Below, piece after piece: positions 1 through 64,000 of a stretch of DNA of 64,000 nucleotides (position 1 is the first letter of the stretch; each line of letters starts with the position of its first letter). Under the pieces are notes generated by a model that searched no databases, was not told the origin of the DNA, and saw only the letters and a program-made list of their open reading frames with translations. Location of the stretch: contig NZ_FOOA01000015.1 of assembly GCF_900113065.1 (NCBI RefSeq), positions 1-64,000 of the forward strand. The letters are read 5' to 3'. A program made the translations under genes and the position numbers. Source of the DNA: Aureimonas phyllosphaerae (GTDB lineage: Bacteria; Pseudomonadota; Alphaproteobacteria; Rhizobiales; Rhizobiaceae).

Positions 1-873
1 CGCCCGGCCTTTCATTTCCGCCAACCGAGTGTCGTACCGGGCTTTGGCCTGTCGCTCGGAGTGACGCTGGCCTATCTCAGCCTGATCGTGCTTCTGCCGT
101 TGTCGGCCTTGGCGGTGCGTGCGGCAGGGCTCGGGCTTTCCGATTTCCTGGCGCTGGCCGGCGACCGGCGCGTCGTCTCGGCGCTGACCCTGTCGTTCGG
201 CGCCTCGCTGGTCTCGGCCGTCGTCAACGCCGTGTTCGGCCTGCTGCTGGCCTGGGTGCTCGTGCGCTACCGCTTCCCCGGCAAGCGGCTGGTGGACGCG
301 GCGATCGACCTGCCCTTCGCGCTGCCGACCGCCGTCGCCGGCATCGCGCTGACCTCGCTCTACGCGCCGAACGGCTGGGTCGGGCGGCTGTTCGCGCCGG
401 GCGGCCTCTTCGCGCCGCTGTTCGGCGAGGGGGGGCTTCGCATCGCCTATTCGCCGCTCGGCGTCATCGTGGCGCTGACCTTCGTGTCGCTGCCCTTCGT
501 CGTGCGCACCGTGCAGCCGGTGCTGGAGGAGATGGACGGGGAGCTCGAGCAGGCCGCCGCGACGCTGGGCGCGGGCCGCCTCCAGACCGTGTTCCGCGTC
601 GTGCTGCCGACGATCACGCCGGCGCTCCTCACCGGCTTTGCGCTCGCGCTCGCGCGCTCCATCGGCGAATACGGCTCGGTGATCTTCATCGCCGGCAACA
701 TCCCCTACGTGTCGGAGATCGCGCCGCTTCTGATCGTGATCCGGCTGGAGGAGTTCAACTATGCCGGCGCGACCGCGGTCGCCGCGCTGATGCTGGTCAT
801 CTCCTTTGCGATCCTGCTTGCGATCAACGTCATCCAGACCTGGAGCCGCCGGAGGTATGGCCTTGGCGCTTGA
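1..873 (+). CDS. cysT: Sulfate/thiosulfate ABC transporter permease CysT (5' partial)
   Basis: Inner-membrane permease that forms the sulfate channel with CysW, powered by CysA. The reading frame is open from base 1, and the residues before the GTG at 61 (ending PGFGLSLG) match the usual CysT N-terminus, so the true start lies just left of the window. The 290 visible residues are close to full length. About six hydrophobic segments are visible. The cytoplasmic EAA loop that contacts the ATPase reads [12 protein letters not shown], followed by FRVVLP. The stop lies inside the start of cysW (17-nt overlap), which points to one operon with translational coupling. The sulfate-binding protein gene is not in view. 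Family assignment is firm; only the first few residues are missing. Confidence 0.93.
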
Positions 874-1762
874 TACGACCCTTGCGGCCGCGCCCGGCGT
901 GGAAGCCCTGCGCCCGCGCCGACCCTCGCCGACCGACGAGAGCCCGGCGGTGAAGTGGACGCTGATCGCGGTGGCCATGCTGTTCCTGGCGCTGGTCCTC
1001 TTCCTGCCGCTCGTCGCCGTGTTCGTCGAGGCGCTGCGCGGGGGCGTCGACGCCTTCGCCCAAGCCGTCACCGACCCGGACGCGCTCGCCGCGATCCGGC
1101 TGACGCTGACCGTCGCGGCGATCGCGGTGCCGGTGAACCTCGTCTTTGGCCTGTGCGCCGCCTGGGCGATCGCCAAGTTCGAGTTCCGCGGCAAGACGCT
1201 GCTGACCACCTTGATCGACCTGCCCTTCTCGGTCTCGCCGGTGATCGCGGGCCTCGTCTTCGTGCTCCTGTTCGGCGCGCAGGGCTATTTCCACTGGATG
1301 GTGCAGGCGACCGGCATTCCGATCGTCTTCGCGCTGCCGGGCATCGTGCTCGCCACCGTGTTCGTCACGCTCCCCTTCGTCGCGCGCGAGTTGATCCCGC
1401 TGATGCAGGAACAGGGGACGGGCGACGAGGAGGCGGCGATCTCGCTGGGCGCCGGCGGCTGGCAGACCTTCCGGCGCGTGACGCTGCCGAACGTGAAGTG
1501 GGCGCTCCTCTACGGCGTGCTCCTTTGCAACGCGCGCGCCATGGGCGAGTTCGGGGCGGTGGCGGTGATCTCCGGCAAGATCCGGGGCGAGACCAACACG
1601 ATGCCGCTCCATGTCGAGATCCTCTACAACGAGTACGCCTTCTCGGCGGCCTTCGCCGTGGCGACGCTGCTCGCCATGCTGGCGCTCATCACGCTCTGCC
1701 TCAAGACCTTCCTCGAATGGCGCTATGCCGGCGACATCAAGGCCAGCCGCGGCGGCCACTGA
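857..1762 (+). CDS. cysW: Sulfate/thiosulfate ABC transporter permease CysW
   Basis: Second permease subunit of the sulfate importer. The protein has about 301 residues and six predicted membrane spans. Its EAA loop reads [18 protein letters not shown], followed by TLPNV, and the C-terminal part contains the [14 protein letters not shown] stretch typical of CysW. ATG 857 is chosen because the protein then begins MALALDTT. The GGAGG at 851-855 is too close to this ATG but ideally spaced for TTG 863, so the real start may be two codons later. It overlaps cysT by 17 nt, and cysA follows after 18 nt. Confidence 0.93.
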
Positions 1763-1780
1763 CATGACGGGTTCTCACTG

Positions 1781-2809
<1,029 letters not shown>

Positions 2810-2910
2810 GCCGGAAGCGGCGCGACATCGCGCCGCCTGCCGTCGGAACATCCTGAGGGGTGCCGCGCCATCTGATCGGCCGCCCTCGTTGTCGCGACCC
2901 CTTCATCGAA

Positions 2911-2950
2911 ACGCGGAACGGGCCGGACTTTCGTCCGGCCCGTTCCGCGT
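2911..2950. terminator. Perfect 18-bp hairpin between convergent operons
   Basis: Bases 2911-2928 and 2933-2950 are exact reverse complements around a 4-nt loop (tttc). The hairpin lies between the ends of cysA (+) and the aminotransferase gene (-), so it probably works as a bidirectional terminator. No long T-tract follows on either strand. Confidence 0.75.
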
Positions 2951-2971
2951 CCTGAAGCTCACGGAAGACCG

Positions 2972-4258
2972 TCAGCTCGCCCGATCCCGCTGTATGGACG
3001 GACGCAGGGCGACCTGCGCCAACACGGCGTCCGGGATGCGGACAGGCTTGATCTGCGACAGGTCGCGGATCTCGGAGACGGGACGCGTCAGGGCGATCTC
3101 GCGGGTGGCGCCGAGGAGGACGTCGCGCGCGGTCGCCACGGCCTCGCTCGTCTCCTGCGCGCTCCAGGACGGGTCGACCAGGAACGCCAGGCTCCGCTCG
3201 CCGAGGCGACGAGCCATGGGCAGCCGCTTGGCCGGGCCAAGATGGGCGGAGGCAAACGCTTCCTCGAGGTAGATTTCCGAACAGCTGCCGGAAAAGCACG
3301 GCACGCCCGCCTTGGCGATGGCCGCGACCAGCAAGTTCCGCGTCCAGCCCTCGGCGAGACGCGACGGATCCAAGTGGGCGTAGAGACGATACCAGGCGTG
3401 AGTATGCCGCGACGAGAGTTCGGGGATGGAGACCAGCGCGAGGTCGCGCAGTCCGTCCATCCAGATCCGCGCGTTGCGCTCCCGCTCGAGCCGCCAGTCC
3501 TCCAGACGCTCGAGTTGCCGCAGTCCCAGAACCGCCTGGATCGACATCATGCGCCAGTTGGTGCCGATCGACTGATGCAGCCAGCGAAAGCCGGGTGCTC
3601 CGATGCCCTGGTGCGCCAGCGCATAGGACTTGCCATGGTCCTTCAGGCTCCAGGCCGCCTCCCAGAGGGCGTCGTCATCCATCGCGATCAGCCCGCCCTC
3701 CCCGCCGGTCGTGATGATCTTGTCCTGGCAGAACGAGAAGGCCGCGATATCGCCGAACGAGCCGACGGGTCGCCCGTCGTAGCGCGCCCCGTGCGCCTGC
3801 GCGCAGTCCTCGATGACCTTGAGTCCTCGTCGCCGGGCGAGCCGCATGATCGGCTCCATGTCGCAGGGCCAGCCCGCCAGATGCACGAGGATGACCGCCT
3901 TGGTGCGTGGGGTGATGCGGCGAGCGATGGTTTCGGCGGTCAGGTTGCCCGAAACGGGGTCGACGTCGGCAAAGACCGGTGTCGCCCCGGCGAACGGCAC
4001 GCAGGCCGCCGACGCCACGAAGCTGCGCGGCGTGACGATGACCTCGTCGCCCGAACCGATCCCCAGAACGCGCAAGGCGAGGTCGAGCGCCACGGTGCCG
4101 TTGGCGACCGCGACCGCATGGCGACGACCCAGATGCTTCGCATAGGCCTCCTCGAAGCGGGCGACATGGTCGCCCGTCCAGGCGTTCACCTTCGCCGACC
4201 GCAGCACCTCGACCACGTCGGAAATCTGCTCCTCGTCATAGATCGGCCAGCGTTTCAT
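2972..4258 (-). CDS. DegT/DnrJ/EryC1-family sugar aminotransferase
   Basis: PLP-dependent enzyme of the family that aminates keto-sugar nucleotides, usually at C4 or C3 with glutamate as donor. The 428-residue protein shows the family layout: NGTVALDLALRVLGIG near 53-69, the PLP-facing DCAQAHGA at 151-158, and the Schiff-base lysine K180 in FCQDKIITTGGEGG. It is the last gene of a minus-strand operon with the ExoF-like protein, sugar transferase and PIG-L deacetylase, 30 nt after the last. A C-terminal extension of some 40 residues has no obvious motif. Together with the CapD-type dehydratase (19242-21386) and the formyltransferase (32588-33520) it could make a 4-amino-4,6-dideoxy sugar. The exact substrate is not readable from sequence. 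Confidence 0.9.
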   Translation of the reverse strand: MKRWPIYDEEQISDVVEVLRSAKVNAWTGDHVARFEEAYAKHLGRRHAVAVANGTVALDLALRVLGIGSGDEVIVTPRSFVASAACVPFAGATPVFADVDPVSGNLTAETIARRITPRTKAVILVHLAGWPCDMEPIMRLARRRGLKVIEDCAQAHGARYDGRPVGSFGDIAAFSFCQDKIITTGGEGGLIAMDDDALWEAAWSLKDHGKSYALAHQGIGAPGFRWLHQSIGTNWRMMSIQAVLGLRQLERLEDWRLERERNARIWMDGLRDLALVSIPELSSRHTHAWYRLYAHLDPSRLAEGWTRNLLVAAIAKAGVPCFSGSCSEIYLEEAFASAHLGPAKRLPMARRLGERSLAFLVDPSWSAQETSEAVATARDVLLGATREIALTRPVSEIRDLSQIKPVRIPDAVLAQVALRPSIQRDRAS

Positions 4259-4288
4259 GGCGGCACACTCCTCGGTGGATGGGGAACG

Positions 4289-4969
4289 TCACATCACGTC
4301 CCGGATGAGAACAAAGGCTTCGGCGGCGGCCAGGTGCATGGCGGTGCCGCGGACGACGGCAAGGGCGCGGAGGGTTTCCAGCGAGCGCTCATGCGGGAAC
4401 GGGCGCACCTGCGACCGGAACAGGGCCGCGGCCTCCAGCTTGCGCTCCAACGTCTCCTCGATCCCGATGAAGACGTTCGGCACGAAGCCTGCCGTCACAT
4501 AGGGTGCGTTCCAGTTGGTCTCGGACACGGTCTCGTAGGCGAGGATCCGCCGGGGGTATTCGGCCTGATGCGGCCGTGACGCGACCAGCGAAGACAGGAA
4601 GATCAGCTGGTGGTCGAGGTGCATGTCGCCCACGAAGGGGATCAGCAGGGTGTCGGGTCGCACCTTGCGCACGAGGTCGGCGAGCGCTGCGTTCAGGCGG
4701 GCATGCGGGGTTTCGGCGAGCTGAGCCGCGGGAAGGTCGAGCCAGTGCGTTTCCAGGACGCCGAGATGAGCGTGAGCTGCGCGAGCCTCGGCCCGCACCG
4801 TGTTGATCAGGTCTTCGCTGAAGGCCGGGGCCTGTCCGCGCGTGACCACGGCAACGTGCACCTCGCAGCCGACCGCGGCGGCGCGCGCCATGGTCCCGCC
4901 GCAACCCAGCACCTCGTCGTCCGGGTGAGGCGCGATCACGAGGCAGCGACCCAGAAACCTCTCGTTCAT
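4289..4969 (-). CDS. PIG-L (LmbE-like) family deacetylase
   Basis: Zinc-dependent de-N-acetylase family acting on N-acetylated sugars. The 226-residue protein has the metal-binding APHPDDEVLGCGG near residues 13-25 and the second metal-site motif GDMHLDHQ. The start at 4969 is chosen because it places the HPDDE motif close to the N-terminus, as in the family, and overlaps the sugar transferase stop by 4 nt (ATGA). The open frame extends further upstream, but that part lies inside the neighbouring gene. The context suggests deacetylation of an amino sugar in the polymer or its precursor; the substrate is unknown. Confidence 0.88.
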   Translation of the reverse strand: MNERFLGRCLVIAPHPDDEVLGCGGTMARAAAVGCEVHVAVVTRGQAPAFSEDLINTVRAEARAAHAHLGVLETHWLDLPAAQLAETPHARLNAALADLVRKVRPDTLLIPFVGDMHLDHQLIFLSSLVASRPHQAEYPRRILAYETVSETNWNAPYVTAGFVPNVFIGIEETLERKLEAAALFRSQVRPFPHERSLETLRALAVVRGTAMHLAAAEAFVLIRDVM

Positions 4970-5625
4970 GGCCGGACGCTCGCGGCAGTCGTCGCTTCGA
5001 GGTCCCGCAGGATCGGCCGTGCCCTTTCGAGATTGCCGAGATTTCGCCGCTCGCCCGTGAGGATCACCAACACGGTGAGAGCCAGGATGCGGCAATCGAG
5101 GGCGAAGGAGCGGTTTTCGACGTACCAGAGATCGAGGGCGAGCTTTTCGCGATCGGAGAGACAGGTGTTGCCGTTGACCTGTGCCCATCCCGTCAGGCCC
5201 GGCAGCACGCTCGATCGGACGGCGCCGAGCGCCCCGAACCCGGCGATCGTTTCGGGCAGCAATGGACGCGGGCCGACCAAAGCCATCTGACCGCGGAAGA
5301 TGGCCAGAAGCTGCGGCACCTCGTCGAGGCGTGTCGCGCGAAGCAGCCGCGTCAGCGCCGTCTGTCGCAGCGCATCGGGGAGCAGTTCGCCGCGGGCGTC
5401 ACGGGCCTCCCGCATCGTTCGGAACTTCCAGAGAACGAAGGCCTGCCCATGCAGGCCGGAGCGACGTTGCCAAAACAGCAGTGGCCGTCCGAGCGTCACG
5501 AAAACCAGCATCGCGGTGACAAGCGCCAGGGGAAGCAGAGCCAGGAGTGTCAGGAGCGCAAGGGCGCGCCCCAGACCAGCCCGCAGGGCGCGCATGCCGG
5601 CGGAGCGACGGAGGGCGGGCGTCAT
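4966..5625 (-). CDS. Bacterial sugar transferase (undecaprenyl-phosphate sugar phosphotransferase)
   Basis: Initiating transferase that places the first sugar-1-phosphate on undecaprenyl phosphate at the inner membrane. The 219-residue protein is a short form with one N-terminal hydrophobic segment (about 18-45). It has the family signatures WKFRTMREA, RATRLDEVPQLL, GPRPLLPE, GLTGWAQVNG and the C-terminal DLWYVENRS. It lacks the multi-span N-terminal half of WbaP/WcaJ. It overlaps the genes on both sides by 4 nt (ATGA). It is one of the best pieces of evidence that the locus makes a lipid-linked repeat-unit polysaccharide. Confidence 0.93.
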   Translation of the reverse strand: MTPALRRSAGMRALRAGLGRALALLTLLALLPLALVTAMLVFVTLGRPLLFWQRRSGLHGQAFVLWKFRTMREARDARGELLPDALRQTALTRLLRATRLDEVPQLLAIFRGQMALVGPRPLLPETIAGFGALGAVRSSVLPGLTGWAQVNGNTCLSDREKLALDLWYVENRSFALDCRILALTVLVILTGERRNLGNLERARPILRDLEATTAASVRP

Positions 5626-6938
5626 TGGCTCAACCCCTCGAGCGCCCGGCTCGCGAGCGGAAGGGCGCTCATCGAGGTCGAGCCGTCGGCGATCGAGACG
5701 AGGACCGTGTCGCCCGGCAGCACGTGGGTGTCCAGCGCGGCATCCTGCGTCACGGCTCGATCGTCCTCCAGGCGGCGGATCCGGTACTGGAACTGGACCG
5801 TGGCAGCACGGCGCTCCGCATCGGCCGCCAGACTGCCGAGAAGCAAGATCTGCTCCTCGATCGAAGAGCGCGACGCCAGAAGTCGCTCGATTTCGGCGGT
5901 CCGCGCCTGAAGATCGGTCAGCGCCAACCGCGAGCGATTGTCGGTCAGGTCGTCGAGCTGACGCTGGAGTTCGCCGAGTTCCCGCCGCGTGGTGGAAGCC
6001 TGGTTATAGATCTCGAGCAGGTGCGACTCCTGGGACGTGGCATCGCGCTCGCCGCCTGCGACCTCCGTCAGGGTCTTCAGTCCGCGCCGGTTGAGGGTCT
6101 TGACGCGTTCCGATTCCGCTCGCGCGGACTCGATCACCGCCTTCTGCTTCTGTGCAAGCTCGTCGAGATTGACGAGCGCGCTTCTGACCTCGGCGATCGC
6201 CTCCGTGAGCTGGGCGCGCCGGGTCTCGAAGCCGCGCTGCTCGGTGCTGAGGATCTTGCGGGCCGTGGGCATCAGCGCCCCCAGCAATTCATCGCGGATG
6301 AGAGGCCGTGTCTTGGGGGGCAGGTCGTCGGCGGTGAGGTCCGAGCGGCCGGCCAGTTGCACCGTGAGACGGGCGGCGATCACCGCTTCCTGCGCGGTCT
6401 GGACTTCGATCTCGTCGATGTCGCCGCGCAGTCTGGCCCGTGCCACCACCCGATCCTCGGCCGTGATGCCGCCGACCGCCTGCCCTCCCGCGAGCGCCAC
6501 GGCCTGCTCGACGTTCAGGAGGGGGTGAAAGGCGAAGGATCCGGGTGCCTTCACGTCGCCGAGCACGTAGATCGGGCGAAAGCTCGCGACCGAGAGCGAG
6601 ATCTGCGGATCGACCAAAAACTTGCGCTCGACAAAGGCCGTGCGCATGGCGCCCAGTGCTTCGGTGACGGTGCGGCCTGCGACGGGAAAATCGCCAAGGA
6701 GCGGGATGCTGACGCCGCCGCCGCTGGACACGGGTAACTGTTCGGCCGGCAATGCGTCGTCCACGAAATCGAAGGTCAGGGTATCGCCCGGTGCGAGGCG
6801 GTAGGTATCGTCCGCATCGGCCCGCGCCGGCCCCATCAGTTGGGAGACCAGGAGCAAGGCGCCCGCCGTCGCGACGATGCGGGAGCGACGTTCCGGATCG
6901 CGGAACATGCTGCGGGCGATGGTGCGGATGGCTCTCAT
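5622..6938 (-). CDS. ExoF-like polysaccharide export protein (Wza/SLBB family)
   Basis: Periplasmic or outer-membrane export component. The 438-residue protein has an N-terminal signal-like segment ending near ARADA (about 21-42). A polysaccharide-export domain follows, beginning YRLAPGDTLTFDFVDD (about 46-61), then an SLBB-like repeat starting PIYVLGDVKAPGSFAF. A long predicted coiled coil (about 220-370) comes next, and a second DTHVLPGDTVLVSI element lies near the C-terminus. This layout matches rhizobial ExoF-like proteins more than classical Wza. No lipobox cysteine is visible. It is the first gene of the minus-strand operon ending at 2972 and is divergent from the glycosyltransferase at 7179. 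Confidence 0.85.
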   Translation of the reverse strand: MRAIRTIARSMFRDPERRSRIVATAGALLLVSQLMGPARADADDTYRLAPGDTLTFDFVDDALPAEQLPVSSGGGVSIPLLGDFPVAGRTVTEALGAMRTAFVERKFLVDPQISLSVASFRPIYVLGDVKAPGSFAFHPLLNVEQAVALAGGQAVGGITAEDRVVARARLRGDIDEIEVQTAQEAVIAARLTVQLAGRSDLTADDLPPKTRPLIRDELLGALMPTARKILSTEQRGFETRRAQLTEAIAEVRSALVNLDELAQKQKAVIESARAESERVKTLNRRGLKTLTEVAGGERDATSQESHLLEIYNQASTTRRELGELQRQLDDLTDNRSRLALTDLQARTAEIERLLASRSSIEEQILLLGSLAADAERRAATVQFQYRIRRLEDDRAVTQDAALDTHVLPGDTVLVSIADGSTSMSALPLASRALEGLSQ

Positions 6939-7178
6939 GGCGTTCTGCTCGACCCCTGGCGGGGTGCTTCCCCCGGGACGAGCCTAGGGCGCCTTGGCCG
7001 TCGGGGGTCAGCTACACTTTCGGTTGAAACGCCGTGCCCATGCCTACGGCCAAGGTCACGTCGCGTGCACCCTTTGGCTATCTGGATGCCCACTATGGCT
7101 TGCTTATCCTCGGCGGCGGTCAGTGCCCGCCTTCGGTGCGCATCCGTGCCGCCCCACCCGAGCAGGAAAGCTCCCGCC

Positions 7179-8342
7179 ATGGCTTCCAGGGTTCTCCACA
7201 CCATCACGGGACTGAATGTCGGCGGAGCCGAGATGATGCTCGCCCGCTTCCTGGAGCAGGTCGACCGGCAGGCGTTTCCTTCGGCGGTCCTGTCACTGCT
7301 CGCGCCTGGGGCGGTCAGCGAGCAGATCACCCGGCAGGGCATTGGGGTCACGTCGATCGACATGGGGCGACGACCGCGACCGCGCGATGTCCCGCGGTTG
7401 GCCGGCTGCGTCAGCGACGCCGCGCCCGATCTTCTGCATGGCTGGATGTACCACGGCAACCTGGCCGCCATGATGGGGTCCGTCCTGACCGGGCGCTTCC
7501 CGCCCGTGATCTGGGGCATTCATCACACGATCACGCGCCTGAGCGACGAGAGCCCGTTCACGCGCAGGCTTCTGCGCCTTTCGGCAAGGCTTTCGAGCCG
7601 CGCCGGCGCCATCTGCTACTGCTCGCGCGTGGCGGCCGACGATCACGAGCGGCTGGGTTTCGATCCACGCCGGCGCGTCGTCATCCCCAACGGGACCGAT
7701 TGCAGCAGGTTCAGGCCGTCGATGGAGGCAAGAGCGCGATTGCACGAGGAATTGGCAGTACCGCCAGAACGCCTCCTGATCGGCCATGTGGCGCGTTTCC
7801 ATCCCATGAAGGACCAGACCAGTCTCGTACGAGCCATCGCTCGGCTCGTTCGCGCGGGGCACGATGTGCAGGGTGTGTTCGTCGGCGACGGGCACATCGA
7901 TGGACCGGTGCGGGCCACCGCGCGCGAACTGGGCATCGACGCGCGCATCACGACGCTCGGCGTCCGCAACGACCTTTCCGATCTGCTCCCGGGACTCGAC
8001 ATCTACGCATTGTCTTCCGCCTGGGGCGAAGCGTGCCCGCTGGCCCTCGGCGAGGCGATGGCCTCGGGCTTGCCGCCCGTCACCACGGCGGTGGGCGACT
8101 GCGGGTGGATCGTCGGACCGACGGGCGTCGTGGTGGAGCCGGCCGACAGCGAAGCTCTGGCGGCAGGCTTGGCACAGCTCCTCAGCCTCTCGCCCGACGA
8201 GCGACGGGCTCTGGGCGCTCGCGCACGACAACGCATCATCGAGTGCTTCTCGCTCTCGCTCTACGTCCGACGCCATCTCGATCTCTACGAGAGGGTGCTC
8301 GACCGTTCCCGACCCGCGCTCGTTCCCCGGGCCGTGTCGTGA
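7179..8342 (+). CDS. GT4-like glycosyltransferase
   Basis: Retaining GT-B glycosyltransferase that probably adds a sugar to the lipid-linked repeat unit. The 387-residue protein starts MASRVLHTITGLNVGGAE, the usual GT4 acceptor-domain opening. Later come RLLIGHVARFHPMKDQ and the donor-site E-x7-E motif in EACPLALGEAM. ATG 7179 is chosen because an AGGAAAG Shine-Dalgarno lies 8 nt upstream and homology-like sequence starts there; the longer open frame runs into the upstream promoter region. Its stop overlaps the GTG of the next glycosyltransferase. Donor and acceptor sugars are unknown. Confidence 0.88.
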   Translation: MASRVLHTITGLNVGGAEMMLARFLEQVDRQAFPSAVLSLLAPGAVSEQITRQGIGVTSIDMGRRPRPRDVPRLAGCVSDAAPDLLHGWMYHGNLAAMMGSVLTGRFPPVIWGIHHTITRLSDESPFTRRLLRLSARLSSRAGAICYCSRVAADDHERLGFDPRRRVVIPNGTDCSRFRPSMEARARLHEELAVPPERLLIGHVARFHPMKDQTSLVRAIARLVRAGHDVQGVFVGDGHIDGPVRATARELGIDARITTLGVRNDLSDLLPGLDIYALSSAWGEACPLALGEAMASGLPPVTTAVGDCGWIVGPTGVVVEPADSEALAAGLAQLLSLSPDERRALGARARQRIIECFSLSLYVRRHLDLYERVLDRSRPALVPRAVS

Positions 8343-9592
8343 CGATCGTCGAGGCCCACTTGCCGTTCGCCGGGGATACGGCGCCCCAAGCGGTTGCGCG
8401 CGCGGATAGCCGGGGAAAGAGCGTCGTTGTCGTGGCGAGCCTCACATGGTCGCTGGTCTGCTTCCGCCTCGACCTTCTGAAGGCCATGGTCGCGGCCGGA
8501 CACAAGGTGGTCGCCTTCGCCCCGGACCACGATCCCGGCGCCATCGCGACACTCCGGGAGATCGGCGTCGGCTTCGTGCAGATCCCGATGGCGCGCACGG
8601 GGACCAACCCCTTGACCGACCTGAGAACCGTCCTCGCGCTCTACCGGGAACTGCGTCGAATTTCTCCCGATACCGTCCTGTCCTACACGATGAAGCCGAT
8701 CGTCTACGGCAGCCTCGCCGCACGTCTTGCCGGGGTACCGGAGCGTTTTGCGCTGTTCACCGGCTTCGGCTTCCTGTTCGGCGGTCGCACCGGCGGCTGG
8801 CGCGTGACCGCCATACGACGGCTGAGCATCGCGCTGCACCGCCTGGCCCTCGTGGGAGTTAAGGCGGCCTTCGCCTACAACGATGCGGATGCGCAGGACA
8901 TACGCCGCCACACGATGGTCGGCGACGGTACGCCGCTGGTCATGCTCGATGGCTCCGGCGTCGACCTCGATCGCTTCACGGCACAACCACCACCGGCCGG
9001 CCCTCCGACGTTCCTTCTGGTGGCGCGCCTCCTGCGCGACAAGGGTGTGTGCGAGTTCGCGGCAGCCGCCCGCGTCCTGAAGCGGACCTTTCCCCACGCG
9101 CGCTTCCAGCTGCTCGGGCCATTCGACCCGAGCCCCCTCGTCATCGCGAAGTCGGAACTCGACGGCTGGGTGGAAGAGGGGATCGTCGAATATCTCGGCG
9201 AGACGCGAGACGTGCGACCCTATCTGACGGCCTCGACGGTGTTCGTGCTCCCCTCCTACTATCGAGAGGGCATCCCGCGCAGCGCGCTCGAGGCGTTGGC
9301 GGCAGGACGCGCCATCATCACCGCGGATACGCCGGGATGCCGTGAGACGGTACGCGAAGGCGAGAACGGTTTCCTCGTGCCGGCGCGCGATGCCGAGGCG
9401 CTGGCCGTTCGAATGGAAGCCTTTCTCCGGGATGAAACGCTTGCGGCCAGAATGGGTGCCCGGTCGCGCAGGCTCGCCGAAGAGAGGTTCGATGTCCACA
9501 AGGTCAATGCGGGGCTGATGCAGGCCCTCGGCCTCAACCGGCAGTTGGACGATGCGACCATCCCTCCCCGCACCGATCGCCACACCGCCTGA
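8339..9592 (+). CDS. GT4-like glycosyltransferase (PglA/CapM-like)
   Basis: Second glycosyltransferase of the operon, 417 residues from GTG 8339, which overlaps the upstream stop as GTGA. After about 25 extra residues the conserved core begins with SLTWSLVCFRLDLLKAM. The stretch YTMKPIVYGSLAARLAGVPE resembles the CapM/PglA subgroup that often extends bacillosamine- or QuiNAc-type first sugars. The E-x7-E motif lies in EGIPRSALEALAAGR. Subgroup assignment is by motif recognition only. A 213-nt gap separates it from the ATP-grasp gene. Confidence 0.86.
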   Translation: MTIVEAHLPFAGDTAPQAVARADSRGKSVVVVASLTWSLVCFRLDLLKAMVAAGHKVVAFAPDHDPGAIATLREIGVGFVQIPMARTGTNPLTDLRTVLALYRELRRISPDTVLSYTMKPIVYGSLAARLAGVPERFALFTGFGFLFGGRTGGWRVTAIRRLSIALHRLALVGVKAAFAYNDADAQDIRRHTMVGDGTPLVMLDGSGVDLDRFTAQPPPAGPPTFLLVARLLRDKGVCEFAAAARVLKRTFPHARFQLLGPFDPSPLVIAKSELDGWVEEGIVEYLGETRDVRPYLTASTVFVLPSYYREGIPRSALEALAAGRAIITADTPGCRETVREGENGFLVPARDAEALAVRMEAFLRDETLAARMGARSRRLAEERFDVHKVNAGLMQALGLNRQLDDATIPPRTDRHTA

Positions 9593-9805
9593 TGGCGCAT
9601 GCTGCCTGCCTCATCCAAATGGACAATGCCTGCTGCGCCGATCGACCCGTCAGGCGGTGACGGATTCACCGAAAGACGTGCCCTTCTCCGTCTGCAGTCG
9701 TGCTCAACTCGATGGGACGGCCGCGCGGCTCCCGTGCCGACCCGAACCTTGGAACCGGCAGGGGGCCGGGTCCCTGGATGCTCTCGCGACAAGGGGTTCA
9801 ATCGC

Positions 9806-10801
9806 ATGAAGACCATCATCGTCACCGGCGTTGGCGGCGGGGTCGGCCAAAGCATCCTGAAGAGCCTGCAAGGCAGTTCCTATCGCGTCGTCGGGGTCGA
9901 TGCGGAAGCGACGGCGACCGGACTCTACGCGGTCGACCGCGCCTACCGGGTTCCGCGCGCAAGCGATCCCGCCTTCGTCGATCGGATCCTCGAGATCGCC
10001 CGAAAGGAGGGTGCGGAGCTTGTCTTCCCGGGGCTCGATCCCGAACTTCCGATCTTTGCGGCCGCCGTCGGCCGTTTCCGCTCCGCCGGCATTCACGTTT
10101 CGATCAGCGAACCGCGGATCGTCGAGATCAGCGACGACAAGCTGGCGACCGCGCAGTTCCTGGAAGCGAACGGCTTTCCGACGCCCCGCACCCTCCTCCT
10201 GTCGGATGATCCCGACGATTTCGCGTCCTTTCCCGCAGTGCTCAAGCCACGCCGGGGCGGATCGCGCTCGCAAGGGGTCTTCGTCGCCAGGACGAGGGAG
10301 GACCTCTCGCGTTTCGCCGACACGCTGCCGGCGGACAACTATGTCGTCCAGGAGCAGATCCTGGGCGACGAGTACACTTGCGGCAGCGTCAACTTCGAAG
10401 GGCGCTGCTTCGGCGTGATCACCATGCGGCGCATTCTGCGCGATGGCGATACCTACAAGGCCTTTGTCGAGAAGAACGCCAGTCTTTCGGCCTTCGTGAC
10501 ATCCGTCATGCAAGCGCTGAAACCCTATGGCGCCTGCAACACGCAACTGCGTCTGCGCGACGGGATCCCCTACATCTTCGAGTTCAACGCGCGCTCGTCC
10601 GGCACCACCTTCTGCCGATCGCTGGCCGGCTTCAACGAGCCGCTGATGATCGCCAACTATCTGCTGCGGGACGAATCCCCCCAGCCGGAGGCGCGCGAAA
10701 TGACCATCCTGCGCTACTGGAAGGAGATGGCGGTCGACAACTCTCGGGTGGCGGCCATGGCACAGGCCGGCGAGATCACCGGCGATGCCATCCTTCTTTG
10801 A
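9806..10801 (+). CDS. ATP-grasp family protein (CarB-like fold) in polysaccharide locus
   Basis: 331-residue protein with an N-terminal Rossmann-like pre-ATP-grasp part starting MKTIIVTGVGGGVGQSILK. An ATP-grasp core follows (FPAVLKPRRGGSRSQGV, VVQEQILGDEYTCG), and the Mg-binding end FEFNARSSGTT is visible. ATP-grasp enzymes join a carboxylate to an amine or thiol. Such proteins occur in capsule and O-antigen loci, where amino-acid or similar decoration is possible; the substrates here are unknown. ATG 9806 is used because AAGGGG lies 9 nt upstream and the fold starts there. The gene overlaps the epimerase by 17 nt and is apparently co-translated with it. Confidence 0.8.
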   Translation: MKTIIVTGVGGGVGQSILKSLQGSSYRVVGVDAEATATGLYAVDRAYRVPRASDPAFVDRILEIARKEGAELVFPGLDPELPIFAAAVGRFRSAGIHVSISEPRIVEISDDKLATAQFLEANGFPTPRTLLLSDDPDDFASFPAVLKPRRGGSRSQGVFVARTREDLSRFADTLPADNYVVQEQILGDEYTCGSVNFEGRCFGVITMRRILRDGDTYKAFVEKNASLSAFVTSVMQALKPYGACNTQLRLRDGIPYIFEFNARSSGTTFCRSLAGFNEPLMIANYLLRDESPQPEAREMTILRYWKEMAVDNSRVAAMAQAGEITGDAILL

Positions 10802-11738
10802 GGACACGTCGTCGCGTCGGGTCTTTCTCACGGGAGCCTCCGGCGCACTCGGGCGACGCGTGACCCGCCTGCTGGTGTCACAAGGCCATCACGTCACCGC
10901 CCTCGTCCACCGCAGTCCTGTTCCCTCGTTCCCCGGCCCGGGGACGATCCGGACGATCGTCGGCGACCTTTGTGGCGAGGCGCTGGTCGACGATGCGGTG
11001 GCGGACGCGGATGTCGTCTGCCACCTCGCCGCCTTTCTGCCACCAGACTACGCCGACCCGGCCTATGCGCAGGCATGCTTCGAGACCAACGCGATGGCGG
11101 TGCTTCGGCTGGCCACATGCTGTGCGGGCGCGGGCAAACGCCTCGTGCATTGCTCCTCGGGCCAGGCCTATGCCTGGTCGGGCGATGCTATCACGGAGGA
11201 CGCTGCGCTCTACCCCGCGGAGAGGGCGACGTTCTACCTTGCTAGCAAGCTGACCGGCGAGTTGTTCGTGGAGCATCTGAGACGCCGGCACGGGCTCGCC
11301 TCGATCGTTTTCCGCGTCGGCTCCTGTTATGGGCCCGGCATGGAGAGAGGATCCGTCGTCGGGTTCTTCATGGCCCAAGCCTCAGCTGGCAAGCCGTTGC
11401 CGGTACACGACGGGGGAACGGCCGAATGCGACTTCGTCCATGTGGATGATGTCGCTCGCCTGATCGAAGCGGCGGTCCGCGGCGGGGAGCCTGGCGTCTA
11501 CAACGCCGGTTCAGGCATGGCCCATTCCGTTCTGGATCTCGCCCGGGCCGTACGAGCAACCTTTCCCGATTTCGCGGTGACGATCGAAGCGCAGCCCTTC
11601 GCCGGTGAACCGCAGCGCAGCTTCCCCGCCCTGTCCATGGCGAAGACGCAGGCCATGTGGGGCCACGTTCCCACGTCCCTCGTGGATGGGCTGGCCATGC
11701 TGCGGGCGAGGTCCGAGGAGCCCGTTCCATGCGCGTAG
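10785..11738 (+). CDS. NAD-dependent epimerase/dehydratase (extended SDR)
   Basis: Sugar-nucleotide modifying enzyme of the extended short-chain dehydrogenase family, 317 residues. It has the NAD-binding GASGALG near residues 17-23, the catalytic serine region HCSSGQAYAW, the YLASK (YxxxK) pair, and DFVHVDDVARLI. This is the general scaffold of 4-epimerases, 4,6-dehydratases and reductases, and the reaction cannot be told from sequence. It overlaps the ATP-grasp gene by 17 nt and the phosphoesterase gene by 10 nt, forming a compact three-gene unit. Confidence 0.85.
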   Translation: MPSFFEDTSSRRVFLTGASGALGRRVTRLLVSQGHHVTALVHRSPVPSFPGPGTIRTIVGDLCGEALVDDAVADADVVCHLAAFLPPDYADPAYAQACFETNAMAVLRLATCCAGAGKRLVHCSSGQAYAWSGDAITEDAALYPAERATFYLASKLTGELFVEHLRRRHGLASIVFRVGSCYGPGMERGSVVGFFMAQASAGKPLPVHDGGTAECDFVHVDDVARLIEAAVRGGEPGVYNAGSGMAHSVLDLARAVRATFPDFAVTIEAQPFAGEPQRSFPALSMAKTQAMWGHVPTSLVDGLAMLRARSEEPVPCA

Positions 11739-12370
11739 CCGTATTCAGCGACGTCCACGGCAATCTGCCGGCACTGGAGGCCTTCGTCGCAGCGACGGCC
11801 CGCGAGGTGGACGCCTATCTGTGCCTGGGGGACGTCGTGAACTACGGTCCCTGGAGTGACGACTGCCTGGAACTGATCGTGTCGTTGCCCAACAGCAGTC
11901 TCTTGGAAGGCAATCACGAGCGATTGTTCCTTGGTCTCGATCCGGTCGCCCATGAGATCCCGTTGGTCCGGCAATTCTACGAGCACGCCAGCGCGCGCTT
12001 CGAGCGAGCCGACCTGATCCGCGATCTTCCCTTGAGCACCAATCTCGGCGGCTTCACCTGCATCCACACGATCGACGGCCAGCGCGTCTTCCGCGATACG
12101 GATATCGAGATCGATCGCGACTACCTGATCGGCCATACCCATCATGCGTTCGACGTCCGGCGATCGGGGAAGAGGATCGTCAACTGCGGCAGCCTCGGCC
12201 AGAACCGCAAGGAACTGAGCCGAGCGAGCTATGCGGTCATGGACCTTCCGAGCGGGGACATCTCGCTTCGCGAGATCGACTATCCCTGGCAGCGCCTCCT
12301 GGCCGAGATGGAAGCGCGCTCTTATGCGCAAGTCTGCCTGGATTACTACCGCTCCAAGCTTCCGGCCTAG
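11729..12370 (+). CDS. Calcineurin-like metallophosphoesterase
   Basis: 213-residue protein of the YfcE/MJ0936-type phosphodiesterase group. It has the full metal-binding set: FSDVHGNLPALEA near the N-terminus, CLGDVVNYGPW, EGNHE, and GHTHHAF. It could hydrolyse a phosphodiester or sugar-phosphate; the substrate is unknown. The start at 11729 opens directly with MRVAVFSDVHGN and overlaps the epimerase end by 10 nt. It is the last gene of the plus-strand unit and converges on the ExoP-like gene with a 151-nt gap. A phosphoesterase in this position is unusual for an EPS locus. Confidence 0.87.
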   Translation: MRVAVFSDVHGNLPALEAFVAATAREVDAYLCLGDVVNYGPWSDDCLELIVSLPNSSLLEGNHERLFLGLDPVAHEIPLVRQFYEHASARFERADLIRDLPLSTNLGGFTCIHTIDGQRVFRDTDIEIDRDYLIGHTHHAFDVRRSGKRIVNCGSLGQNRKELSRASYAVMDLPSGDISLREIDYPWQRLLAEMEARSYAQVCLDYYRSKLPA

Positions 12371-12521
12371 CAACCGTCCAAATGGTCGTTGCGACTGGTG
12401 TCGGAATATGCGGATGCCTGTTTCCCACCACGTGGTCGAGGGTTCCTCCGCCTTCGCAGGCCAAACTCCAAAATCTGCCGACACACCACGCAGGTCCGGC
12501 AAAGCATGGTATCCCGGTGCC

Positions 12522-14771
12522 TTATAATCTGGCGCCCGTGCGGTGGCGGCGCGTCCTGCGGGCGGACGACGCTTCCGGCTCCACCTGATCGATGACGAGG
12601 CCCCTTGGCTCGATTCCGCTCAGTCGCAGGCGCTGGCCGGCCTGGGCCAGCTTCTCGTCGCTCGTCCGGTTCCAACTCGCCACCAGCAGCACCGTATCCA
12701 CGTGGGCGCCGGCCCACACGGCCGTTTCGCGGCACAGCACCGGCGGGGCTGCGATCACCACGAACTCGCAGCTTTCCCGAAGCCGGAAGAGAAGTGTTTC
12801 CAAGGCATCTTCACCGACGAGACGAGGATCCCCTTCCGCAATCTCGAGGATCGACAGCGAGGGGATAGCCGAGACCGGCTTGAGCCCGTCGGCGATGTCG
12901 AACCCGCGTTCCAACCGGTCGATCGCAAACGAGGATGGCCCGATAGGTTCCTGGAAGAGCGAGGCCGGACGATCTGCGCAACGGGGGTCGAGATCGATCA
13001 GGACCGTGCGGGCTCCGAGCAGCGCGGCGGTCGCCGCGAGGCCGGCCGCGGTCGGGGATGCGCCTTCCGAGGGAAGAGCGGAGGTCAGCAGCACCGACTG
13101 GGGCCTGTCCTTCGGCACCATGCGCCGGCAGCTGCGAAACAACGCGCGGAAGGCCTCGGCCGGCAGTGCATGCGGGCTGTCCTGGATCTCCTGGAACAGA
13201 TCGGTCTTTCGCGAGCCGAGCCGGCGCCGAAGCCGCGGGATCGAGGCCAGCAACGGTGCGCCCGCGACGCCGGCGGCCCCGCGTCCGTCGCGGATCCGCG
13301 TATCGAGGCTCTCCAGCGTGACGGCCACCACGAAGCCGAGGACCAAGGCGCCGACGACGCCACCGCCGACCAGCATTCGAGGTTTGGGAAAGTAGGGGGA
13401 TGTCGGCACTTCCGCGACCGAAACCACGCGCGCATTGGCTTTTGCGACGGCAGCGAAGGGGTCGAGCTTACCGAGGCGGGAAGCGGTCACGTCGTAGAGC
13501 TTCTGTTCGGTCAGCAGATCGCGATTGAGTTCGCGCAGCCGAATCTCCGCAAGGCTTCGCTGCCGCAGTTCGACGGTGGCGGCTTCCAGGTCGCGCTCGA
13601 AATCGGCGACGCGCCCTTCCGCGATGCGCACATCGCCTTCCATCCCTGCAAGGATGCGCTGGAACTCCTCCGACATCAGCGCACGGACGCTCGCGATCTT
13701 GGCGTCGGCGCGCTGGATCTGGGGATGAGCCTGCGCGAAGCTCCGTGCGAGGTCGGCGCGTTCCCCGAGCGCTGTCGCCTCCTCCGTTCGGAGCGTGCGA
13801 AGGAAATCGGACGACAACAGCTGATCCATGCCCGAACGCACGCCGCCCGCAGCCGCGGCCTGCGCCTGGGCAAGTCTTGCACGAGCCTGGGTCAGGTCTC
13901 CTCGCGCCGCGCTCAGCTGCTCGTTGGCCTGCTGCATGGCCAGCCGCAGGAGATCGTCGCGAGGGTCGCTCGATACCTGGTTGCGACCGCCATATTCGGC
14001 GATCTCCTGCTCGATCCGCCCGATGCGTGTCGCGAGTTCGCCGGCCTGCTGGCGCAGGAAGTCGGCCGCCTCCTTCATCTCCTCGCGCTTCTGATCGCGC
14101 GACCAGTCCACGAAGAGCCCGGTCGTGGTATTGGCGATCAACGCGGCACGCTCGGGCTGCTCATCCACCGCCGACACCACCATGACCGAGCTCTCGCCGC
14201 TGCGCGACGTGTTGAGCCGGGAAAGAAGGACGGTGATGGCGCTGTCCCGTTGCACGCTGCTCGGCGGCAACGGTGCGGCAGCCTGCTCATCCTGCCCGAA
14301 GGCGGCCGAGACACCCGGCAGCCAGCTGCGCAGCCAGCCTGCGGACGCCCCCGCCTGCTCCGATCCGGCCGCGACGAGATAGGTATTGAACTCGGGCTCG
14401 GCGATCAGGTTGAGTTCGTCCACCACCCGCCCGGCGAACGAGCGCGAGGTCATCAGGTCCGCTTCCGTATCCAGCTTGGACGAGTTGGGCTGCTGCACGG
14501 CCTGATCCGGTGCATCGTCGAGCAGGTTCGGGTCGTCGGGCTCCAGCAAGATCATCGACTGGGCCTTGTAGCTTGGCGACAGTTCGTGGATCGCCAGCAG
14601 CGAAAGCAGGAGCCCGGAGAGGCCGAACATGGCAATCAGCAGCCTGCGTCGGCGGGCAAGGCCCATGAGTTCACGGGCGCCGATGAGCCGGCCGCTTCCC
14701 TGCGTTTCCGGCCAGTCGGTGGCAGCGGGAGTAAAGCGCTGCGTATAGACGGTCTCGTCCAGCACGCCCAT
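12522..14771 (-). CDS. ExoP/Wzc-like polysaccharide copolymerase with degenerate nucleotide-binding domain
   Basis: 749-residue inner-membrane protein controlling chain length or export. A Wzz-type N-terminal part has a membrane span at about 44-62, a large periplasmic coiled-coil region (about 225-425), the KLYDVTASRLG and PKPRMLVGGGVVGA signatures, and a second span at about 466-485. The C-terminal domain has the fold of Wzc-type tyrosine kinases, but the motifs are broken. The Walker A position reads LPSEGASPT (567-574) with no lysine. Walker A' is kept as VLIDLDPR. The Walker B position reads VVIAAPP instead of an aspartate-containing stretch. The C-terminal tail has no tyrosine cluster. 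It therefore probably does not work as a tyrosine autokinase. It is transcribed divergently from the Wzy-like gene. Confidence 0.9.
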   Translation of the reverse strand: MGVLDETVYTQRFTPAATDWPETQGSGRLIGARELMGLARRRRLLIAMFGLSGLLLSLLAIHELSPSYKAQSMILLEPDDPNLLDDAPDQAVQQPNSSKLDTEADLMTSRSFAGRVVDELNLIAEPEFNTYLVAAGSEQAGASAGWLRSWLPGVSAAFGQDEQAAAPLPPSSVQRDSAITVLLSRLNTSRSGESSVMVVSAVDEQPERAALIANTTTGLFVDWSRDQKREEMKEAADFLRQQAGELATRIGRIEQEIAEYGGRNQVSSDPRDDLLRLAMQQANEQLSAARGDLTQARARLAQAQAAAAGGVRSGMDQLLSSDFLRTLRTEEATALGERADLARSFAQAHPQIQRADAKIASVRALMSEEFQRILAGMEGDVRIAEGRVADFERDLEAATVELRQRSLAEIRLRELNRDLLTEQKLYDVTASRLGKLDPFAAVAKANARVVSVAEVPTSPYFPKPRMLVGGGVVGALVLGFVVAVTLESLDTRIRDGRGAAGVAGAPLLASIPRLRRRLGSRKTDLFQEIQDSPHALPAEAFRALFRSCRRMVPKDRPQSVLLTSALPSEGASPTAAGLAATAALLGARTVLIDLDPRCADRPASLFQEPIGPSSFAIDRLERGFDIADGLKPVSAIPSLSILEIAEGDPRLVGEDALETLLFRLRESCEFVVIAAPPVLCRETAVWAGAHVDTVLLVASWNRTSDEKLAQAGQRLRLSGIEPRGLVIDQVEPEASSARRTRRHRTGARL

Positions 14772-14817
14772 GACCAGTCGCCTCCGGGCCCAACGGTCTC
14801 AGCCGTGCCTTCAGGCG

Positions 14818-14837
14818 GTGTCGACGCCTGTCGACAC
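14818..14837. promoter_or_regulatory. Inverted repeat in divergent ExoP/Wzy intergenic region
   Basis: GTGTCGAC (14818-14825) and GTCGACAC (14830-14837) are exact reverse complements around a 4-nt spacer, 47 bp upstream of the ExoP-like start. The position in a 271-bp divergent promoter region suits an operator or a leader hairpin. No regulator can be named. Confidence 0.3.
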
Positions 14838-15042
14838 GACGACATTCCCGAATGCGTAGCATGGGCGGACGATGGGCCGAGTGCGCCAAACGGACGAGCC
14901 GAACGCGTGTTCATCCGCCAAAAGGCGAAGGCGGGCAACCGATCGGAGGGCTTCAAGCGCTGGCCGTCGAACACTTGAGTCCGATCGAGGCAGAAGCCAC
15001 CCGGCCGCGGCGATAGGGTGGCGGCTCGGCGAACGGTGCGAA

Positions 15043-16419
15043 ATGAACCACGAAGCGGAACCAAGGTCGTGGGGCGGCGCCACGCCCTTTCGATCGGAGC
15101 CTGACCGACCAGCACGCGCCGGCGGCGGGCTGGAGCTTTGGCTGGCAGTTGGCGCGGTCTTCCTCGCCCCCTTCAACATCCTTCGGGTCGATGCCTTCTA
15201 CTTCACCGCCAGCGACGTGCTGGTCGTGGCGACGCTTCTGGCCAGGGTGACGAACCGATCCTTCGTCTATGCACCGCTGGGAGCGGCAACCCCCCTTTGG
15301 AACCTCGGGATCATGCTGCTTTCGGTCATGCTCCTCGCGAGCAGCCTCCTTCACGGGGCCGCGGACCGGGGAGTGATCCTGTGGGCCCAGTACTGCTTCG
15401 CCTATCTCCTCCTTCCCTACGTGGTCCTGGCGCGGCCGTGGCGGGAGACCATTCTGCTCATCAAGGCCTTCCTCGCGTCCCTCGTCCTCATGTGCCTGCA
15501 CGGCATCCTGGTGGTGGACGTCCTGGGAGAGCGCAACACGACCTTCGTGACCGGCAGCGGCCGCCTCGTCGGGTTCGTCGAACGCGAGAACGAGTGCGCC
15601 TCGCTGATCGCCATGGGCGCGCCCCTGGCGCTTTGGCTGACGGCATCAGGAAGCGTCCGCGGATGGCTGCGATGGCCGCTCCTCCTCCTCTTCGCCTACG
15701 GGATTGCCTTGACCGGATCGAACACCGGCCTGATCGGGCTCCTTCTGGCCATCGCCGCCTTCACCGGATTGACGGCCTCGATCTGGCGGATCGCGGTCGC
15801 CGCGGGCTCGGGGGTCGGCCTCTTGATGGTGATGGTGACCTGGGGTCGCGAGTTCCTGCCGCCGGTGTTCCAGCGCCGCGTCCTGGGGGCGCTGGAGAAC
15901 GGCGACATCGACCAGGCGGGAACATTCGCAGGCCGCATGCAACTGATCCACGAGGCGATGGGAATGGCCGACCACTCCCTCCTCTTCGGCTTCGGGGCGG
16001 ATCAGTACCGCGTCGTCAGCGCCTTTCATGCGCCCGTCCACAACGCATATCTTCTCATCTGGGTGGAAGCCGGACTGCTGGGTGTGATCGGCTTCGCGCT
16101 CATCCTTCTGAGCGGGGTCCTGCTCGGCATCACCGCGATCGGCGCCGGTCGCGATCGCCTTGCCGGCGCCTGCACCTTGACCGCGGTCTGCCTTTTTGCG
16201 GCGACCGCCAACGCCTTTCCCCACCTCTACGGGCGCTTCTTCGTGGTTCCCCTCCTCCTGGGACTCGCGCCGAGCGTCGTATCGCTCAACCACGGCCTGC
16301 TCGGCCGGACAGGGAGCTTGAAACGGCGGGCCCCCGGCCGCAACGCTCGAGCGGCCGAATGGCGCTCGCGCAGCCATGCCGCACCCCTCGTCCCACGCTC
16401 GCCCCATCAACCGGGATAG
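15043..16419 (+). CDS. O-antigen ligase/Wzy-like polysaccharide polymerase
   Basis: 458-residue integral membrane protein with about ten to twelve hydrophobic segments and a central periplasmic loop containing GTFAGRMQLIHEAMGMADHS and the PVHNAYLLIWVEAGLLG stretch. These are typical of the Wzy_C/O-antigen ligase family. It would polymerise lipid-linked repeat units in the periplasm. ATG 15043 is chosen because hydrophobic sequence starts soon after; upstream in-frame codons extend into the divergent promoter region. The 3' end overlaps the convergent PL1-like lyase gene by 13 bp. Confidence 0.85.
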   Translation: MNHEAEPRSWGGATPFRSEPDRPARAGGGLELWLAVGAVFLAPFNILRVDAFYFTASDVLVVATLLARVTNRSFVYAPLGAATPLWNLGIMLLSVMLLASSLLHGAADRGVILWAQYCFAYLLLPYVVLARPWRETILLIKAFLASLVLMCLHGILVVDVLGERNTTFVTGSGRLVGFVERENECASLIAMGAPLALWLTASGSVRGWLRWPLLLLFAYGIALTGSNTGLIGLLLAIAAFTGLTASIWRIAVAAGSGVGLLMVMVTWGREFLPPVFQRRVLGALENGDIDQAGTFAGRMQLIHEAMGMADHSLLFGFGADQYRVVSAFHAPVHNAYLLIWVEAGLLGVIGFALILLSGVLLGITAIGAGRDRLAGACTLTAVCLFAATANAFPHLYGRFFVVPLLLGLAPSVVSLNHGLLGRTGSLKRRAPGRNARAAEWRSRSHAAPLVPRSPHQPG

Positions 16420-17774
16420 CGCCCCTCGATCCGCTCGCGCGACAGCCATTCCATGAAGCGATCGAACGGGTATCGACCTTCGTCGTCGAGCGCAGCCCAG
16501 GCATCGGCAACGCCCGGCACCGCGCCGAAACGCTGCTCGACGGCATCCGCCATCCCGTCGCCATCGAGATCCTCGTAAGCCGCCTGCTCTTCGACCTCCA
16601 CGATCTTGCCGGGGCCGCGGCGGATCTTGCCCGTACCGGGCAGACCAAGCCTTCCCGCTTCCCGGACCAATCGGCGATCGATTCCGTCGCGCGGAAAAGC
16701 GCCCGCCGCCGTCACGACATCTTCGAAGGCCCGCTTCGCGTCCCCGAGACTTGGCGCGCTCAGCGGGCATGGAGGTGCTGCGGCAAAATGGGGAAGCGCG
16801 TTCTCGCTCGCATCGACGATCCGCTTGCCGGGAGGCGCCCAGCTTTGGTTGTCGTGGGCGAAGATGCGGGGCGGCGCGACCGCGTTCGTGTCGTTCCAGC
16901 GGATCGCATAGGACAGATCGGCCGTCGAGGGACCGGCCTTGAAGTAGTTGCCGACGATCGAGATCGGCGTGCCGCCGGCTTCCTGGCTGAAGACTTCGGT
17001 CCACTCGGAGCCGGCATTGTAGAAGAGGTTGTCGGTGACCTCCACGCAGGACCCTGCGCGATGATTGGTGTCGGGATTGCGATCGCCGTTGGAGGCACAG
17101 AGGTTGCGCCAGAACGAGATGTTCTGGGCCACGCCGGAACCCGATCCGAGGAGGGCGCACTTGCTGTGCGGGCGCAGTCCCTCAGCGAAGACGGAATGGG
17201 CGATCGTGACGTCGCTCGTCGCGCCCTCGAGGTTGATGTTCTCGTCCGTCGCCCAGGAACCCGAGACGTGGTCCACATAGATACGGCGGCTGTTTTCCAC
17301 CGTCAGCGCGTCGACGTTCTTGACCGTGTTGGGAAACTGGGGCCGAAGGCGCAGATGCCGCAGGAGAACGTCATGAGTGCTGCGCAGGATCAGGGGCGTT
17401 CGCCGGAAGCCCTCGGCATCCGGTCTGGTCGTGATGGTGATGCCCTCGCCCGGCGCCGTCTGGCCGAGGATCGAGAGTTGGCCAGCTGCCTCCCCCTGCA
17501 CGACCAGCGACTGGTCGAGGACGATCGTGCCGGACACGCGGAAGACGCAGTTGCGCGGCCCGGTCTCGAGCAGGCAGGCGCGCAGACTGCCCGGTCCGGA
17601 ATCGCCGAGGTGTACCACTTCGACGATCCGCCCGTTGCGCCCGCCTTGCGAGAGGCGCCCGAAGCCCTCGGCTCCCGGGAACGCCGAGACCGGCTCGGCA
17701 TGCGCCTCCGACCCGCCGGGGCCCGGCACCAGAAGACAGACCGCAACCACACCGCCGAAGACGACCGGTCTCAT
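16407..17774 (-). CDS. Secreted pectate-lyase-like protein (PL1-type right-handed beta-helix)
   Basis: 455-residue predicted secreted protein with a signal peptide (about 1-26, ending EAHA). The start of the mature part, FPGAEGFGRLSQGGRNG and GDSGPGSLRACL, is the usual opening of PL1-family pectate lyases and related beta-helix proteins. Further signatures are RIYVDHVSGSWATDENI and ISFWRNLCASNGDRNP. Near the C-terminus DLDGDGMADAVEQRFG looks like a calcium-binding dockerin/thrombospondin-like loop. The family cleaves polygalacturonate by beta-elimination. Inside an EPS locus the natural target may be the cell's own uronic-acid polymer (inference). Its ATG overlaps the PL10-like stop (ATGA). 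Confidence 0.83.
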   Translation of the reverse strand: MRPVVFGGVVAVCLLVPGPGGSEAHAEPVSAFPGAEGFGRLSQGGRNGRIVEVVHLGDSGPGSLRACLLETGPRNCVFRVSGTIVLDQSLVVQGEAAGQLSILGQTAPGEGITITTRPDAEGFRRTPLILRSTHDVLLRHLRLRPQFPNTVKNVDALTVENSRRIYVDHVSGSWATDENINLEGATSDVTIAHSVFAEGLRPHSKCALLGSGSGVAQNISFWRNLCASNGDRNPDTNHRAGSCVEVTDNLFYNAGSEWTEVFSQEAGGTPISIVGNYFKAGPSTADLSYAIRWNDTNAVAPPRIFAHDNQSWAPPGKRIVDASENALPHFAAAPPCPLSAPSLGDAKRAFEDVVTAAGAFPRDGIDRRLVREAGRLGLPGTGKIRRGPGKIVEVEEQAAYEDLDGDGMADAVEQRFGAVPGVADAWAALDDEGRYPFDRFMEWLSRERIEGRYPG

Positions 17775-19225
17775 TGCTCCGCGTCATCCTGGATCGCAGC
17801 ATGGCGGGCCAGCACGAAGACGGCGTCCACGAAACGCTTTCCATCCACCCACTCGCCGTCCGCCCACCGGCCTTCCGGGTCTTGGGTGGCCATCAGGACC
17901 GCGGCATCCTTCTGCAGCTGGTCGGGGCCAAGATCATCCGCCGGACTGACCCAGAGGTTCGGCTCCGTCGGCCTTTCTCCTCGAAGGACGCGCGCGAGGC
18001 GAGCAAGGGTCAGGGGGATTTCGAACTCGCCCTTCATTCCGTAATGCGTAAGGAGGTTGACGGGCTCGAAGGTCACCCGGTTGTCGTTGTCGACGTAGAG
18101 TGGCCGGTTGGTGTTGAGTTCATAGTAGCGGGCCCACGTGCCGTCGGACAGCCGCGCGCCGGTGAGCCAGTCCCCGGCCGACCGCGCCGCCTCGAGATAG
18201 CGAGCCTTGTTGGACGCCTGGTAGAGTTCGAGAAGAAAGTCGATCGATCCGGCCGTTTCGCGCGACACGACCGCCGGCGGTTCGAACTTTCGTCCCCAGA
18301 CGGGCTGAAGTGTCCGGTCGTACTGCTGTGCCCAACCCTCCTGGGGATGCGGCAGCTGTGCTGCCACGAGGAAGTCGCCGAGGCGCATGGCCGCCTTCAG
18401 GTAGTCGGGATTGCGATAGGTCTTATAGGCGCTGAGAAACAGGCGACCCGTATCCCGGGGCACGTTGTCGTTGACGATGAAATAGGGCGGCGTCTCGGGT
18501 TTCTGCCAGTCCGGAGACCAGGAAGCAGGCATGCTGGCGTGCGAGGCGGTCTCGACGTCTGCGCCGGGCGCACCGGTCGAAAAGAAGTTGGGGAACGCGC
18601 CGTTGCGGTACTGGACCCGCATCAGCTGCCCCAGACCGTAGTCGATCGCCTCGCGCACGCTCCGGTCCTTGCCGTCGTTCGCCTCGTCGAACCAGATCAG
18701 GAAGTTGAAGACGCTCTGGGAGGTGTTGTCGTCGAGGACCGTCCGATTTGCCGAGCGATTGTCCTTGATCCGCTGGCAAGCCTTGGCCTCGATGTCACGC
18801 GAGCGGTAGCACCAGTTCTCCCTCTCGTCCGGGTCGGTCTCGATCGAGAAGTGCCAGCCGCCCGACATGAGCTGACCGTCGACCAGCGCGGCTGCCACGG
18901 TATGGGCTGCGTCGAGCCATTGCGCATCGCCCGTCGCCTCGTAGATCCGCAGGAAGGCGGCTCCCACGGCGGGCGTGCCCGGGGGTTGAACCCAGCCCAC
19001 CGAAGGGGCGGCGCTGCCGCCCTCCACCTCCCTCCGGCGTCCATCCAGGGAATAGCGCCAGACATAGGTTCCATGGACGCCGAGCCGATCTCTGAAAAAG
19101 GCACCGGCCTTTTCCATGGCTTGGCGGGCGGTCGCGCCCGGAGCGGTTTCGCCTGTATCCTGGGCTCGTCCGCCGAGCGGATGGACGAGGAACACGAGCA
19201 GCGCGACGGCGCCAAGCCTGATCAT
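17771..19225 (-). CDS. Secreted pectate-lyase-like protein (PL10-type)
   Basis: 484-residue predicted periplasmic or secreted protein. ATG 19225 is chosen because it gives a clean signal peptide (about 1-22, ending GGRAQ); upstream in-frame residues are the antisense-free tail of the CapD-like gene. The sequence has an alpha/alpha-barrel look with SGGWHFSIETDPDE, RTVLDDNTSQSVFNFLIW and VQYRNGAFPNFF, as in PL10 pectate lyases. It sits 16 nt after the CapD-like gene and overlaps the PL1-like gene by 4 nt. Two different lyase folds side by side suggest degradation or trimming of a uronate-rich polymer. Confidence 0.82.
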   Translation of the reverse strand: MIRLGAVALLVFLVHPLGGRAQDTGETAPGATARQAMEKAGAFFRDRLGVHGTYVWRYSLDGRRREVEGGSAAPSVGWVQPPGTPAVGAAFLRIYEATGDAQWLDAAHTVAAALVDGQLMSGGWHFSIETDPDERENWCYRSRDIEAKACQRIKDNRSANRTVLDDNTSQSVFNFLIWFDEANDGKDRSVREAIDYGLGQLMRVQYRNGAFPNFFSTGAPGADVETASHASMPASWSPDWQKPETPPYFIVNDNVPRDTGRLFLSAYKTYRNPDYLKAAMRLGDFLVAAQLPHPQEGWAQQYDRTLQPVWGRKFEPPAVVSRETAGSIDFLLELYQASNKARYLEAARSAGDWLTGARLSDGTWARYYELNTNRPLYVDNDNRVTFEPVNLLTHYGMKGEFEIPLTLARLARVLRGERPTEPNLWVSPADDLGPDQLQKDAAVLMATQDPEGRWADGEWVDGKRFVDAVFVLARHAAIQDDAEQ

Positions 19226-19241
19226 GACGCAGCCTCTTCGC

Positions 19242-21386
19242 TCACCCTGCGGCACGCGCGAGCGGTGCCGGTTCCGCGTCGGCAAGGTCCTGGTGAAGAG
19301 GGTTCTGATAGCTGGGCAGGATCCTTGCGACAAACCCGATGACGCTGTGCGTGTCGCCGGTGTGGGCGAGTTTCTCCAACCCTTCGAACGCCTGGCGCAG
19401 CTCCTGCAGCGGAACGGGATGCGGCACGGCGCCGAACACGCCCGGCACGGGTGAGGCGACACGCTCCTCGTCGGCGTCGAACAGTTCCTCGAAGAGCTTC
19501 TCGCCCGGACGGCAGCCGACGAAATCGATCTTGATGTCTTCGCCCGGGCGGTAGCCGGCGAGCTTGATCATGCGCCGGGCCATGTCGATGATCTTGATGG
19601 GCTCGCCCATGTCGAGGACGAAGATTTCGCCTAGTCCGAGGCGTTTCTCGAGACCGTAGGCGGAAGCCTGAAGCGTCAGTTCCACCGCTTCGCGAATGGT
19701 CATGAAGAAGCGCTTCATGTCGGGATGGGTGACCGTCAGCGGGCCGCCACGCGCGAGTTGACGCTCGAAGAGCGGAATCAGCGACCCGCTGGAGCCCAGG
19801 ACGTTGCCGAAGCGCACGGTCATGAAGCGCGTACGCTCGTCGCTTCTCTCGCCGGCAAGGTCCAACGCCTGGCAGTAGAGTTCGGCCAGTCGCTTGGTCG
19901 CGCCCATGACGCTAGTGGCATTGACCACCTTGTCGGTCGAGATCTGGACCATGGCGCGTGCGCCGCAGGCCCGCGTGGCTTCCGCAACGTTCATCGAGCC
20001 GATGACGTTGGTGAGGATCCCCTCGCAAGGGTTCATCTCGACCATCGGGACATGCTTGAGGGCTGCCGCATGGAACACGAGATCGGGCTTGTGCCGCGCG
20101 AAGATCTCGTTGAGACGGCCGGCATCGCGGACGTTGCAGAGATAGGCTTTCCGCGGCGTGGACCCGTGCTTTTCCGATAGTTCGAGATCGATGGCATAGA
20201 GATTGAACTCGCAGCTCTCGATCAGCACGATCTCGGCCGGCCCCAGCCCGGCCACCTGAAGCGTCAGTTCCCGGCCGATGGACCCGCCCGCTCCCGTCAC
20301 CACCACGCGGCAACCATGGATCAGGCGATGCAGCGCGTCCCGATCGAGCGTGGTCTGCGAACGCTCCAAGAGATCGGTCAGCTCGATGGGACGCAGTTCG
20401 AGGCGGTTCCCGGCATTCGGGTTGCGGAGTTCGAGTGCCGGGGCGGGCCGCGAGATGGCGATGCCCAGACGATCGGCGCGGTCGATCAGCGCCTTCATTT
20501 CCGGATCGGTGAAGCTCGAGATCGTTTCGGTGAAGATCAGGTGGCGCGGCTTCAGTCCTCGGGCCTCGAGATCGCCCATCGCTTCGTCGAAGTCTGCGAT
20601 AGTGCCGAGGATCGGAACGCCGCGCAGGAGGTTTCCCGCCGTTCCCGTCGCGCGATCGAGGATGCCGACAGGCCAATGGCGTGCCGTGCCGTCGCGTTGC
20701 AGAGCGCGAAGATAGAGGTCGGCAATGTCGCCCGCCCCGACGAGGAGCACGGGCACGATATCGCGACCGCTCTTGGTGGCGACGCCGGTCCCGGGTTCGA
20801 ACCGACGGATCTCCGCGATCTTGAAGCGCATGCGTGCGCCCACGAGCAGGAACGTCAGAAGGAGAGCCTGCATGACGACGACCGAGCGCGGCACTGCGTC
20901 GAACCGGGTCGTCAGGAACAGGCATATGACGAAGCCGAGCGAGGCAATCGCGACAGCCCTGACGATGTCGAGAAGGTCGGCAACGGAGGCATAACGCCAG
21001 TTGCGACGGTAAAGGCAGGTCATCGGGAAGATCAGTGCGCATGTCGCCACGAAGAGCGGCAGGGCATAGGACAGGGCCCGAAAGCTGTCCGGGCTCGTCG
21101 CTTGGCCCTCGAGCCCGAGACGAACGGCCGAAGCGAGCAAGAACGCGACCGCTGCCAGAGCCAGGTCGCCGGCATAGAGTCCGAGATTGCTGCGCGTCGC
21201 CTTCAGGCGCTTTGCCGTTCTCTGGCGCAGGTGATGGTAGAGCTCGTTCCGGCTGACGAAGCTGGGCCAGGGCGACGATGCCGGGCCGTTCAGGAGATGC
21301 CGCGCGATGGAAGCCGCGTACAGGGGGATGGCATGAAGGCCGAGGGCGCCGCCGCCCGGCCGCTGCAGTTCGATGGGAGACGCCAT
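19242..21386 (-). CDS. CapD/FlaA1/WbpM-like membrane-bound nucleotide-sugar 4,6-dehydratase
   Basis: 714-residue inner-membrane enzyme. About four membrane spans (roughly 75-190) precede a CoA-binding-like Rossmann domain (VPVLLVGAGDIADLYLRAL), then the catalytic SDR domain opening VVVTGAGGSIGRELTLQ. The active-site region reads QISTDKVVNATSVMGATKR. As in WbpM and PglF, methionine replaces the usual tyrosine of YxxxK. Members convert UDP-GlcNAc to the 4-keto-6-deoxy sugar that feeds 4-amination. The start at 21386 (MASPIELQ) is preferred because AAGGGG lies 6 nt upstream; the frame is open to 21458. It leads the CapD-PL10-PL1 operon. Confidence 0.92.
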   Translation of the reverse strand: MASPIELQRPGGGALGLHAIPLYAASIARHLLNGPASSPWPSFVSRNELYHHLRQRTAKRLKATRSNLGLYAGDLALAAVAFLLASAVRLGLEGQATSPDSFRALSYALPLFVATCALIFPMTCLYRRNWRYASVADLLDIVRAVAIASLGFVICLFLTTRFDAVPRSVVVMQALLLTFLLVGARMRFKIAEIRRFEPGTGVATKSGRDIVPVLLVGAGDIADLYLRALQRDGTARHWPVGILDRATGTAGNLLRGVPILGTIADFDEAMGDLEARGLKPRHLIFTETISSFTDPEMKALIDRADRLGIAISRPAPALELRNPNAGNRLELRPIELTDLLERSQTTLDRDALHRLIHGCRVVVTGAGGSIGRELTLQVAGLGPAEIVLIESCEFNLYAIDLELSEKHGSTPRKAYLCNVRDAGRLNEIFARHKPDLVFHAAALKHVPMVEMNPCEGILTNVIGSMNVAEATRACGARAMVQISTDKVVNATSVMGATKRLAELYCQALDLAGERSDERTRFMTVRFGNVLGSSGSLIPLFERQLARGGPLTVTHPDMKRFFMTIREAVELTLQASAYGLEKRLGLGEIFVLDMGEPIKIIDMARRMIKLAGYRPGEDIKIDFVGCRPGEKLFEELFDADEERVASPVPGVFGAVPHPVPLQELRQAFEGLEKLAHTGDTHSVIGFVARILPSYQNPLHQDLADAEPAPLARAAG

Positions 21387-21602
21387 GGGGAACCCCTTCA
21401 GGAAACCGTGGGTCGCCGAACCGACGCAACCTGCTGCTCGTTTCGGCTCATGTCGCAACGGATGGCACGGAACACGAACGCTGCGACGAGACAGAAGGGA
21501 GAAGTACTTGCGCCTTCTTGGCTACGATTTGCTATGGAATACACTCGGTTGACGCGAAGAACGCCTGCATCCTTCGCATCATACTGACTTCAGAAGCGCT
21601 CG

Positions 21603-22451
21603 TTACTCGAAAGACGTACCTCGTCCGGCACGGCCCAGCCATCCAGACAGGTCGGCCTGAATGAGATTGCCCAACCGGGCGACGTCCGGTTCATAATAGT
21701 CCACGAGCCTCGCGCGCAGCGAGGACGACAGGGCCGGATACGCGACCTCGCCGATCAGACGCTTCCGCGCCGCGACGAAAAGGGGATGGCGACGAAAAGG
21801 CCGCACGAGCGGCTTGATCGGACCGAGCGCACGGCGCAGACCTCGCCCGACCATCGGTTCGGTGCGATCCTTCACCTTCTTCACGTCGACGGAACGCGGA
21901 TCCGCTTCGAGAAGACCGAGATGCGCGCGGACCTTCGCGAGCTGTCGACCCGGATCGGCCAGCATGTCCTCGTAGAAGAGAACCAGAAGCTGATCCTGCG
22001 GATAGAGGTCGAGATAGGCGGTCAGCTGATCGTGGTAGAGGCCGCCGTTGAGAAAGCGGTTGCCCCGTCCCGTCCGCGTATCGAGTTCCGCCTCGATGTT
22101 CCCGCCGGCCTCGCCGCGCCGATACAGCATGCAGTAGTCGGAATAGGCGCGCTCGACCGGGTTCCGGAGTTGAACGACCAGCCGGGCATGCGGCAGAAGG
22201 GCCTGGACGCGCGCCGGCGCGAGCGGATTGTCGAGGTAGGAGTTCGACTTCTCGCCGACGATCTGGTCCGCCCTGCATCCCTCGAATTGCCGGAAGTACC
22301 AGTCGTCCCCCCGCTCGTGGTAGCGACTGAAGTAGTGCAGTTCGGGCTCCGGCATGAACACGTGCGGATCGGCCTGAAGAGCTTTCTGCAACCAGGTCGT
22401 CGCGCTCTTGGCCGCGCCGATGATCAGGAAGTCGATGTCTTGCGCGCGCAT
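21603..22451 (-). CDS. PAPS-dependent sulfotransferase (first of two)
   Basis: 282-residue sulfotransferase of the heparan-sulfate/NodH-like type. The 5'-phosphosulfate-binding loop is GAAKSATTWL at residues 12-21, and the 3'-phosphate-binding motif is RNPVERAYSDY at 96-106. It transfers sulfate from PAPS, presumably to a sugar hydroxyl of the polymer or its lipid-linked unit. It lies 54 nt after a glycosyltransferase and downstream of cysD-cysNC on the same strand, so PAPS synthesis and use appear co-transcribed. Acceptor unknown. Confidence 0.9.
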   Translation of the reverse strand: MRAQDIDFLIIGAAKSATTWLQKALQADPHVFMPEPELHYFSRYHERGDDWYFRQFEGCRADQIVGEKSNSYLDNPLAPARVQALLPHARLVVQLRNPVERAYSDYCMLYRRGEAGGNIEAELDTRTGRGNRFLNGGLYHDQLTAYLDLYPQDQLLVLFYEDMLADPGRQLAKVRAHLGLLEADPRSVDVKKVKDRTEPMVGRGLRRALGPIKPLVRPFRRHPLFVAARKRLIGEVAYPALSSSLRARLVDYYEPDVARLGNLIQADLSGWLGRAGRGTSFE

Positions 22452-22505
22452 GCCTGGTGCACTCCCTGGTTTCGAATGGCTGGCGGCGGTCGCGCCACGG
22501 TGCTG

Positions 22506-23732
22506 CTAAGCGAAGGTTTCCGTGACGCCGGTCAGCCTGGCGGAACGTGCAGGCCGGCGAAGCGCGCGGGCATAGACAGCCATGATCTGTTCCACATGGC
22601 GCACCGAACCATAGGACTGATGGGCCTCGGCCTCGGCTGCATCGGCGATGCGTTTCGAGAGGTTCGGGTCCGACAGCAGTCGGGCCGTGGGATAGATGAA
22701 CGCATCCGCACTCTCGGGGTGGACGAGGAAACCGGTTCGTCCGTCGCAGATGGCCTCCGGATTGCCGCCATGGTCGGTCGCCACCACCGGCGTGCGAAGA
22801 AACATGGCTTCCACCAACGTGCGCCCGAGCGGCTCGCCGAAAGCGGGAACAAGCAGGATGTCGGTGGCGGCCAGAAAGGTCTCCATGGGGCTTCGAAAGC
22901 CCATGAGGCGCACGACATGCTGGAGGCCGAGAGCCTCGATACGGGCGCGAACCGCCGCATCGAGATCAGCGCCGGCGGGATCGGGCGCGCCGAACATGCA
23001 TCCCACGATGGGGATGGCGGGATGTCGCTGGCGGAATTGCGCGACGATCTCGACGAAAAGCAGGGGCCGCTTGCGCTCGATCAGGCTTCCCACATAGCTG
23101 AGCACTCTCGTTCCGGCAGGCAGGCCGAGTTCGCCGAGCAGCAAATCCTTGGCGTCCTTTCGGTCCGGCGATCGGAGGGGTGGATCGAACGGGCTGTTGA
23201 TCACGCTGAGCCGATCGCGGAGCGGCAGGAGGGGCCGCTTCGGGCGCGAGAAATGCGAAACGGTGACGACCTCGTTCGCGATCAACGGCGCGAGGCGGTT
23301 GACGCCCCGTGCGGCGGGATCGCCCCGGTGGTGCCACACCAGTCGCGCGCCGGCGAGGCGCGCTGCAAGACCCCAGTTTGCATGGATCCGCCCGTCGTTC
23401 GTATGGACGATATGGAAGCGCCCTTCGCGGATGAAACGGCGCAGGAAGGGCAAGGTCTGCCCCAGAAAACTCGCAAGGCGCGGCTGCTCGCCGTTCCGAG
23501 GGGACAGCGTCGCCTCCAGGGGACAGCCGACGAAGGCCTGGCCCTCGCGGCGCAGGAAGGCCGCAAGCGGCCCGTCCGTGCGTTGCAGCACGACAACGGG
23601 CTCCACCTGAGAGCGATCGAAGCCCTGGATCAGCTTCAGCGCGGAGATGTGGCTTCCTCCCACGTCGTCTCCAACGAAGGGAAAGCAGACCCGAAGCGGG
23701 CCGGCCGCGTCGAGACGCCTGCATTCCGGCAT
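22506..23732 (-). CDS. GT4-like glycosyltransferase
   Basis: 408-residue GT-B glycosyltransferase. The N-terminal acceptor domain starts after about 13 residues with LRVCFPFVGDDVGGSHISAL. The donor domain has RVLSYVGSLIERKRPLLFVE and the E-x7-E motif in EPLGRTLVEAM. Its ATG overlaps the cysNC stop by one base (TGATG), which suggests coupled translation. It is followed by the sulfotransferase, so it may add the sugar that becomes sulfated; that link is inference from order only. Confidence 0.88.
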   Translation of the reverse strand: MPECRRLDAAGPLRVCFPFVGDDVGGSHISALKLIQGFDRSQVEPVVVLQRTDGPLAAFLRREGQAFVGCPLEATLSPRNGEQPRLASFLGQTLPFLRRFIREGRFHIVHTNDGRIHANWGLAARLAGARLVWHHRGDPAARGVNRLAPLIANEVVTVSHFSRPKRPLLPLRDRLSVINSPFDPPLRSPDRKDAKDLLLGELGLPAGTRVLSYVGSLIERKRPLLFVEIVAQFRQRHPAIPIVGCMFGAPDPAGADLDAAVRARIEALGLQHVVRLMGFRSPMETFLAATDILLVPAFGEPLGRTLVEAMFLRTPVVATDHGGNPEAICDGRTGFLVHPESADAFIYPTARLLSDPNLSKRIADAAEAEAHQSYGSVRHVEQIMAVYARALRRPARSARLTGVTETFA

Positions 23733-25663
23733 CAGTGCGCGCCTTGTGTGATGTAGCCGGCCCGCATGAGATGCGACACCACGACTTCGGCGGCATCGGC
23801 CGCGCTGAGGTCCGGCGTCATCCGGATATCGGGCTCTTCCGGCGGCTCGTAGGGACTGTCGATGCCGGTGAAGTTCTCGATCAGACCCTGGCGGGCGCGC
23901 TTGTAGAGGCCCTTCGGATCCCGGCTTTCGGCGACTTCGATGGGCGTGTCCACGAAAATCTCGATGAACTCGCCCTCCTGCAGCATCTCGCGCGCCATCC
24001 GCCGTTCGGCTCGGAAGGGCGAAATGAAGGAAACCAGCGTGACGATGCCGGCGTCGGCGAAGAGGCGGGCCGCTTCCGCGACGCGTCGGATGTTCTCCAC
24101 CCGGTCGGCTTCCGTGAAACCGAGGTCGCGGTTCAACCCGTGGCGGATGTTGTCGCCGTCCAGAATGTAGGTGTGGATGCCCAGCGAATGGAGCCGCTTC
24201 TCCACGAGGTTGGCGATGGTCGATTTGCCGGCGCCGGAAAGTCCCGTGAACCAGAGGACGGCCGGCTTCTGGCCCTTGAGCGCGGCACGCGACGACTTGT
24301 CGACGTCGAGCGCCTGCCAGTGGATGTTGTGCGCGCGTCGAAGACCGAACTCGATCATCCCCGCACCGACGGTGAGGTTCGTCATCCGGTCGATGACGAT
24401 GAAGGCGCCGGTCTCCTTGATGCTCGAGAACGGATCGAAGGCGATCGGCTCGTGCGTCGACAGGTTGACGAACCCGACCTCGTTGAGTTCGAGCGTCCTG
24501 GCGGCGAGCTTCTGAAGGGTGTTGACGTCGACCTTGTGCTTGATGTCGGTGACGCTGGCCGTGAGCGTCCGGGTGCCGATCTTCACGAGATAGGGCCGGC
24601 CGGCGATCAGGGGATCGGCATGCATCCAGATCAGGTGCGCGGCGAACTGGTCCGAGACCTGGGGGCGAGCGACCGCCGCGGCGATGACGTCGCCGCGCGA
24701 GGCGTCGATCTCGTCCTCAAGGGTCAGGGTGACGGCCGCGCCCGCACCCGCGGCCTCGAGATCGCCGTCATAGGTGACGATCCGTTTCACACGGCTGGTG
24801 ATGCCCGACCCGGCGACGACGATCCGCTCGCCCGTCCGCACCGATCCGGCCGCGATCGTGCCGGCAAAGCCGCGGAAGTTGAGATGCGGGCGGTTGACCC
24901 ATTGGACGGGCATCCGAAAGGGAGCGCTGGGGTCGGCCTCCTCGACCTCGATGGTTTCGAGGTGTTCGATCAGCGACGGCCCCTCGTACCAGGGCGTCCG
25001 CTCGCTGCGGGTCAGCATGTTGTCGCCGAAGCGAGCCGCCAACGGGATGGCCTGCAGCGAGCGGAACCCGAAACTCTCGGCGAAGGCCTGGTACTCCGCC
25101 ACGATGGCCTCGAAGACATCCTTCGAATAGTCGACGAGATCGATCTTGTTCACGGCCAGGACGACGTGCCGGATGCCGAGCAGCGAGACGATGAAGGAAT
25201 GGCGGCGCGTCTGCGTCAGGATGCCGTGGCGCGCGTCGACGAGGAGCACGGCCAGATCGGCGTTGGAAGCGCCGGTCGCCATGTTGCGGGTGTACTGTTC
25301 ATGTCCCGGCGTGTCGGCGACGATGAACTTGCGCGCATCCGTGGCGAAGAAGCGATAGGCGACGTCGATCGTGATGCCCTGCTCGCGCTCGGCGGCGAGA
25401 CCGTCGACGAGAAGGGCGAAGTCGAGCCCATCCTCCGTGGCGCCCCGACGGCGGTTGGAGTCGCGGCCGAGGGCGGCGAGCTGGTCCTCGGTCAGGAGCT
25501 TCGTGTCGTAGAGGAGCCGGCCGATGAGGGTCGACTTGCCGTCGTCGACGCTGCCGCAGGTGAGGAACCGCAGAAGGCTCTTGCGCTCTGTACCGGGCAG
25601 GAGGCCGGGAAGGCCGGAGGCCGCTTCAGGACCGGCGTGGGACGTGTCGAGAACGGCGCTCAT
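23732..25663 (-). CDS. cysN: Bifunctional sulfate adenylyltransferase subunit 1 / APS kinase (CysN-CysC fusion, NodQ-like)
   Basis: 643-residue fusion. The CysN GTPase half has G1 GSVDDGKS (37-44), DTPGHEQY (117-124) and NKID (172-175). It drives ATP-sulfurylase activity with CysD to form APS. The CysC half has P-loop GLSGAGKS (474-481) and [15 protein letters not shown] and phosphorylates APS to PAPS. This two-in-one arrangement is that of rhizobial NodQ and housekeeping CysNC. It follows cysD with TGATG overlap and precedes a glycosyltransferase and a sulfotransferase. A role in making PAPS for polymer sulfation is strongly suggested by context, but a general role in sulfur assimilation cannot be excluded. 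Confidence 0.96.
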
Positions 25664-26631
25664 CAGAAATAGCCCTCCTGCTTCTTCTTCTCCATGGATG
25701 CGGCCTCGTCATGATCGATGAGGCGCCCCGAACGCTCCGATGTCCGGGCCAGGAGAATCTCACGGACGATGTCGGGAAGCGTTGCGGCCTCGCTTTCGCA
25801 CGCCGCCGTCAGCGGGTAGCAGCCGAGCGTGCGGAAGCGCACGCTGCGCATCTCGGGCACCTCGCCCGCGCGCAGGGGCAGGCGGTGGTCGTCGACCATG
25901 ATCCACTGCCCGTCGCGCTCCACCACGGGGCGCGGCGCCGCGAAGTAGAGAGGGACGATCGGGATGTCCTCGGCCAGGATGTATTCCCACACGTCGAGCT
26001 CGGTCCAGTTGGACAGGGGGAAGACGCGGATCGACTCGCCCGACTTGATGCGGGTGTTGAAGAGGTTCCAGAGTTCCGGCCGCTGATCCTTCGGGTTCCA
26101 GCCATGATTGGCCGAGCGGAACGAGAACATGCGCTCCTTGGCCCTCGATTTCTCCTCGTCGCGACGCGCACCGCCAAACGCGGCATCGAAGCGATGAGCC
26201 GACAGCGCCGCCTTCAGCGCCTCGGTCTTCATCACCTGCGTGTAGAACGAGGATCCGTGCGTGAACGGATTGATCCCCTCGGCCAGTCCCGCCTCGTTGC
26301 GATGGACCACAAGGTCGAGACCGAGACGGGCCACCGTCTCGTCGCGAAACCGGATCATCTCGGCGAACTTCCACGTCGTGTCGATGTGAAGCAGCGGGAA
26401 CGGCGGCAGGGCGGGAAAAAACGCCTTCATCGCCAGATGCAGCATCACGGCCGAGTCCTTGCCGATCGAATACATCAGCACCGGATTCTGGAATTCGGCG
26501 GCGACCTCACGGAAGATGAAGATCGCCTCGGCCTCGAGACGCCGGAGATGTTCCGGCAGCGAACCGCCTCCTGCTTCTCGTGCGGACGCGGGCCTGGTTT
26601 CCGGGGCAAGGGGAACAGCGATGGACATCAT
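25663..26631 (-). CDS. cysD: Sulfate adenylyltransferase subunit 2 (CysD)
   Basis: Catalytic subunit of ATP sulfurylase, 321-322 residues, making APS from ATP and sulfate with CysN. PP-loop motif [43 protein letters not shown] and [13 protein letters not shown] are all present and intact. Two adjacent ATG codons (26631 and 26628) are possible: the first overlaps the flippase stop as ATGA, the second as TGATG with better spacing to an AAAGG. The stop overlaps the cysNC ATG by one base. The gene is embedded in the polysaccharide operon after the flippase, not with cysH or cysG. Confidence 0.95.
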
Positions 26632-28097
26632 GCGCCTTTCGAAACGAGGAGAGCGGTGTCGCGGGGCAGATCGAGCGGATCCGGGCGCGCCGTCTGATGG
26701 TGCGCGAGCGCGCGGTGGAGCGTGAAGCTGAGACCGCCCGCCCAGCAGATCCCGAGCGCGATATGGGCGATGTTGCCGCCCATAGGCCCGATCGTCGGAA
26801 TGAGGAGCATGGCGACGGCGAAGAACACGATCGTTCCGACCACGACGGTGCGCAGGACGTCGTGCTGGCGGCCCATGGCGAGGAGCCCGACGCGCATGGC
26901 CGAGCCGCACAGCACGAAGGCGACAGCCACCATCTGCACGACGACGAGCGAGGAAGCGCCGAGAAATTCCGGGCCGGCCGTCCAGAGGAGGAGCGGATGG
27001 ATCAGGACCGCGATCGCGACGATGCCGACGAGACTGGCGACGAAGAGCAGCGCCTCGATCTGCAGGATCAAGCGCTTGAATTCGCCGACGCGTCCCTGAG
27101 CCCAGAGCCGTGTCACGTCCGGATAGAGCACGGCCTGAACCTGTGCCCCCACCTGCTGCCCGACGCGTCCGATCCGCTTGGCGATGTGGTAAAGGCCGGC
27201 GGCCGCGGGATCGGTCAGCGCGCCGACGAGAAGCGTGTCGAACTCTTGCGCGCTCATGCGCAGCGTCAGCGACAGGTTGGCCGACCAGGCGAAACCCCAG
27301 ATGCCGGGGAAGCGCTGCGTGACGCCCCGCACGCTCGCCGTCAGCAGCCGGTGGATGCCCTGTCGGCGCAGGGTATGAAGTGCCAATCCCAGCATGATCA
27401 GCGAGCCGAGCGCCTGCGTCCCGGCCCAGACCGCCACGAAATAGGGCAGCCCGGCCATCATCAGGCTGCCGACAAGACATAGGCCGACGCGCGCGATCGA
27501 GTTGACCAGTTGCCCGTAGGCCACGAGGCGGAACTGGCCGGCCATGCGCTGGACGGCGGTCGGCATTCCCGTGAGCTGGAACAGGAGGACGCTCGAGTAC
27601 GCGATCACCAGATGCGTCGTCTCGGCCGGCCAGGAAAAGAGATACGCCCCCATGAGGGCTCCAAGGACTGCGACAGCGAAGGCAAGGACCGCACTTGCGA
27701 GGTCGAGAAGGAAGCCGAACTTCAGCAGCATGCGCAGGTCGCCGCGCTGCGCGGGATGCTGGAGGTCGGCGCCGTACTTGATGATCGGCTGCCATGTCTG
27801 GAAACTGACGACGCGCTCCACCACGCGGACGAATGTGTAGATCATCGCAAGGAGCCCGTAATCGACAGGGCCCAGCGCGCGCGCGGAGAGTGCGAAGGCG
27901 GCAAGGCCGAGCAGCGAGCCGATGAAGTTTCCGGTGAGGAGATGGCCGATATTGGCGAGGCGCGTGCGATGGTCGCCCGTCTGCCGGAAGCTGCGCAGAG
28001 CCTTTCGCACACGACCGGGAAGGAGGTTCGAATGGGCCAAGATCGCCTCTTGCGATCGCCCGGACAGCCTATCCCGCCGCATTCGTCGCAGCCTCAT
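26628..28097 (-). CDS. Wzx-like polysaccharide flippase (MOP superfamily)
   Basis: Up to 489 residues with about twelve hydrophobic segments beginning at [30 protein letters not shown], the usual start of polysaccharide-transporter family proteins. It would flip the lipid-linked repeat unit to the periplasm. The first 45 or so residues before this are basic and atypical, so the true start may be a later codon such as the GTG in the RVRKALRSF region. It is the first gene of the flippase-cysD-cysNC-GT-sulfotransferase operon and is divergent from the acyltransferase. Confidence 0.87.
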
Positions 28098-28333
28098 AGT
28101 GCGCGGGCGGGAAAGCGCGGCTAGTTCGCCCTTCGGTCTCCGACCTCCGACGACCGCCCCCTTCGGACCAAGCGGGCAACGATGATCTACGTCGTTCGCC
28201 TTACCCCCTTACTCCTGTCGCTCCGCAGTCCTGGGGCACGATAGACCTTTGCCGGGGGCGACGCGTCGCCCGTGGACGATAAGCTGCCGGGCCAACCGTC
28301 CGGCTCTCGTCCGCACGGGGCGGCAGGGACTGT

Positions 28334-30370
28334 ATGGGGCAAGACCCGGTTCATCGATCGAGCGCACGGGAGCGCTCGTACTATCGTGCCGACATCGACG
28401 GCCTGCGAGCGGTCGCCGTCATCGCGGTCCTCCTGTTTCACGCTGAGTTGCCCGGTTTTGCAGGCGGCTACGTCGGCGTCGACGTCTTCTTCGTCATCTC
28501 CGGCTTCCTGATCACATCGATCATCTGCGAAGACTTGGACCGCGGTCGCTTCACATTCGCCGACTTCTACGCCCGTCGCGTCCGGCGCATCTTCCCGGCC
28601 CTCTTCGCCACGGTTCTCGTCACCTGCATCGTCGCCGGATGCTTTTTTCTTCCGCCGGACTTCCGCTCGCTCGGCGCTTCGATCGCGGCGACGGCGGGCT
28701 TCGCCTCCAATATCCTGTTCTGGGCTCAAGCGGACTATTTTGATGCGCCGGCGGAGCTCAAACCCCTCCTTCACACCTGGTCGCTGTCGATCGAGGAACA
28801 GTTCTACCTCGGCTTTCCCTATCTTCTGGTCCTCCTCTGGTGGATGGATCCGCCAAATCGACGGCGCGTGCTGGCGGGCCTGACCGCCGCCTCGTTCGCC
28901 ATAGGCGTCATCGCCACGCACAAGGATCCCCAGGCAGCCTTCTACCTCCTGCCGCCGCGGGCCTGGGAACTGCTTCTCGGCGCTCTTCTGGCTCTGTCAC
29001 CCGGCCCCGCGCTTCCGCCCGCGCTCGCTCGACGCGCGGGTTGGCTCGGTCTTGCATCGATCCTCCTGGCCGTTGCGATCTACGATGCTCAAACGCCCTT
29101 CCCGGGCTTTGCCGCCCTATTGCCGACCCTCGGCGCGGCGCTGGTGATCGGTGCGGGGACATCGGGCCACGTCGGGGCGTCGAAGCTTCTGGGAAGCCGC
29201 CCTCTGGTCGCGGTCGGCCGGCTCTCGTTCTCGCTCTACCTCTGGCATTGGCCGGTCCTGTCGCTCCTGCGCTACGCGCTGGCTCGCGAGCTCGATGGCT
29301 TCGAGACCGCAGCAGCGCTTGCGACCTCCGTTCTTTTGGCCATCGTCTCCTGGCGCTTCGTCGAGGAACCGTTCCGGCGCCCGCGAACGCAATCCAGGGC
29401 GGCGGTCCTGCGCAGGGCGGCTGCGGTCACGGCCGGCATCTTCCTGACGGGGATCGTCCTTCAGGCAACCGGCGGGTTGCCGCAGCGCCTGCCCGATCGG
29501 CTTCTCGCCTATAGCCCGCTCTTACCGCCCGAAGCCGAAAGCCGCGTGTCCTGTGCAAGCTGGTCCGCAGCGCGCACCAATCTGCCGGGTATCTGCCTCG
29601 TGGGGGATCTGTCGGCGCCCGACCTGAGCTTCGCCGTGATCGGCGACAGCCACGCGGAAGCGCTGATCCCGGCCTTCGAACTGGCCGCGACGCACCACCG
29701 ACAGAAGGGGCTCGTCTTCGTCAAGCACGCCTGCCGACCGATGCTCGGCGTCGCGCGTGTCGTGGACGGCAAGCGGAATGCATCGTGCTCGACCTTCGTC
29801 GCCAAGGCGATCGACGAGATCCGGGCGCAGGCCTCGATCGAGGAGGTCGTCTTCGCCGCACGCTGGACGCGCCAGGCCCTGGGGACAGGCTACCAGCAGC
29901 CTGTCTCCTTCTATACGGACGGACAGTCGCCCGAAGTGTCGATCGAAGAGAACAAGCGTTCGCTCATCCGCGGCCTCGACCGGGCCTTCGACGCGCTGTC
30001 CGATCGGCGCATCACGGTGATCGGCGCGGTCCCCGAGAACGAGTTCCTGCCGCCGATGGCGCTGGCGATGGCGAATCTCTTCCGCCGCTCGCCGCCCCGC
30101 ACGACCGCAGAAGCCTTCCATCGCCGGAACGCGGTGGTGGAAGACGTCTTCGCGCAGCTCGCCAAATGGCATCGGTTCCAGTTCATTGCACCGGCGCGTC
30201 ATCTCTGCGACGGGGCGACCTGCGCGGCCGAGATCGGTGGCCGCTCGCTCTATCGCGACGACGACCATCTCAGCGCGTTCGGCGCCGAGCAACTCGCGAA
30301 CGTGATCGACGACATGTTCGAGGAGCCGCCGACCCCGGTCCCGCCCGTGAAGGCTCGAGACGGGAACTAG
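28334..30370 (+). CDS. Acyltransferase 3 with C-terminal SGNH domain (OafA-like)
   Basis: 678-residue membrane O-acyltransferase. The N-terminal acyltransferase-3 domain opens RADIDGLRAVAVIAVLLFH, then GGYVGVDVFFVISGFLI, FYARRVRRIFPA, and HTWSLSIEEQFYLGFPYL, with about ten spans. A periplasmic SGNH hydrolase-like domain follows, with block I as VIGDSHAEALIPAF and the catalytic pair in DDHLSAFGA. Such two-domain proteins acetylate O-antigen or EPS sugars. It stands alone on the plus strand inside the locus and shares its last bases with the convergent sulfotransferase gene (stops overlap in CTAG at 30367-30370). Confidence 0.92.
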   Translation: MGQDPVHRSSARERSYYRADIDGLRAVAVIAVLLFHAELPGFAGGYVGVDVFFVISGFLITSIICEDLDRGRFTFADFYARRVRRIFPALFATVLVTCIVAGCFFLPPDFRSLGASIAATAGFASNILFWAQADYFDAPAELKPLLHTWSLSIEEQFYLGFPYLLVLLWWMDPPNRRRVLAGLTAASFAIGVIATHKDPQAAFYLLPPRAWELLLGALLALSPGPALPPALARRAGWLGLASILLAVAIYDAQTPFPGFAALLPTLGAALVIGAGTSGHVGASKLLGSRPLVAVGRLSFSLYLWHWPVLSLLRYALARELDGFETAAALATSVLLAIVSWRFVEEPFRRPRTQSRAAVLRRAAAVTAGIFLTGIVLQATGGLPQRLPDRLLAYSPLLPPEAESRVSCASWSAARTNLPGICLVGDLSAPDLSFAVIGDSHAEALIPAFELAATHHRQKGLVFVKHACRPMLGVARVVDGKRNASCSTFVAKAIDEIRAQASIEEVVFAARWTRQALGTGYQQPVSFYTDGQSPEVSIEENKRSLIRGLDRAFDALSDRRITVIGAVPENEFLPPMALAMANLFRRSPPRTTAEAFHRRNAVVEDVFAQLAKWHRFQFIAPARHLCDGATCAAEIGGRSLYRDDDHLSAFGAEQLANVIDDMFEEPPTPVPPVKARDGN

Positions 30371-31212
30371 CCGAGTTGGAGGCCGGTCTTCGACACCAGA
30401 GCCTTGGCGGCCGGCGTCAGGTGGCGCTCGCAGATGCCGAGGATCCTGACCGCCTGCGCCTCGCTGAGATAGTCTGCAAAGCCGCCCGCCACGCCGCGCC
30501 GCATCCGCAGGCTTTCGGTATCGCCGCGATCATAGTCGTGCGCCGGGAGCCCCTGCTCGATCTCGCGCTCGCGCATCGCCTCGAAGCGCGACGCCTCGAC
30601 CGCACGCCGCATCGGTTCCGGTCGATGCGGGAAACCGAGGAAATCCACCACGCTCGAACTGGTGGCCTCCGTCTCGGCCGTCAGCGCTTCGTAGCTGATG
30701 ACGATGTTGCGGTGATGAGGAAGCCCCCTTCCCCAGGCATTGAGGTAGCGAACGAGGGCAGGAGCGCCCTGCGCCTCGTCCACGATGAACTCGTCGATCC
30801 CGCCGACGAAGCGGTGCTTGTGACGCGTGGCATGGAAGTAGGCCGAGACGAGAACATCGCGGGGGTCGCGCACCATGAAGATGATCGGGCGATTGAGAAA
30901 GAGCGATCGCCGGTAGAGATGATGGGTGACGAGGATCAGCGGAACATCGCTGCGCCGATGTCCGTATCGGAACGCGGGGATGCCGCGCACCGGATCGAGA
31001 TCGTAGTTCGGAACGACCCCGAACATCTCCCGCAGATCGACCGCCTCCCCTTCGCGCGCGAGGGACGCGAAGTAGTGCGAGAGGATGAAGCGGAACCACG
31101 TCCGTCCCGACTTCGGGTAGGATACGAGGAACGTGTCGGCCCCGACGGCCGCCCAGGTCATCCTGACCCGGCGGTCGATCTTCCGGAACGCGCGCTGATG
31201 CAGCATGGTCAT
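30367..31212 (-). CDS. PAPS-dependent sulfotransferase (second)
   Basis: 281-residue sulfotransferase of the sulfotransfer_1 type, different from the one at 21603. The PSB loop is YPKSGRTW at 32-39, and the 3'-phosphate motif is RDPRDVLVSAY at 115-125. The C-terminal RRGVAGGFADYLSEAQ matches the usual K/RxGxxGxW-like end of the family, with F at the last position. Its ATG overlaps the stop of the upstream glycosyltransferase (ATGA). Having two sequence-unrelated sulfotransferases suggests two sulfation sites; that is inference. Confidence 0.9.
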   Translation of the reverse strand: MTMLHQRAFRKIDRRVRMTWAAVGADTFLVSYPKSGRTWFRFILSHYFASLAREGEAVDLREMFGVVPNYDLDPVRGIPAFRYGHRRSDVPLILVTHHLYRRSLFLNRPIIFMVRDPRDVLVSAYFHATRHKHRFVGGIDEFIVDEAQGAPALVRYLNAWGRGLPHHRNIVISYEALTAETEATSSSVVDFLGFPHRPEPMRRAVEASRFEAMREREIEQGLPAHDYDRGDTESLRMRRGVAGGFADYLSEAQAVRILGICERHLTPAAKALVSKTGLQLG

Positions 31213-32444
31213 GGGCCGTACCTCGAATGGGAGTGGGACGTGAGCGCCGCATCGACGACCTCGTCCCAGCGGTCCACGACGTGAGCGGTGGTGAACCGGC
31301 GGCTACTTTGGCGCGCCGCTTCGGCAAGACGCTGGCGCAGGCTCTCGTCCGAGAGCAGGCGCCGCAGCGCCCCGGCCATGGCCGCCACGTTCTCGGGGTC
31401 GACGAGAAGGCCGTTCTGGCCATCGTCGATCATCTCCCGCGGGCCCCAGCGGCAATCGAAGGAAACCACGGGAAGGCCTGCGGCCATGGCTTCCAGAAGA
31501 ACGATGCCCCAGCCCTCGAAGCGCGAGGACAGGACGAAGGCGTCGGCCGTATCGACCCAGACGCCCGGCACATCGGTGACGCCGGGCATGTCGACCCGGC
31601 CATCGAGCCCGAGGCTGGCGCGCTCGGCTTCGAGAAGGCCACGGTCTGCGCCCTCGCCCCAGATCACGAGGCGCCAGTCCGGAACTTCCGGAGCGATCTC
31701 GGCGAAGGCGCGCAGGAGGAGGTCGAACCCCTTCTGCGGAACCAGCCGGCCAACGGCGGTCAGCGTCCGGCCATCGGACCGACGCCGTCCCGCTGCCGGC
31801 AGATCGACCGGATTGGGGATCACCCATCCGCGCCGGCGCATCGGCGCGGGGAAGAACTCGAGCGCACCCTTCGTCATCGTCACGAGGCCGAAGGCGCGCG
31901 GGTAGAGGCGCGAGCGGAGGGTGTTCCAGATCGGTCCGACGGTCTGGGCCGCCGGGTTGTTGCGCTCCGACACGACGACCTCCACGCCGAGGCGGAACGC
32001 AGCCATCAACGTGAGGACGTTCGTGCGGACGAGAAAGCTGACGACGACGTCCGGTCCCACCTCGCGCAGCGCCCGGTGGAGACGCCACACGCGACGACCC
32101 GCGGTGCCGATCGCCGAGACCGCGCCACGGCGGCCGGGCGGCAGCCCCAGACGCCGGACCTCGATGCCGGGGTGGAGGGGGTAGTAGGGAACCGCGCCCG
32201 GCTCTTCGAGCGTCAGGATCGTCACCGATCGGCCGCGAGCGATCCATTCGTTGGCAAGCACGCTGACCACATGCTCGGTCCCGCCCGCCCCCAATCCGGG
32301 CAGGACGATGCAGATCCTCGCCGCCGCGCCCGCAGCGAGCGGAAGGCCTGCGACCGGTTTGAACGTCGTCGGGTTGCGTTCGTGTCCCAAGCGGTGCCCC
32401 GGATTTCGATCCCTCGCGTCCTTCGAGTATGCGGGGCAAGGCAA
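31209..32444 (-). CDS. GT4-like glycosyltransferase
   Basis: Up to 411 residues. The conserved part starts with ICIVLPGLGAGGTEHVVSVLA at about residue 44, so the first 40 residues are probably not translated and a start nearer 32310-32370 is likely. Motifs: SFLVRTNVLTL, VVVSERNNPAAQ, TAVGRLVPQKGFDLLLRAFA, and the E-x7-E motif in EGWGIVLLEAMAAGLPVVSFD. This resembles amylovoran AmsD and other GalNAc-type GT4 enzymes. It is the first gene of a two-gene operon with the second sulfotransferase. Confidence 0.86.
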   Translation of the reverse strand: MPCPAYSKDARDRNPGHRLGHERNPTTFKPVAGLPLAAGAAARICIVLPGLGAGGTEHVVSVLANEWIARGRSVTILTLEEPGAVPYYPLHPGIEVRRLGLPPGRRGAVSAIGTAGRRVWRLHRALREVGPDVVVSFLVRTNVLTLMAAFRLGVEVVVSERNNPAAQTVGPIWNTLRSRLYPRAFGLVTMTKGALEFFPAPMRRRGWVIPNPVDLPAAGRRRSDGRTLTAVGRLVPQKGFDLLLRAFAEIAPEVPDWRLVIWGEGADRGLLEAERASLGLDGRVDMPGVTDVPGVWVDTADAFVLSSRFEGWGIVLLEAMAAGLPVVSFDCRWGPREMIDDGQNGLLVDPENVAAMAGALRRLLSDESLRQRLAEAARQSSRRFTTAHVVDRWDEVVDAALTSHSHSRYGP

Positions 32445-32587
32445 GGCGGAACAGCTGGACTTTGGAGCGTCGGCGAGACCTCTTCCTACCTCTAAAGGCG
32501 CACTTGGACCGAGCGAGGTTCCATTGTGGCCTCGAGGACGGAAGGTCGCCGAACCGGGGATCGGATGATTCGGGAGCTGCGGGGATC

Positions 32588-33520
32588 ATGAGTTCGATCC
32601 GCACCGTCTTCGTAGGAGCAGTCGAAGGATCGCTCGTCGCGCTCGAGGCCCTGATCGCCGCCGGACGGGCTCCCGTTCTGGTGGTCACGCTTCCGCCGGA
32701 ATCGGCCCATCGCCATTCGGATTACGTCGATCTCGCTCGTCCCGCCCGCAAAACCGGGGCGGCCGTGCACTTCACGACCAACATCAATGCGCCGGAAACG
32801 GTCGAAGCGATCCGCGCGGCGGCACCGGACCTCACGATGGTGATCGGCTGGTCGCAGATCTGCCGCGAGCCCTTCCGCTCGGTGGCACGGCTGGGAACCC
32901 TCGGCTACCACCCCTCGCCCCTGCCGCGTTTCCGCGGACGGGCGGTGATCCCCTGGACGATCCTGGCGGAGGAGACGACCTCGGGCTCGAGCGTCTTCTG
33001 GCTGGACGAAGGGGTCGACAGCGGTCCGATCATCGTCCAGCGTCTGTTCCCCGTCGCGCACGACGAAACCGCCCGATCGCTCTACGACAAGCACAAGCAG
33101 GCGCTCGCCGAGATCGCTGTGGATGCGCTGGACAGGATCGCGAGGGGCGAGGCCGCCGGCACCGCCCAGGACGAACGGCTTGCGAGCTACTGCGCCAAAC
33201 GGACCGAAGCGGACGGTCTCATCGACTGGCGCGAGCCATCCGAGGCGATCCTGCGTCTCGTGCGGGCGGTGGGCGACCCCTATCCGGGAGCCTTCACCTT
33301 CGATGCCGGCGACCGGATCGTCGTCGGCTCGGCGTGCGCGCTGGCACCACACGGGCGCCATATCGGCCTGACCGGTCAGGTTCAGGGCCACACCGAACGC
33401 GGGTTCTCGGTTCTGTGCGGCGATGGCATCACGATCGAAGTCACCACCTGGCGCGGGTCGCCGGACGGGCGGCGCCCGAAGGTGCACGCCCGGCTGGGCC
33501 CGTGCCGCAGGCCCGCATGA
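32588..33520 (+). CDS. Sugar N-formyltransferase (ArnA N-terminal/Fmt-like)
   Basis: 310-residue enzyme of the formyltransferase fold using N10-formyl-tetrahydrofolate. The folate-site motif GYHPSPLPRFRGRAVIPW and the catalytic Asp in WLDEGVDSGPI are present. A C-terminal subdomain follows (IDWREPSEAILRLVRAVGDPYPGAF), as in ArnA, VioF-type sugar formyltransferases and Fmt. ATG 32588 follows GGGGATC and starts the Rossmann-like part. Isolation in a polysaccharide locus argues for a nucleotide-sugar substrate rather than Met-tRNA. The gene converges on the epimerase with only 4 bp between stops. Confidence 0.85.
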   Translation: MSSIRTVFVGAVEGSLVALEALIAAGRAPVLVVTLPPESAHRHSDYVDLARPARKTGAAVHFTTNINAPETVEAIRAAAPDLTMVIGWSQICREPFRSVARLGTLGYHPSPLPRFRGRAVIPWTILAEETTSGSSVFWLDEGVDSGPIIVQRLFPVAHDETARSLYDKHKQALAEIAVDALDRIARGEAAGTAQDERLASYCAKRTEADGLIDWREPSEAILRLVRAVGDPYPGAFTFDAGDRIVVGSACALAPHGRHIGLTGQVQGHTERGFSVLCGDGITIEVTTWRGSPDGRRPKVHARLGPCRRPA

Positions 33521-33524
33521 GGCA

Positions 33525-34559
33525 TCAGGCGGGGACCGGTGCCGGTGTCGTCCGGGCCCAATGTTCTCGATACCACTCGACAAAGGCCGCAACCCCGTCC
33601 TCGACCTGCGTCTTCGGAGCGTAACCGGTCAACGCCTCCAGCAGGCGGTGGTCGGCAAAGGTGACGGCGGCATCGCCCGGCTGCATCGGCAGCATCCTGC
33701 GCACGGCCCGCTTGCCGAGGCAGCGCTCGATCGCAGACACGAAATCGATCAGTTCGACCGGCTTGCCGCCGGCGATATTGACGACCCGCCAGGGCGCGAC
33801 GGGTGACAGGGTGTCGGCGACGCCCTCCACCTGCACCGGTCGACCGATCGAGGGCGGGCAGTCGGCCAGCCGCGCGATCGCCTCGACGAGATCGCCGACA
33901 TAGGTGAAGTCGCGCCGCATGCGCCCCTCCCCGTAGACCTCGATCGGTCGACCGTCCTCGATCGCCTCGACGAAGCGGAAAAGCGCCATGTCCGGCCGTC
34001 CCCAGGGTCCATAGACCGTAAAGAACCGGAAGCAGGTCGTCGGGATCGAGAAGAGGTGCGCATAGGCATGCGACATCTCCTCCATCGCCTTCTTGGTCGC
34101 GGCATAGAAGGTCAACGGCAGGTCCGCCTTGTCGGACTCGGCGAACGGCAGCGCGGTGTTGGCGCCGTAGACCGAACTCGTCGACGCCAGCATCAGATGC
34201 CGCAGCTTGAGGCCGCGCGCGAGTTCCACGATGTTGAAGGAGCCGATGAGGTTGCTGTCCGCATAGGTCTGCGGGTGGTCGATCGAATAGCGCACCCCGG
34301 CCTGCGCGGCGAGGTGCACCACCATCTCGGGATCGGCGAGATCTGCGGCATGGCGCAGCGCATCCATGTCCTCGACGCGTCCGGTCAGGGCGCGAAAACC
34401 GGGGCGGCGCGCCAGGATCGCATGCCGGGCCGCCTTCAGCCTGACATCGTAGTAAGGCGTCATCGCGTCGAAGCCGACGACCTCGTGACCGTCGTCGAGA
34501 AGCCGGTTCGCCAGATGGAATCCGACGAAGCCCGCGGTCCCGGTGATCAGGATCCTCAT
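33525..34559 (-). CDS. UDP-glucuronate 4-epimerase-like SDR (LpsL type)
   Basis: 344-residue extended SDR. It begins [24 protein letters not shown] and continues [20 protein letters not shown], a pattern of UDP-glucuronate 4-epimerases. Catalytic parts [15 protein letters not shown] and [15 protein letters not shown] are intact. The enzyme would make UDP-galacturonate from the UDP-glucuronate supplied by the Ugd encoded 73 nt upstream on the same strand. GalA in the polymer would fit the two pectate-lyase-like enzymes in the locus. The start at 34559 is clear; upstream in-frame sequence is unrelated. Confidence 0.9.
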
Positions 34560-34632
34560 GACGGGTGGACCTCGCGTGGCGTTGTAGGCAAACAGGGCCG
34601 CTGGGGAGCGGCGTGGTCGGGAGCGGCGTGGG

Positions 34633-35979
34633 TCATTCCGCGGCCACCGGATACGAGAGGGGAAGCGTCGCGAGCCCATCGCCGAGGCAGGTGTAGCGAA
34701 GGCCCCGCTTCTCGATCTCCTCGCTGCGATAGATGTTGCGCAGATCCACGAGGACGTTGCCCGTCATGCCCGCCGCCAGTCGGTCGAGGTCGAGCGCGCG
34801 GAACTGGTCCCATTCCGTCACGATGACGAGCGCATCGGCTCCATGCGCGCAGACATAGGCATCCTCCGCATAGGCGACATGGGGATCGAGGAGCGGGCGG
34901 GCCTGCTCCATTCCCTGCGGATCATAGGCGGTGACTCGCGCGCCCGCATCGATCAACCCCTGGATGATGGAGATGGCGGGCGCCTCGCGCATGTCGTCGG
35001 TGTTCGGCTTGAAGGTGAGGCCGAGCACGGCGATCGTGCGCCCCCGCACCCGCCCGCCGCAGGCCGCGACCACCTTGCGCGCCATCGCCCGCTTGCGCTG
35101 GTCGTTGACGGCCACGGTCGCCTCGACGAGCCGGAGCGGCGCGTTGCTGTCCTGGGCGGTCTTGACGAGAGCGAGCGTGTCCTTGGGAAAGCAGGATCCC
35201 CCGTAGCCCGGCCCTGCGTTCAGGAATTTCGGCCCGATGCGCTTGTCGAGCCCGATCCCGCGCGAGACCTCCTGAACGTTGGCCCCGACATTCTCGCAGA
35301 GATCGGCGATCTCGTTGATGAAGGTGATCTTGAGCGCGAGAAAGGCGTTCGCGGCGTATTTGACGAGTTCGGACGTGCGCCGGCTGGTGAAGAGAATCGG
35401 GGCGGCGTTGAGGTAGAGCGGCCGGTAGACCTCGGTCATGACCTCCACCGCTCGCGGATCGGCATGGCCGACGACGATCCGGTCGGGTCGCTTGAAGTCC
35501 TCGATCGCGGCGCCTTCCCGCAGGAACTCCGGATTGGAGACGACGGCTACGTCTGCGTTCGGATTGACCATGCGGATGATGTAGTCGACCTCGTCGCCGG
35601 TTCCGACCGGAACGGTCGACTTCGTTGCGACGACCGTGAAGCCCCGAACGTGCCGCGATATGTCCCGGGCCACGTCGAAGACATGGCTGAGGTCGGCATG
35701 TCCGTCGCCGCGCCGGGACGGCGTTCCGACCGCGATGAAGACGACGTCGGCTTCCGAGACGGGACCGGCGAGATCGGTCGAGAACGAAAGGCGGCCCGCC
35801 TGCACGTTACTGGCGACGATCTCGGCGAGCCCAGGCTCGTAGATGGGCATGCGACCGGCGCGCAACGCCTCGATCTTGTGCTCCGCCTTGTCGACGCAGG
35901 TCACCACATGACCGAAGTCGGCAAAGCACGCCCCACTGACGAGGCCGACGTAACCTGAGCCTATGATCGTGATCCGCAT
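34633..35979 (-). CDS. ugd: UDP-glucose 6-dehydrogenase
   Basis: 448-residue enzyme oxidising UDP-glucose to UDP-glucuronate with two NAD+. It has the NAD-binding [11 protein letters not shown] at 7-17, the catalytic cysteine C263 in [13 protein letters not shown], and [16 protein letters not shown] in the C-terminal domain. The size and sequence fit the RkpK/Ugd group. It is first in a two-gene operon with the 4-epimerase and closes the EPS locus at its right end. Upstream there are 418 bp without a gene, where its promoter must lie. Confidence 0.96.
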
Positions 35980-36397
35980 GGCGTCGCCGAGCTCTTCTGC
36001 CTGTGGGAGATGAGCCCATCGTGCGGTCGGCTTGCCATGGGGTCGAGTGACAATACGACGGCGGCAGCCTTGCCTATTCGAAGCAAAGCGCCGGGCGCTT
36101 CCACTTCCGCGGCGACTTCATAGGTCTTTCGATCGATCGTTCGCCGGTCGCTACGTCTTCAGAACAAGGTCGTGTTCTTTCGGCGAATGGGACGATCGGA
36201 CGGTGGCGGCAAACGTTGGCCCGTTGGCTCGATCGCCGGATCCCGATGATCTTTTGGGGCGGTGGGGGAACATTGTCGCCCTCGAGGGGCCGCCATACGA
36301 TGAAGAGAAGGACGAGCCGCACGAGCGGACAACGGGCCCCTGACAGGGCGCCTCTCCCGGCCCGGTGCGGTTCGCTGTCAAAACAGGGAGATCAGCC
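35980..36397. other. Intergenic region upstream of ugd and the small membrane protein
   Basis: 418 bp with no supported gene between divergent ugd and the 82-residue ORF. It must carry the ugd promoter. Short open frames here lack Shine-Dalgarno sites and plausible protein sequence. No RNA gene or clear repeat was recognised. Confidence 0.5.
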
Positions 36398-36646
36398 ATG
36401 GGCGCGCAGAACATCGCCGGACATGCGAGTATCCTCTACGCCCGCAAGCAGGCCCAATGCTTGACGGAGCAGGAAGCGGAGCTGCTAGAATTCGACCGCA
36501 CCCGCGGAAATGCCGACCAATCCGTGGAAAGCGATCGGGGTTTTCTCGTACTGGGTCTGTGCATGATCATTTGCGAAGCGGCCTTCGGGTGGGTCGCCTT
36601 CAAGAAAATCTGGTTCGGCTGGTTGGGCATGCCCGGCTGGTGGTAG
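36398..36646 (+). CDS. Small single-span membrane protein, unknown function
   Basis: 82-residue protein. ATG 36398 is preceded by GGGAG with 7-nt spacing, which supports translation. The N-terminal half is hydrophilic (KQAQCLTEQEAELLEFDRTR). One membrane span follows (GFLVLGLCMIICEAAFGWVAF, about 48-67), and the end is aromatic-rich (FGWLGMPGWW). No family was recognised. It is isolated between ugd and the regulator region. It may be real because of its start site and coherent membrane topology, but no independent evidence is available. Confidence 0.5.
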   Translation: MGAQNIAGHASILYARKQAQCLTEQEAELLEFDRTRGNADQSVESDRGFLVLGLCMIICEAAFGWVAFKKIWFGWLGMPGWW

Positions 36647-37450
36647 GTGGAAACCCGCAGCGAGGCGCTGCGCAGGTCCTGCCGCCGGGAAGGGTTTCCC
36701 GCGGTTTCACCTGCGAGGGGTACCGGACCCGCAAAGCCTCCCAAGCTGAGTTGCTTCGTCACGACGACAGCTGAATCAAAGCGCGCCAGGCAACACATCT
36801 TCGGGCGGCAACCAGCGATGGCGGTCGCGACATTTATCGGACCTAGATAGCCTGACCGGGCCAGATGGTTGCTGGAGCCGGTTGCTGCCGACCTTCCAAG
36901 CACCGTCCTGCCCCATCCAGGCATCATCGCGTGAGATGCTCGAACGGCGCTGTCTCGACCGGAACGGTTACTTCGCCAAAGAATGTCGGGAAGAACGGTG
37001 GGGCGAATCGCCAGCCTTCCATCGCGTCTCCTACTTCAACCTTTTGAAGAAGACCTCGATCTCTTCCGCGAACCTCCATGTCCTGATGGAGCGTTACGAA
37101 GGGGCAGCTTGTCTGGAGGAAATCCCTCGGCGGCAACCTTCAGCCGGCTCAAAAAAGTTATCCACTGCTCTGTGGATAAGTCGGCTCGACTGCATCGTGA
37201 TCCGGATGCCGTAGCGTCTGAGCGTACGGAATCGTCCTTAAGTGCCCGATTATCTTACGCTTGTGCGTTTTCTCACACCTTAACAATTTGTAATAGGCAA
37301 TATGGATGCATAGGTTGAATTCAGGAATCGTTTACCTACCAACGAGTTGCAGGCCCCGACCTTCGGATGCGGTCGGGCCGGCAGAGCGAGCCCGTGACTT
37401 TCCACCTAATTGATAGGGATGACGTCAAACATCAATTGTGAGGTCGATCG
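36647..37450. other. 804-bp gene-free region upstream of the LuxR-type regulator
   Basis: No open frame with plausible protein sequence. The last 200 bp (about 37230-37440) are clearly more AT-rich than the surroundings and probably contain the promoter of the regulator gene at 37451. A pair of inverted DnaA-box-like sites lies at 37158-37179. No tRNA, riboswitch or mobile element was recognised. Confidence 0.55.
37158..37179. promoter_or_regulatory. Inverted pair of DnaA-box-like sites
   Basis: TTATCCACT at 37158-37166 (8 of 9 to the consensus TTATCCACA) and TGTGGATAA at 37171-37179 (an exact consensus box on the minus strand). The eight core bases form an exact inverted repeat around a 6-nt spacer. 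It sits about 60 bp left of an AT-rich stretch. It could be a DnaA-binding regulatory site, part of a replication-related element, or chance. Confidence 0.35.
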
Positions 37451-38245
37451 ATGAGCGCCGTGCATGATGCCTCCTCCTTCAGCATTCACCCGGTCGACAA
37501 GGCTTCGCCAGGCGGGGTCGACAGTTTCCTCGCCGGCTCCTGGCTGGAGGATCAGCGACGCGGCCTCGATCGCGAGACGCCCCTGACGATCGCCGTCATC
37601 GACGATCGTCCGTTGATCCGTGACTGCTTCGGACGCGGATTGCGGGCCGTCGATGAAACGCTCGAGCTTCACTACTTCTCCGACCTGAAGTCGCTCGATG
37701 CGTCGGACGCAAAGATTGGGCACATCAACATCATCCTGATCTGCGCCACTTGGTCGAAGGCCAAGTCGGAGCATTATATGTCCCAGATCGCAAAGGTTCG
37801 TGCCGACAGGCCGGAGACCGATACGATCATCCTGTCGGAGATCGAGGACGTGTCGGACGTGCTACGAGCCTTCGAGGTCGGGGTGCGCGGGTACATCCCG
37901 CCGACGGTCAGCCTGGAGGTGGCGGTCAGCGCCATGCATCTGGTCGCGGCAGGTGGAATCTATGTCCCGGCCAGCATTCTGACCCGATGCGAGCAGCTCA
38001 TCCGGCAAAGCCCCACCACGAGTGCGGACGAGGACAGCGTGAGCCTTTTCACGTCCAGACAGATGCTGGTGATCGATGCCCTTCGGAAGGGTAAGGCCAA
38101 CAAGATCATCGCCTACGATCTGAACATGTGTGAAAGCACCGTCAAGGTTCATGTCAGAAACATCATGAAACGACTGAAGGCCCGCAACAGAACGGAAGTC
38201 GTCTATCTTTTGAGCAAGCTGGAGGGATCAAGACACCCTGCCTGA
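37451..38245 (+). CDS. LuxR/NarL-type regulator with atypical receiver domain
   Basis: 264-residue protein. A receiver-like domain (about 45-165) keeps the acidic pair DD at 51-52. The phosphoacceptor position at the end of beta-3 reads IILICATW, with no aspartate, and the conserved lysine position reads GYIPPT. A LuxR-type helix-turn-helix follows (about 200-258), with LFTSRQMLVIDALRKGKANK and ESTVKVHVRNIMKRL. It probably binds DNA without phosphorelay control. It has a GAGG Shine-Dalgarno about 8 nt upstream. It is followed by a Crp/Fnr regulator and lies between the EPS and cellulose loci, so a role in matrix regulation is possible but unproven. Confidence 0.88.
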   Translation: MSAVHDASSFSIHPVDKASPGGVDSFLAGSWLEDQRRGLDRETPLTIAVIDDRPLIRDCFGRGLRAVDETLELHYFSDLKSLDASDAKIGHINIILICATWSKAKSEHYMSQIAKVRADRPETDTIILSEIEDVSDVLRAFEVGVRGYIPPTVSLEVAVSAMHLVAAGGIYVPASILTRCEQLIRQSPTTSADEDSVSLFTSRQMLVIDALRKGKANKIIAYDLNMCESTVKVHVRNIMKRLKARNRTEVVYLLSKLEGSRHPA

Positions 38246-38329
38246 TAGCGGCCGCTCGTACGCGAGACCCGCAACCGGGAAGTCATCGAACGCCATGTGT
38301 GAATGAGGTCGGGTAAGGAGACGCGTTCG

Positions 38330-38995
38330 ATGCGTGAAAGCTCGCAGACCAACGGCTCGCTCAACGGCGAAATGGCGAGGGATCTGCGTGCGCTCCCGAT
38401 GTTTCAGCGCCTGTCCGAGGCCACAATCCGGGAGCTCAATAGGCAGGCCCGATGGCTCGATGTTCGAGAAGGCGCGACCATCGTCCTGCCTGGCGATCTC
38501 CTCGACAAGGTCTTCGTCGTGACGCGGGGCGAATTCTGGTTCTTCGCCTATACCGAGGAAGGCAAGGTCGTTTCCCTCCGCGAATCCAGCGTCGGATCGT
38601 TCATCGGCGAAGCGGCTCTGGTCGGCGGCTTCACGGCCAACTTCGCGGTGGAGGCGTCAGCGGATTCCACCGTCGCCGTCATCAAACCGGCTGCGATCCT
38701 CGACCTCTTCTGCCAGGACCGGGAGCTGGTCCTCTCTCTCCTGCGAAGCGCGATCGATCGCGAGCAGGTTCTGATCGAACAGGTCGGCGAGTTGATGCGC
38801 CTTTGCCGCAAGCACGCCCGGCACGACGGATCGGCGTCCATTCATCCCATCCCCACGCATTCCGATATCGCCTGCAGGATCGGAACCTATCGCGAAGCGG
38901 TGTCACGCACCATGAGCCACCTGCAGTATGCCGGCATCATCATTCGCGAAGACGACCGCCTTCTGGTGCCCGATGTCACCAAGCTGGGGTCCTGA
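38330..38995 (+). CDS. Crp/Fnr-family transcriptional regulator
   Basis: 221-residue protein. The N-terminal cyclic-nucleotide-binding-like domain (about 25-135) includes LPMFQRLSEATIRELN and GSFIGEAALVGGFTANFAVEA. The C-terminal winged HTH (about 165-215) has HSDIACRIGTYREAVSRTMSHLQYAGII. No FNR-type cysteine cluster is seen at the N-terminus, so it is not an oxygen-sensing FNR. The start at 38330 is preferred over 38303 because TAAGGAG lies 9 nt upstream. It is 84 nt from the LuxR-type gene and likely follows it in a transcript. Confidence 0.87.
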   Translation: MRESSQTNGSLNGEMARDLRALPMFQRLSEATIRELNRQARWLDVREGATIVLPGDLLDKVFVVTRGEFWFFAYTEEGKVVSLRESSVGSFIGEAALVGGFTANFAVEASADSTVAVIKPAAILDLFCQDRELVLSLLRSAIDREQVLIEQVGELMRLCRKHARHDGSASIHPIPTHSDIACRIGTYREAVSRTMSHLQYAGIIIREDDRLLVPDVTKLGS

Positions 38996-39210
38996 TCCGA
39001 CGAACGGATGAGGATGTCAGGGTTCACTGGTCAACGAGATCGGAGTCTCGCGCGGGCTGTGGACACCCTGAAAGGCTTCCCTTGGGTGATCCAATGCATG
39101 CCGCGCCGGCCATCAATGCGACGGAGGGTCCCGCTTGGAAACACGGGCGAGACTCCCGCTGCAGGACGGCGCCCCTCGAAGGCAGCCCCTGGAACGTCTG
39201 GCCGACGGGT

Positions 39211-40332
39211 TCAGACGAACAGGTTGTACGTGATGAGTTCCGGCGCGGCGTGCTGGATGGCGACGAAGCTCTGATCCGCATAGACCACGAACAATGTCCC
39301 GTCGGGCATCTGCGTCAGGCCCGCTACCGGGACGCCGGTCTCGATCCGGTCTCCGCGATACCAGTCGAAGTCGGTGATGACGTCCTGAGCTCCAGCCGTA
39401 TGGACGAACGTGTCGGCGCCCGCGTTGCCGGTCATGACGTTGAGGCCCCGCCCGCCGACGATGCGATCGAGGCCGTCGCCTCCGAGGAGCGTGTCGTTTC
39501 CCGCGCCGCCGTCGATCGTCGTTCCAACGCTGCCGATGACGCGGACGAGATCATCGCCGCCGACGGCGAAGACGAGATTGTGTCCATCGCCGATGATGGT
39601 GATGACGTCGTTCCCGTCCAGCGGATCGGCCGCACCACTGCCGCCGAAGATCGTGTTGTTGCCGCTCCCCTCGACCGTGATCGTATCGGCGCCGAGCCCG
39701 CCGACGATCACGTTGGAGCCGACGCCCTGGATGCGCAGCGTATCGTTTCCGAGCCCAGCGAAGAGATGGTTGTTGCCCGAGCCGCCGATGAAGATGTCGT
39801 CGTTGCCGGCATTGGCATAGACCACGTTCTGACCGTTGCCGCGCACCACGATGCGATCGGCGCCGTCGCTCGGGTCGGAACCGGTGTTGCCGCCGAAGAT
39901 CGTGTTGTCGCCCGTGCTGTCGATCGTGATCGTGTCGCTGCCGGACCCGCCGACGACCGCGTTGTTCGCCTTGTTGAGGATCCGGACCTCGTCGTCCCCG
40001 AGGCCGGCCGAGATCGTCGCGTTGCCGAGCGCGCGGTAGAGGATCGTGTCGTTGCCGGCATTGGCGTAGATCTCGCCCGATCCCTCGCCCGCGACCGCGA
40101 TCGCGTCATCGCCGTCCTGCGCGTCTCCCGGACCGCGGCCGCCGAAGACGAGGACGCGCTCGCCTGCCAGCGGCATGGCATGGATCGTATCGGCGCCGAG
40201 GTCGCCGTAGATCGTGTCGCTGCCCGAACCCGACGCGATGCGATCGCCGCCGCCCGTCCCGCGAAGAAGCTCGGAACGCGTCGATCCGGACGGAAACGGC
40301 GTGGCCATCAGGGTGTCGAGCAGCTGACTCAT
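39211..40332 (-). CDS. RTX-like calcium-binding repeat protein
   Basis: 373-residue acidic, Gly/Asp/Asn-rich protein built almost wholly of RTX-type repeats (GGxGxDxUx variants such as GGSGSDTI, GGAGNDTL, GGLGADTI). Many carry an altered pattern with GNGQNVVYANAGNDDI. A non-repeat C-terminal part (about 325-373) has DVITDFDWYRGDRIETG, often seen at the end of RTX proteins as a type I secretion signal region. ATG 40332 (MSQLLD) is preferred to 40377. No type I secretion genes are in the window. It is the last gene on the strand of the cellulose operon, 73 nt after the TPR gene. Confidence 0.82.
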   Translation of the reverse strand: MSQLLDTLMATPFPSGSTRSELLRGTGGGDRIASGSGSDTIYGDLGADTIHAMPLAGERVLVFGGRGPGDAQDGDDAIAVAGEGSGEIYANAGNDTILYRALGNATISAGLGDDEVRILNKANNAVVGGSGSDTITIDSTGDNTIFGGNTGSDPSDGADRIVVRGNGQNVVYANAGNDDIFIGGSGNNHLFAGLGNDTLRIQGVGSNVIVGGLGADTITVEGSGNNTIFGGSGAADPLDGNDVITIIGDGHNLVFAVGGDDLVRVIGSVGTTIDGGAGNDTLLGGDGLDRIVGGRGLNVMTGNAGADTFVHTAGAQDVITDFDWYRGDRIETGVPVAGLTQMPDGTLFVVYADQSFVAIQHAAPELITYNLFV

Positions 40333-40405
40333 GGGGGCGGAACCTTTCAATGGAATGGAATGCGGGCCGGGGGTCATCGGGTGGTGGCGCCCCGGCCCGT
40401 CCGGG

Positions 40406-42286
40406 TCACCAGGCGTTGAACTGGGAGTTGAAGGTCGCGCCGATGCCGAAGCGGGTGTCCTTGGTGGATCCCTTCTTGTCCTCGGCCTTGAAGATCTGCC
40501 GGGCCTCGGAGAAGCGCCGCATCTTCAGGTTCGTCCAGCCGCGCAGCAATTCGGCGCCGCGATCGTAGCCCTTGGCGGCCTGGCGCTTGTCGAGCGTCGC
40601 CAGGGCGGCCTTGTAGTCGCCGGCATCGAACTGCTTCTGCGCTTCGCGAAGCGCCGCATCCTGGCCCCCGCCGCCGCCCTTGCGCACGGTCACCGGGCGT
40701 GCCTTGGCGCGCGGCGCACTGGCGGCAGAAGCCGTCTGGAACTCGGCAAGTTCGGGATAGCGTTCGCCGTATCGCGCCTTCACCGCCTTGAGCCCGGCCG
40801 TGTCCTTCAGGCGGGCGCTCGCGACGGCGAGGCCGATCACGCCCTGGCTGCTCTCGTCCCAGCCCACCGACTTCTCGAACCAGGCCTTGGCCGTCTCGAC
40901 CTTCTCCTGGCCGATCCAGTACCATCCCAGCGACTGGGCGCCGAGGGCCGAGCGGCTTGCATCGACCACGTCGGCGAAGCGCCTGACCTCGTCCGCGCCC
41001 GGCAGCGTGTCGGAAGCCCCGGAACTCAGTCGCTCCGACACGAGCTCGATGTAGATCTTCTCGATTTCCGGCGCGCGATCGCGATTGTCGTAGGCGAGCT
41101 TGCCGGCCGCATCGAGGTCGCCGGCCTGCCGCAGCGAAAGAACCACGCCCTCGACGTTCTTCGGGCTGGAGTCGATCTGGGCCGCGGCGCGGAACCAGTC
41201 AGCGGCCTCCGCCCACTTCTTCTGGCCGTAGTAGTACCATCCGAAGAGCTGCGCATCGCCGGCCGAGCGCTCGCGCCCGACGAACTCGGCAAAGCGGGCG
41301 AGATCGGCGTCCGCGGGAAGGTTGGAGGCGAGGCCGGATGCGACGCGGCCCATCTCGGCGCGCAGGGGGTCGAACCGGAGGGTGGCGAACTCGCTGCGCC
41401 CGTCCGCGCCTGTCCGGCCGAGCGCGATCAGCGCGTCGGCTCCGGCGGGGGGCAGGAGGGCGCTTGCCTTCTGGACGGTCGCCAGGCGCTGGCCGCCGTC
41501 CTGGCACTGCGAGAGAACGTAGGCGTAGGCGTCGTAGGCCCGTGCGAGGTCGCCCGTGCGCACAAGGGCTTCCCCAAGGTTCCACATCAGATCGACATTG
41601 TCGCAGGTGAGGAGCGACGGGCGGGACTGCGCGGCCTTCACAACCACCGGCCACGAGCCGTTGGCAGCGGCCGCCGCGATGGACGATCGTGCCGTCGCGT
41701 CGGCCAGCTTCTCGCCGAGATCGGCCGTCGGCTGCCATCCGGCGTTGTCGCCCTTCAGCTTCTCGACCATCGCGGCCGCTCCCGCGTAGTCTCCTGTCGC
41801 AAAGAGATCCCAGATCGGCTGCTCGCTGACCTTCGGGCCCGCCGAAAACAGGTCTTCGGGGGGCGCCCAGGTCGGATAGAGTGCCTTCAGGCGGCGGATT
41901 TCGGCGCCGACACGCGCCATGTCGCGTTGCGCGGCGTAGTAGCGAAGGGCCGCGTCGTCGGGGCCGGACGGTGCGTCGGGCTCGTTCGCGGTGGCCGCCG
42001 CGGGCGCGATCTGGAACGCGGCGGTCGGCGCACGCGTCTGGGCTTCCGGCGGCTGGACGGCCGCGAACGGATTGGCGCCGCCCGCAGCCGGCGCGACGGG
42101 GCTGGCTGCCGCGATCGGGGCGGGTGCGAAGGACGGCGGTCGCACGCCGCCCGCAGCCGGCGCCGCCGCGGCCGGGGCGCCCAGCGCACCGGTGCCGAAG
42201 TTCGGCGCGGCCACCTGGGCATTGGCGGCGGTCAGTGAGACGAGGAGGAGGCTCGCGGACGCGAGGAGACAGGCTTTCACAGGCAT
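40406..42286 (-). CDS. TPR-containing periplasmic protein of the cellulose operon
   Basis: 626-residue predicted exported protein. It has a signal peptide (about 1-23, ending AANAQ), an Ala/Pro-rich linker (about 24-110), and repeated helical pairs of TPR/Sel1 type (for example YYYGQKKWAEAADWFRAAAQ and YWIGQEKVETAKAWFEKSVG). A basic Gly-rich stretch at about 540-550 precedes a last repeat. It sits where BcsC would be but has none of the roughly 350-residue outer-membrane barrel of BcsC, and the C-terminus ends FGIGATFNSQFNAW. It overlaps bcsZ by 10 nt. A role as a periplasmic scaffold for cellulose export is inference. Confidence 0.75.
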   Translation of the reverse strand: MPVKACLLASASLLLVSLTAANAQVAAPNFGTGALGAPAAAAPAAGGVRPPSFAPAPIAAASPVAPAAGGANPFAAVQPPEAQTRAPTAAFQIAPAAATANEPDAPSGPDDAALRYYAAQRDMARVGAEIRRLKALYPTWAPPEDLFSAGPKVSEQPIWDLFATGDYAGAAAMVEKLKGDNAGWQPTADLGEKLADATARSSIAAAAANGSWPVVVKAAQSRPSLLTCDNVDLMWNLGEALVRTGDLARAYDAYAYVLSQCQDGGQRLATVQKASALLPPAGADALIALGRTGADGRSEFATLRFDPLRAEMGRVASGLASNLPADADLARFAEFVGRERSAGDAQLFGWYYYGQKKWAEAADWFRAAAQIDSSPKNVEGVVLSLRQAGDLDAAGKLAYDNRDRAPEIEKIYIELVSERLSSGASDTLPGADEVRRFADVVDASRSALGAQSLGWYWIGQEKVETAKAWFEKSVGWDESSQGVIGLAVASARLKDTAGLKAVKARYGERYPELAEFQTASAASAPRAKARPVTVRKGGGGGQDAALREAQKQFDAGDYKAALATLDKRQAAKGYDRGAELLRGWTNLKMRRFSEARQIFKAEDKKGSTKDTRFGIGATFNSQFNAW

Positions 42287-43356
42287 CGCGGATACCTTTC
42301 GGCAAGGGCCAGGAGGCTCAGGAGATGAAGGGTGCTAGGGTAGTAGGTGGTCGGCTCGAAGTTTCGCGTGGCGTCCCCGGCCGGCCGGCCGTCGAGGGCG
42401 CAGGCGACAAGGTCTGCGATCGCGCCGTAGCCCGCCGCAGGAAGCGGATCGATCACGAGCCCCGTGTCGAGGTCGACGATCTTCGGGCCCGCGGTGCCCC
42501 AGCTTTCCCGGTAGGACGCGAGGAGGTCGCGCTCGGCAGGGCCGCTCCAGGCGAGATAGAGCGGAACGCGGACGGCGTTCCAGCCGAACATGGCGGGAAA
42601 CGACCGGGCGGGAGCCGGCGTCCCCTTCGCCAACGAGATCCAGTCGCTCGGGAGCCCCTGCTCGCCGAACCGCGCGGAGGCCGCGAGATCGCGGCCGCTC
42701 TGCGAGAGGTTCGCCTTCGCCAGCGTCGGCGAGACGGCGGACAGGTCCTCGATCGCGGGAAACACCCAATAGGACAGGTTGACGACCGGTCCGTCCGGCT
42801 GTTCGCCCGCGCTGAAGCCCGAGACGGCCGGCATCAGGACGCTGCGCGATCCCGCGGGTTTTACGGCGAGTTCCGCGACCGCGTCGGCGATCCGGGTCGC
42901 CGAGCCTCGCCATTCCGGCACGTTCCACGCCTCGGCTGCGCGCAGGAGCGCCCAAGCGATCAGGAGATCGCCGTCCGAGGCGTCGTTCATGTCGGTGACG
43001 CGGGGCTCGGCGCCGGGGTCCCAGCGCCAGGCCGCGAGCCCGTCCTTGCGGATGAAGAGCTCCTGGCTGGTCCAGTTCCAGAGCTTCTCGAAGCTCGGCC
43101 GGTCGCCGGCGGCGACGGCCAGGAGCATGCCGTAGCCCTGCCCCTCGCTGTGGCTGATGGCACCGTTGTCGTCGTCGACGACCCGACCCTCGTCGGTGAC
43201 GAAGCGGCTTCGATAGAGCTCCCAGCCCCCGACGAGATAGTCGATCGGCTGAACCCGGACCTCCGGCAGCGCGTCGGCTGCGGCGAACGAGGGTTGTGGC
43301 GCCATCATCGTCGCGACCGCGAGCGCCAGCGCGCAAACATGTCTCCGGCCCGTCAC
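42277..43356 (-). CDS. bcsZ: Cellulose-operon endoglucanase BcsZ (GH8)
   Basis: 359-residue secreted endo-1,4-beta-glucanase that trims or edits nascent cellulose in the periplasm. It has a signal peptide (about 1-25, ending PSFA) and the GH8 motifs with probable acid E71 in ISHSEGQGYGML and NDASDGDLLIAWAL. GTG 43356 overlaps the bcsB stop as GTGA and starts just before the signal peptide. A longer open frame upstream overlaps bcsB and is not used. Length fits the family. Confidence 0.92.
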   Translation of the reverse strand: MTGRRHVCALALAVATMMAPQPSFAAADALPEVRVQPIDYLVGGWELYRSRFVTDEGRVVDDDNGAISHSEGQGYGMLLAVAAGDRPSFEKLWNWTSQELFIRKDGLAAWRWDPGAEPRVTDMNDASDGDLLIAWALLRAAEAWNVPEWRGSATRIADAVAELAVKPAGSRSVLMPAVSGFSAGEQPDGPVVNLSYWVFPAIEDLSAVSPTLAKANLSQSGRDLAASARFGEQGLPSDWISLAKGTPAPARSFPAMFGWNAVRVPLYLAWSGPAERDLLASYRESWGTAGPKIVDLDTGLVIDPLPAAGYGAIADLVACALDGRPAGDATRNFEPTTYYPSTLHLLSLLALAERYPRCL

Positions 43357-45701
43357 GACTTCTTCTCGCCGAGCCGGCGCAGGAGCAGGAATGTCGACAC
43401 GGCCAGGAGGATCGACGAGGCAAACATCAGCGCCGCGTAGCGATCGCTGTGCCGCGAGAACCAGCCGGCGAGGACCAGACGGGCGTTCGAGATGCTGCGC
43501 GGCTGCGTCTCGAAGAGCATCTCCTTGTCGTCGTTCGTCGAGACGAGGGCCTGATCGGCCGCCGCCGGGATGTCGGTCCTGGCGCCGTCGATCGCATTCC
43601 ACGTCGTCGGCGTGCCGAGGCGATGCAGCCCCTGCGTGAGCAGCGCCGAGGTCGGGGCGGTGAAGACAGTCCAGGCGGTTCCCGGCGCGGGCGTCGCGGC
43701 CTGCACAAGGAGCGCGCCGTCCTGCGGCAGTTCCCGCGGAGCCTCCGCCCGGCGTTCGCGATAGGTCGCGACGGCATTATGAATCGCATTCGTCACCGGA
43801 CGCGTGATCTCGGCGACCCTTTGCCCGACGCCGACGGGATCGGCGAAGGCCGACAGCGTCGTAACGTCCGGCGCGGGCACGTCGGCCGGTGCCTCGCCGT
43901 GCATGGTGGAGGCGTTGGCCTCCGACACGCCGCTCCATCCCGTCGGGGTCTCGGACAGGGCGAAGGCCGATGTCCCGTCGCGCAGCCGCAGGGCCGATGC
44001 GAGGTCGTTGGGCAGGGACGAATAGGTCCCCACGGCCAGGAGATCGCCGCCCTCGGCATGCGGCAGCGTGTTGACGAAACGCGGTTGGCGCACCGTGCCG
44101 GAGCTGGCCGCCATGCGGGCGACGATGGTTGCCGCCGCATTGCGGGCCGACGGGTCGTTGCCCGGCACGTAGACCATCAGGTCGCGGTCGGCCGCCCCGA
44201 GCGAGCCGACGCCGGCCAGGGTCGCCGAGAGGTTCGGATAGGAGCCGACACGGGCCAAGGCGGGAAGTTCGAGGCGCGTGTCGCCAGACAGCGCAAACCG
44301 CGCGGGCCGCTCGCCGCCGGCGGTGGCTTCGCAAGCCTCATCCTCGGCATTGGGCACGAGAGCCTCGATGCTGATCGTGTTGGGGCCCGGCTTCAGACGG
44401 TTCAGCGGGACCTTCAGGCGCTTGTCCTCGATCCTGCCCGGCTGGGGCGAGGACAGGGGCAGCGTCGCGACCACCTGCCCGTTGGCACGGACGAAGAGCG
44501 TGGCATCCGCGGACAGATTGGCGGCATAGGCGCCGTTCAGGACCAGGCTGGCAGCGTCGTAGTCGGCCGCATAGAAATCCGCGGGAAGCGACAGGCGCAG
44601 GTCCTCGCGAAACAGGCGACCGGCAAAGGGCCTGCCGTCGACGCCCAGCGCGTCGAGCCGCAGGTCGGCATGGCCGGAGACGGCCCGGCCCCGGCGATCG
44701 GCGATGGCCTGCAGGCCGGCCTGCGAGCCGTCAGGGGCCCAGGTTTGCGCGCCGGCTCGAAGTTGATCGAGGGCCTTGCGCACGTCGCCGGCGGTGGAGC
44801 CGGTCACGACGAGCGTCGCCGGCCGATCCACGGCTGAGGGCAGAAGCGAAACGCCGGGCCAGGGCGTCTGCGCACCCGGCTGCCGGGCCAGGGGCCCGAT
44901 CTCGTCCATCGTGCCGACGACGACGTCGAGCACGGCATCGCTGCCGCCCTCGCGGCCGAGCTGGACGAGCGGGTCGTCCATCGCACCGATCACGACGGCG
45001 GCCTCGATCGCGGCAAGCGTGTTGTCGGTCCGCTCCGCGGTCGAGCCTTCCGGCACGAGGCCGGCGATCCGGACCTTGCCCTGCCCGTCGCGCGGCAGGG
45101 CGGGCAGGTCGGCAAGGCCGGCGACGGCCGCGCCGGTCCTCGGGAAGCGCAGACCGCTCGCCGCGGGGTCGAACGACGTCCACAGCTCGTAGGTCCCCTG
45201 CACCGAGCAGTCGACGCGGTGGAACTGCTGCATGGAGATGCCGACGGCGTTGAAACCGGGGCGCAGGAGTCCGGGCGGCACGGGCAGGTCGAGTGACTGC
45301 GCGCTCCCGACCCGGATCGCCTGCGAGACGATCTCGACCCCGTTGACGCTGACGACGAGCGAGGAGCCTTCCGGCGCGACAGAGACGGCGGACGTGTAGC
45401 CGAGCGTAAGGCGGGCCTCCTTCGTGCTCTGCTCGCCCGTGACGAAGACGGGGAACACCCGATGGGACGCTTCGCCCGAGAACTGCAGGTCCGAGGACGC
45501 GGCGAGAAGCGGAGCGAGGTCCGCGCTTGGGGAGACGGCCGCCGTCGCTCCGGCCGGGGCGCCGGAGAAGTCGAAGGCCGGGGCCGTCTGCGCGCCGGCC
45601 GGTGCGCTCGCAAGGGCGAGGAGGCCGAGGGCGGTCGCTCCGGCCATCCGGAGCCGATGGGAAGACAGGTTCCAGGTCATGGTCGTGTTCCGTTGGCTCA
45701 A
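43353..45701 (-). CDS. bcsB: Cellulose synthase periplasmic subunit BcsB
   Basis: 782-residue protein that guides the glucan through the periplasm with BcsA. It has a signal peptide (ending APAGAQ, about 38), carbohydrate-binding and flavodoxin-like modules, and a C-terminal membrane anchor (about 755-775, ALMFASSILLAVSTFLLL). Signature parts include GFNAVGISMQQFHRVDC and LNRLKPGPNTISIEALVPN. It overlaps bcsA by 4 nt (ATGA) at its start and bcsZ by 4 nt at its end, so all three appear co-translated. Confidence 0.94.
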   Translation of the reverse strand: MSQRNTTMTWNLSSHRLRMAGATALGLLALASAPAGAQTAPAFDFSGAPAGATAAVSPSADLAPLLAASSDLQFSGEASHRVFPVFVTGEQSTKEARLTLGYTSAVSVAPEGSSLVVSVNGVEIVSQAIRVGSAQSLDLPVPPGLLRPGFNAVGISMQQFHRVDCSVQGTYELWTSFDPAASGLRFPRTGAAVAGLADLPALPRDGQGKVRIAGLVPEGSTAERTDNTLAAIEAAVVIGAMDDPLVQLGREGGSDAVLDVVVGTMDEIGPLARQPGAQTPWPGVSLLPSAVDRPATLVVTGSTAGDVRKALDQLRAGAQTWAPDGSQAGLQAIADRRGRAVSGHADLRLDALGVDGRPFAGRLFREDLRLSLPADFYAADYDAASLVLNGAYAANLSADATLFVRANGQVVATLPLSSPQPGRIEDKRLKVPLNRLKPGPNTISIEALVPNAEDEACEATAGGERPARFALSGDTRLELPALARVGSYPNLSATLAGVGSLGAADRDLMVYVPGNDPSARNAAATIVARMAASSGTVRQPRFVNTLPHAEGGDLLAVGTYSSLPNDLASALRLRDGTSAFALSETPTGWSGVSEANASTMHGEAPADVPAPDVTTLSAFADPVGVGQRVAEITRPVTNAIHNAVATYRERRAEAPRELPQDGALLVQAATPAPGTAWTVFTAPTSALLTQGLHRLGTPTTWNAIDGARTDIPAAADQALVSTNDDKEMLFETQPRSISNARLVLAGWFSRHSDRYAALMFASSILLAVSTFLLLRRLGEKKS

Positions 45702-47923
45702 GGGTGGGACGACGGCGCCGGGTCGGCGGCAGCCTGTAGCGGCGGGATCGAGAGGACGTTCTGCACGTCCGGACCGGATGAGGCCGGGCGATCGAAGACG
45801 AGGTGGCGGAAGGCGCGCAGCGGCGTGCCGAGGGCCCAGCCGATGATGCTGGCGCTCGACAGGACGAGGCCCCTGCGGCGCTGCCGACCGGCGCGCTGGG
45901 CACGCACGGAGGCCATGTCGCCCATCATCAGTTCGGCGATCAGCGGGTAGTCGCAGGTCTCCGTCCGGTAGTGGACGCCGAGGACCGGACGCCCGCCCTC
46001 TTCACCCGTCGAGCGGACCACCACCGGAAGCGTGCCGACCGGTGACCCGTCGGTCCGCGAGACCTTCAGGTCCGCACGCTGCTCGGTGCCGACGAAGGGC
46101 AGGCCGGCGAGCGGGCGGAGCTTGGCGCCCGAGGACGAGATGTCGACCACGACGACCGGCACCACGGTTTCGGCGAATGCGAGCTCGGCCATCCGTTCGG
46201 TGACGATGCGCGGCATGCCGCGGCGTTCGCGCCGCTCGGTGACGACGCCGAGCGCGGCGGCGGCGATCACGAGGTTGAGGAGGTTCCAGGCGCCGACCAC
46301 GAGCAGGATGCCTCCGACCAGCGGCTCGGTCTGGTAGCGATAGACCGCGTAGCCCATCGCGCCGAGGAGGACGGCGAAGATCGCGAAGTACGGCCAGGCG
46401 AGTTCCGACAGGCGATCCTCGGCAAGGGTGTCGCCCTTGGCGGTGACGTTGAAGGTCGGCCGACGCGGATTGACGATGACGCTGAGGACGGCGCGGAAGA
46501 GATAGACGGACTGGACGTACTCGTAGAGCTCGGAGATCCACGGCCAGCGCACGCGGCCGTAGAGGTAGTTGCGGATCAGCGAACTGATGACGAGGTAGGT
46601 CAGCGTATAAGCGACGAACTCCTGCGCCGACACGTCGTAGATCTTCATGTCGAAGAAGATGAACAGGAGCGGCGCGATCAGGAAGACGACGCGCACGATC
46701 GGGAAGAACCAGATGAGCGCCGAAGACAGGTAGCAGATCCTCTGTGCCAGGCTGAGGCCCGGCACCAGCGCGGCGTTCTTCAGGAACAGGATCTGGAGCA
46801 TGCCGCGGCACCAGCGCGACCTCTGGCCGATGAAGCTCGACAGCGTCTCCGGCTGAAGGCCCGTGACCATCGGCCGGTCGACATAGACGCTCTTCCAGCC
46901 GCGCGAGTGCAGGTCGAGGGCGGTCTCGCAGTCCTCGGTGATCGTGATGCCGGAGAAGCCGCCGACCTCCATCAGGGCGGACCGGCGCAAGAGGGCCGCG
47001 GACCCGCAGAAGAATGCCGCGTTCCACTTGTCGAGACCCTTCTGGATCGTGCCGTAGAACATCTCGTTCTCGGACGGCATCCGCTCGAAGGTGCTCAGAT
47101 TCTTCTCGATCGGATCCGGATTGGAGAAGAAATGCGGCGTCTGGACGAGGAAGGTCTTCGGGTCGGCCACCATGTAGCCGACCGTCTGGCGCAGGAACTC
47201 CCGCGCCGGCGCATGATCGGCATCGAAGACCACGACCAGCTCACCGTTCGAGGCGGCAAGCCCCGCATTGAGATTGCCGGCCTTGGCGTGGGTGTTCCGG
47301 GCCCGCGTGACGTAGGTGACCCCGAGATCCCGGCACAGCGCCTGCAGGTCCTCGTGGCGATGGCGCGCCTCGGCGGCCTTCATCGGATCGCGGGCGTTGC
47401 GCTTCTCGTCGGTTCCGCCGTCGTCCAGGAGGAACACGCGCAGCTTGCCCGCGGGATAGTCCATGGCGAGAGCGCTCGACAGCGTCAGCGCCAGGATCGC
47501 CTTGCTTTCGTTGTAGGACGGCACGAACACGTCGACATGCGGCAGGGCCGCGTCGTCGACCTCCGGCGCTGCGGCGCGCTCGAGCGGGTCGGACACGACG
47601 AAGAGGTTCATCCCGAGGAGGACGATGTAGAACATCTCCGCGAGGTAGAGGATCACGGCCGGGACGAAGTTGGCGAGGTCGTCGGGCGAGGGCAACGTCG
47701 CCGTGGTGCGCCAATAGGCATAGCGCAGGACCACGGCAGTCGTGATCGCCAGGAACACGAAGCGCCAGGGCCCCTGCAGGCGCAGCACGTAGATCGCCGC
47801 ACCGACCGCGATCGCGATCGACGCCACCGTCAATTGCGCGTCGACGCTGACGGGTTGGCTGATGAGGAACAAGCCGCTGCAGGCTGTGAGAAGCCACAGC
47901 AAGCCGAGCACGGGAAAGCGCAT
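45698..47923 (-). CDS. bcsA: Cellulose synthase catalytic subunit BcsA
   Basis: 741-residue GT2 processive inner-membrane synthase making beta-1,4-glucan from UDP-glucose. It shows FLLDDGGTDEKRNA, VVFDADHAPAREFL, TITEDCETALDLH and the QRSRW motif (about 362-367), with flanking membrane spans. A C-terminal PilZ domain has an RRERRGMPR motif (about 568-578) and DISSSG (about 593-598), the usual c-di-GMP contacts, so activation by c-di-GMP is expected. It is the first gene of the operon. ATG 47923 has GAGGG upstream. Confidence 0.96.
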   Translation of the reverse strand: MRFPVLGLLWLLTACSGLFLISQPVSVDAQLTVASIAIAVGAAIYVLRLQGPWRFVFLAITTAVVLRYAYWRTTATLPSPDDLANFVPAVILYLAEMFYIVLLGMNLFVVSDPLERAAAPEVDDAALPHVDVFVPSYNESKAILALTLSSALAMDYPAGKLRVFLLDDGGTDEKRNARDPMKAAEARHRHEDLQALCRDLGVTYVTRARNTHAKAGNLNAGLAASNGELVVVFDADHAPAREFLRQTVGYMVADPKTFLVQTPHFFSNPDPIEKNLSTFERMPSENEMFYGTIQKGLDKWNAAFFCGSAALLRRSALMEVGGFSGITITEDCETALDLHSRGWKSVYVDRPMVTGLQPETLSSFIGQRSRWCRGMLQILFLKNAALVPGLSLAQRICYLSSALIWFFPIVRVVFLIAPLLFIFFDMKIYDVSAQEFVAYTLTYLVISSLIRNYLYGRVRWPWISELYEYVQSVYLFRAVLSVIVNPRRPTFNVTAKGDTLAEDRLSELAWPYFAIFAVLLGAMGYAVYRYQTEPLVGGILLVVGAWNLLNLVIAAAALGVVTERRERRGMPRIVTERMAELAFAETVVPVVVVDISSSGAKLRPLAGLPFVGTEQRADLKVSRTDGSPVGTLPVVVRSTGEEGGRPVLGVHYRTETCDYPLIAELMMGDMASVRAQRAGRQRRRGLVLSSASIIGWALGTPLRAFRHLVFDRPASSGPDVQNVLSIPPLQAAADPAPSSHP

Positions 47924-48387
47924 TCTGCCCTCGCGGTTACAATTTTATGAAAGATCAATCGCAGGAGAGACGCTTGCCTTGCTGATCTCCTACCCTATGG
48001 GAAGTATCATCTAGACTTTAAGTCATGACTATATGTCGGACCGTGGACTCGATCGTTTTTCGCAAGGGAGCGTTAATGCGTTCGCCGAGCTCTTAGGACG
48101 GAATACGACGCCGATGTCGCTGCGGCGGGAGGACCGGGGACGTCGTCCGGGTCGCGCCCGATGGCTGCGGTGCACGCATGGGAGCGACGTATTTTTGGTC
48201 CGTCCGGACCGCCCACGATCGGTGACGGATTCCGATCCGCCACCATTTCGAAGATCATTCGGTCCGAAGCTCGAGAGCCGTCATTTGAACCGAGTTGGGC
48301 ACCCGCCCCGATGCTCCGGCGAGCCGGTCTTGTGAGCCTCCGCTCGAGGCGAAATCGTCCATTACCGACGGAGGATTGCCCCTGCCG
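47924..48387. other. Intergenic region upstream of bcsA
   Basis: 464 bp with no supported gene. The first 110 bp are relatively AT-rich and should hold the bcsA promoter. The rest, to the end of the convergent-free minus gene at 48388, shows short open frames of shadow type only. A terminator for the 48388 gene would be expected near 48350-48388 but no strong hairpin was identified. Confidence 0.5.
48014..48030. promoter_or_regulatory. Palindromic GACT/AGTC site upstream of bcsA
   Basis: AGTCATGACT at 48021-48030 is a perfect 10-bp palindrome, and GACT-TTA-AGTC at 48014-48024 is an overlapping inverted repeat. The site is about 95 bp upstream of bcsA in an AT-rich stretch, so it may be an operator for the cellulose operon. 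The regulator is unknown. Confidence 0.3.
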
Positions 48388-49545
48388 TCAGCCCTCGATC
48401 GCATGCGGCACGAAGCGCGACAGGTTGCGGGTGATGCGCGAGCGGTCCTCGCGGATGCCGAGCCCGGCCGCCTCGTTGCCGACGACCCAGGCGCCGAGCA
48501 CCGCGAACTGCCCCTCGGCCTCGAACAGCGGCGTCAGTTCCTGGACGATGGCAGGCCCCGCGCCGTAATCGCCGTCCGTCGCCTCGGCTTCGCGGCCGCC
48601 TTCGAGGATCGCGATGTTCTCGCCCTCGCGCGAGAAGAAGGGCTTGCGCACGGAGCGCTCGAGCGAGCCGGCGCGCGGGTCGTCCCGGAAGAAGGCCGGC
48701 AGGAGGTTGGGATGGCCGGGATGGCGCTCCCAGAGAAGCGGCAGGATGCCCTTGTTCGAGAGGATCGCCTTCCAGCCTGGCTCGACCCACTGCGTTCCCG
48801 AGCCCGGGAGATGGCGCGCGAAGGGCTCGCGCATCATGTCCTCCCACGGATAGAGCTTGAAGCAGCGGTCGATGACGCGCTCGTTCGGGTCGGTGAAGCG
48901 ACCGATCGCGTCGACGCCGATCGAGCCCATGTCGATGAGGGCCGTATGGTGCCCGGCCTGCACGGCGCAGTCCATGAGATAGGCCGCGGTCCCGCGGTCC
49001 TCGTCGCTCGCCGTCACTGCCGCGAAGTGGAAGATGCGGTCCGCCGGAAACGCCGCGAAGGCCGAGACGAGGCTCTCCTGCAGGAGGTTGAACTGGTCGG
49101 CGTCGCCGGGCAGGCGCCCGAGCGCGATCTGGTCGGTCAGCCAGTTGTGCTGGAAATAGGCCGCCTCGAAGATGCCGGTCGGCGTATCGGCGTTGTATTC
49201 GAGAAGCTTGGCGGGCCCGCGCCCGTCATAGGCGAGGTCGAAGCGGCCGTATAGCGAGGGCTCTCGCTCGCGGAACGACCGGCGCACGAATTCGAACTGC
49301 TCCGGCGGGATGTCGAGGCGCGCCATCAGCGCGTCGGACGCGGCGACCTCCGCCGCGAGGTCGAGGCAGAGCGCATGCAGCGCCTGCGTCGGGGTCTCGA
49401 TCTCCGCCTCGATCTCGGCGAGGCTGAAGCCGTAGTAGGTGTCGTCCAGCCAGTAGGGCTCGCCGTACATCTCGTGGAAGCCGAAGCCGACGGCCTCGGC
49501 CGTTCGCTGCCAGCCCTCGCGCGGCTCGATGCGTCGACGCTCCAC
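48388..49545 (-). CDS. Glutathionylspermidine-synthase-like ATP-grasp protein (YjfC/YgiC family)
   Basis: 385-residue protein of the GSP_synth family. The characteristic LEYNADTPTGIFEAAYFQHNW, AGHHTALIDMG, KLYPWEDMMREPFA and SNKGILPLLWERHPGHPNLLPAFF are present. The family joins an amine to a peptide-like carboxylate with ATP; E. coli YjfC/YgiC have no settled substrate. GTG 49545 is two bases after the upstream stop and gives a start at VERRRIEPREGW, as in relatives. The larger open frame overlaps the DUF1190 gene and is not used. It is the last gene of the minus-strand yjf-like operon. Confidence 0.87.
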   Translation of the reverse strand: MERRRIEPREGWQRTAEAVGFGFHEMYGEPYWLDDTYYGFSLAEIEAEIETPTQALHALCLDLAAEVAASDALMARLDIPPEQFEFVRRSFREREPSLYGRFDLAYDGRGPAKLLEYNADTPTGIFEAAYFQHNWLTDQIALGRLPGDADQFNLLQESLVSAFAAFPADRIFHFAAVTASDEDRGTAAYLMDCAVQAGHHTALIDMGSIGVDAIGRFTDPNERVIDRCFKLYPWEDMMREPFARHLPGSGTQWVEPGWKAILSNKGILPLLWERHPGHPNLLPAFFRDDPRAGSLERSVRKPFFSREGENIAILEGGREAEATDGDYGAGPAIVQELTPLFEAEGQFAVLGAWVVGNEAAGLGIREDRSRITRNLSRFVPHAIEG

Positions 49546-49547
49546 CC

Positions 49548-50126
49548 TCAGCCGCCGAAGGAGAAGCCGCCGCGGCTCGACGACAGGCCGCCGAAGCCGC
49601 TGCGCGAGACGGTGCGGGTGTTGACGTTGGCGGGGCGCGGCGTCGCGGTCTGCGTGCCGATCACCGGGTCGGAGCGGTAGGTCGTGCCGTTCCGCCCGGT
49701 GAAGATCGGCGTCGGGCGCGTGTAGGAGCCGCCGCCGACATAGCGGCCGTAGGAGTTGTAATCCGTCATCCGCTGCACGGCGGAGGAGATGAGATAGCCG
49801 GTCATGAAGGGCAGGAAGAAGCTGCCCCCGCCGGTGCCGCCGGCCTCTTCGCGCGGCACCTCCATGCAGCGCCCGGCGCCGTATTCGGTCTCGCAGGCAG
49901 CCTTGCCGTCGAACTTGGGCGCGTCGCGCAGGTGCCGGCTGAGCGCCGTTTGATACTCGGCGTTGCAGATGCCCTGGTCGAAGCCGGCCTCGATGCACTG
50001 CGCCGGCGAGGTGAAGAGCGTGTTGTCGGAGGGCTCGTCGCCGCAGCCCGACAGCGCCAGACCGCCGGCGGCGATGGTGCCGAGCGCCAAGAGCGGCGGC
50101 CGTTGGGAGAGGAAGCGTCGGGTCAT
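49548..50126 (-). CDS. DUF1190 family lipoprotein (YgiB/YjfM-like)
   Basis: 192-residue protein with a probable lipoprotein signal (lipobox LSGC, Cys28). A cysteine-containing mid part follows (QCIEAGFDQGICNAEY, CETEYGAGRCMEVP), then FFLPFMTGYLISSA, and a Gly/Ser/Arg-rich tail ending GGFSFGG. This order matches YgiB/YjfM. In E. coli the partner is YgiC/YjfC, as here, with only 2 nt between genes. Function unknown; a cell-envelope location is inferred from the lipobox. Confidence 0.86.
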   Translation of the reverse strand: MTRRFLSQRPPLLALGTIAAGGLALSGCGDEPSDNTLFTSPAQCIEAGFDQGICNAEYQTALSRHLRDAPKFDGKAACETEYGAGRCMEVPREEAGGTGGGSFFLPFMTGYLISSAVQRMTDYNSYGRYVGGGSYTRPTPIFTGRNGTTYRSDPVIGTQTATPRPANVNTRTVSRSGFGGLSSSRGGFSFGG

Positions 50127-50136
50127 GGCCGCATCC

Positions 50137-50538
50137 TCAGTAGGTCATGCAGGCGGCGTTGAGCATGCCGATCGCCAGCGAGATGCCGGCCGACCACAGC
50201 CCGCCGGCCATCTCGCCGTTCGTGATCCGCCGGGGAAGCCCGCGCATCGTCAGGCAGGCGACGGCAAAGGCGATCGCCTGGAACACGGCGCCGATCAGCG
50301 CCCAGATCACGAAGTCGGCGAGCGAGACGGAGTTCGCCGCGGCCGAGGCGAGCGGCAGGGAGAAGCCGAGGATCGCGCCGAGGAAGGCGACGACCGCCGT
50401 CGCGTTGCCGGTGCGGATCAGCGTCAGCTCGTGCTGCGGCGTCAGGGCGGAATAGAGAACGGAAAAGGCGGCGAGCGAGCCGAGCCCGGTGGCGAAGTAG
50501 GCGAGAAAGGCCGGCAGGCCTGCGACGTAGCCGAACAT
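50137..50538 (-). CDS. DUF350 family membrane protein (YjfL-like)
   Basis: 133-residue protein with about four hydrophobic segments (AFLAYFATGLGSLAAFSVLY, AVVAFLGAILGFSLPLA, FVIWALIGAVFQAIAFAVAC, GLWSAGISLAIGMLNAACM). This is the duplicated two-span layout of DUF350. It is found with PspA-like and GSP-synthase-like genes in many bacteria, as here. Function unknown. It is 10 nt upstream of the DUF1190 gene. Confidence 0.87.
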   Translation of the reverse strand: MFGYVAGLPAFLAYFATGLGSLAAFSVLYSALTPQHELTLIRTGNATAVVAFLGAILGFSLPLASAAANSVSLADFVIWALIGAVFQAIAFAVACLTMRGLPRRITNGEMAGGLWSAGISLAIGMLNAACMTY

Positions 50539-50581
50539 GCTGCGGGAGGTCCTTGTTGTCAGAAGAGGGGGCGCGCTGGGA

Positions 50582-51247
50582 TCACAGGCGGCGCACGTCG
50601 GCCGCCATCAGGCCGTAGCCGAGGATGAACTCGATTGAGGAGCCTTGCGAGGCCGCCGTGCCGAGATCGCGCTCGATGTTGATCAGGAGCATCTCGCGCG
50701 CCTGGCCGAGCGGGCGGGCGTAGAGCATGCAGGACTGATGGATCTCGCGCCGGCTCTGGCCGTCGTTCACGGTCTCGACGAACTCCACGAGGTCGGCGCG
50801 CCCCGCCCCGTCGCCCCAGAAGCGCTCGAAGACGATGCCGTCCGCGTCGTAGCGCGGTTGGCCGATGAGGCCCAAGGGCCCGCGCCAGCGCGCCCAGTCC
50901 GCCGCGCCCGCCGGCACCACCGAGTCCCACGGCTGGTAGAGGCTGACGTCGAGAAGCTCGTCGCCGGGTGCCGCGGACGCCGAGAGGACCTGGAGCATCG
51001 TGTTGTCGTCGGCATAATAGCGCGAGAGGACCGTCTGCGGGTCGAGCCGCGCCTCGCCATAGGCGGCGACCAGCATCACCCCGCCGGCCGGCAGCGGCAT
51101 GGCGGGCTCGGCGCCCGCCGTCATCGCCTGGAGGCTGAGGGTGTCGATCTCGATGCCGCCGCTGATGGCGACGCCGAGCGGCCCGTATTCCGCGGGCAGC
51201 GCCGCCGCGTTTTCACCCGATCCCCAGCCGAAGAAGCGTCCGATCAT
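50582..51247 (-). CDS. DUF2491 family protein (YjfK-like)
   Basis: 221-residue soluble-looking protein starting MIGRFFGWGSGENAA. The core LPAEYGPLGVAISGGIEIDTL and MLQVLSASAAPGDELLDVSLYQPWDS matches the YjfK family. No catalytic motif is evident. ATG 51247 is preferred over the upstream ATG 51277. It is the first gene of the minus-strand operon and is divergent from the DUF2170 gene over 95 bp, the likely shared control region. Confidence 0.82.
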   Translation of the reverse strand: MIGRFFGWGSGENAAALPAEYGPLGVAISGGIEIDTLSLQAMTAGAEPAMPLPAGGVMLVAAYGEARLDPQTVLSRYYADDNTMLQVLSASAAPGDELLDVSLYQPWDSVVPAGAADWARWRGPLGLIGQPRYDADGIVFERFWGDGAGRADLVEFVETVNDGQSRREIHQSCMLYARPLGQAREMLLINIERDLGTAASQGSSIEFILGYGLMAADVRRL

Positions 51248-51342
51248 CCGCGTTCCACCTTGTGCCGCTCGCTGCAACCCTTATGACATGCCGGCCGCCC
51301 GACGGAAGGGCGACGACGGTTCGAGACGGGAGTTTGAGAGAC

Positions 51343-51768
51343 ATGGCCAACTGGAATCTCGCATCCCTGACGGAGCTTTTCGCCTCCGATCCCCCCGCGC
51401 TCGGAGACGTCGACGTCTCGATCGAGGGCGACGTCCTGCGGGTCACCCTGAAGGAAAAGGGCCATCTCGACGTCTTCGTCGTCGCGGGCGGCGAGCAGAT
51501 CCTCGCCAGCGTCATGCTGGCGCCCGCCGACAGCGTGCCCGAGCGCAGCGCCTTCGAGCGCCTCGCGCTCAAGACGCACAAGCTCGTGCCGCTTTCCACC
51601 TTCGGCATCTCGATCGTGAACGGGCAGGAGTGGTACGAACTCTTCGGCTCGCTCTCGGCCCGCTCGTCGGCCGAGGTCGTGGTCGAGGAGGTCGCGGTGC
51701 TCGCCGGCAACGCCGAGGACGCGGCCCGCCTCATCGAGGAATGGCGCAACGGGGAGATCGCGGCATGA
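51343..51768 (+). CDS. DUF2170 family protein (YjfI-like)
   Basis: 141-residue protein. The sequence MANWNLASLTELFA, then LPADSVPERSAFERLALKTHK-like (actual text APADSVPERSAFERLALKTH) and LSTFGISIVNGQEWYELFGSLS fits the YjfI family. Its stop overlaps the PspA-like ATG (ATGA), so the two are translated together. No enzymatic motif is seen; a partner role to PspA is inferred from the constant linkage. Confidence 0.85.
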   Translation: MANWNLASLTELFASDPPALGDVDVSIEGDVLRVTLKEKGHLDVFVVAGGEQILASVMLAPADSVPERSAFERLALKTHKLVPLSTFGISIVNGQEWYELFGSLSARSSAEVVVEEVAVLAGNAEDAARLIEEWRNGEIAA

Positions 51769-52511
51769 GCGTCTGGGGCAAACTCTTCTCGGCCGTGCGT
51801 GGCGGCATCAACGAGGCGGCCGAAAGCGCGGCGGACACGCAGGCGCTGCGCATCCTCGACCAGGAGATCCGCGACGCCGACAATGCGCTCCGCAAGGCGC
51901 GCTCCGACCTCGCCGGCGTCATGGCGACGGCCAAGGCGCTCGGCCGCCGCGTCGACGAGGCCCGCGCCAAGGACCAGAAGGATCTCGAATCGGCACGCGC
52001 GGCGATGGCGGCCGGCCGCGAGGACCTCGCCCGCCAGCTTGCCGACCGCATGTCGCGCAACCGCGCCGACATGGCCCGCGACGAGGCCGAGCTGCAGCGC
52101 CTGCAGGGTGCGCAGTCGCAGATGCTGCGGGCCGTGCAGGACACCGAGACGCGCATCCAGACGATGCGCCGCGAGGTGGAAGGCGTGAAGGCGAACGAGT
52201 CGCTCCTCCAGGCGCAGTCGGCGATCGCCTCCAGCCATGCCGGCGTCAACTCGCGTCTCGGCAGCGCGATGGAATCGCTCGAGCGCGTCAAGAAGCGGCA
52301 GGAGGCCATGGCGGGACGGCTCGAGGCGGGCGCCGAGCTTCAGGCGCTGCAGAGCGGCTCCTCGCTCGACCAGGCGCTTCTGGAAGCGGGGATCGGCGGC
52401 AACCGGTCCTCGTCGGACGACATCTTCGCCGAGATCACGCGTGGCGAGGCTCCGAAGGCGATCTCCTCCGAGGCGCCGAGCGTCGGCATCACGTATCGGC
52501 CGAAGCCCTGA
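51765..52511 (+). CDS. PspA/IM30 family protein (YjfJ-like)
   Basis: 248-residue protein of the PspA/Vipp1 group of ESCRT-III-like membrane-remodelling proteins. It starts MSVWGKLFSAVRGGINEAAE and is predicted alpha-helical coiled coil to about residue 200, ending in a Ser-rich tail (GGNRSSSDDIFAEITRGEAP). Classical PspA counters envelope stress. It is coupled to DUF2170 and divergent from DUF2491/DUF350/DUF1190/GSP-synthase-like genes, the known yjf arrangement. Confidence 0.9.
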   Translation: MSVWGKLFSAVRGGINEAAESAADTQALRILDQEIRDADNALRKARSDLAGVMATAKALGRRVDEARAKDQKDLESARAAMAAGREDLARQLADRMSRNRADMARDEAELQRLQGAQSQMLRAVQDTETRIQTMRREVEGVKANESLLQAQSAIASSHAGVNSRLGSAMESLERVKKRQEAMAGRLEAGAELQALQSGSSLDQALLEAGIGGNRSSSDDIFAEITRGEAPKAISSEAPSVGITYRPKP

Positions 52512-53385
52512 ACCGCAGTCCCCGCGACTGACGAGGATCGACCCGATCGGGACCCGTCTGGGACACGATGAAGTCGATACTCCCGGTCGTTTGCCGGGTT
52601 GGCGGAGCGGCCTCGGCCGCTCCCTTGCGGGAGCTTCAGGCCGTCTGCGAGCCGGCGAAGATCCTGTTTGATCGCTGGCATCGATGGAGCGAGACGGACG
52701 CTTCGACCTGTCCCCATACCCGGAACGAACCGACTGGGCCTCCGGATGGAATGCCACGCCAGGGCCAACCCTTGGCATCGACACCGACAAGCGAACTGGG
52801 CCGTTCGGTTCGCACATCTCATCCGGATGGGTCGCGCGGCATCGGCGGACGTCATATCTGTCGATATCCGTCGTCCATGAGCCCCGGACCTTCAGCGGCT
52901 GCGGCCAATTGCCGGCAGGCCTTCTTGCCGCTGCCCCGAAACGCCTTCGCCGCGCGGCTTCCTGGGAGACTTCGTATTCCCGCGCTTGGCGAGGCCGCCC
53001 GATCCGACGCATGCCGCCGGGCGTGCGGTCGGGTGAGGTAACCCCATCCTCGGTTCTCACCCGACGTTCCGGAACCCGGCAGCACGACCACACGTCGGCC
53101 CGTCCGAAACTCGGCCGGGGGTTCGAAGTTGCGGAAGCGAACTCGGTGCTCTCTTACGCCCGAAGGACACGCCCCTTGCGACCGGGATCGCAGAGCCCAA
53201 CCCCCTTCCCGATCCCCGAAACAGCCGCACCGCGGAGGCGGAAACCAGACACCTCGACACGGCCCCCTCTCCCGCGCGCCTGCCCCTTCGCCGCCCTCCC
53301 ACCCTGCCCGACCGCGGCGGCTTGCCAGAAGGCGTAACGGCGGGTACTGCTGCCCGCAACAAGGGAAGGTTGCCTTATTAAATTC
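52512..53385. other. 874-bp region without a supported gene
   Basis: Open frames cover much of it on both strands because of high GC, but none has coherent protein sequence, a good start site or a recognised family. A 9-bp inverted repeat around 2 nt (52604-52623) about 95 bp after the PspA-like stop may terminate that transcript. The leader of the transporter gene at 53386 includes AAGGGAAGGT (53361-53370). Confidence 0.45.
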
Positions 53386-54339
53386 TTGGGTTCGGTGTCC
53401 GCGTTCGTGGGAAGAACGTTCGCAGTCTGGGTCATCGTGTTCGCCGCGCTCGGCTTCTTCCTGCCCGCCGCCTTCCGGCCTGTCGCGCCCTACATCGTGA
53501 CGCTCCTCGGTATCATCATGTTCGGCATGGGGCTCACCCTGTCGCTCGACGACTTCCGCGAGGTCGGCCGCCGTCCCTTCGACGTCGGCGTCGGCGTGCT
53601 CGGACAGTTCCTGATCATGCCGCTCGTGGCGGTTCTCCTGACGCGCATCATCCCGATGTCGCCGGAGGTCGCGGCCGGCGTCATCCTCGTCGGCTGCTGC
53701 CCCGGCGGCACGTCGAGCAACGTGATGACCTATCTCAGCAAGGGCGACGTCGCCCTGAGCGTCGCCTGCACCAGCGTCACCACGCTCCTTGCCCCGCTGG
53801 TCACGCCGTTTCTGGTCTGGCTCTTCGCCAGCCAGTTCCTGCCAGTCGACGCCATGAGCATGTTCGTCAGCATCGTGAAGGTCATCCTCCTGCCCCTCGC
53901 GCTGGGCTTCGCGCTCCAGAAACTCGCCCCGTCGCTCGTGCGGGTGGCCGAGCCCGCCCTGCCCCTCGTCAGCGTCACCGGCATCGTCCTCATCGTCGCG
54001 GCGGTCGTGGCCGTCAATCAGGCAGCCACCGCCGGTTCCGGCCTCCTGATCTTCGCCGTCGTGATCCTGCACAACGGCATCGGCTATGCGCTGGGGTTCC
54101 TGACGGCACGGGCCTGCGGCCTGTCGCTGGCCAAGCGCAAGGCGATCAGCATCGAGGTCGGCATGCAGAACAGCGGTCTCGGCGCGGCCCTGGCGAGCGC
54201 CCACTTCTCGCCGCTGTCCGCCGTTCCCAGCGCGATCTTCAGCGTCTGGCACAACATCTCCGGCGCGCTTCTCGCCAATGTCTATGCGCGGCTGCGGGAC
54301 GAGCGGGAGAAGCCGCGAAGCATCGCCCCGGCCGAATGA
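53386..54339 (+). CDS. Bile acid:sodium symporter (BASS) family transporter
   Basis: 317-residue integral membrane protein with about nine or ten spans. IIMFGMGLTLSLDDFREVG, VILVGCCPGGTSSNVMTYLSKGDVALSV and SIEVGMQNSGLGAALASAHF are the sodium-binding and crossing-helix signatures of the family. Bacterial members transport organic acids such as pantoate, sulfonates or keto acids with Na+; the substrate here is unknown. The start is uncertain. TTG 53386 and GTG 53395 are in frame, and the codons ATT-AAA-TTC just before TTG are also open with a better distance to the purine-rich AAGGGAAGG. Confidence 0.88.
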   Translation: MGSVSAFVGRTFAVWVIVFAALGFFLPAAFRPVAPYIVTLLGIIMFGMGLTLSLDDFREVGRRPFDVGVGVLGQFLIMPLVAVLLTRIIPMSPEVAAGVILVGCCPGGTSSNVMTYLSKGDVALSVACTSVTTLLAPLVTPFLVWLFASQFLPVDAMSMFVSIVKVILLPLALGFALQKLAPSLVRVAEPALPLVSVTGIVLIVAAVVAVNQAATAGSGLLIFAVVILHNGIGYALGFLTARACGLSLAKRKAISIEVGMQNSGLGAALASAHFSPLSAVPSAIFSVWHNISGALLANVYARLRDEREKPRSIAPAE

Positions 54340-54447
54340 GGGCAGCCGCTCGCGGCGCGCAGAATAGCCCTCACGAAGCGTCGATCCTGGCGGTGGCCGG
54401 CAAGGGCCGTGCGCTGCGGCCCTCGTGAAGCGTCGCGTCCGCGATCG

Positions 54448-54669
54448 TCAACGGGCGACGATCCGCTCGGGCTTGCCCTGCATCAGCCACTCGCCCTCGA
54501 TCTCGGCGGACGCCCGGGCCCAGAACTCGTGCTCGTGGCCCCAGGGCCGGCCTGCAGCCTCCCACAACTGGTAGGCGCGGTCGCGCACGCGCTTGCTCAT
54601 GTCTTCGAGGCAACCGGTGGAAATCGAACAGGCGGCTCCCGTCAGGGGGTGCTGACTCATCATGGTCAT
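54448..54669 (-). CDS. Small DUF2934-type protein
   Basis: 73 residues as drawn, or 50 from ATG 54600. The part RVRDRAYQLWEAAGRPWGHEHEFW matches the DUF2934 core, a short domain seen in many alphaproteobacterial small proteins. The start is undecided: 54600 gives only the domain but has a weak Shine-Dalgarno; 54669 adds a Cys-containing leader. Function unknown. Confidence 0.6.
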   Translation of the reverse strand: MTMMSQHPLTGAACSISTGCLEDMSKRVRDRAYQLWEAAGRPWGHEHEFWARASAEIEGEWLMQGKPERIVAR

Positions 54670-56035
<1,366 letters not shown>

Positions 56036-56044
56036 CGGGTCGCC

Positions 56045-56100
56045 GGGCGGTCCCGCCGACCGCCCGCTTGCCGCCGATCCGGGGCCGGTCCGCCGGCCCC
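56045..56100 (+). repeat. Two tandem intercistronic hairpins
   Basis: GGGCGGTC/GACCGCCC (56045-56052 and 56058-56065, 5-nt loop) and GGGGCCGG/CCGGCCCC (56081-56088 and 56093-56100, 4-nt loop) are perfect stems in the 96-nt gap after the binding-protein gene. They probably stabilise or partly terminate the mRNA, so that binding protein exceeds the membrane subunits. Confidence 0.55.
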
Positions 56101-56131
56101 TCCTGCCGCCCGCCCCGTGTCGAGGTCGCCG

Positions 56132-56776
56132 ATGATCCGCCGCCCTGCCCGTCTTGCCGCGCTCGCGCTCATCCTGGCCCTGCCGGGATGCAAGTTCGTC
56201 GAGACCGCGGAACTCGCCGCCCGCGCCGAAGCTGCCGCGAAGCCTGCGGCCGGCTCCGACATCGCCGGCCGCTGGGACGCCGAGATCGTGCCGTATCTGG
56301 TCGGGAAGGCGAAACCCCTTGGCGAGATCCGCGCCGCGCTCGGGGGCGGGCTCGATGCCGCGGGCCAGACCTTCGGCTATCGCGAGGTGCCGGAAGGCGC
56401 GCCCTGGAACTTTCCGGTCGCGCTCGTCGGCACGATCGTCGAGGCCAACACGAAATCGCGCGCCGCGACCGCCGAGGTCGACACGGACGGCGACGGCAAG
56501 CCGGATGCGACGCTCCAGCTCGGACCCGTCGTCAAGGGCACCTCGATCCGCGACGTCCTGCCCTTCGTCTCCTTCACGAGCTACGCCAACCAGATCGAAT
56601 ATGCCGATGTCGCCAAGGCGCTGAACACGCAGGCCTTCGAGCGCGCCCTGAAGGACCTGCCGCGCGACACGCTGGTCGGATCGCGCGTCGAGGCGACGGG
56701 TGTCTTCACGCTCCGCACGGCAGGCGACAAGCTGGTCGTCACGCCCGTTCTCGTGAAGCTCGGAGCCGGCGCGTGA
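56132..56776 (+). CDS. DUF2291 family lipoprotein associated with sugar ABC importer
   Basis: 214-residue protein with a lipoprotein-like signal (ALALILALPGCKF, Cys near 20). The mature part contains WDAEIVPYLVGKAKPLGEIRAAL and FTSYANQIEYADVAKALN, typical of DUF2291. The family accompanies ribose-type ABC importers; its role is unknown. ATG 56132 has GAGG about 6 nt upstream; GTG 56117 is a less likely alternative. The stop overlaps the ATPase GTG (GTGA). Confidence 0.83.
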   Translation: MIRRPARLAALALILALPGCKFVETAELAARAEAAAKPAAGSDIAGRWDAEIVPYLVGKAKPLGEIRAALGGGLDAAGQTFGYREVPEGAPWNFPVALVGTIVEANTKSRAATAEVDTDGDGKPDATLQLGPVVKGTSIRDVLPFVSFTSYANQIEYADVAKALNTQAFERALKDLPRDTLVGSRVEATGVFTLRTAGDKLVVTPVLVKLGAGA

Positions 56777-58326
56777 GCGACGACATCGTCCTGTCCGTCC
56801 GGGGCGCGACCAAGGTCTATCCCGGCACGCAGGCGCTCAAGGGCGTCGACTTCGACGTCCGGCGCGGCGCCGTCAACGTGCTCGTCGGCGAGAACGGGGC
56901 CGGCAAGTCGACACTGATGAAGATCATCGCAGGCGTCGAGCAGCCGACCGAGGGCGAGATCCATCTCGACGGCAAGCTCGTCTCGCTGCCCGACACCGCC
57001 GCGGCCTCGCGCCACGGCATCGGCATCGTGTTCCAGGAACTCAACCTCTTCCCGAACATGAGCATCGCCGACAACATCTTCATCGGCCGCGAGAAGACGC
57101 GGCTGGGGATCGATATCGACGGCGGCGCGCAGAACGAGTTGGCCCGCGCGCTGCTCGCCCGCCTGGAGCATTCCAATTCGCCCGGCACGATGGTCGGGGA
57201 CCTTCGCATCGGCGAGCAGCAGATCGTCGAGATCGCCAAGGCGCTGAGCCAGGACGCGCGCATCCTGATTCTCGACGAGCCGACGTCGGCCCTGTCGGCG
57301 ACCGAGGTCGAGATCCTCTTCGGCGTGATCCGCGAGCTGAAGGCGCAAGGGGTCGCGATCGTCTACATCTCCCACCGGCTCGAGGAGCTGGTGCGCATCG
57401 GCGACTACATCACGGTCTTGCGCGACGGGCGCATCACGGGCGCGAGAGGCATGGCGGACGTCGACGTGCCCTGGATCGTGCGCGCCATGATCGGCTCGTC
57501 CTCCAAGGATTTCGCCAAGGTGGTCGAGCACGACTACGGGCCCGAGATCCTGCGCGTCGAGGACATGACCCTGCCGCGCAAGGGCGGCGGGTTCGCGGTG
57601 GACCACGTGTCGCTGTCGCTGCGCTCGGGCGAGATCGTCGGCATCTACGGGCTGATGGGCGCGGGGCGCACCGAGCTCTTCGACTGCATCATGGGCCGCG
57701 AGCCGCTGTCGACCGGCCGCGTGACGCTGGGCGGCGAGACGCTGTCCGACCGCTCGATCCACGGCCGCATCAAGCGCGGCATCGCGCTGATCCCGGAGGA
57801 CCGCAAGGCGGAAGGGCTGGTGCAGATCCTCTCGGTCGCCGAGAACATGTCCATGTCGAGCCTGTCGTCCTTCACGCGGCTCTTCCACCTCGATGTCGGT
57901 CGCGAGCGGTCGAGCGTGCGCGACTTCGTCAGGCGGCTCGCGGTCAAGGTGTCGAACATCGACAACCCGGTGTCCTCCCTGTCGGGCGGCAACCAGCAGA
58001 AGATCGTCATCGGCAAGGCGCTGATGACGGGCCCCAAAGTGCTCCTGATGGACGAGCCGAGCCGCGGCATCGACATCGGCGCGAAGGCGGAGGTGTTTCG
58101 CGTCATGCGCGAGCTGGCCGCGCAAGGGCTCGGCATCCTGTTCGTGACCTCCGACCTCGAGGAGGTGATGGAGCTGTCGGACCGCATCATCGTCATGTCC
58201 AACGGCCGCGTCGCCGGCGAGCGCCACCGCTCCGAGACCGACGAGCCTGAGATCGTCGCCCTGTCCGCCGCCGGCCACGGCCGGGCGCCCGCCATTCCAC
58301 CGACCCGACCGGAGCCCGCCCGATGA
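56773..58326 (+). CDS. Sugar ABC transporter ATP-binding protein (RbsA-like, two ABC domains)
   Basis: 517-residue protein with tandem ABC domains. The first has Walker A GENGAGKST (39-47) and ILILDEPTSALS. The second has the usual degenerate GLMGAGRTE and the LSGGNQQK signature with LLMDEPSRGIDIG. This is the CUT2 family arrangement for monosaccharide uptake. GTG 56773 overlaps the DUF2291 stop and the end overlaps the permease ATG (ATGA). The long open frame before 56773 is a shadow. Confidence 0.93.
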   Translation: MSDDIVLSVRGATKVYPGTQALKGVDFDVRRGAVNVLVGENGAGKSTLMKIIAGVEQPTEGEIHLDGKLVSLPDTAAASRHGIGIVFQELNLFPNMSIADNIFIGREKTRLGIDIDGGAQNELARALLARLEHSNSPGTMVGDLRIGEQQIVEIAKALSQDARILILDEPTSALSATEVEILFGVIRELKAQGVAIVYISHRLEELVRIGDYITVLRDGRITGARGMADVDVPWIVRAMIGSSSKDFAKVVEHDYGPEILRVEDMTLPRKGGGFAVDHVSLSLRSGEIVGIYGLMGAGRTELFDCIMGREPLSTGRVTLGGETLSDRSIHGRIKRGIALIPEDRKAEGLVQILSVAENMSMSSLSSFTRLFHLDVGRERSSVRDFVRRLAVKVSNIDNPVSSLSGGNQQKIVIGKALMTGPKVLLMDEPSRGIDIGAKAEVFRVMRELAAQGLGILFVTSDLEEVMELSDRIIVMSNGRVAGERHRSETDEPEIVALSAAGHGRAPAIPPTRPEPAR

Positions 58327-59390
58327 CCGCCACCCATCCCGCGGCCACCGCGCCCGCCAGCGACCTGTCCCTCGCGCTCCTGCTTCTCAAGGCGCGCACC
58401 TTCATCGCGCTGATCCTCGTCGTCCTGTTCTTCTCCTTCGCCGCCCCGAACTTCCTGTCGACGGCGAACCTCATCATCATGTCGGAGCATGTCGCGCTGA
58501 ACGCGTTCCTCGCGATCGGCATGACCTTCGTCATCATCACCGGCGGCATCGACCTGTCGGTCGGCTCGATCGTCGGCCTCTGCGGCATGGTCGCGGGCTA
58601 CCTGGTGCTGAACGGCGTGGCGATCGACCTCGTCGGCTACACCGTGTTCTTCAACACGTTCGAGATCGTGCTGATCACGCTCGGCGTCGGCGTCCTGGTC
58701 GGCGTGGTCAACGGGCTCCTGATCACCCGGCTCAACGTCGCCCCTTTCATCGCGACGCTCGGCACGCTCTACGTCGCGCGCGGGCTGGCGCTCCTGTCGT
58801 CCGACGGGGCGACCTTCCCGAACCTTCGCGGCTCGGCCGAATGGGGCACGGCGAGCTTCCCCCTGATCGGGTCCGGCTCGTTCCTCGGCATCCCCGTCTC
58901 GATCTGGACGCTGGTCGTGGTGGGGTGCGGAGCGGCCTATCTCGCCGCCCGCACGCCGCTCGGCCGCGCGATCTATGCGGTCGGCGGCAACGAGCGCGCC
59001 GCCGCCCTGTCGGGCCTGCGGGTCAACCGGACCAAGATGTTCGTCTACATGTTCTCCGGCTTCTGCGCCGCGATCGTCGGTCTGATCGTCGCATCGCAGC
59101 TCGTCGCCTCGCATCCCGCCACCGGCGAGACCTTCGAGCTCAACGCCATCGCGGCGGCCGTGCTCGGCGGCACCTCCATGTCGGGCGGACGGGGGCGGAT
59201 CGGCGGCACGATCGTCGGTGCCTTCGTAATCGGCATCCTGTCCGACGGGCTCGTGATGATGGGCGTCTCCTCGTTCTGGCAGACCGTGATCAAGGGCCTC
59301 GTCATCATCGCGGCCGTCGTCGTCGACCAGTTCCAGCAGCGCCTCCAGCAGCGGATCGCCCTCCAGCGCCAGGCGGCGCTCGCGCGCTAG
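58323..59390 (+). CDS. Sugar ABC transporter permease (RbsC-like)
   Basis: 355-residue CUT2-type permease with about eight to ten spans. GMTFVIITGGIDLSVGSIVGL, PFIATLGTLYVARGLALL, YAVGGNERAAALSGLRV and LGGTSMSGGRGRIGGTIVGA are the standard signatures. It completes the importer with the binding protein and ATPase. A GC-rich hairpin follows its stop. Confidence 0.93.
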   Translation: MTATHPAATAPASDLSLALLLLKARTFIALILVVLFFSFAAPNFLSTANLIIMSEHVALNAFLAIGMTFVIITGGIDLSVGSIVGLCGMVAGYLVLNGVAIDLVGYTVFFNTFEIVLITLGVGVLVGVVNGLLITRLNVAPFIATLGTLYVARGLALLSSDGATFPNLRGSAEWGTASFPLIGSGSFLGIPVSIWTLVVVGCGAAYLAARTPLGRAIYAVGGNERAAALSGLRVNRTKMFVYMFSGFCAAIVGLIVASQLVASHPATGETFELNAIAAAVLGGTSMSGGRGRIGGTIVGAFVIGILSDGLVMMGVSSFWQTVIKGLVIIAAVVVDQFQQRLQQRIALQRQAALAR

Positions 59391-59717
59391 CGCGGCCCTC
59401 GGGCGCGGGGCCCCGAGGGCATCCGCGCCCCGCGCCTCACGTGAGGTTCTTTGCCGCGACGAGGGATCGACCGCCGCAGCGGCGATCGCGGCAAGGGTCC
59501 CCCGAGACGCCTGATCGCCGAAAGGGCGGCCGTGCCGGCGCTGCAGAAGCGGCCGACGGCACGATGGATACCAACCTTCGGATGCCGACGTCGGAAGGAA
59601 AGGCTGCCGGCACGGTCACCGAAAGCCGATGGGTGACCAGTCAGCCATGCGCGGTCCGGAACGGAGACGGGAGCGAGCCGGCGCCTCCCCGCACCGGCTC
59701 TTCACCGCGGGAGCCCC
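59391..59717. other. Region between importer operon and NmrA-like gene
   Basis: 327 bp between convergent genes. It contains the terminator-like hairpin at 59395-59420 and a 12-bp palindrome CCTCACGTGAGG at 59435-59446 followed by a short T-rich run. No gene supported in the rest. Confidence 0.5.
59395..59420 (+). terminator. Putative terminator after the sugar ABC importer
   Basis: GCCCTCGGG (59395-59403) pairs exactly with CCCGAGGGC (59412-59420) across an 8-nt loop, 4 bp after the permease stop. A second palindrome follows at 59435-59446 with TTCTTT after it. Confidence 0.55.
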
Positions 59718-60602
59718 TCAGCCGTCGACCGCCGGTTTCAGGACGTCCGTGCACCATTGGCGGAAGGTCGTCGGCGTCGTGTTCTCGGGCGTGCGGGCGA
59801 CGAAGTTGTCGAGCCCCTCGGCCTTGGCCGCCATCATCGCGGCATAGCCGTCCGCGATGGCCGGCGACAGGCCGCGCCGGGCGAGCGTGGCGCGGAAGTC
59901 GTCGAGCGCGACCTCGCGGAAGGCGATGGGCCGCCCGAGAGCGTCCGACATGATGCGGGCCAGGTCGTTCGGCGAAAGGTCCTCCGGTCCGAGCACCGGC
60001 TGCTCGCCCTGACCCGTCCAGGCCCGGTCGCGCAGGAGCGTCACGGCCCTGTCGGCGATGTCGCCCGTCGCGCAGATCGGCGCCTTCAGATCGCCCGGTG
60101 CCGGCAGGTAGAACTCGCCGCGCTCGCGCAGCGAGGCGGCCTGCCGCAGCAGGTTGTCCATGAAGGACGGCATGACGAGCGCCCGAAAGGCGACACCGGT
60201 GGACGCGATCAGATCGTCCATGGCGAGCGAGGCCGTCACGAACCCCGCCTGCTGCGCCAGCGGCGTGCCGCGCCCCAGCGCCGAGACGCCGACGACATGG
60301 CCGACGCCGCACCGCGCGAAGGCCTCGCAGGCCGGACGGGCGAAGCCCGCATAGACGTCGTCGAGATCGCGCGCATGCATGTCCGGCGGCGGCAGCCAGA
60401 AGACGGCGCGCGCCCCCTCGAATGCGCGGTTCACGACGACGGCATCGCCGTGCGATCCCGCGACGACGTCGACGCGCTCCCGGATTTCCGGCGGGATGCG
60501 GCCGGGATCGCGCACGACGACGCGGACGGTTTCGCCGAGATCGAGGAGCTTTGCCAGAACCTGGCTGCCGATGGCACCGGTCGGTGTGGTGACGACGATC
60601 AT
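59718..60602 (-). CDS. NmrA-like NAD(P)-binding oxidoreductase/sensor
   Basis: 294-residue atypical SDR. It starts MIVVTTPTGAIGSQVLAKLL, with a near-canonical nucleotide-binding turn, and has AVFWLPPPDMHARD and GVGHVVGVSALGRGTPLA as in NmrA/quinone-oxidoreductase-2 relatives. No catalytic Tyr-Lys pair of classical SDRs is seen. The start at 60602 has AGGTGG 5 nt upstream; the upstream extension to 60836 overlaps the AraC-type gene and is not used. Probably controlled by the divergent AraC regulator. Confidence 0.83.
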   Translation of the reverse strand: MIVVTTPTGAIGSQVLAKLLDLGETVRVVVRDPGRIPPEIRERVDVVAGSHGDAVVVNRAFEGARAVFWLPPPDMHARDLDDVYAGFARPACEAFARCGVGHVVGVSALGRGTPLAQQAGFVTASLAMDDLIASTGVAFRALVMPSFMDNLLRQAASLRERGEFYLPAPGDLKAPICATGDIADRAVTLLRDRAWTGQGEQPVLGPEDLSPNDLARIMSDALGRPIAFREVALDDFRATLARRGLSPAIADGYAAMMAAKAEGLDNFVARTPENTTPTTFRQWCTDVLKPAVDG

Positions 60603-60649
60603 GACATCCACCTTTCCTGAGGGCCGACATGCGCGGCCGATGGAAATCG

Positions 60650-60655
60650 TATAAT
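60650..60655 (+). promoter_or_regulatory. Predicted -10 box of the AraC-type gene
   Basis: An exact TATAAT on the plus strand, 59 bp upstream of the AraC-type start, in the 112-bp divergent region. No good -35 sequence at standard spacing, which is common for regulated promoters. Confidence 0.35.
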
Positions 60656-60714
60656 CCTCAAGCGGTCGGACGCTCCATGCGAGCTGGTCCAGCTTCTCTT
60701 CGAGATCGTCCAGG

Positions 60715-61626
60715 ATGCTTCCCGATCCGTTGTCCGAAGTCCTCTCGCTCCTGAAGCCTCGAAGCTCTGTATCGTCGGGCTTCGAGGCGGGCGGCGACTG
60801 GGCGGTGCGCTTTGCGGACCCGGAGGCGCGCATCAAGTGCTACGCCGTCACGCACGGGTCCTGCTGGCTGAGTGTCGAGGGGGGCGAGGCGCCCGTGCGC
60901 ATCGCGGCCGGCGAATGCTTCGTCCTGCCGCGGGGGCGCCCCTTTCGCCTGGGAAGCGATCTCGTCACACCGCCCGTCGACGCCCGCACGATCTTCCCGC
61001 CCCGCGTCGTCGGTGGGGTCGTCAGCCTCAACGGTGGCGGGTCGTTCGCCCTGGTCGGCAGCCGCTTTGCGGTCGAGGGGCGGCTGGCGTCCGTCCTTCT
61101 GGACGGCCTACCCGCCATCGTGCAGGTGCGCGGCGCGGCGGACCAGGAAGCGCTCGTCTGGCTGGTCGAGCAGATGCGGCGCGAGGTGCGCGAGCCGAGA
61201 CCGGGCGGCGCGCTCGTCGCAAGGCACCTCGCCCACATGATGCTCGTCCAGGCCCTGCGGCTGCATCTCGCCGATGCGGCGACGAGCGGCACCGGATGGT
61301 ATTTCGCGCTCGCCCATCCGCGGCTTGCCGCGGCGATGGCGGCCCTCCACGCCGATCCCGGCCGGCGCTGGACCTTGAGCGAACTCGGACGCATCGCCGG
61401 CATGTCGCGCTCCGCCTTCGCGCTGACCTTTCGCGAGCGCGTCGGGGAGACGCCGATCGGCTATCTCCAGCGCTGGCGGATGCTCCTGGCGGGTGAGCGC
61501 CTCAAGCAAGGCGAGCCGATCGCGGCGATCGCACCGGGGCTCGGCTACGAGTCCGAAAGCGCGTTCAGTACCGCCTTCAAGCGCACCATGGGCTGCACAC
61601 CCCGCGCCTTCAGGACGCAGGCCTAG
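60715..61626 (+). CDS. AraC-family transcriptional regulator
   Basis: 303-residue regulator. The N-terminal cupin-like sensing domain (about 1-180) includes RIAAGECFVLPRGRPFRL, and the C-terminal double HTH (about 200-300) has LGRIAGMSRSAFALTFRERV and GYESESAFSTAFKRTMG. It resembles the cupin_6 AraC group that often controls a divergent short-chain oxidoreductase, as here. It likely regulates the NmrA-like gene. The ligand is unknown. Confidence 0.9.
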   Translation: MLPDPLSEVLSLLKPRSSVSSGFEAGGDWAVRFADPEARIKCYAVTHGSCWLSVEGGEAPVRIAAGECFVLPRGRPFRLGSDLVTPPVDARTIFPPRVVGGVVSLNGGGSFALVGSRFAVEGRLASVLLDGLPAIVQVRGAADQEALVWLVEQMRREVREPRPGGALVARHLAHMMLVQALRLHLADAATSGTGWYFALAHPRLAAAMAALHADPGRRWTLSELGRIAGMSRSAFALTFRERVGETPIGYLQRWRMLLAGERLKQGEPIAAIAPGLGYESESAFSTAFKRTMGCTPRAFRTQA

Positions 61627-61847
61627 AGCGCTTTCCGACCGGCTCGAATGGCCGTCATCGTCCTTCGGACGCCCGCTGCGCGGCGGGGCGCTTTCGCTCC
61701 GCGGCGGCGTTGCTCGTCGGTCACGATGCGACAGCATCGCTCCCTCCTCGCGCCTTGCCGAGAACCAAAACCACCTCCGTGCCGACCACCCGAACCGGTC
61801 GGGAAACGCTCTCGACGAGGCCGCCGTATCGCGCCCGCAATGCGACC

Positions 61848-62894
61848 TCACACCCGATCGCCCGCCGGCCCGACCGCCACCCTCGTCGGGGCGCCGGAAG
61901 CCTGCGAGGAGGCCAGGATCGCGTCGATCAGGGCGTGGACCTTCAACGCCTCGCGTCCCAAGACGCGCGGTTCGCGGCCCTCAGTGAGACTGTCGAGAAA
62001 GTCTGCCAGCAGTCGCTGGTGGTTCGCGCTGGAGAAGGCCATGGGATCGGCGCCCGTGCCGTTGCCCACCGTTCCGTCCTCGATGCGCCACTGGCGGCCG
62101 TCCGCCAGCGTGACGGCGACGCTCGACGAATCGAGCCGCAGCGAGCCCAGGGTGCCGAACAGGTCGATCGCATCGGGAAAGCCGGGAAAGGCTGCGGTCG
62201 TCGCGCTGACCGCGCCGAGCGCGCCGTTGGGAAAGCGCAGCGCCGCGTGGGCCACGTCCTCCGTCTCCATCCGGTGGGCGCGGCTGGTCGTGGCGAAGCC
62301 CGCGACCTCATCGGGCAGGCCGACGAGCGCGATCATCGCGTCGAGTGTATGGATGCCTTGCGTGAGAAGCACGCCGCCGCCGTCGCGCGTCCGCGTTCCC
62401 CGCCCCGCTTCGTCATAGTAGCTCTGCGGCCGCCAGTTGCTGAGACGCGCGGAGACGCTGACCACCTCGCCGATGGCGCCCTCGCGGAGGAGACGCAGGG
62501 TCCCTTCCACCGATGGGCGGAACCGGTTCTGCAGGACGACGCCGAGCCGCACGCCCGCCCCCTCCGCCGCCTCGACCAGCGCGCGGGACCGGGCCGGGTC
62601 GACCTCCAGCGGCTTCTCCAGGAGGATGTGCTTGCCGGCCGCCGCCGCCTGGCGCACGAGATCGAGATGCGTCGCGGGTGGGGTCAGGATGAGGACGGCC
62701 TCGACCGAGCGGTCGTCGAGAAGGGCTTCGAGCCGCTCCGCCACCGGAAGCCCATGCGCTTGCCCGAACGCGGCGCGGCGCTCGGGCGACGGGCTGAACG
62801 CCCCGGCGACCTCCACGTGGGACCCGAGCGCACGAAGCGCCGCGACATGGGGGGCGGCCGCCATGCCGAGCCCGACGATTCCGATCCTCACCAT
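61848..62894 (-). CDS. Gfo/Idh/MocA-family sugar oxidoreductase
   Basis: 348-residue NAD(P)-dependent dehydrogenase-like protein. It has the Rossmann motif GIVGLGMAAAPHVAAL (5-20), the EKP motif at 93-95 with catalytic lysine in LLEKPLEVD, and the C-terminal GGGVLLTQGIHTLDAMIALVG with the conserved histidine. It is divergent from uxaC with a common control region, so it may act on a uronate, inositol-like or sugar-acid substrate. Substrate unproven. Confidence 0.9.
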   Translation of the reverse strand: MVRIGIVGLGMAAAPHVAALRALGSHVEVAGAFSPSPERRAAFGQAHGLPVAERLEALLDDRSVEAVLILTPPATHLDLVRQAAAAGKHILLEKPLEVDPARSRALVEAAEGAGVRLGVVLQNRFRPSVEGTLRLLREGAIGEVVSVSARLSNWRPQSYYDEAGRGTRTRDGGGVLLTQGIHTLDAMIALVGLPDEVAGFATTSRAHRMETEDVAHAALRFPNGALGAVSATTAAFPGFPDAIDLFGTLGSLRLDSSSVAVTLADGRQWRIEDGTVGNGTGADPMAFSSANHQRLLADFLDSLTEGREPRVLGREALKVHALIDAILASSQASGAPTRVAVGPAGDRV

Positions 62895-62908
62895 CGACGT
62901 TCCTCCCG

Positions 62909-62950
62909 ATACAAAGTCATCATACCATTTCTGAATTTGTATGTTGACAT
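62909..62950. promoter_or_regulatory. Divergent operator/promoter between Gfo/Idh/MocA gene and uxaC
   Basis: ATACAAA (62909-62915) and TTTGTAT (62936-62942) form an exact inverted repeat. Within it CATACCA (62921-62927) and TTGTATG (62937-62943) form a near-palindrome with one mismatch. TTGACA at 62944-62949 faces uxaC. TCATCATACCA (62917-62927) is shared with the ABC importer promoter at 54979. Confidence 0.5.
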
Positions 62951-63003
62951 GATCTCCGCTGCGGCACTACCGTCCGCTTGCCTTGGGAGGGGCTCGCGCA
63001 CGC

Positions 63004-64000
63004 ATGGCACTCGTCGACCCGAACTATCTGTTTCCGGCCGAACCCGGCGTGCGCTCGCTGGCACGTGACCTCTACGGCACGGTCCGCGACCTTCCGATCG
63101 TCAGTCCGCACGGCCATACCGACCCGCGCTGGTACGCCGACAACCAGCTGTTTCCCGATCCGGCGCAGCTGCTGATCGTCCCCGATCACTACATCTTCCG
63201 GATGCTGTTCAGCCAGGGACACCGGCTCGAGGACTTCGGCGTTCCGACGCTCGACGGTGCGCCGGTGGAAACGGACGGGCGCACGATCTGGCGACGGTTC
63301 GCAAAGTCGTATTATCACTTTCGCGGCACGCCGACACGGCTCTGGCTCGACTACACGCTCCAGACCCTCTTCGCGCTGGACGAGCCGCTGACGGGAGCGA
63401 CCGCCGACCGGCACTACGATGCGATCGCCGAGCGGCTCGCCAGCGACAGCTATCGCCCCCGTGCGCTCTACGAGCGGTTCAACATCGAAGTGATCGCCAC
63501 CACCGATGGCGCGCTGGACGATCTGTCGTCGCATCGCGCGATCCGCGACAGCGGCTGGCGGGGCCGCATCGTGCCGACCTATCGCCCGGATGCCGTGGTG
63601 GATCCCGATTTCGAGGGCTTTGCCGCCAATCTCGACCGGCTCGCCGACATCTCGGGCGCCGATACCGGCACGTGGGACGGCTATCTCGACGCGCACCGCC
63701 GGCGTCGGGCCGCGTTCCAGGCACTCGGCGCGACGGCCACAGATCACGGCCACCCGACCGCCGAGACCGCGAACCTCACCCACACTGAAGCCGCACGCCT
63801 GTTCGACCGGGTGCGCCTCGGCACGGCCGACGCCGGCGAGCGCGCCCTGTTCCGGGCCCAGATGCTGACCGAAATGGCGCGCATGAGCGCCGACGACGGG
63901 CTGGTCATGCAGATCCACCCCGGCTCCATGCGCAACCATTCGGCCGCCATGTTCGCCCGCTTCGGCCGCGACAAGGGCTTCGACATCCCGACGCGCACCG
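63004..64000 (+). CDS. uxaC: Uronate isomerase UxaC (3' partial)
   Basis: First 332 residues of an enzyme that isomerises glucuronate to fructuronate and galacturonate to tagaturonate. It belongs to the amidohydrolase-like UxaC family. The sequence IVSPHGHTDPRWYADNQLFPDPAQLLIVPDHYIFRMLFSQG is diagnostic (shown here in part: PHGHTDP at 35-41 with the metal-binding histidines). ATG 63004 has GGGAGGGG about 9 nt upstream. The frame is open to the right edge, so the C-terminal third is missing. It is the start of a probable hexuronate catabolic operon. Confidence 0.93.
   Translation, partial: MALVDPNYLFPAEPGVRSLARDLYGTVRDLPIVSPHGHTDPRWYADNQLFPDPAQLLIVPDHYIFRMLFSQGHRLEDFGVPTLDGAPVETDGRTIWRRFAKSYYHFRGTPTRLWLDYTLQTLFALDEPLTGATADRHYDAIAERLASDSYRPRALYERFNIEVIATTDGALDDLSSHRAIRDSGWRGRIVPTYRPDAVVDPDFEGFAANLDRLADISGADTGTWDGYLDAHRRRRAAFQALGATATDHGHPTAETANLTHTEAARLFDRVRLGTADAGERALFRAQMLTEMARMSADDGLVMQIHPGSMRNHSAAMFARFGRDKGFDIPTRT

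What the first reader, a model, noticed from the sequence alone, without database searches (positions are those of the whole stretch)
21603..31212. Dedicated PAPS synthesis and two sulfotransferases inside an exopolysaccharide locus
cysD and a cysN-cysC fusion are embedded, with overlapping start and stop codons, between a flippase and a glycosyltransferase/sulfotransferase pair, and a second, dissimilar sulfotransferase lies at 30367-31212. Intact PAPS-loop motifs are seen in both. A sulfate importer operon (1-2809) flanks the locus. Sulfate activation is known from NodPQ/LpsS-type systems in rhizobia; a self-contained sulfated EPS cluster with import, activation, transfer and lyases is not one I recognise as described.
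Basis: partly seen in the sequence, partly recalled or inferred. Interest (0 to 1): 0.75.

Follow-up and report, generated by a model that had tools for sequence, protein, structure and literature searches.

The report
Sulfated exopolysaccharide gene locus in Aureimonas
This stretch of DNA very probably lets a bacterium of the genus Aureimonas build a polysaccharide decorated with sulfate, using its own sulfate-activating enzymes; it belongs to a kind of gene cluster already described in marine bacteria and in a legume symbiont.

Summary
Around them is a Wzx/Wzy polysaccharide locus.

The genome has a separate cysD-cysN-cysH-cysI set without APS kinase, with CysH of the APS-reductase type. In the genus, full-length CysNC occurs in 4 of 21 genomes, exactly the 4 with STR1, always side by side.

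Two claims fail. The importer (1-2809) is a copy of the housekeeping sulfate transporter, which the genus members tested without the locus also have. And such clusters are in print: Cobetia and Vibrio capsule clusters with PAPS genes and sulfotransferases, and the S. meliloti nodP2Q2-SMb21248 cluster, already proposed to make a sulfated polysaccharide, which holds homologs of 20 of the 25 locus genes.

New here: the kinship of these loci across Rhizobiales, Rhodobacterales and Sphingomonadales, and a CysNC tree that rejects one single origin of their PAPS genes. New member of a known kind. That the polymer carries sulfate is inferred, not shown.

The parts
21603..22451 (-). STR1, PAPS-dependent sulfotransferase, nearest characterised solved kin heparan-sulfate 3-OST/NDST
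   Evidence: PF13469 9.1e-19, PF00685 1.2e-14; PDB kin; motifs
22506..23732 (-). GT-B glycosyltransferase (gtC)
   Evidence: PF00534 2.9e-27
23732..25663 (-). CysN-CysC fusion (ATP sulfurylase GTPase subunit + APS kinase)
   Evidence: PRK05506 1021.8 bits; intact motifs
25663..26631 (-). CysD, ATP sulfurylase small subunit
   Evidence: PRK12563 511.5 bits
26628..28010 (-). Wzx-type flippase
   Evidence: PF01943 6.5e-14
28334..30370 (+). AT3-SGNH acyltransferase (O-acylation of the polymer is inferred)
   Evidence: PF01757 4.4e-30, PF19040 1.1e-43
30367..31212 (-). STR2, PAPS-dependent sulfotransferase, nearest solved kin of the SULT class
   Evidence: PF00685 1.5e-24; PDB kin
31209..32390 (-). 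GT-B glycosyltransferase (gtD)
   Evidence: PF00534 1.1e-40
32588..33520 (+). formyltransferase, probably of an amino sugar (ArnA-like)
   Evidence: PF00551 3.6e-23; NCBIfam matches all below cut-off
33525..34559 (-). NDP-sugar epimerase/dehydratase
   Evidence: PF01370 1.6e-51
34633..35979 (-). nucleotide-sugar dehydrogenase, best match UDP-glucose 6-dehydrogenase
   Evidence: TIGR03026 over cut-off; TuaD 494.6 bits, below its cut-off of 700
19242..21386 (-). CapD-like nucleotide-sugar 4,6-dehydratase
   Evidence: PF02719 4.9e-106
17771..19225 (-). helical-toroid enzyme with a PL10-like stretch; reaction uncertain
   Evidence: PF09492 2.3e-17; model pLDDT 64 and fold search
16407..17774 (-). 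pectate-lyase-like polysaccharide lyase
   Evidence: PDB 9buj 9.3e-22, VexL 1.1e-8
15043..16419 (+). Wzy-type polymerase
   Evidence: PF04932 8.7e-14
12522..14771 (-). Wzz/Wzc-type co-polymerase
   Evidence: PF02706, PF13807, both just below gathering score
11729..12370 (+). calcineurin-like phosphoesterase, role unknown
   Evidence: PF00149 4.5e-15
7179..8342 (+). glycosyltransferase gtA
   Evidence: PF00534 6.6e-25
8339..9592 (+). glycosyltransferase gtB
   Evidence: PF13692 1.1e-27
9599..10801 (+). ATP-grasp protein
   Evidence: PF21360, PF02655
10785..11738 (+). NAD-dependent epimerase (epi1)
   Evidence: PF01370 1.5e-39
5622..6938 (-). Wza-type outer-membrane export protein
   Evidence: PF02563 1.1e-13
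4966..5625 (-). undecaprenyl-phosphate sugar-1-phosphate transferase
   Evidence: PF02397 4.9e-48
4289..4969 (-). PIG-L deacetylase
   Evidence: PF02585 5.3e-26
2972..4258 (-). DegT sugar aminotransferase
   Evidence: PF01041 2.6e-94
1..2842 (+). cysTWA, copy of the housekeeping sulfate importer: neighbour, not part of the cluster; repeat at the contig end, cysT lacking its first 7 codons here
   Evidence: CysW TIGR02140 403.4 bits
38330..38995 (+). Crp/Fnr-family regulator beside the locus (role not tested); also next to the locus in G161
   Evidence: PF00027, PF13545; synteny

Best explanation
The region from about 2.9 to 36 kb is a Wzx/Wzy-dependent exopolysaccharide locus whose repeat unit is sulfated. 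UDP-sugars (probably UDP-glucuronate from 34633-35979; an amino, probably N-formylated, deoxy sugar from the CapD, DegT, formyltransferase and PIG-L enzymes) are built onto undecaprenyl phosphate. CysD with CysNC turns sulfate, ATP and GTP into APS and then PAPS. STR1 and STR2 each transfer sulfate to a different position, most likely on the lipid-linked repeat in the cytoplasm before Wzx flips it. Wzy, Wzc and Wza then polymerise and export it. PAP left over is removed by a CysQ encoded elsewhere (contig C17). Shown: gene content, intact motifs, operon structure, separate assimilation route, co-occurrence. Inferred: that the acceptor is this polymer, the sugars, the order of steps and the sulfated positions.
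For: Operon overlaps and intact motifs. Separate cysD-cysN (no cysC), cysH, cysI on contig C32, with CysH over the cut-off of the APS-reductase model TIGR02055 (242.6 vs 235.3) and below the PAPS-reductase equivalog TIGR02057 (148.7 vs 254.2). Genus: full-length CysNC in 4 of 21 genomes, STR1 in the same 4 of 21, STR2 in 3 of 21; 21 of 21 have a CysN-only match; chance of the same 4, kinship ignored, 1.7e-4. 59 of 62 STR1 loci found by sequence carry three or more of the locus's other polysaccharide genes (three of the 62 are the genus mates again). S. meliloti cluster with cysD-cysNC-cysQ, STR1, STR2 and a third sulfotransferase. Published sulfated capsules with the same gene logic.
Against: No chemistry exists for this organism's polymer. 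STR2's closest solved relatives act on small molecules. A third sulfotransferase (C43) and a second APS kinase (C17) exist in the genome, so the locus is not the only conceivable user or source of PAPS. CysH also passes PRK02090, a model named for PAPS reductase (257.6 vs 154). CysNC or CysN relatives are common in the family (140 of 151 genomes match at E<=1e-50) and, of 60 CysNC neighbourhoods that I chose by hand from that list, only one (L154) held a kin of these sulfotransferases, so CysNC alone does not predict sulfation. 53 of 62 STR1 loci have no cysDNC within the held DNA, although in S. meliloti it lies 21 kb from STR1, beyond that range.
Confidence: 0.8

Rival explanations
1. The sulfotransferases sulfate something other than the exopolysaccharide, for instance lipopolysaccharide, a glycolipid or a small molecule, and merely travel with the locus.
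For: STR2 is closest among solved structures to bile-salt/alcohol sulfotransferases; LpsS sulfates lipopolysaccharide in S. meliloti (named in PMC5498481).
Against: STR2 overlaps and STR1 adjoins a glycosyltransferase gene, and STR1 is found with three or more polysaccharide genes of this locus in 59 of 62 loci.
Confidence: 0.12
2. cysD-cysNC here are a spare copy of cysteine assimilation that happens to sit in the locus.
For: CysDNC makes APS as well as PAPS and could feed cysteine synthesis (established knowledge; no call).
Against: A cysDN-cysHI set is on C32, a CysN-only match is present in 21 of 21 genus members, CysH is APS-type and should not need CysC, and the full CysNC is found only with STR1.
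Confidence: 0.04
3. PAPS made here is mainly a signal that controls matrix production, as proposed for Vibrio vulnificus.
For: [quoted passage not shown] vulnificus (PMC6113621, passages); a Crp-family gene lies beside the locus.
Against: Two sulfotransferases with intact PAPS sites in the same locus give PAPS an enzymatic use; no PAPS sensor was identified or looked for here.
Confidence: 0.04

Closest known systems
Sinorhizobium meliloti pSymB nodP2Q2-SMb21248 cluster (Zou et al. 2017, PMC5498481)
   Same: Within 33.5 kb, homologs of 20 of the 25 locus genes from degT to ugd: cysD, cysNC, ATP-grasp, epi1, gtA (30%), gtB, capD, formyltransferase, pectate-lyase-like, wzc (in two pieces), wzy, gtC, STR1, wzx, wza, PGT, PIG-L, DegT, STR2, gtD; also an RTX protein. 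The authors propose a sulfated polysaccharide, structure unknown.
   Different: No match for the phosphoesterase, PL10-like protein, AT3-SGNH acyltransferase and epi2; only a 29% match for ugd. Gene order differs; cysD-cysNC lie at the edge and are followed by cysQ; there is a third sulfotransferase (STR3, probably SMb21237 by position); its CysNC is not in the window's clade.
Cobetia marina KMM 1449 sulfated capsule cluster (PMC11766843)
   Same: cysN/cysC fusion, cysD and sulfotransferase genes inside a polysaccharide cluster; structure of a sulfated polymer reported (title and passages).
   Different: ABC (kps) export instead of Wzx/Wzy; carries cysQ and a sulfate permease in the cluster.
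Vibrio sp. KMM 8419 sulfated capsule cluster (PMC11641403)
   Same: Second copies of cysD, cysN, cysC with sulfotransferases in the cluster; authors call the pairing a hallmark of sulfated polysaccharide synthesis.
   Different: ABC-dependent capsule; cysN and cysC named separately; marine gammaproteobacterium.
Synechan xss cluster of Synechocystis (PMC8205485)
   Same: Wzx/Wzy system with two sulfotransferases of distinct subfamilies; EPS found to contain sulfate.
   Different: The main text has no occurrence of PAPS, APS kinase or phosphosulfate; cyanobacterium.

Membership tests
Polysaccharide cluster with its own PAPS synthesis (Cobetia/Vibrio type) | cysD, cysN and cysC plus sulfotransferase genes inside a polysaccharide cluster | tested here: met
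Polysaccharide cluster with its own PAPS synthesis (Cobetia/Vibrio type) | Polymer carries sulfate | not testable with these tools
   no chemistry available
Polysaccharide cluster with its own PAPS synthesis (Cobetia/Vibrio type) | CysQ in the cluster (Cobetia) | tested here: not met
   no match to the C17 CysQ among the window ORFs at E 1e-10; C17 CysQ is TIGR01331 287.6 bits. The genome was not searched for further CysQ genes
Polysaccharide cluster with its own PAPS synthesis (Cobetia/Vibrio type) | Dedicated sulfate uptake gene in the cluster (Cobetia) | tested here: not met
   cysTWA is a copy of the housekeeping operon; cysW in 0 of 62 STR1 loci within the held DNA
S. meliloti nodP2Q2-SMb21248 locus family | Shared set of polysaccharide genes with STR1 and STR2 | tested here: met
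   20 of 25 locus genes
S. meliloti nodP2Q2-SMb21248 locus family | Third sulfotransferase (STR3) | tested here: not met
   no STR3 match in the window, present in G161 and S. meliloti
S. meliloti nodP2Q2-SMb21248 locus family | cAMP/Clr control | not tested
   only a Crp-family gene nearby; orthology to Clr not tested
Wzx/Wzy-dependent exopolysaccharide system | Wzx, Wzy, PCP, OPX and initiating sugar transferase | tested here: met
   the PCP matches are just below the gathering score
Nod-factor sulfation (nodPQ-nodH) | nodABC and nodH beside cysDNC | tested here: not met
   no such family among the window genes scanned with Pfam, 43 of 50 called genes, all of those around cysDNC included; an annotated nod locus with cysDN looks different
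PF00685/PF13469 PAPS sulfotransferases (STR1, STR2) | Lysine loop and Arg/Ser motif of the PAPS site (roles recalled), family score over cut-off | tested here: met
   STR1 matches PF00685 over profile positions 2-181 of 255

The most novel reading that the evidence does not exclude
One family of sulfated-exopolysaccharide loci runs through Rhizobiales, Rhodobacterales and Sphingomonadales. It captured PAPS-making cysD-cysNC more than once. On this view the S. meliloti 'nodulation' genes nodP2Q2 are, in origin, exopolysaccharide sulfation genes, and Aureimonas, with no nod genes seen in the locus, shows that role outside symbiosis.
Probability: 0.45. Interest if true: 0.5.

Novelty: new member of a known kind. 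Interest (0 to 1): 0.4.

Why it matters
Bacterial polysaccharide sulfotransferases with known acceptors are few (PMC11641403 says that relatively little is known of them). This locus gives a compact Wzx/Wzy version with one 3-OST-like and one SULT-like enzyme. It also gives a comparison for the S. meliloti nodP2Q2 cluster, whose product was 'so-far unknown' in 2017: the shared gene set predicts part of what that polymer should contain.

Tried and rejected
Importer as part of the cluster: rejected. In G161 the locus contig (C10) ends in 99 bases of the cysA 3' end region, an exact match to the end of the contig with sbp-cysTWA (C27), so the locus adjoins a cysA 3' end there too; the same 99 bases lie at the end of C9, so which contigs truly join is open. 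G154, G167 and G164 keep the same msbA-dapB-gpmA-sbp-cysTWA block followed by a 224-aa gene, not the locus. In G000 and G161 that gene sits at another contig end next to the cysA 3' end.

CysNC as one inherited part of this locus type: rejected by the tree. 12 rows labelled as sulfotransferase loci against 64 others need at least 6 changes, and one clade is rejected (p-AU 9e-23). 76 of 77 chosen rows entered; L163 was dropped as too short. The Aureimonas and three Mesorhizobium rows (7 of 12) form one supported clade (SH-aLRT 98). A fourth Mesorhizobium row (L028) lies near it in an unresolved fork, and the other four (L044, L049, L102, L154) fall in one supported set of 14 whose order is unresolved, so two separate origins are the safe count. 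The tree is a quick one without bootstrap.

Second lyase (17771-19225) as glucuronyl C5-epimerase: only a sub-threshold Pfam match (2.4e-4). The structure model is poor (pLDDT 64, 9 sequences) and matches GH76, unsaturated glucuronyl hydrolase, epimerases and lyases alike: left open.

Limits. The STR1 scan reaches close kin only (6 peptide patterns; 62 of 96 stretches confirmed), and three of the 62 (L025, L027, L072) are the genus mates G164, G161, G163 again. Family genomes were sampled: 151 of a larger group; neighbourhoods were fetched for 60 CysNC matches chosen by hand, some cut short by contig ends.

Papers. Search listings. Passages only: PMC8205485, PMC11641403, PMC11766843, PMC4053727, PMC7816849, PMC6200981, PMC7902896, PMC6113621, PMC12542648, PMC6192434. 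Abstract plus passages: PMC5498481. Townsend et al. 2006 (M. loti nodPQ-dependent sulfated polysaccharides) is not held; I know it from citing text and recall. 'Aureimonas' with 'sulfotransferase' gave 0 papers in this library, which lacks most subscription journals.


Full report
Where the window lies. The window is the first 64 kb of a 112-kb contig (C33) of a 4.71-Mb genome, 99.98% complete. The genus is therefore Aureimonas by inference.

The observation. STR1 and STR2 belong to different branches of the sulfotransferase fold. STR1 aligns with heparan sulfate 3-O-sulfotransferases and keeps the PAPS-site Lys and Arg/Ser and the Glu-x-His stretch that carries the catalytic base (roles recalled); its very best match is a solved protein named only 'Sulfotransferase'. 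STR2 aligns over residues 13-255 of 281 with bile-salt/alcohol sulfotransferases, including the active-site His (role recalled).

The surroundings. Around them lies a Wzx/Wzy system: initiating sugar transferase, four glycosyltransferases, polymerase, co-polymerase (matches just below the gathering score) and outer-membrane export protein. Sugar genes probably for a uronic acid and for an amino or N-formyl deoxy sugar, an AT3-SGNH acyltransferase and two polysaccharide-degrading-type enzymes are also there.

Is the PAPS dedicated? The genome has a second cysD-cysN on C32 together with cysH and cysI; this CysN has no CysC domain. CysH has the CC and CxxC pairs and passes the APS-reductase model while failing the PAPS-reductase equivalog; it also passes PRK02090, which is named for PAPS reductase. 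Cysteine synthesis therefore should not need CysC. In 21 genomes of the genus, full-length CysNC is in 4, STR1 in 4 and STR2 in 3, and the CysNC and STR1 sets are the same four, side by side. G163 lacks STR2. All 21 have a CysN-only match, whose neighbourhood I read only in G000. It does not correct for kinship among the four.

Not the only possible PAPS source. A second APS kinase sits on C17 as a fusion to a CysN part that has lost the GTPase P-loop, beside CysQ and a sugar transferase. Such partial matches occur in 12 of 21 genus members, including ones without STR1; I read 7 of the 12, and 6 of these 7 have the CysQ and sugar transferase neighbours. A third, weaker sulfotransferase is on C43. 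The only CysQ that I saw is the C17 one; I did not search the genome for others.

The importer. Bases 1-2842 (cysTWA) are identical to the ends of contigs C35 and C53. C35 carries the complete operon with sbp and the native cysT start; the C53 copy lost the first 7 codons of cysT. Three of three genus members tested without STR1 (G154, G166, G167) have CysW at 88-96% identity. In G154 and G167, and in G164 where the locus is elsewhere, msbA-dapB-gpmA-sbp-cysTWA is followed by a 224-aa gene. In G000 and G161 that gene lies at another contig end that also bears the cysA 3' end, which is thus present on 4 and 3 contigs respectively, against 1 in G164. The simplest reading is that the polysaccharide island was inserted just behind the housekeeping importer. 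The adjacency is real but not evidence of a dedicated importer.

Relatives. The 62 loci found with STR1 span Mesorhizobium, Aureimonas, Jiella, Sinorhizobium/Ensifer, Rhizobium, Stappia, Chelativorans, Rhodobacterales and Sphingomonas, among others. Within the held DNA (up to 10 kb each side), 59 of 62 have at least three other locus genes, 17 of 62 have STR2, 9 of 62 have cysD and cysNC together, 1 of 62 has a cysT-like match and 0 of 62 have cysW. Three of the nine with cysDNC have no STR2 in reach. The S. meliloti 2011 pSymB stretch 785-833 kb carries homologs of 20 of the 25 locus genes, plus cysQ, an RTX gene, a third sulfotransferase and a weak ugd match. Zou et al. 2017 described the nodP2-SMb21248 cluster with three sulfotransferases and proposed a sulfated polysaccharide; that this is the same stretch I infer from replicon, size and gene content. 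A 2025 paper repeats that it is a Clr-regulated polysaccharide cluster.

How the PAPS genes got there. On a tree of 76 CysNC proteins, the Aureimonas and three Mesorhizobium copies form one supported clade of 7. The S. meliloti copy groups with L154, also a sulfotransferase locus, and L160; these and the two Rhizobium copies (L044, L049) lie in a supported set of 14 rows whose inner order is unresolved. A copy from a true nod locus (L165) lies in another part. One clade for all 12 locus copies is rejected. So cysD-cysNC seem to have joined, or been replaced in, this locus type at least twice. I did not find this result in the passages read.

Counter-evidence. Of the 60 CysNC neighbourhoods chosen from the family search, one held a kin of these sulfotransferases, so CysNC by itself says little. 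53 of 62 STR1 loci lack cysDNC in the held DNA, so the enzymes may work with PAPS made elsewhere. No chemical data exist for this polymer.

Comparison with the known. Published clusters already combine cysDNC with sulfotransferases in a polysaccharide locus, Cobetia even with cysQ and a sulfate permease. The present locus differs in using Wzx/Wzy export, in lacking cysQ and a dedicated importer, and in its host. It is a new member of a known kind and, by homology, of the S. meliloti locus family.

Noticed in passing
L014:6537-9851 (G000:C17); L096-L100: Gene trio of sugar transferase, CysQ and an APS kinase fused to a CysN remnant, seen in 6 of 7 such loci read; the GTPase P-loop is gone in the 5 aligned (L099 not aligned). 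Partial matches in 12 of 21 genomes, including ones without STR1. Its sulfotransferase partner is unknown.
   Followed up: partly
window 2843 and L091 end, L171 end, L175, L176: Island junction 33 bases behind the cysA stop, at a palindrome that looks like the cysA terminator; the cysA 3' end is repeated on 4 contigs in G000 and 3 in G161 but on 1 in G164, as if an element had inserted there.
   Followed up: partly
L086:1-2842 (G000:C53): Exact further copy of cysTWA lacking sbp and the first 7 codons of cysT, next to a gene for a 914-aa protein.
   Followed up: partly
L091:4469-5407 (G161:C10:24469-25407); L102:18177-19115: A third sulfotransferase-like gene (STR3), between wzy and wzc in G161 and beside the pectate-lyase-like gene in the S. 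meliloti cluster, not found in the window.
   Followed up: partly
L101:5841-7432 (G162:C5): Stand-alone APS kinase beside a 230-aa protein whose N-terminal loop looks like a sulfotransferase's (motif recalled).
   Followed up: no
L015:853-6668 (G000:C43): 1282-aa glycosyltransferase/RgpF protein whose N-terminus looks like a sulfotransferase loop (motif recalled), two genes from a separate sulfotransferase.
   Followed up: no
window 40406-47923: Cellulose-synthase-like gene group (BcsA- and BcsB-like, GH8, TPR protein) beyond the exopolysaccharide locus.
   Followed up: no
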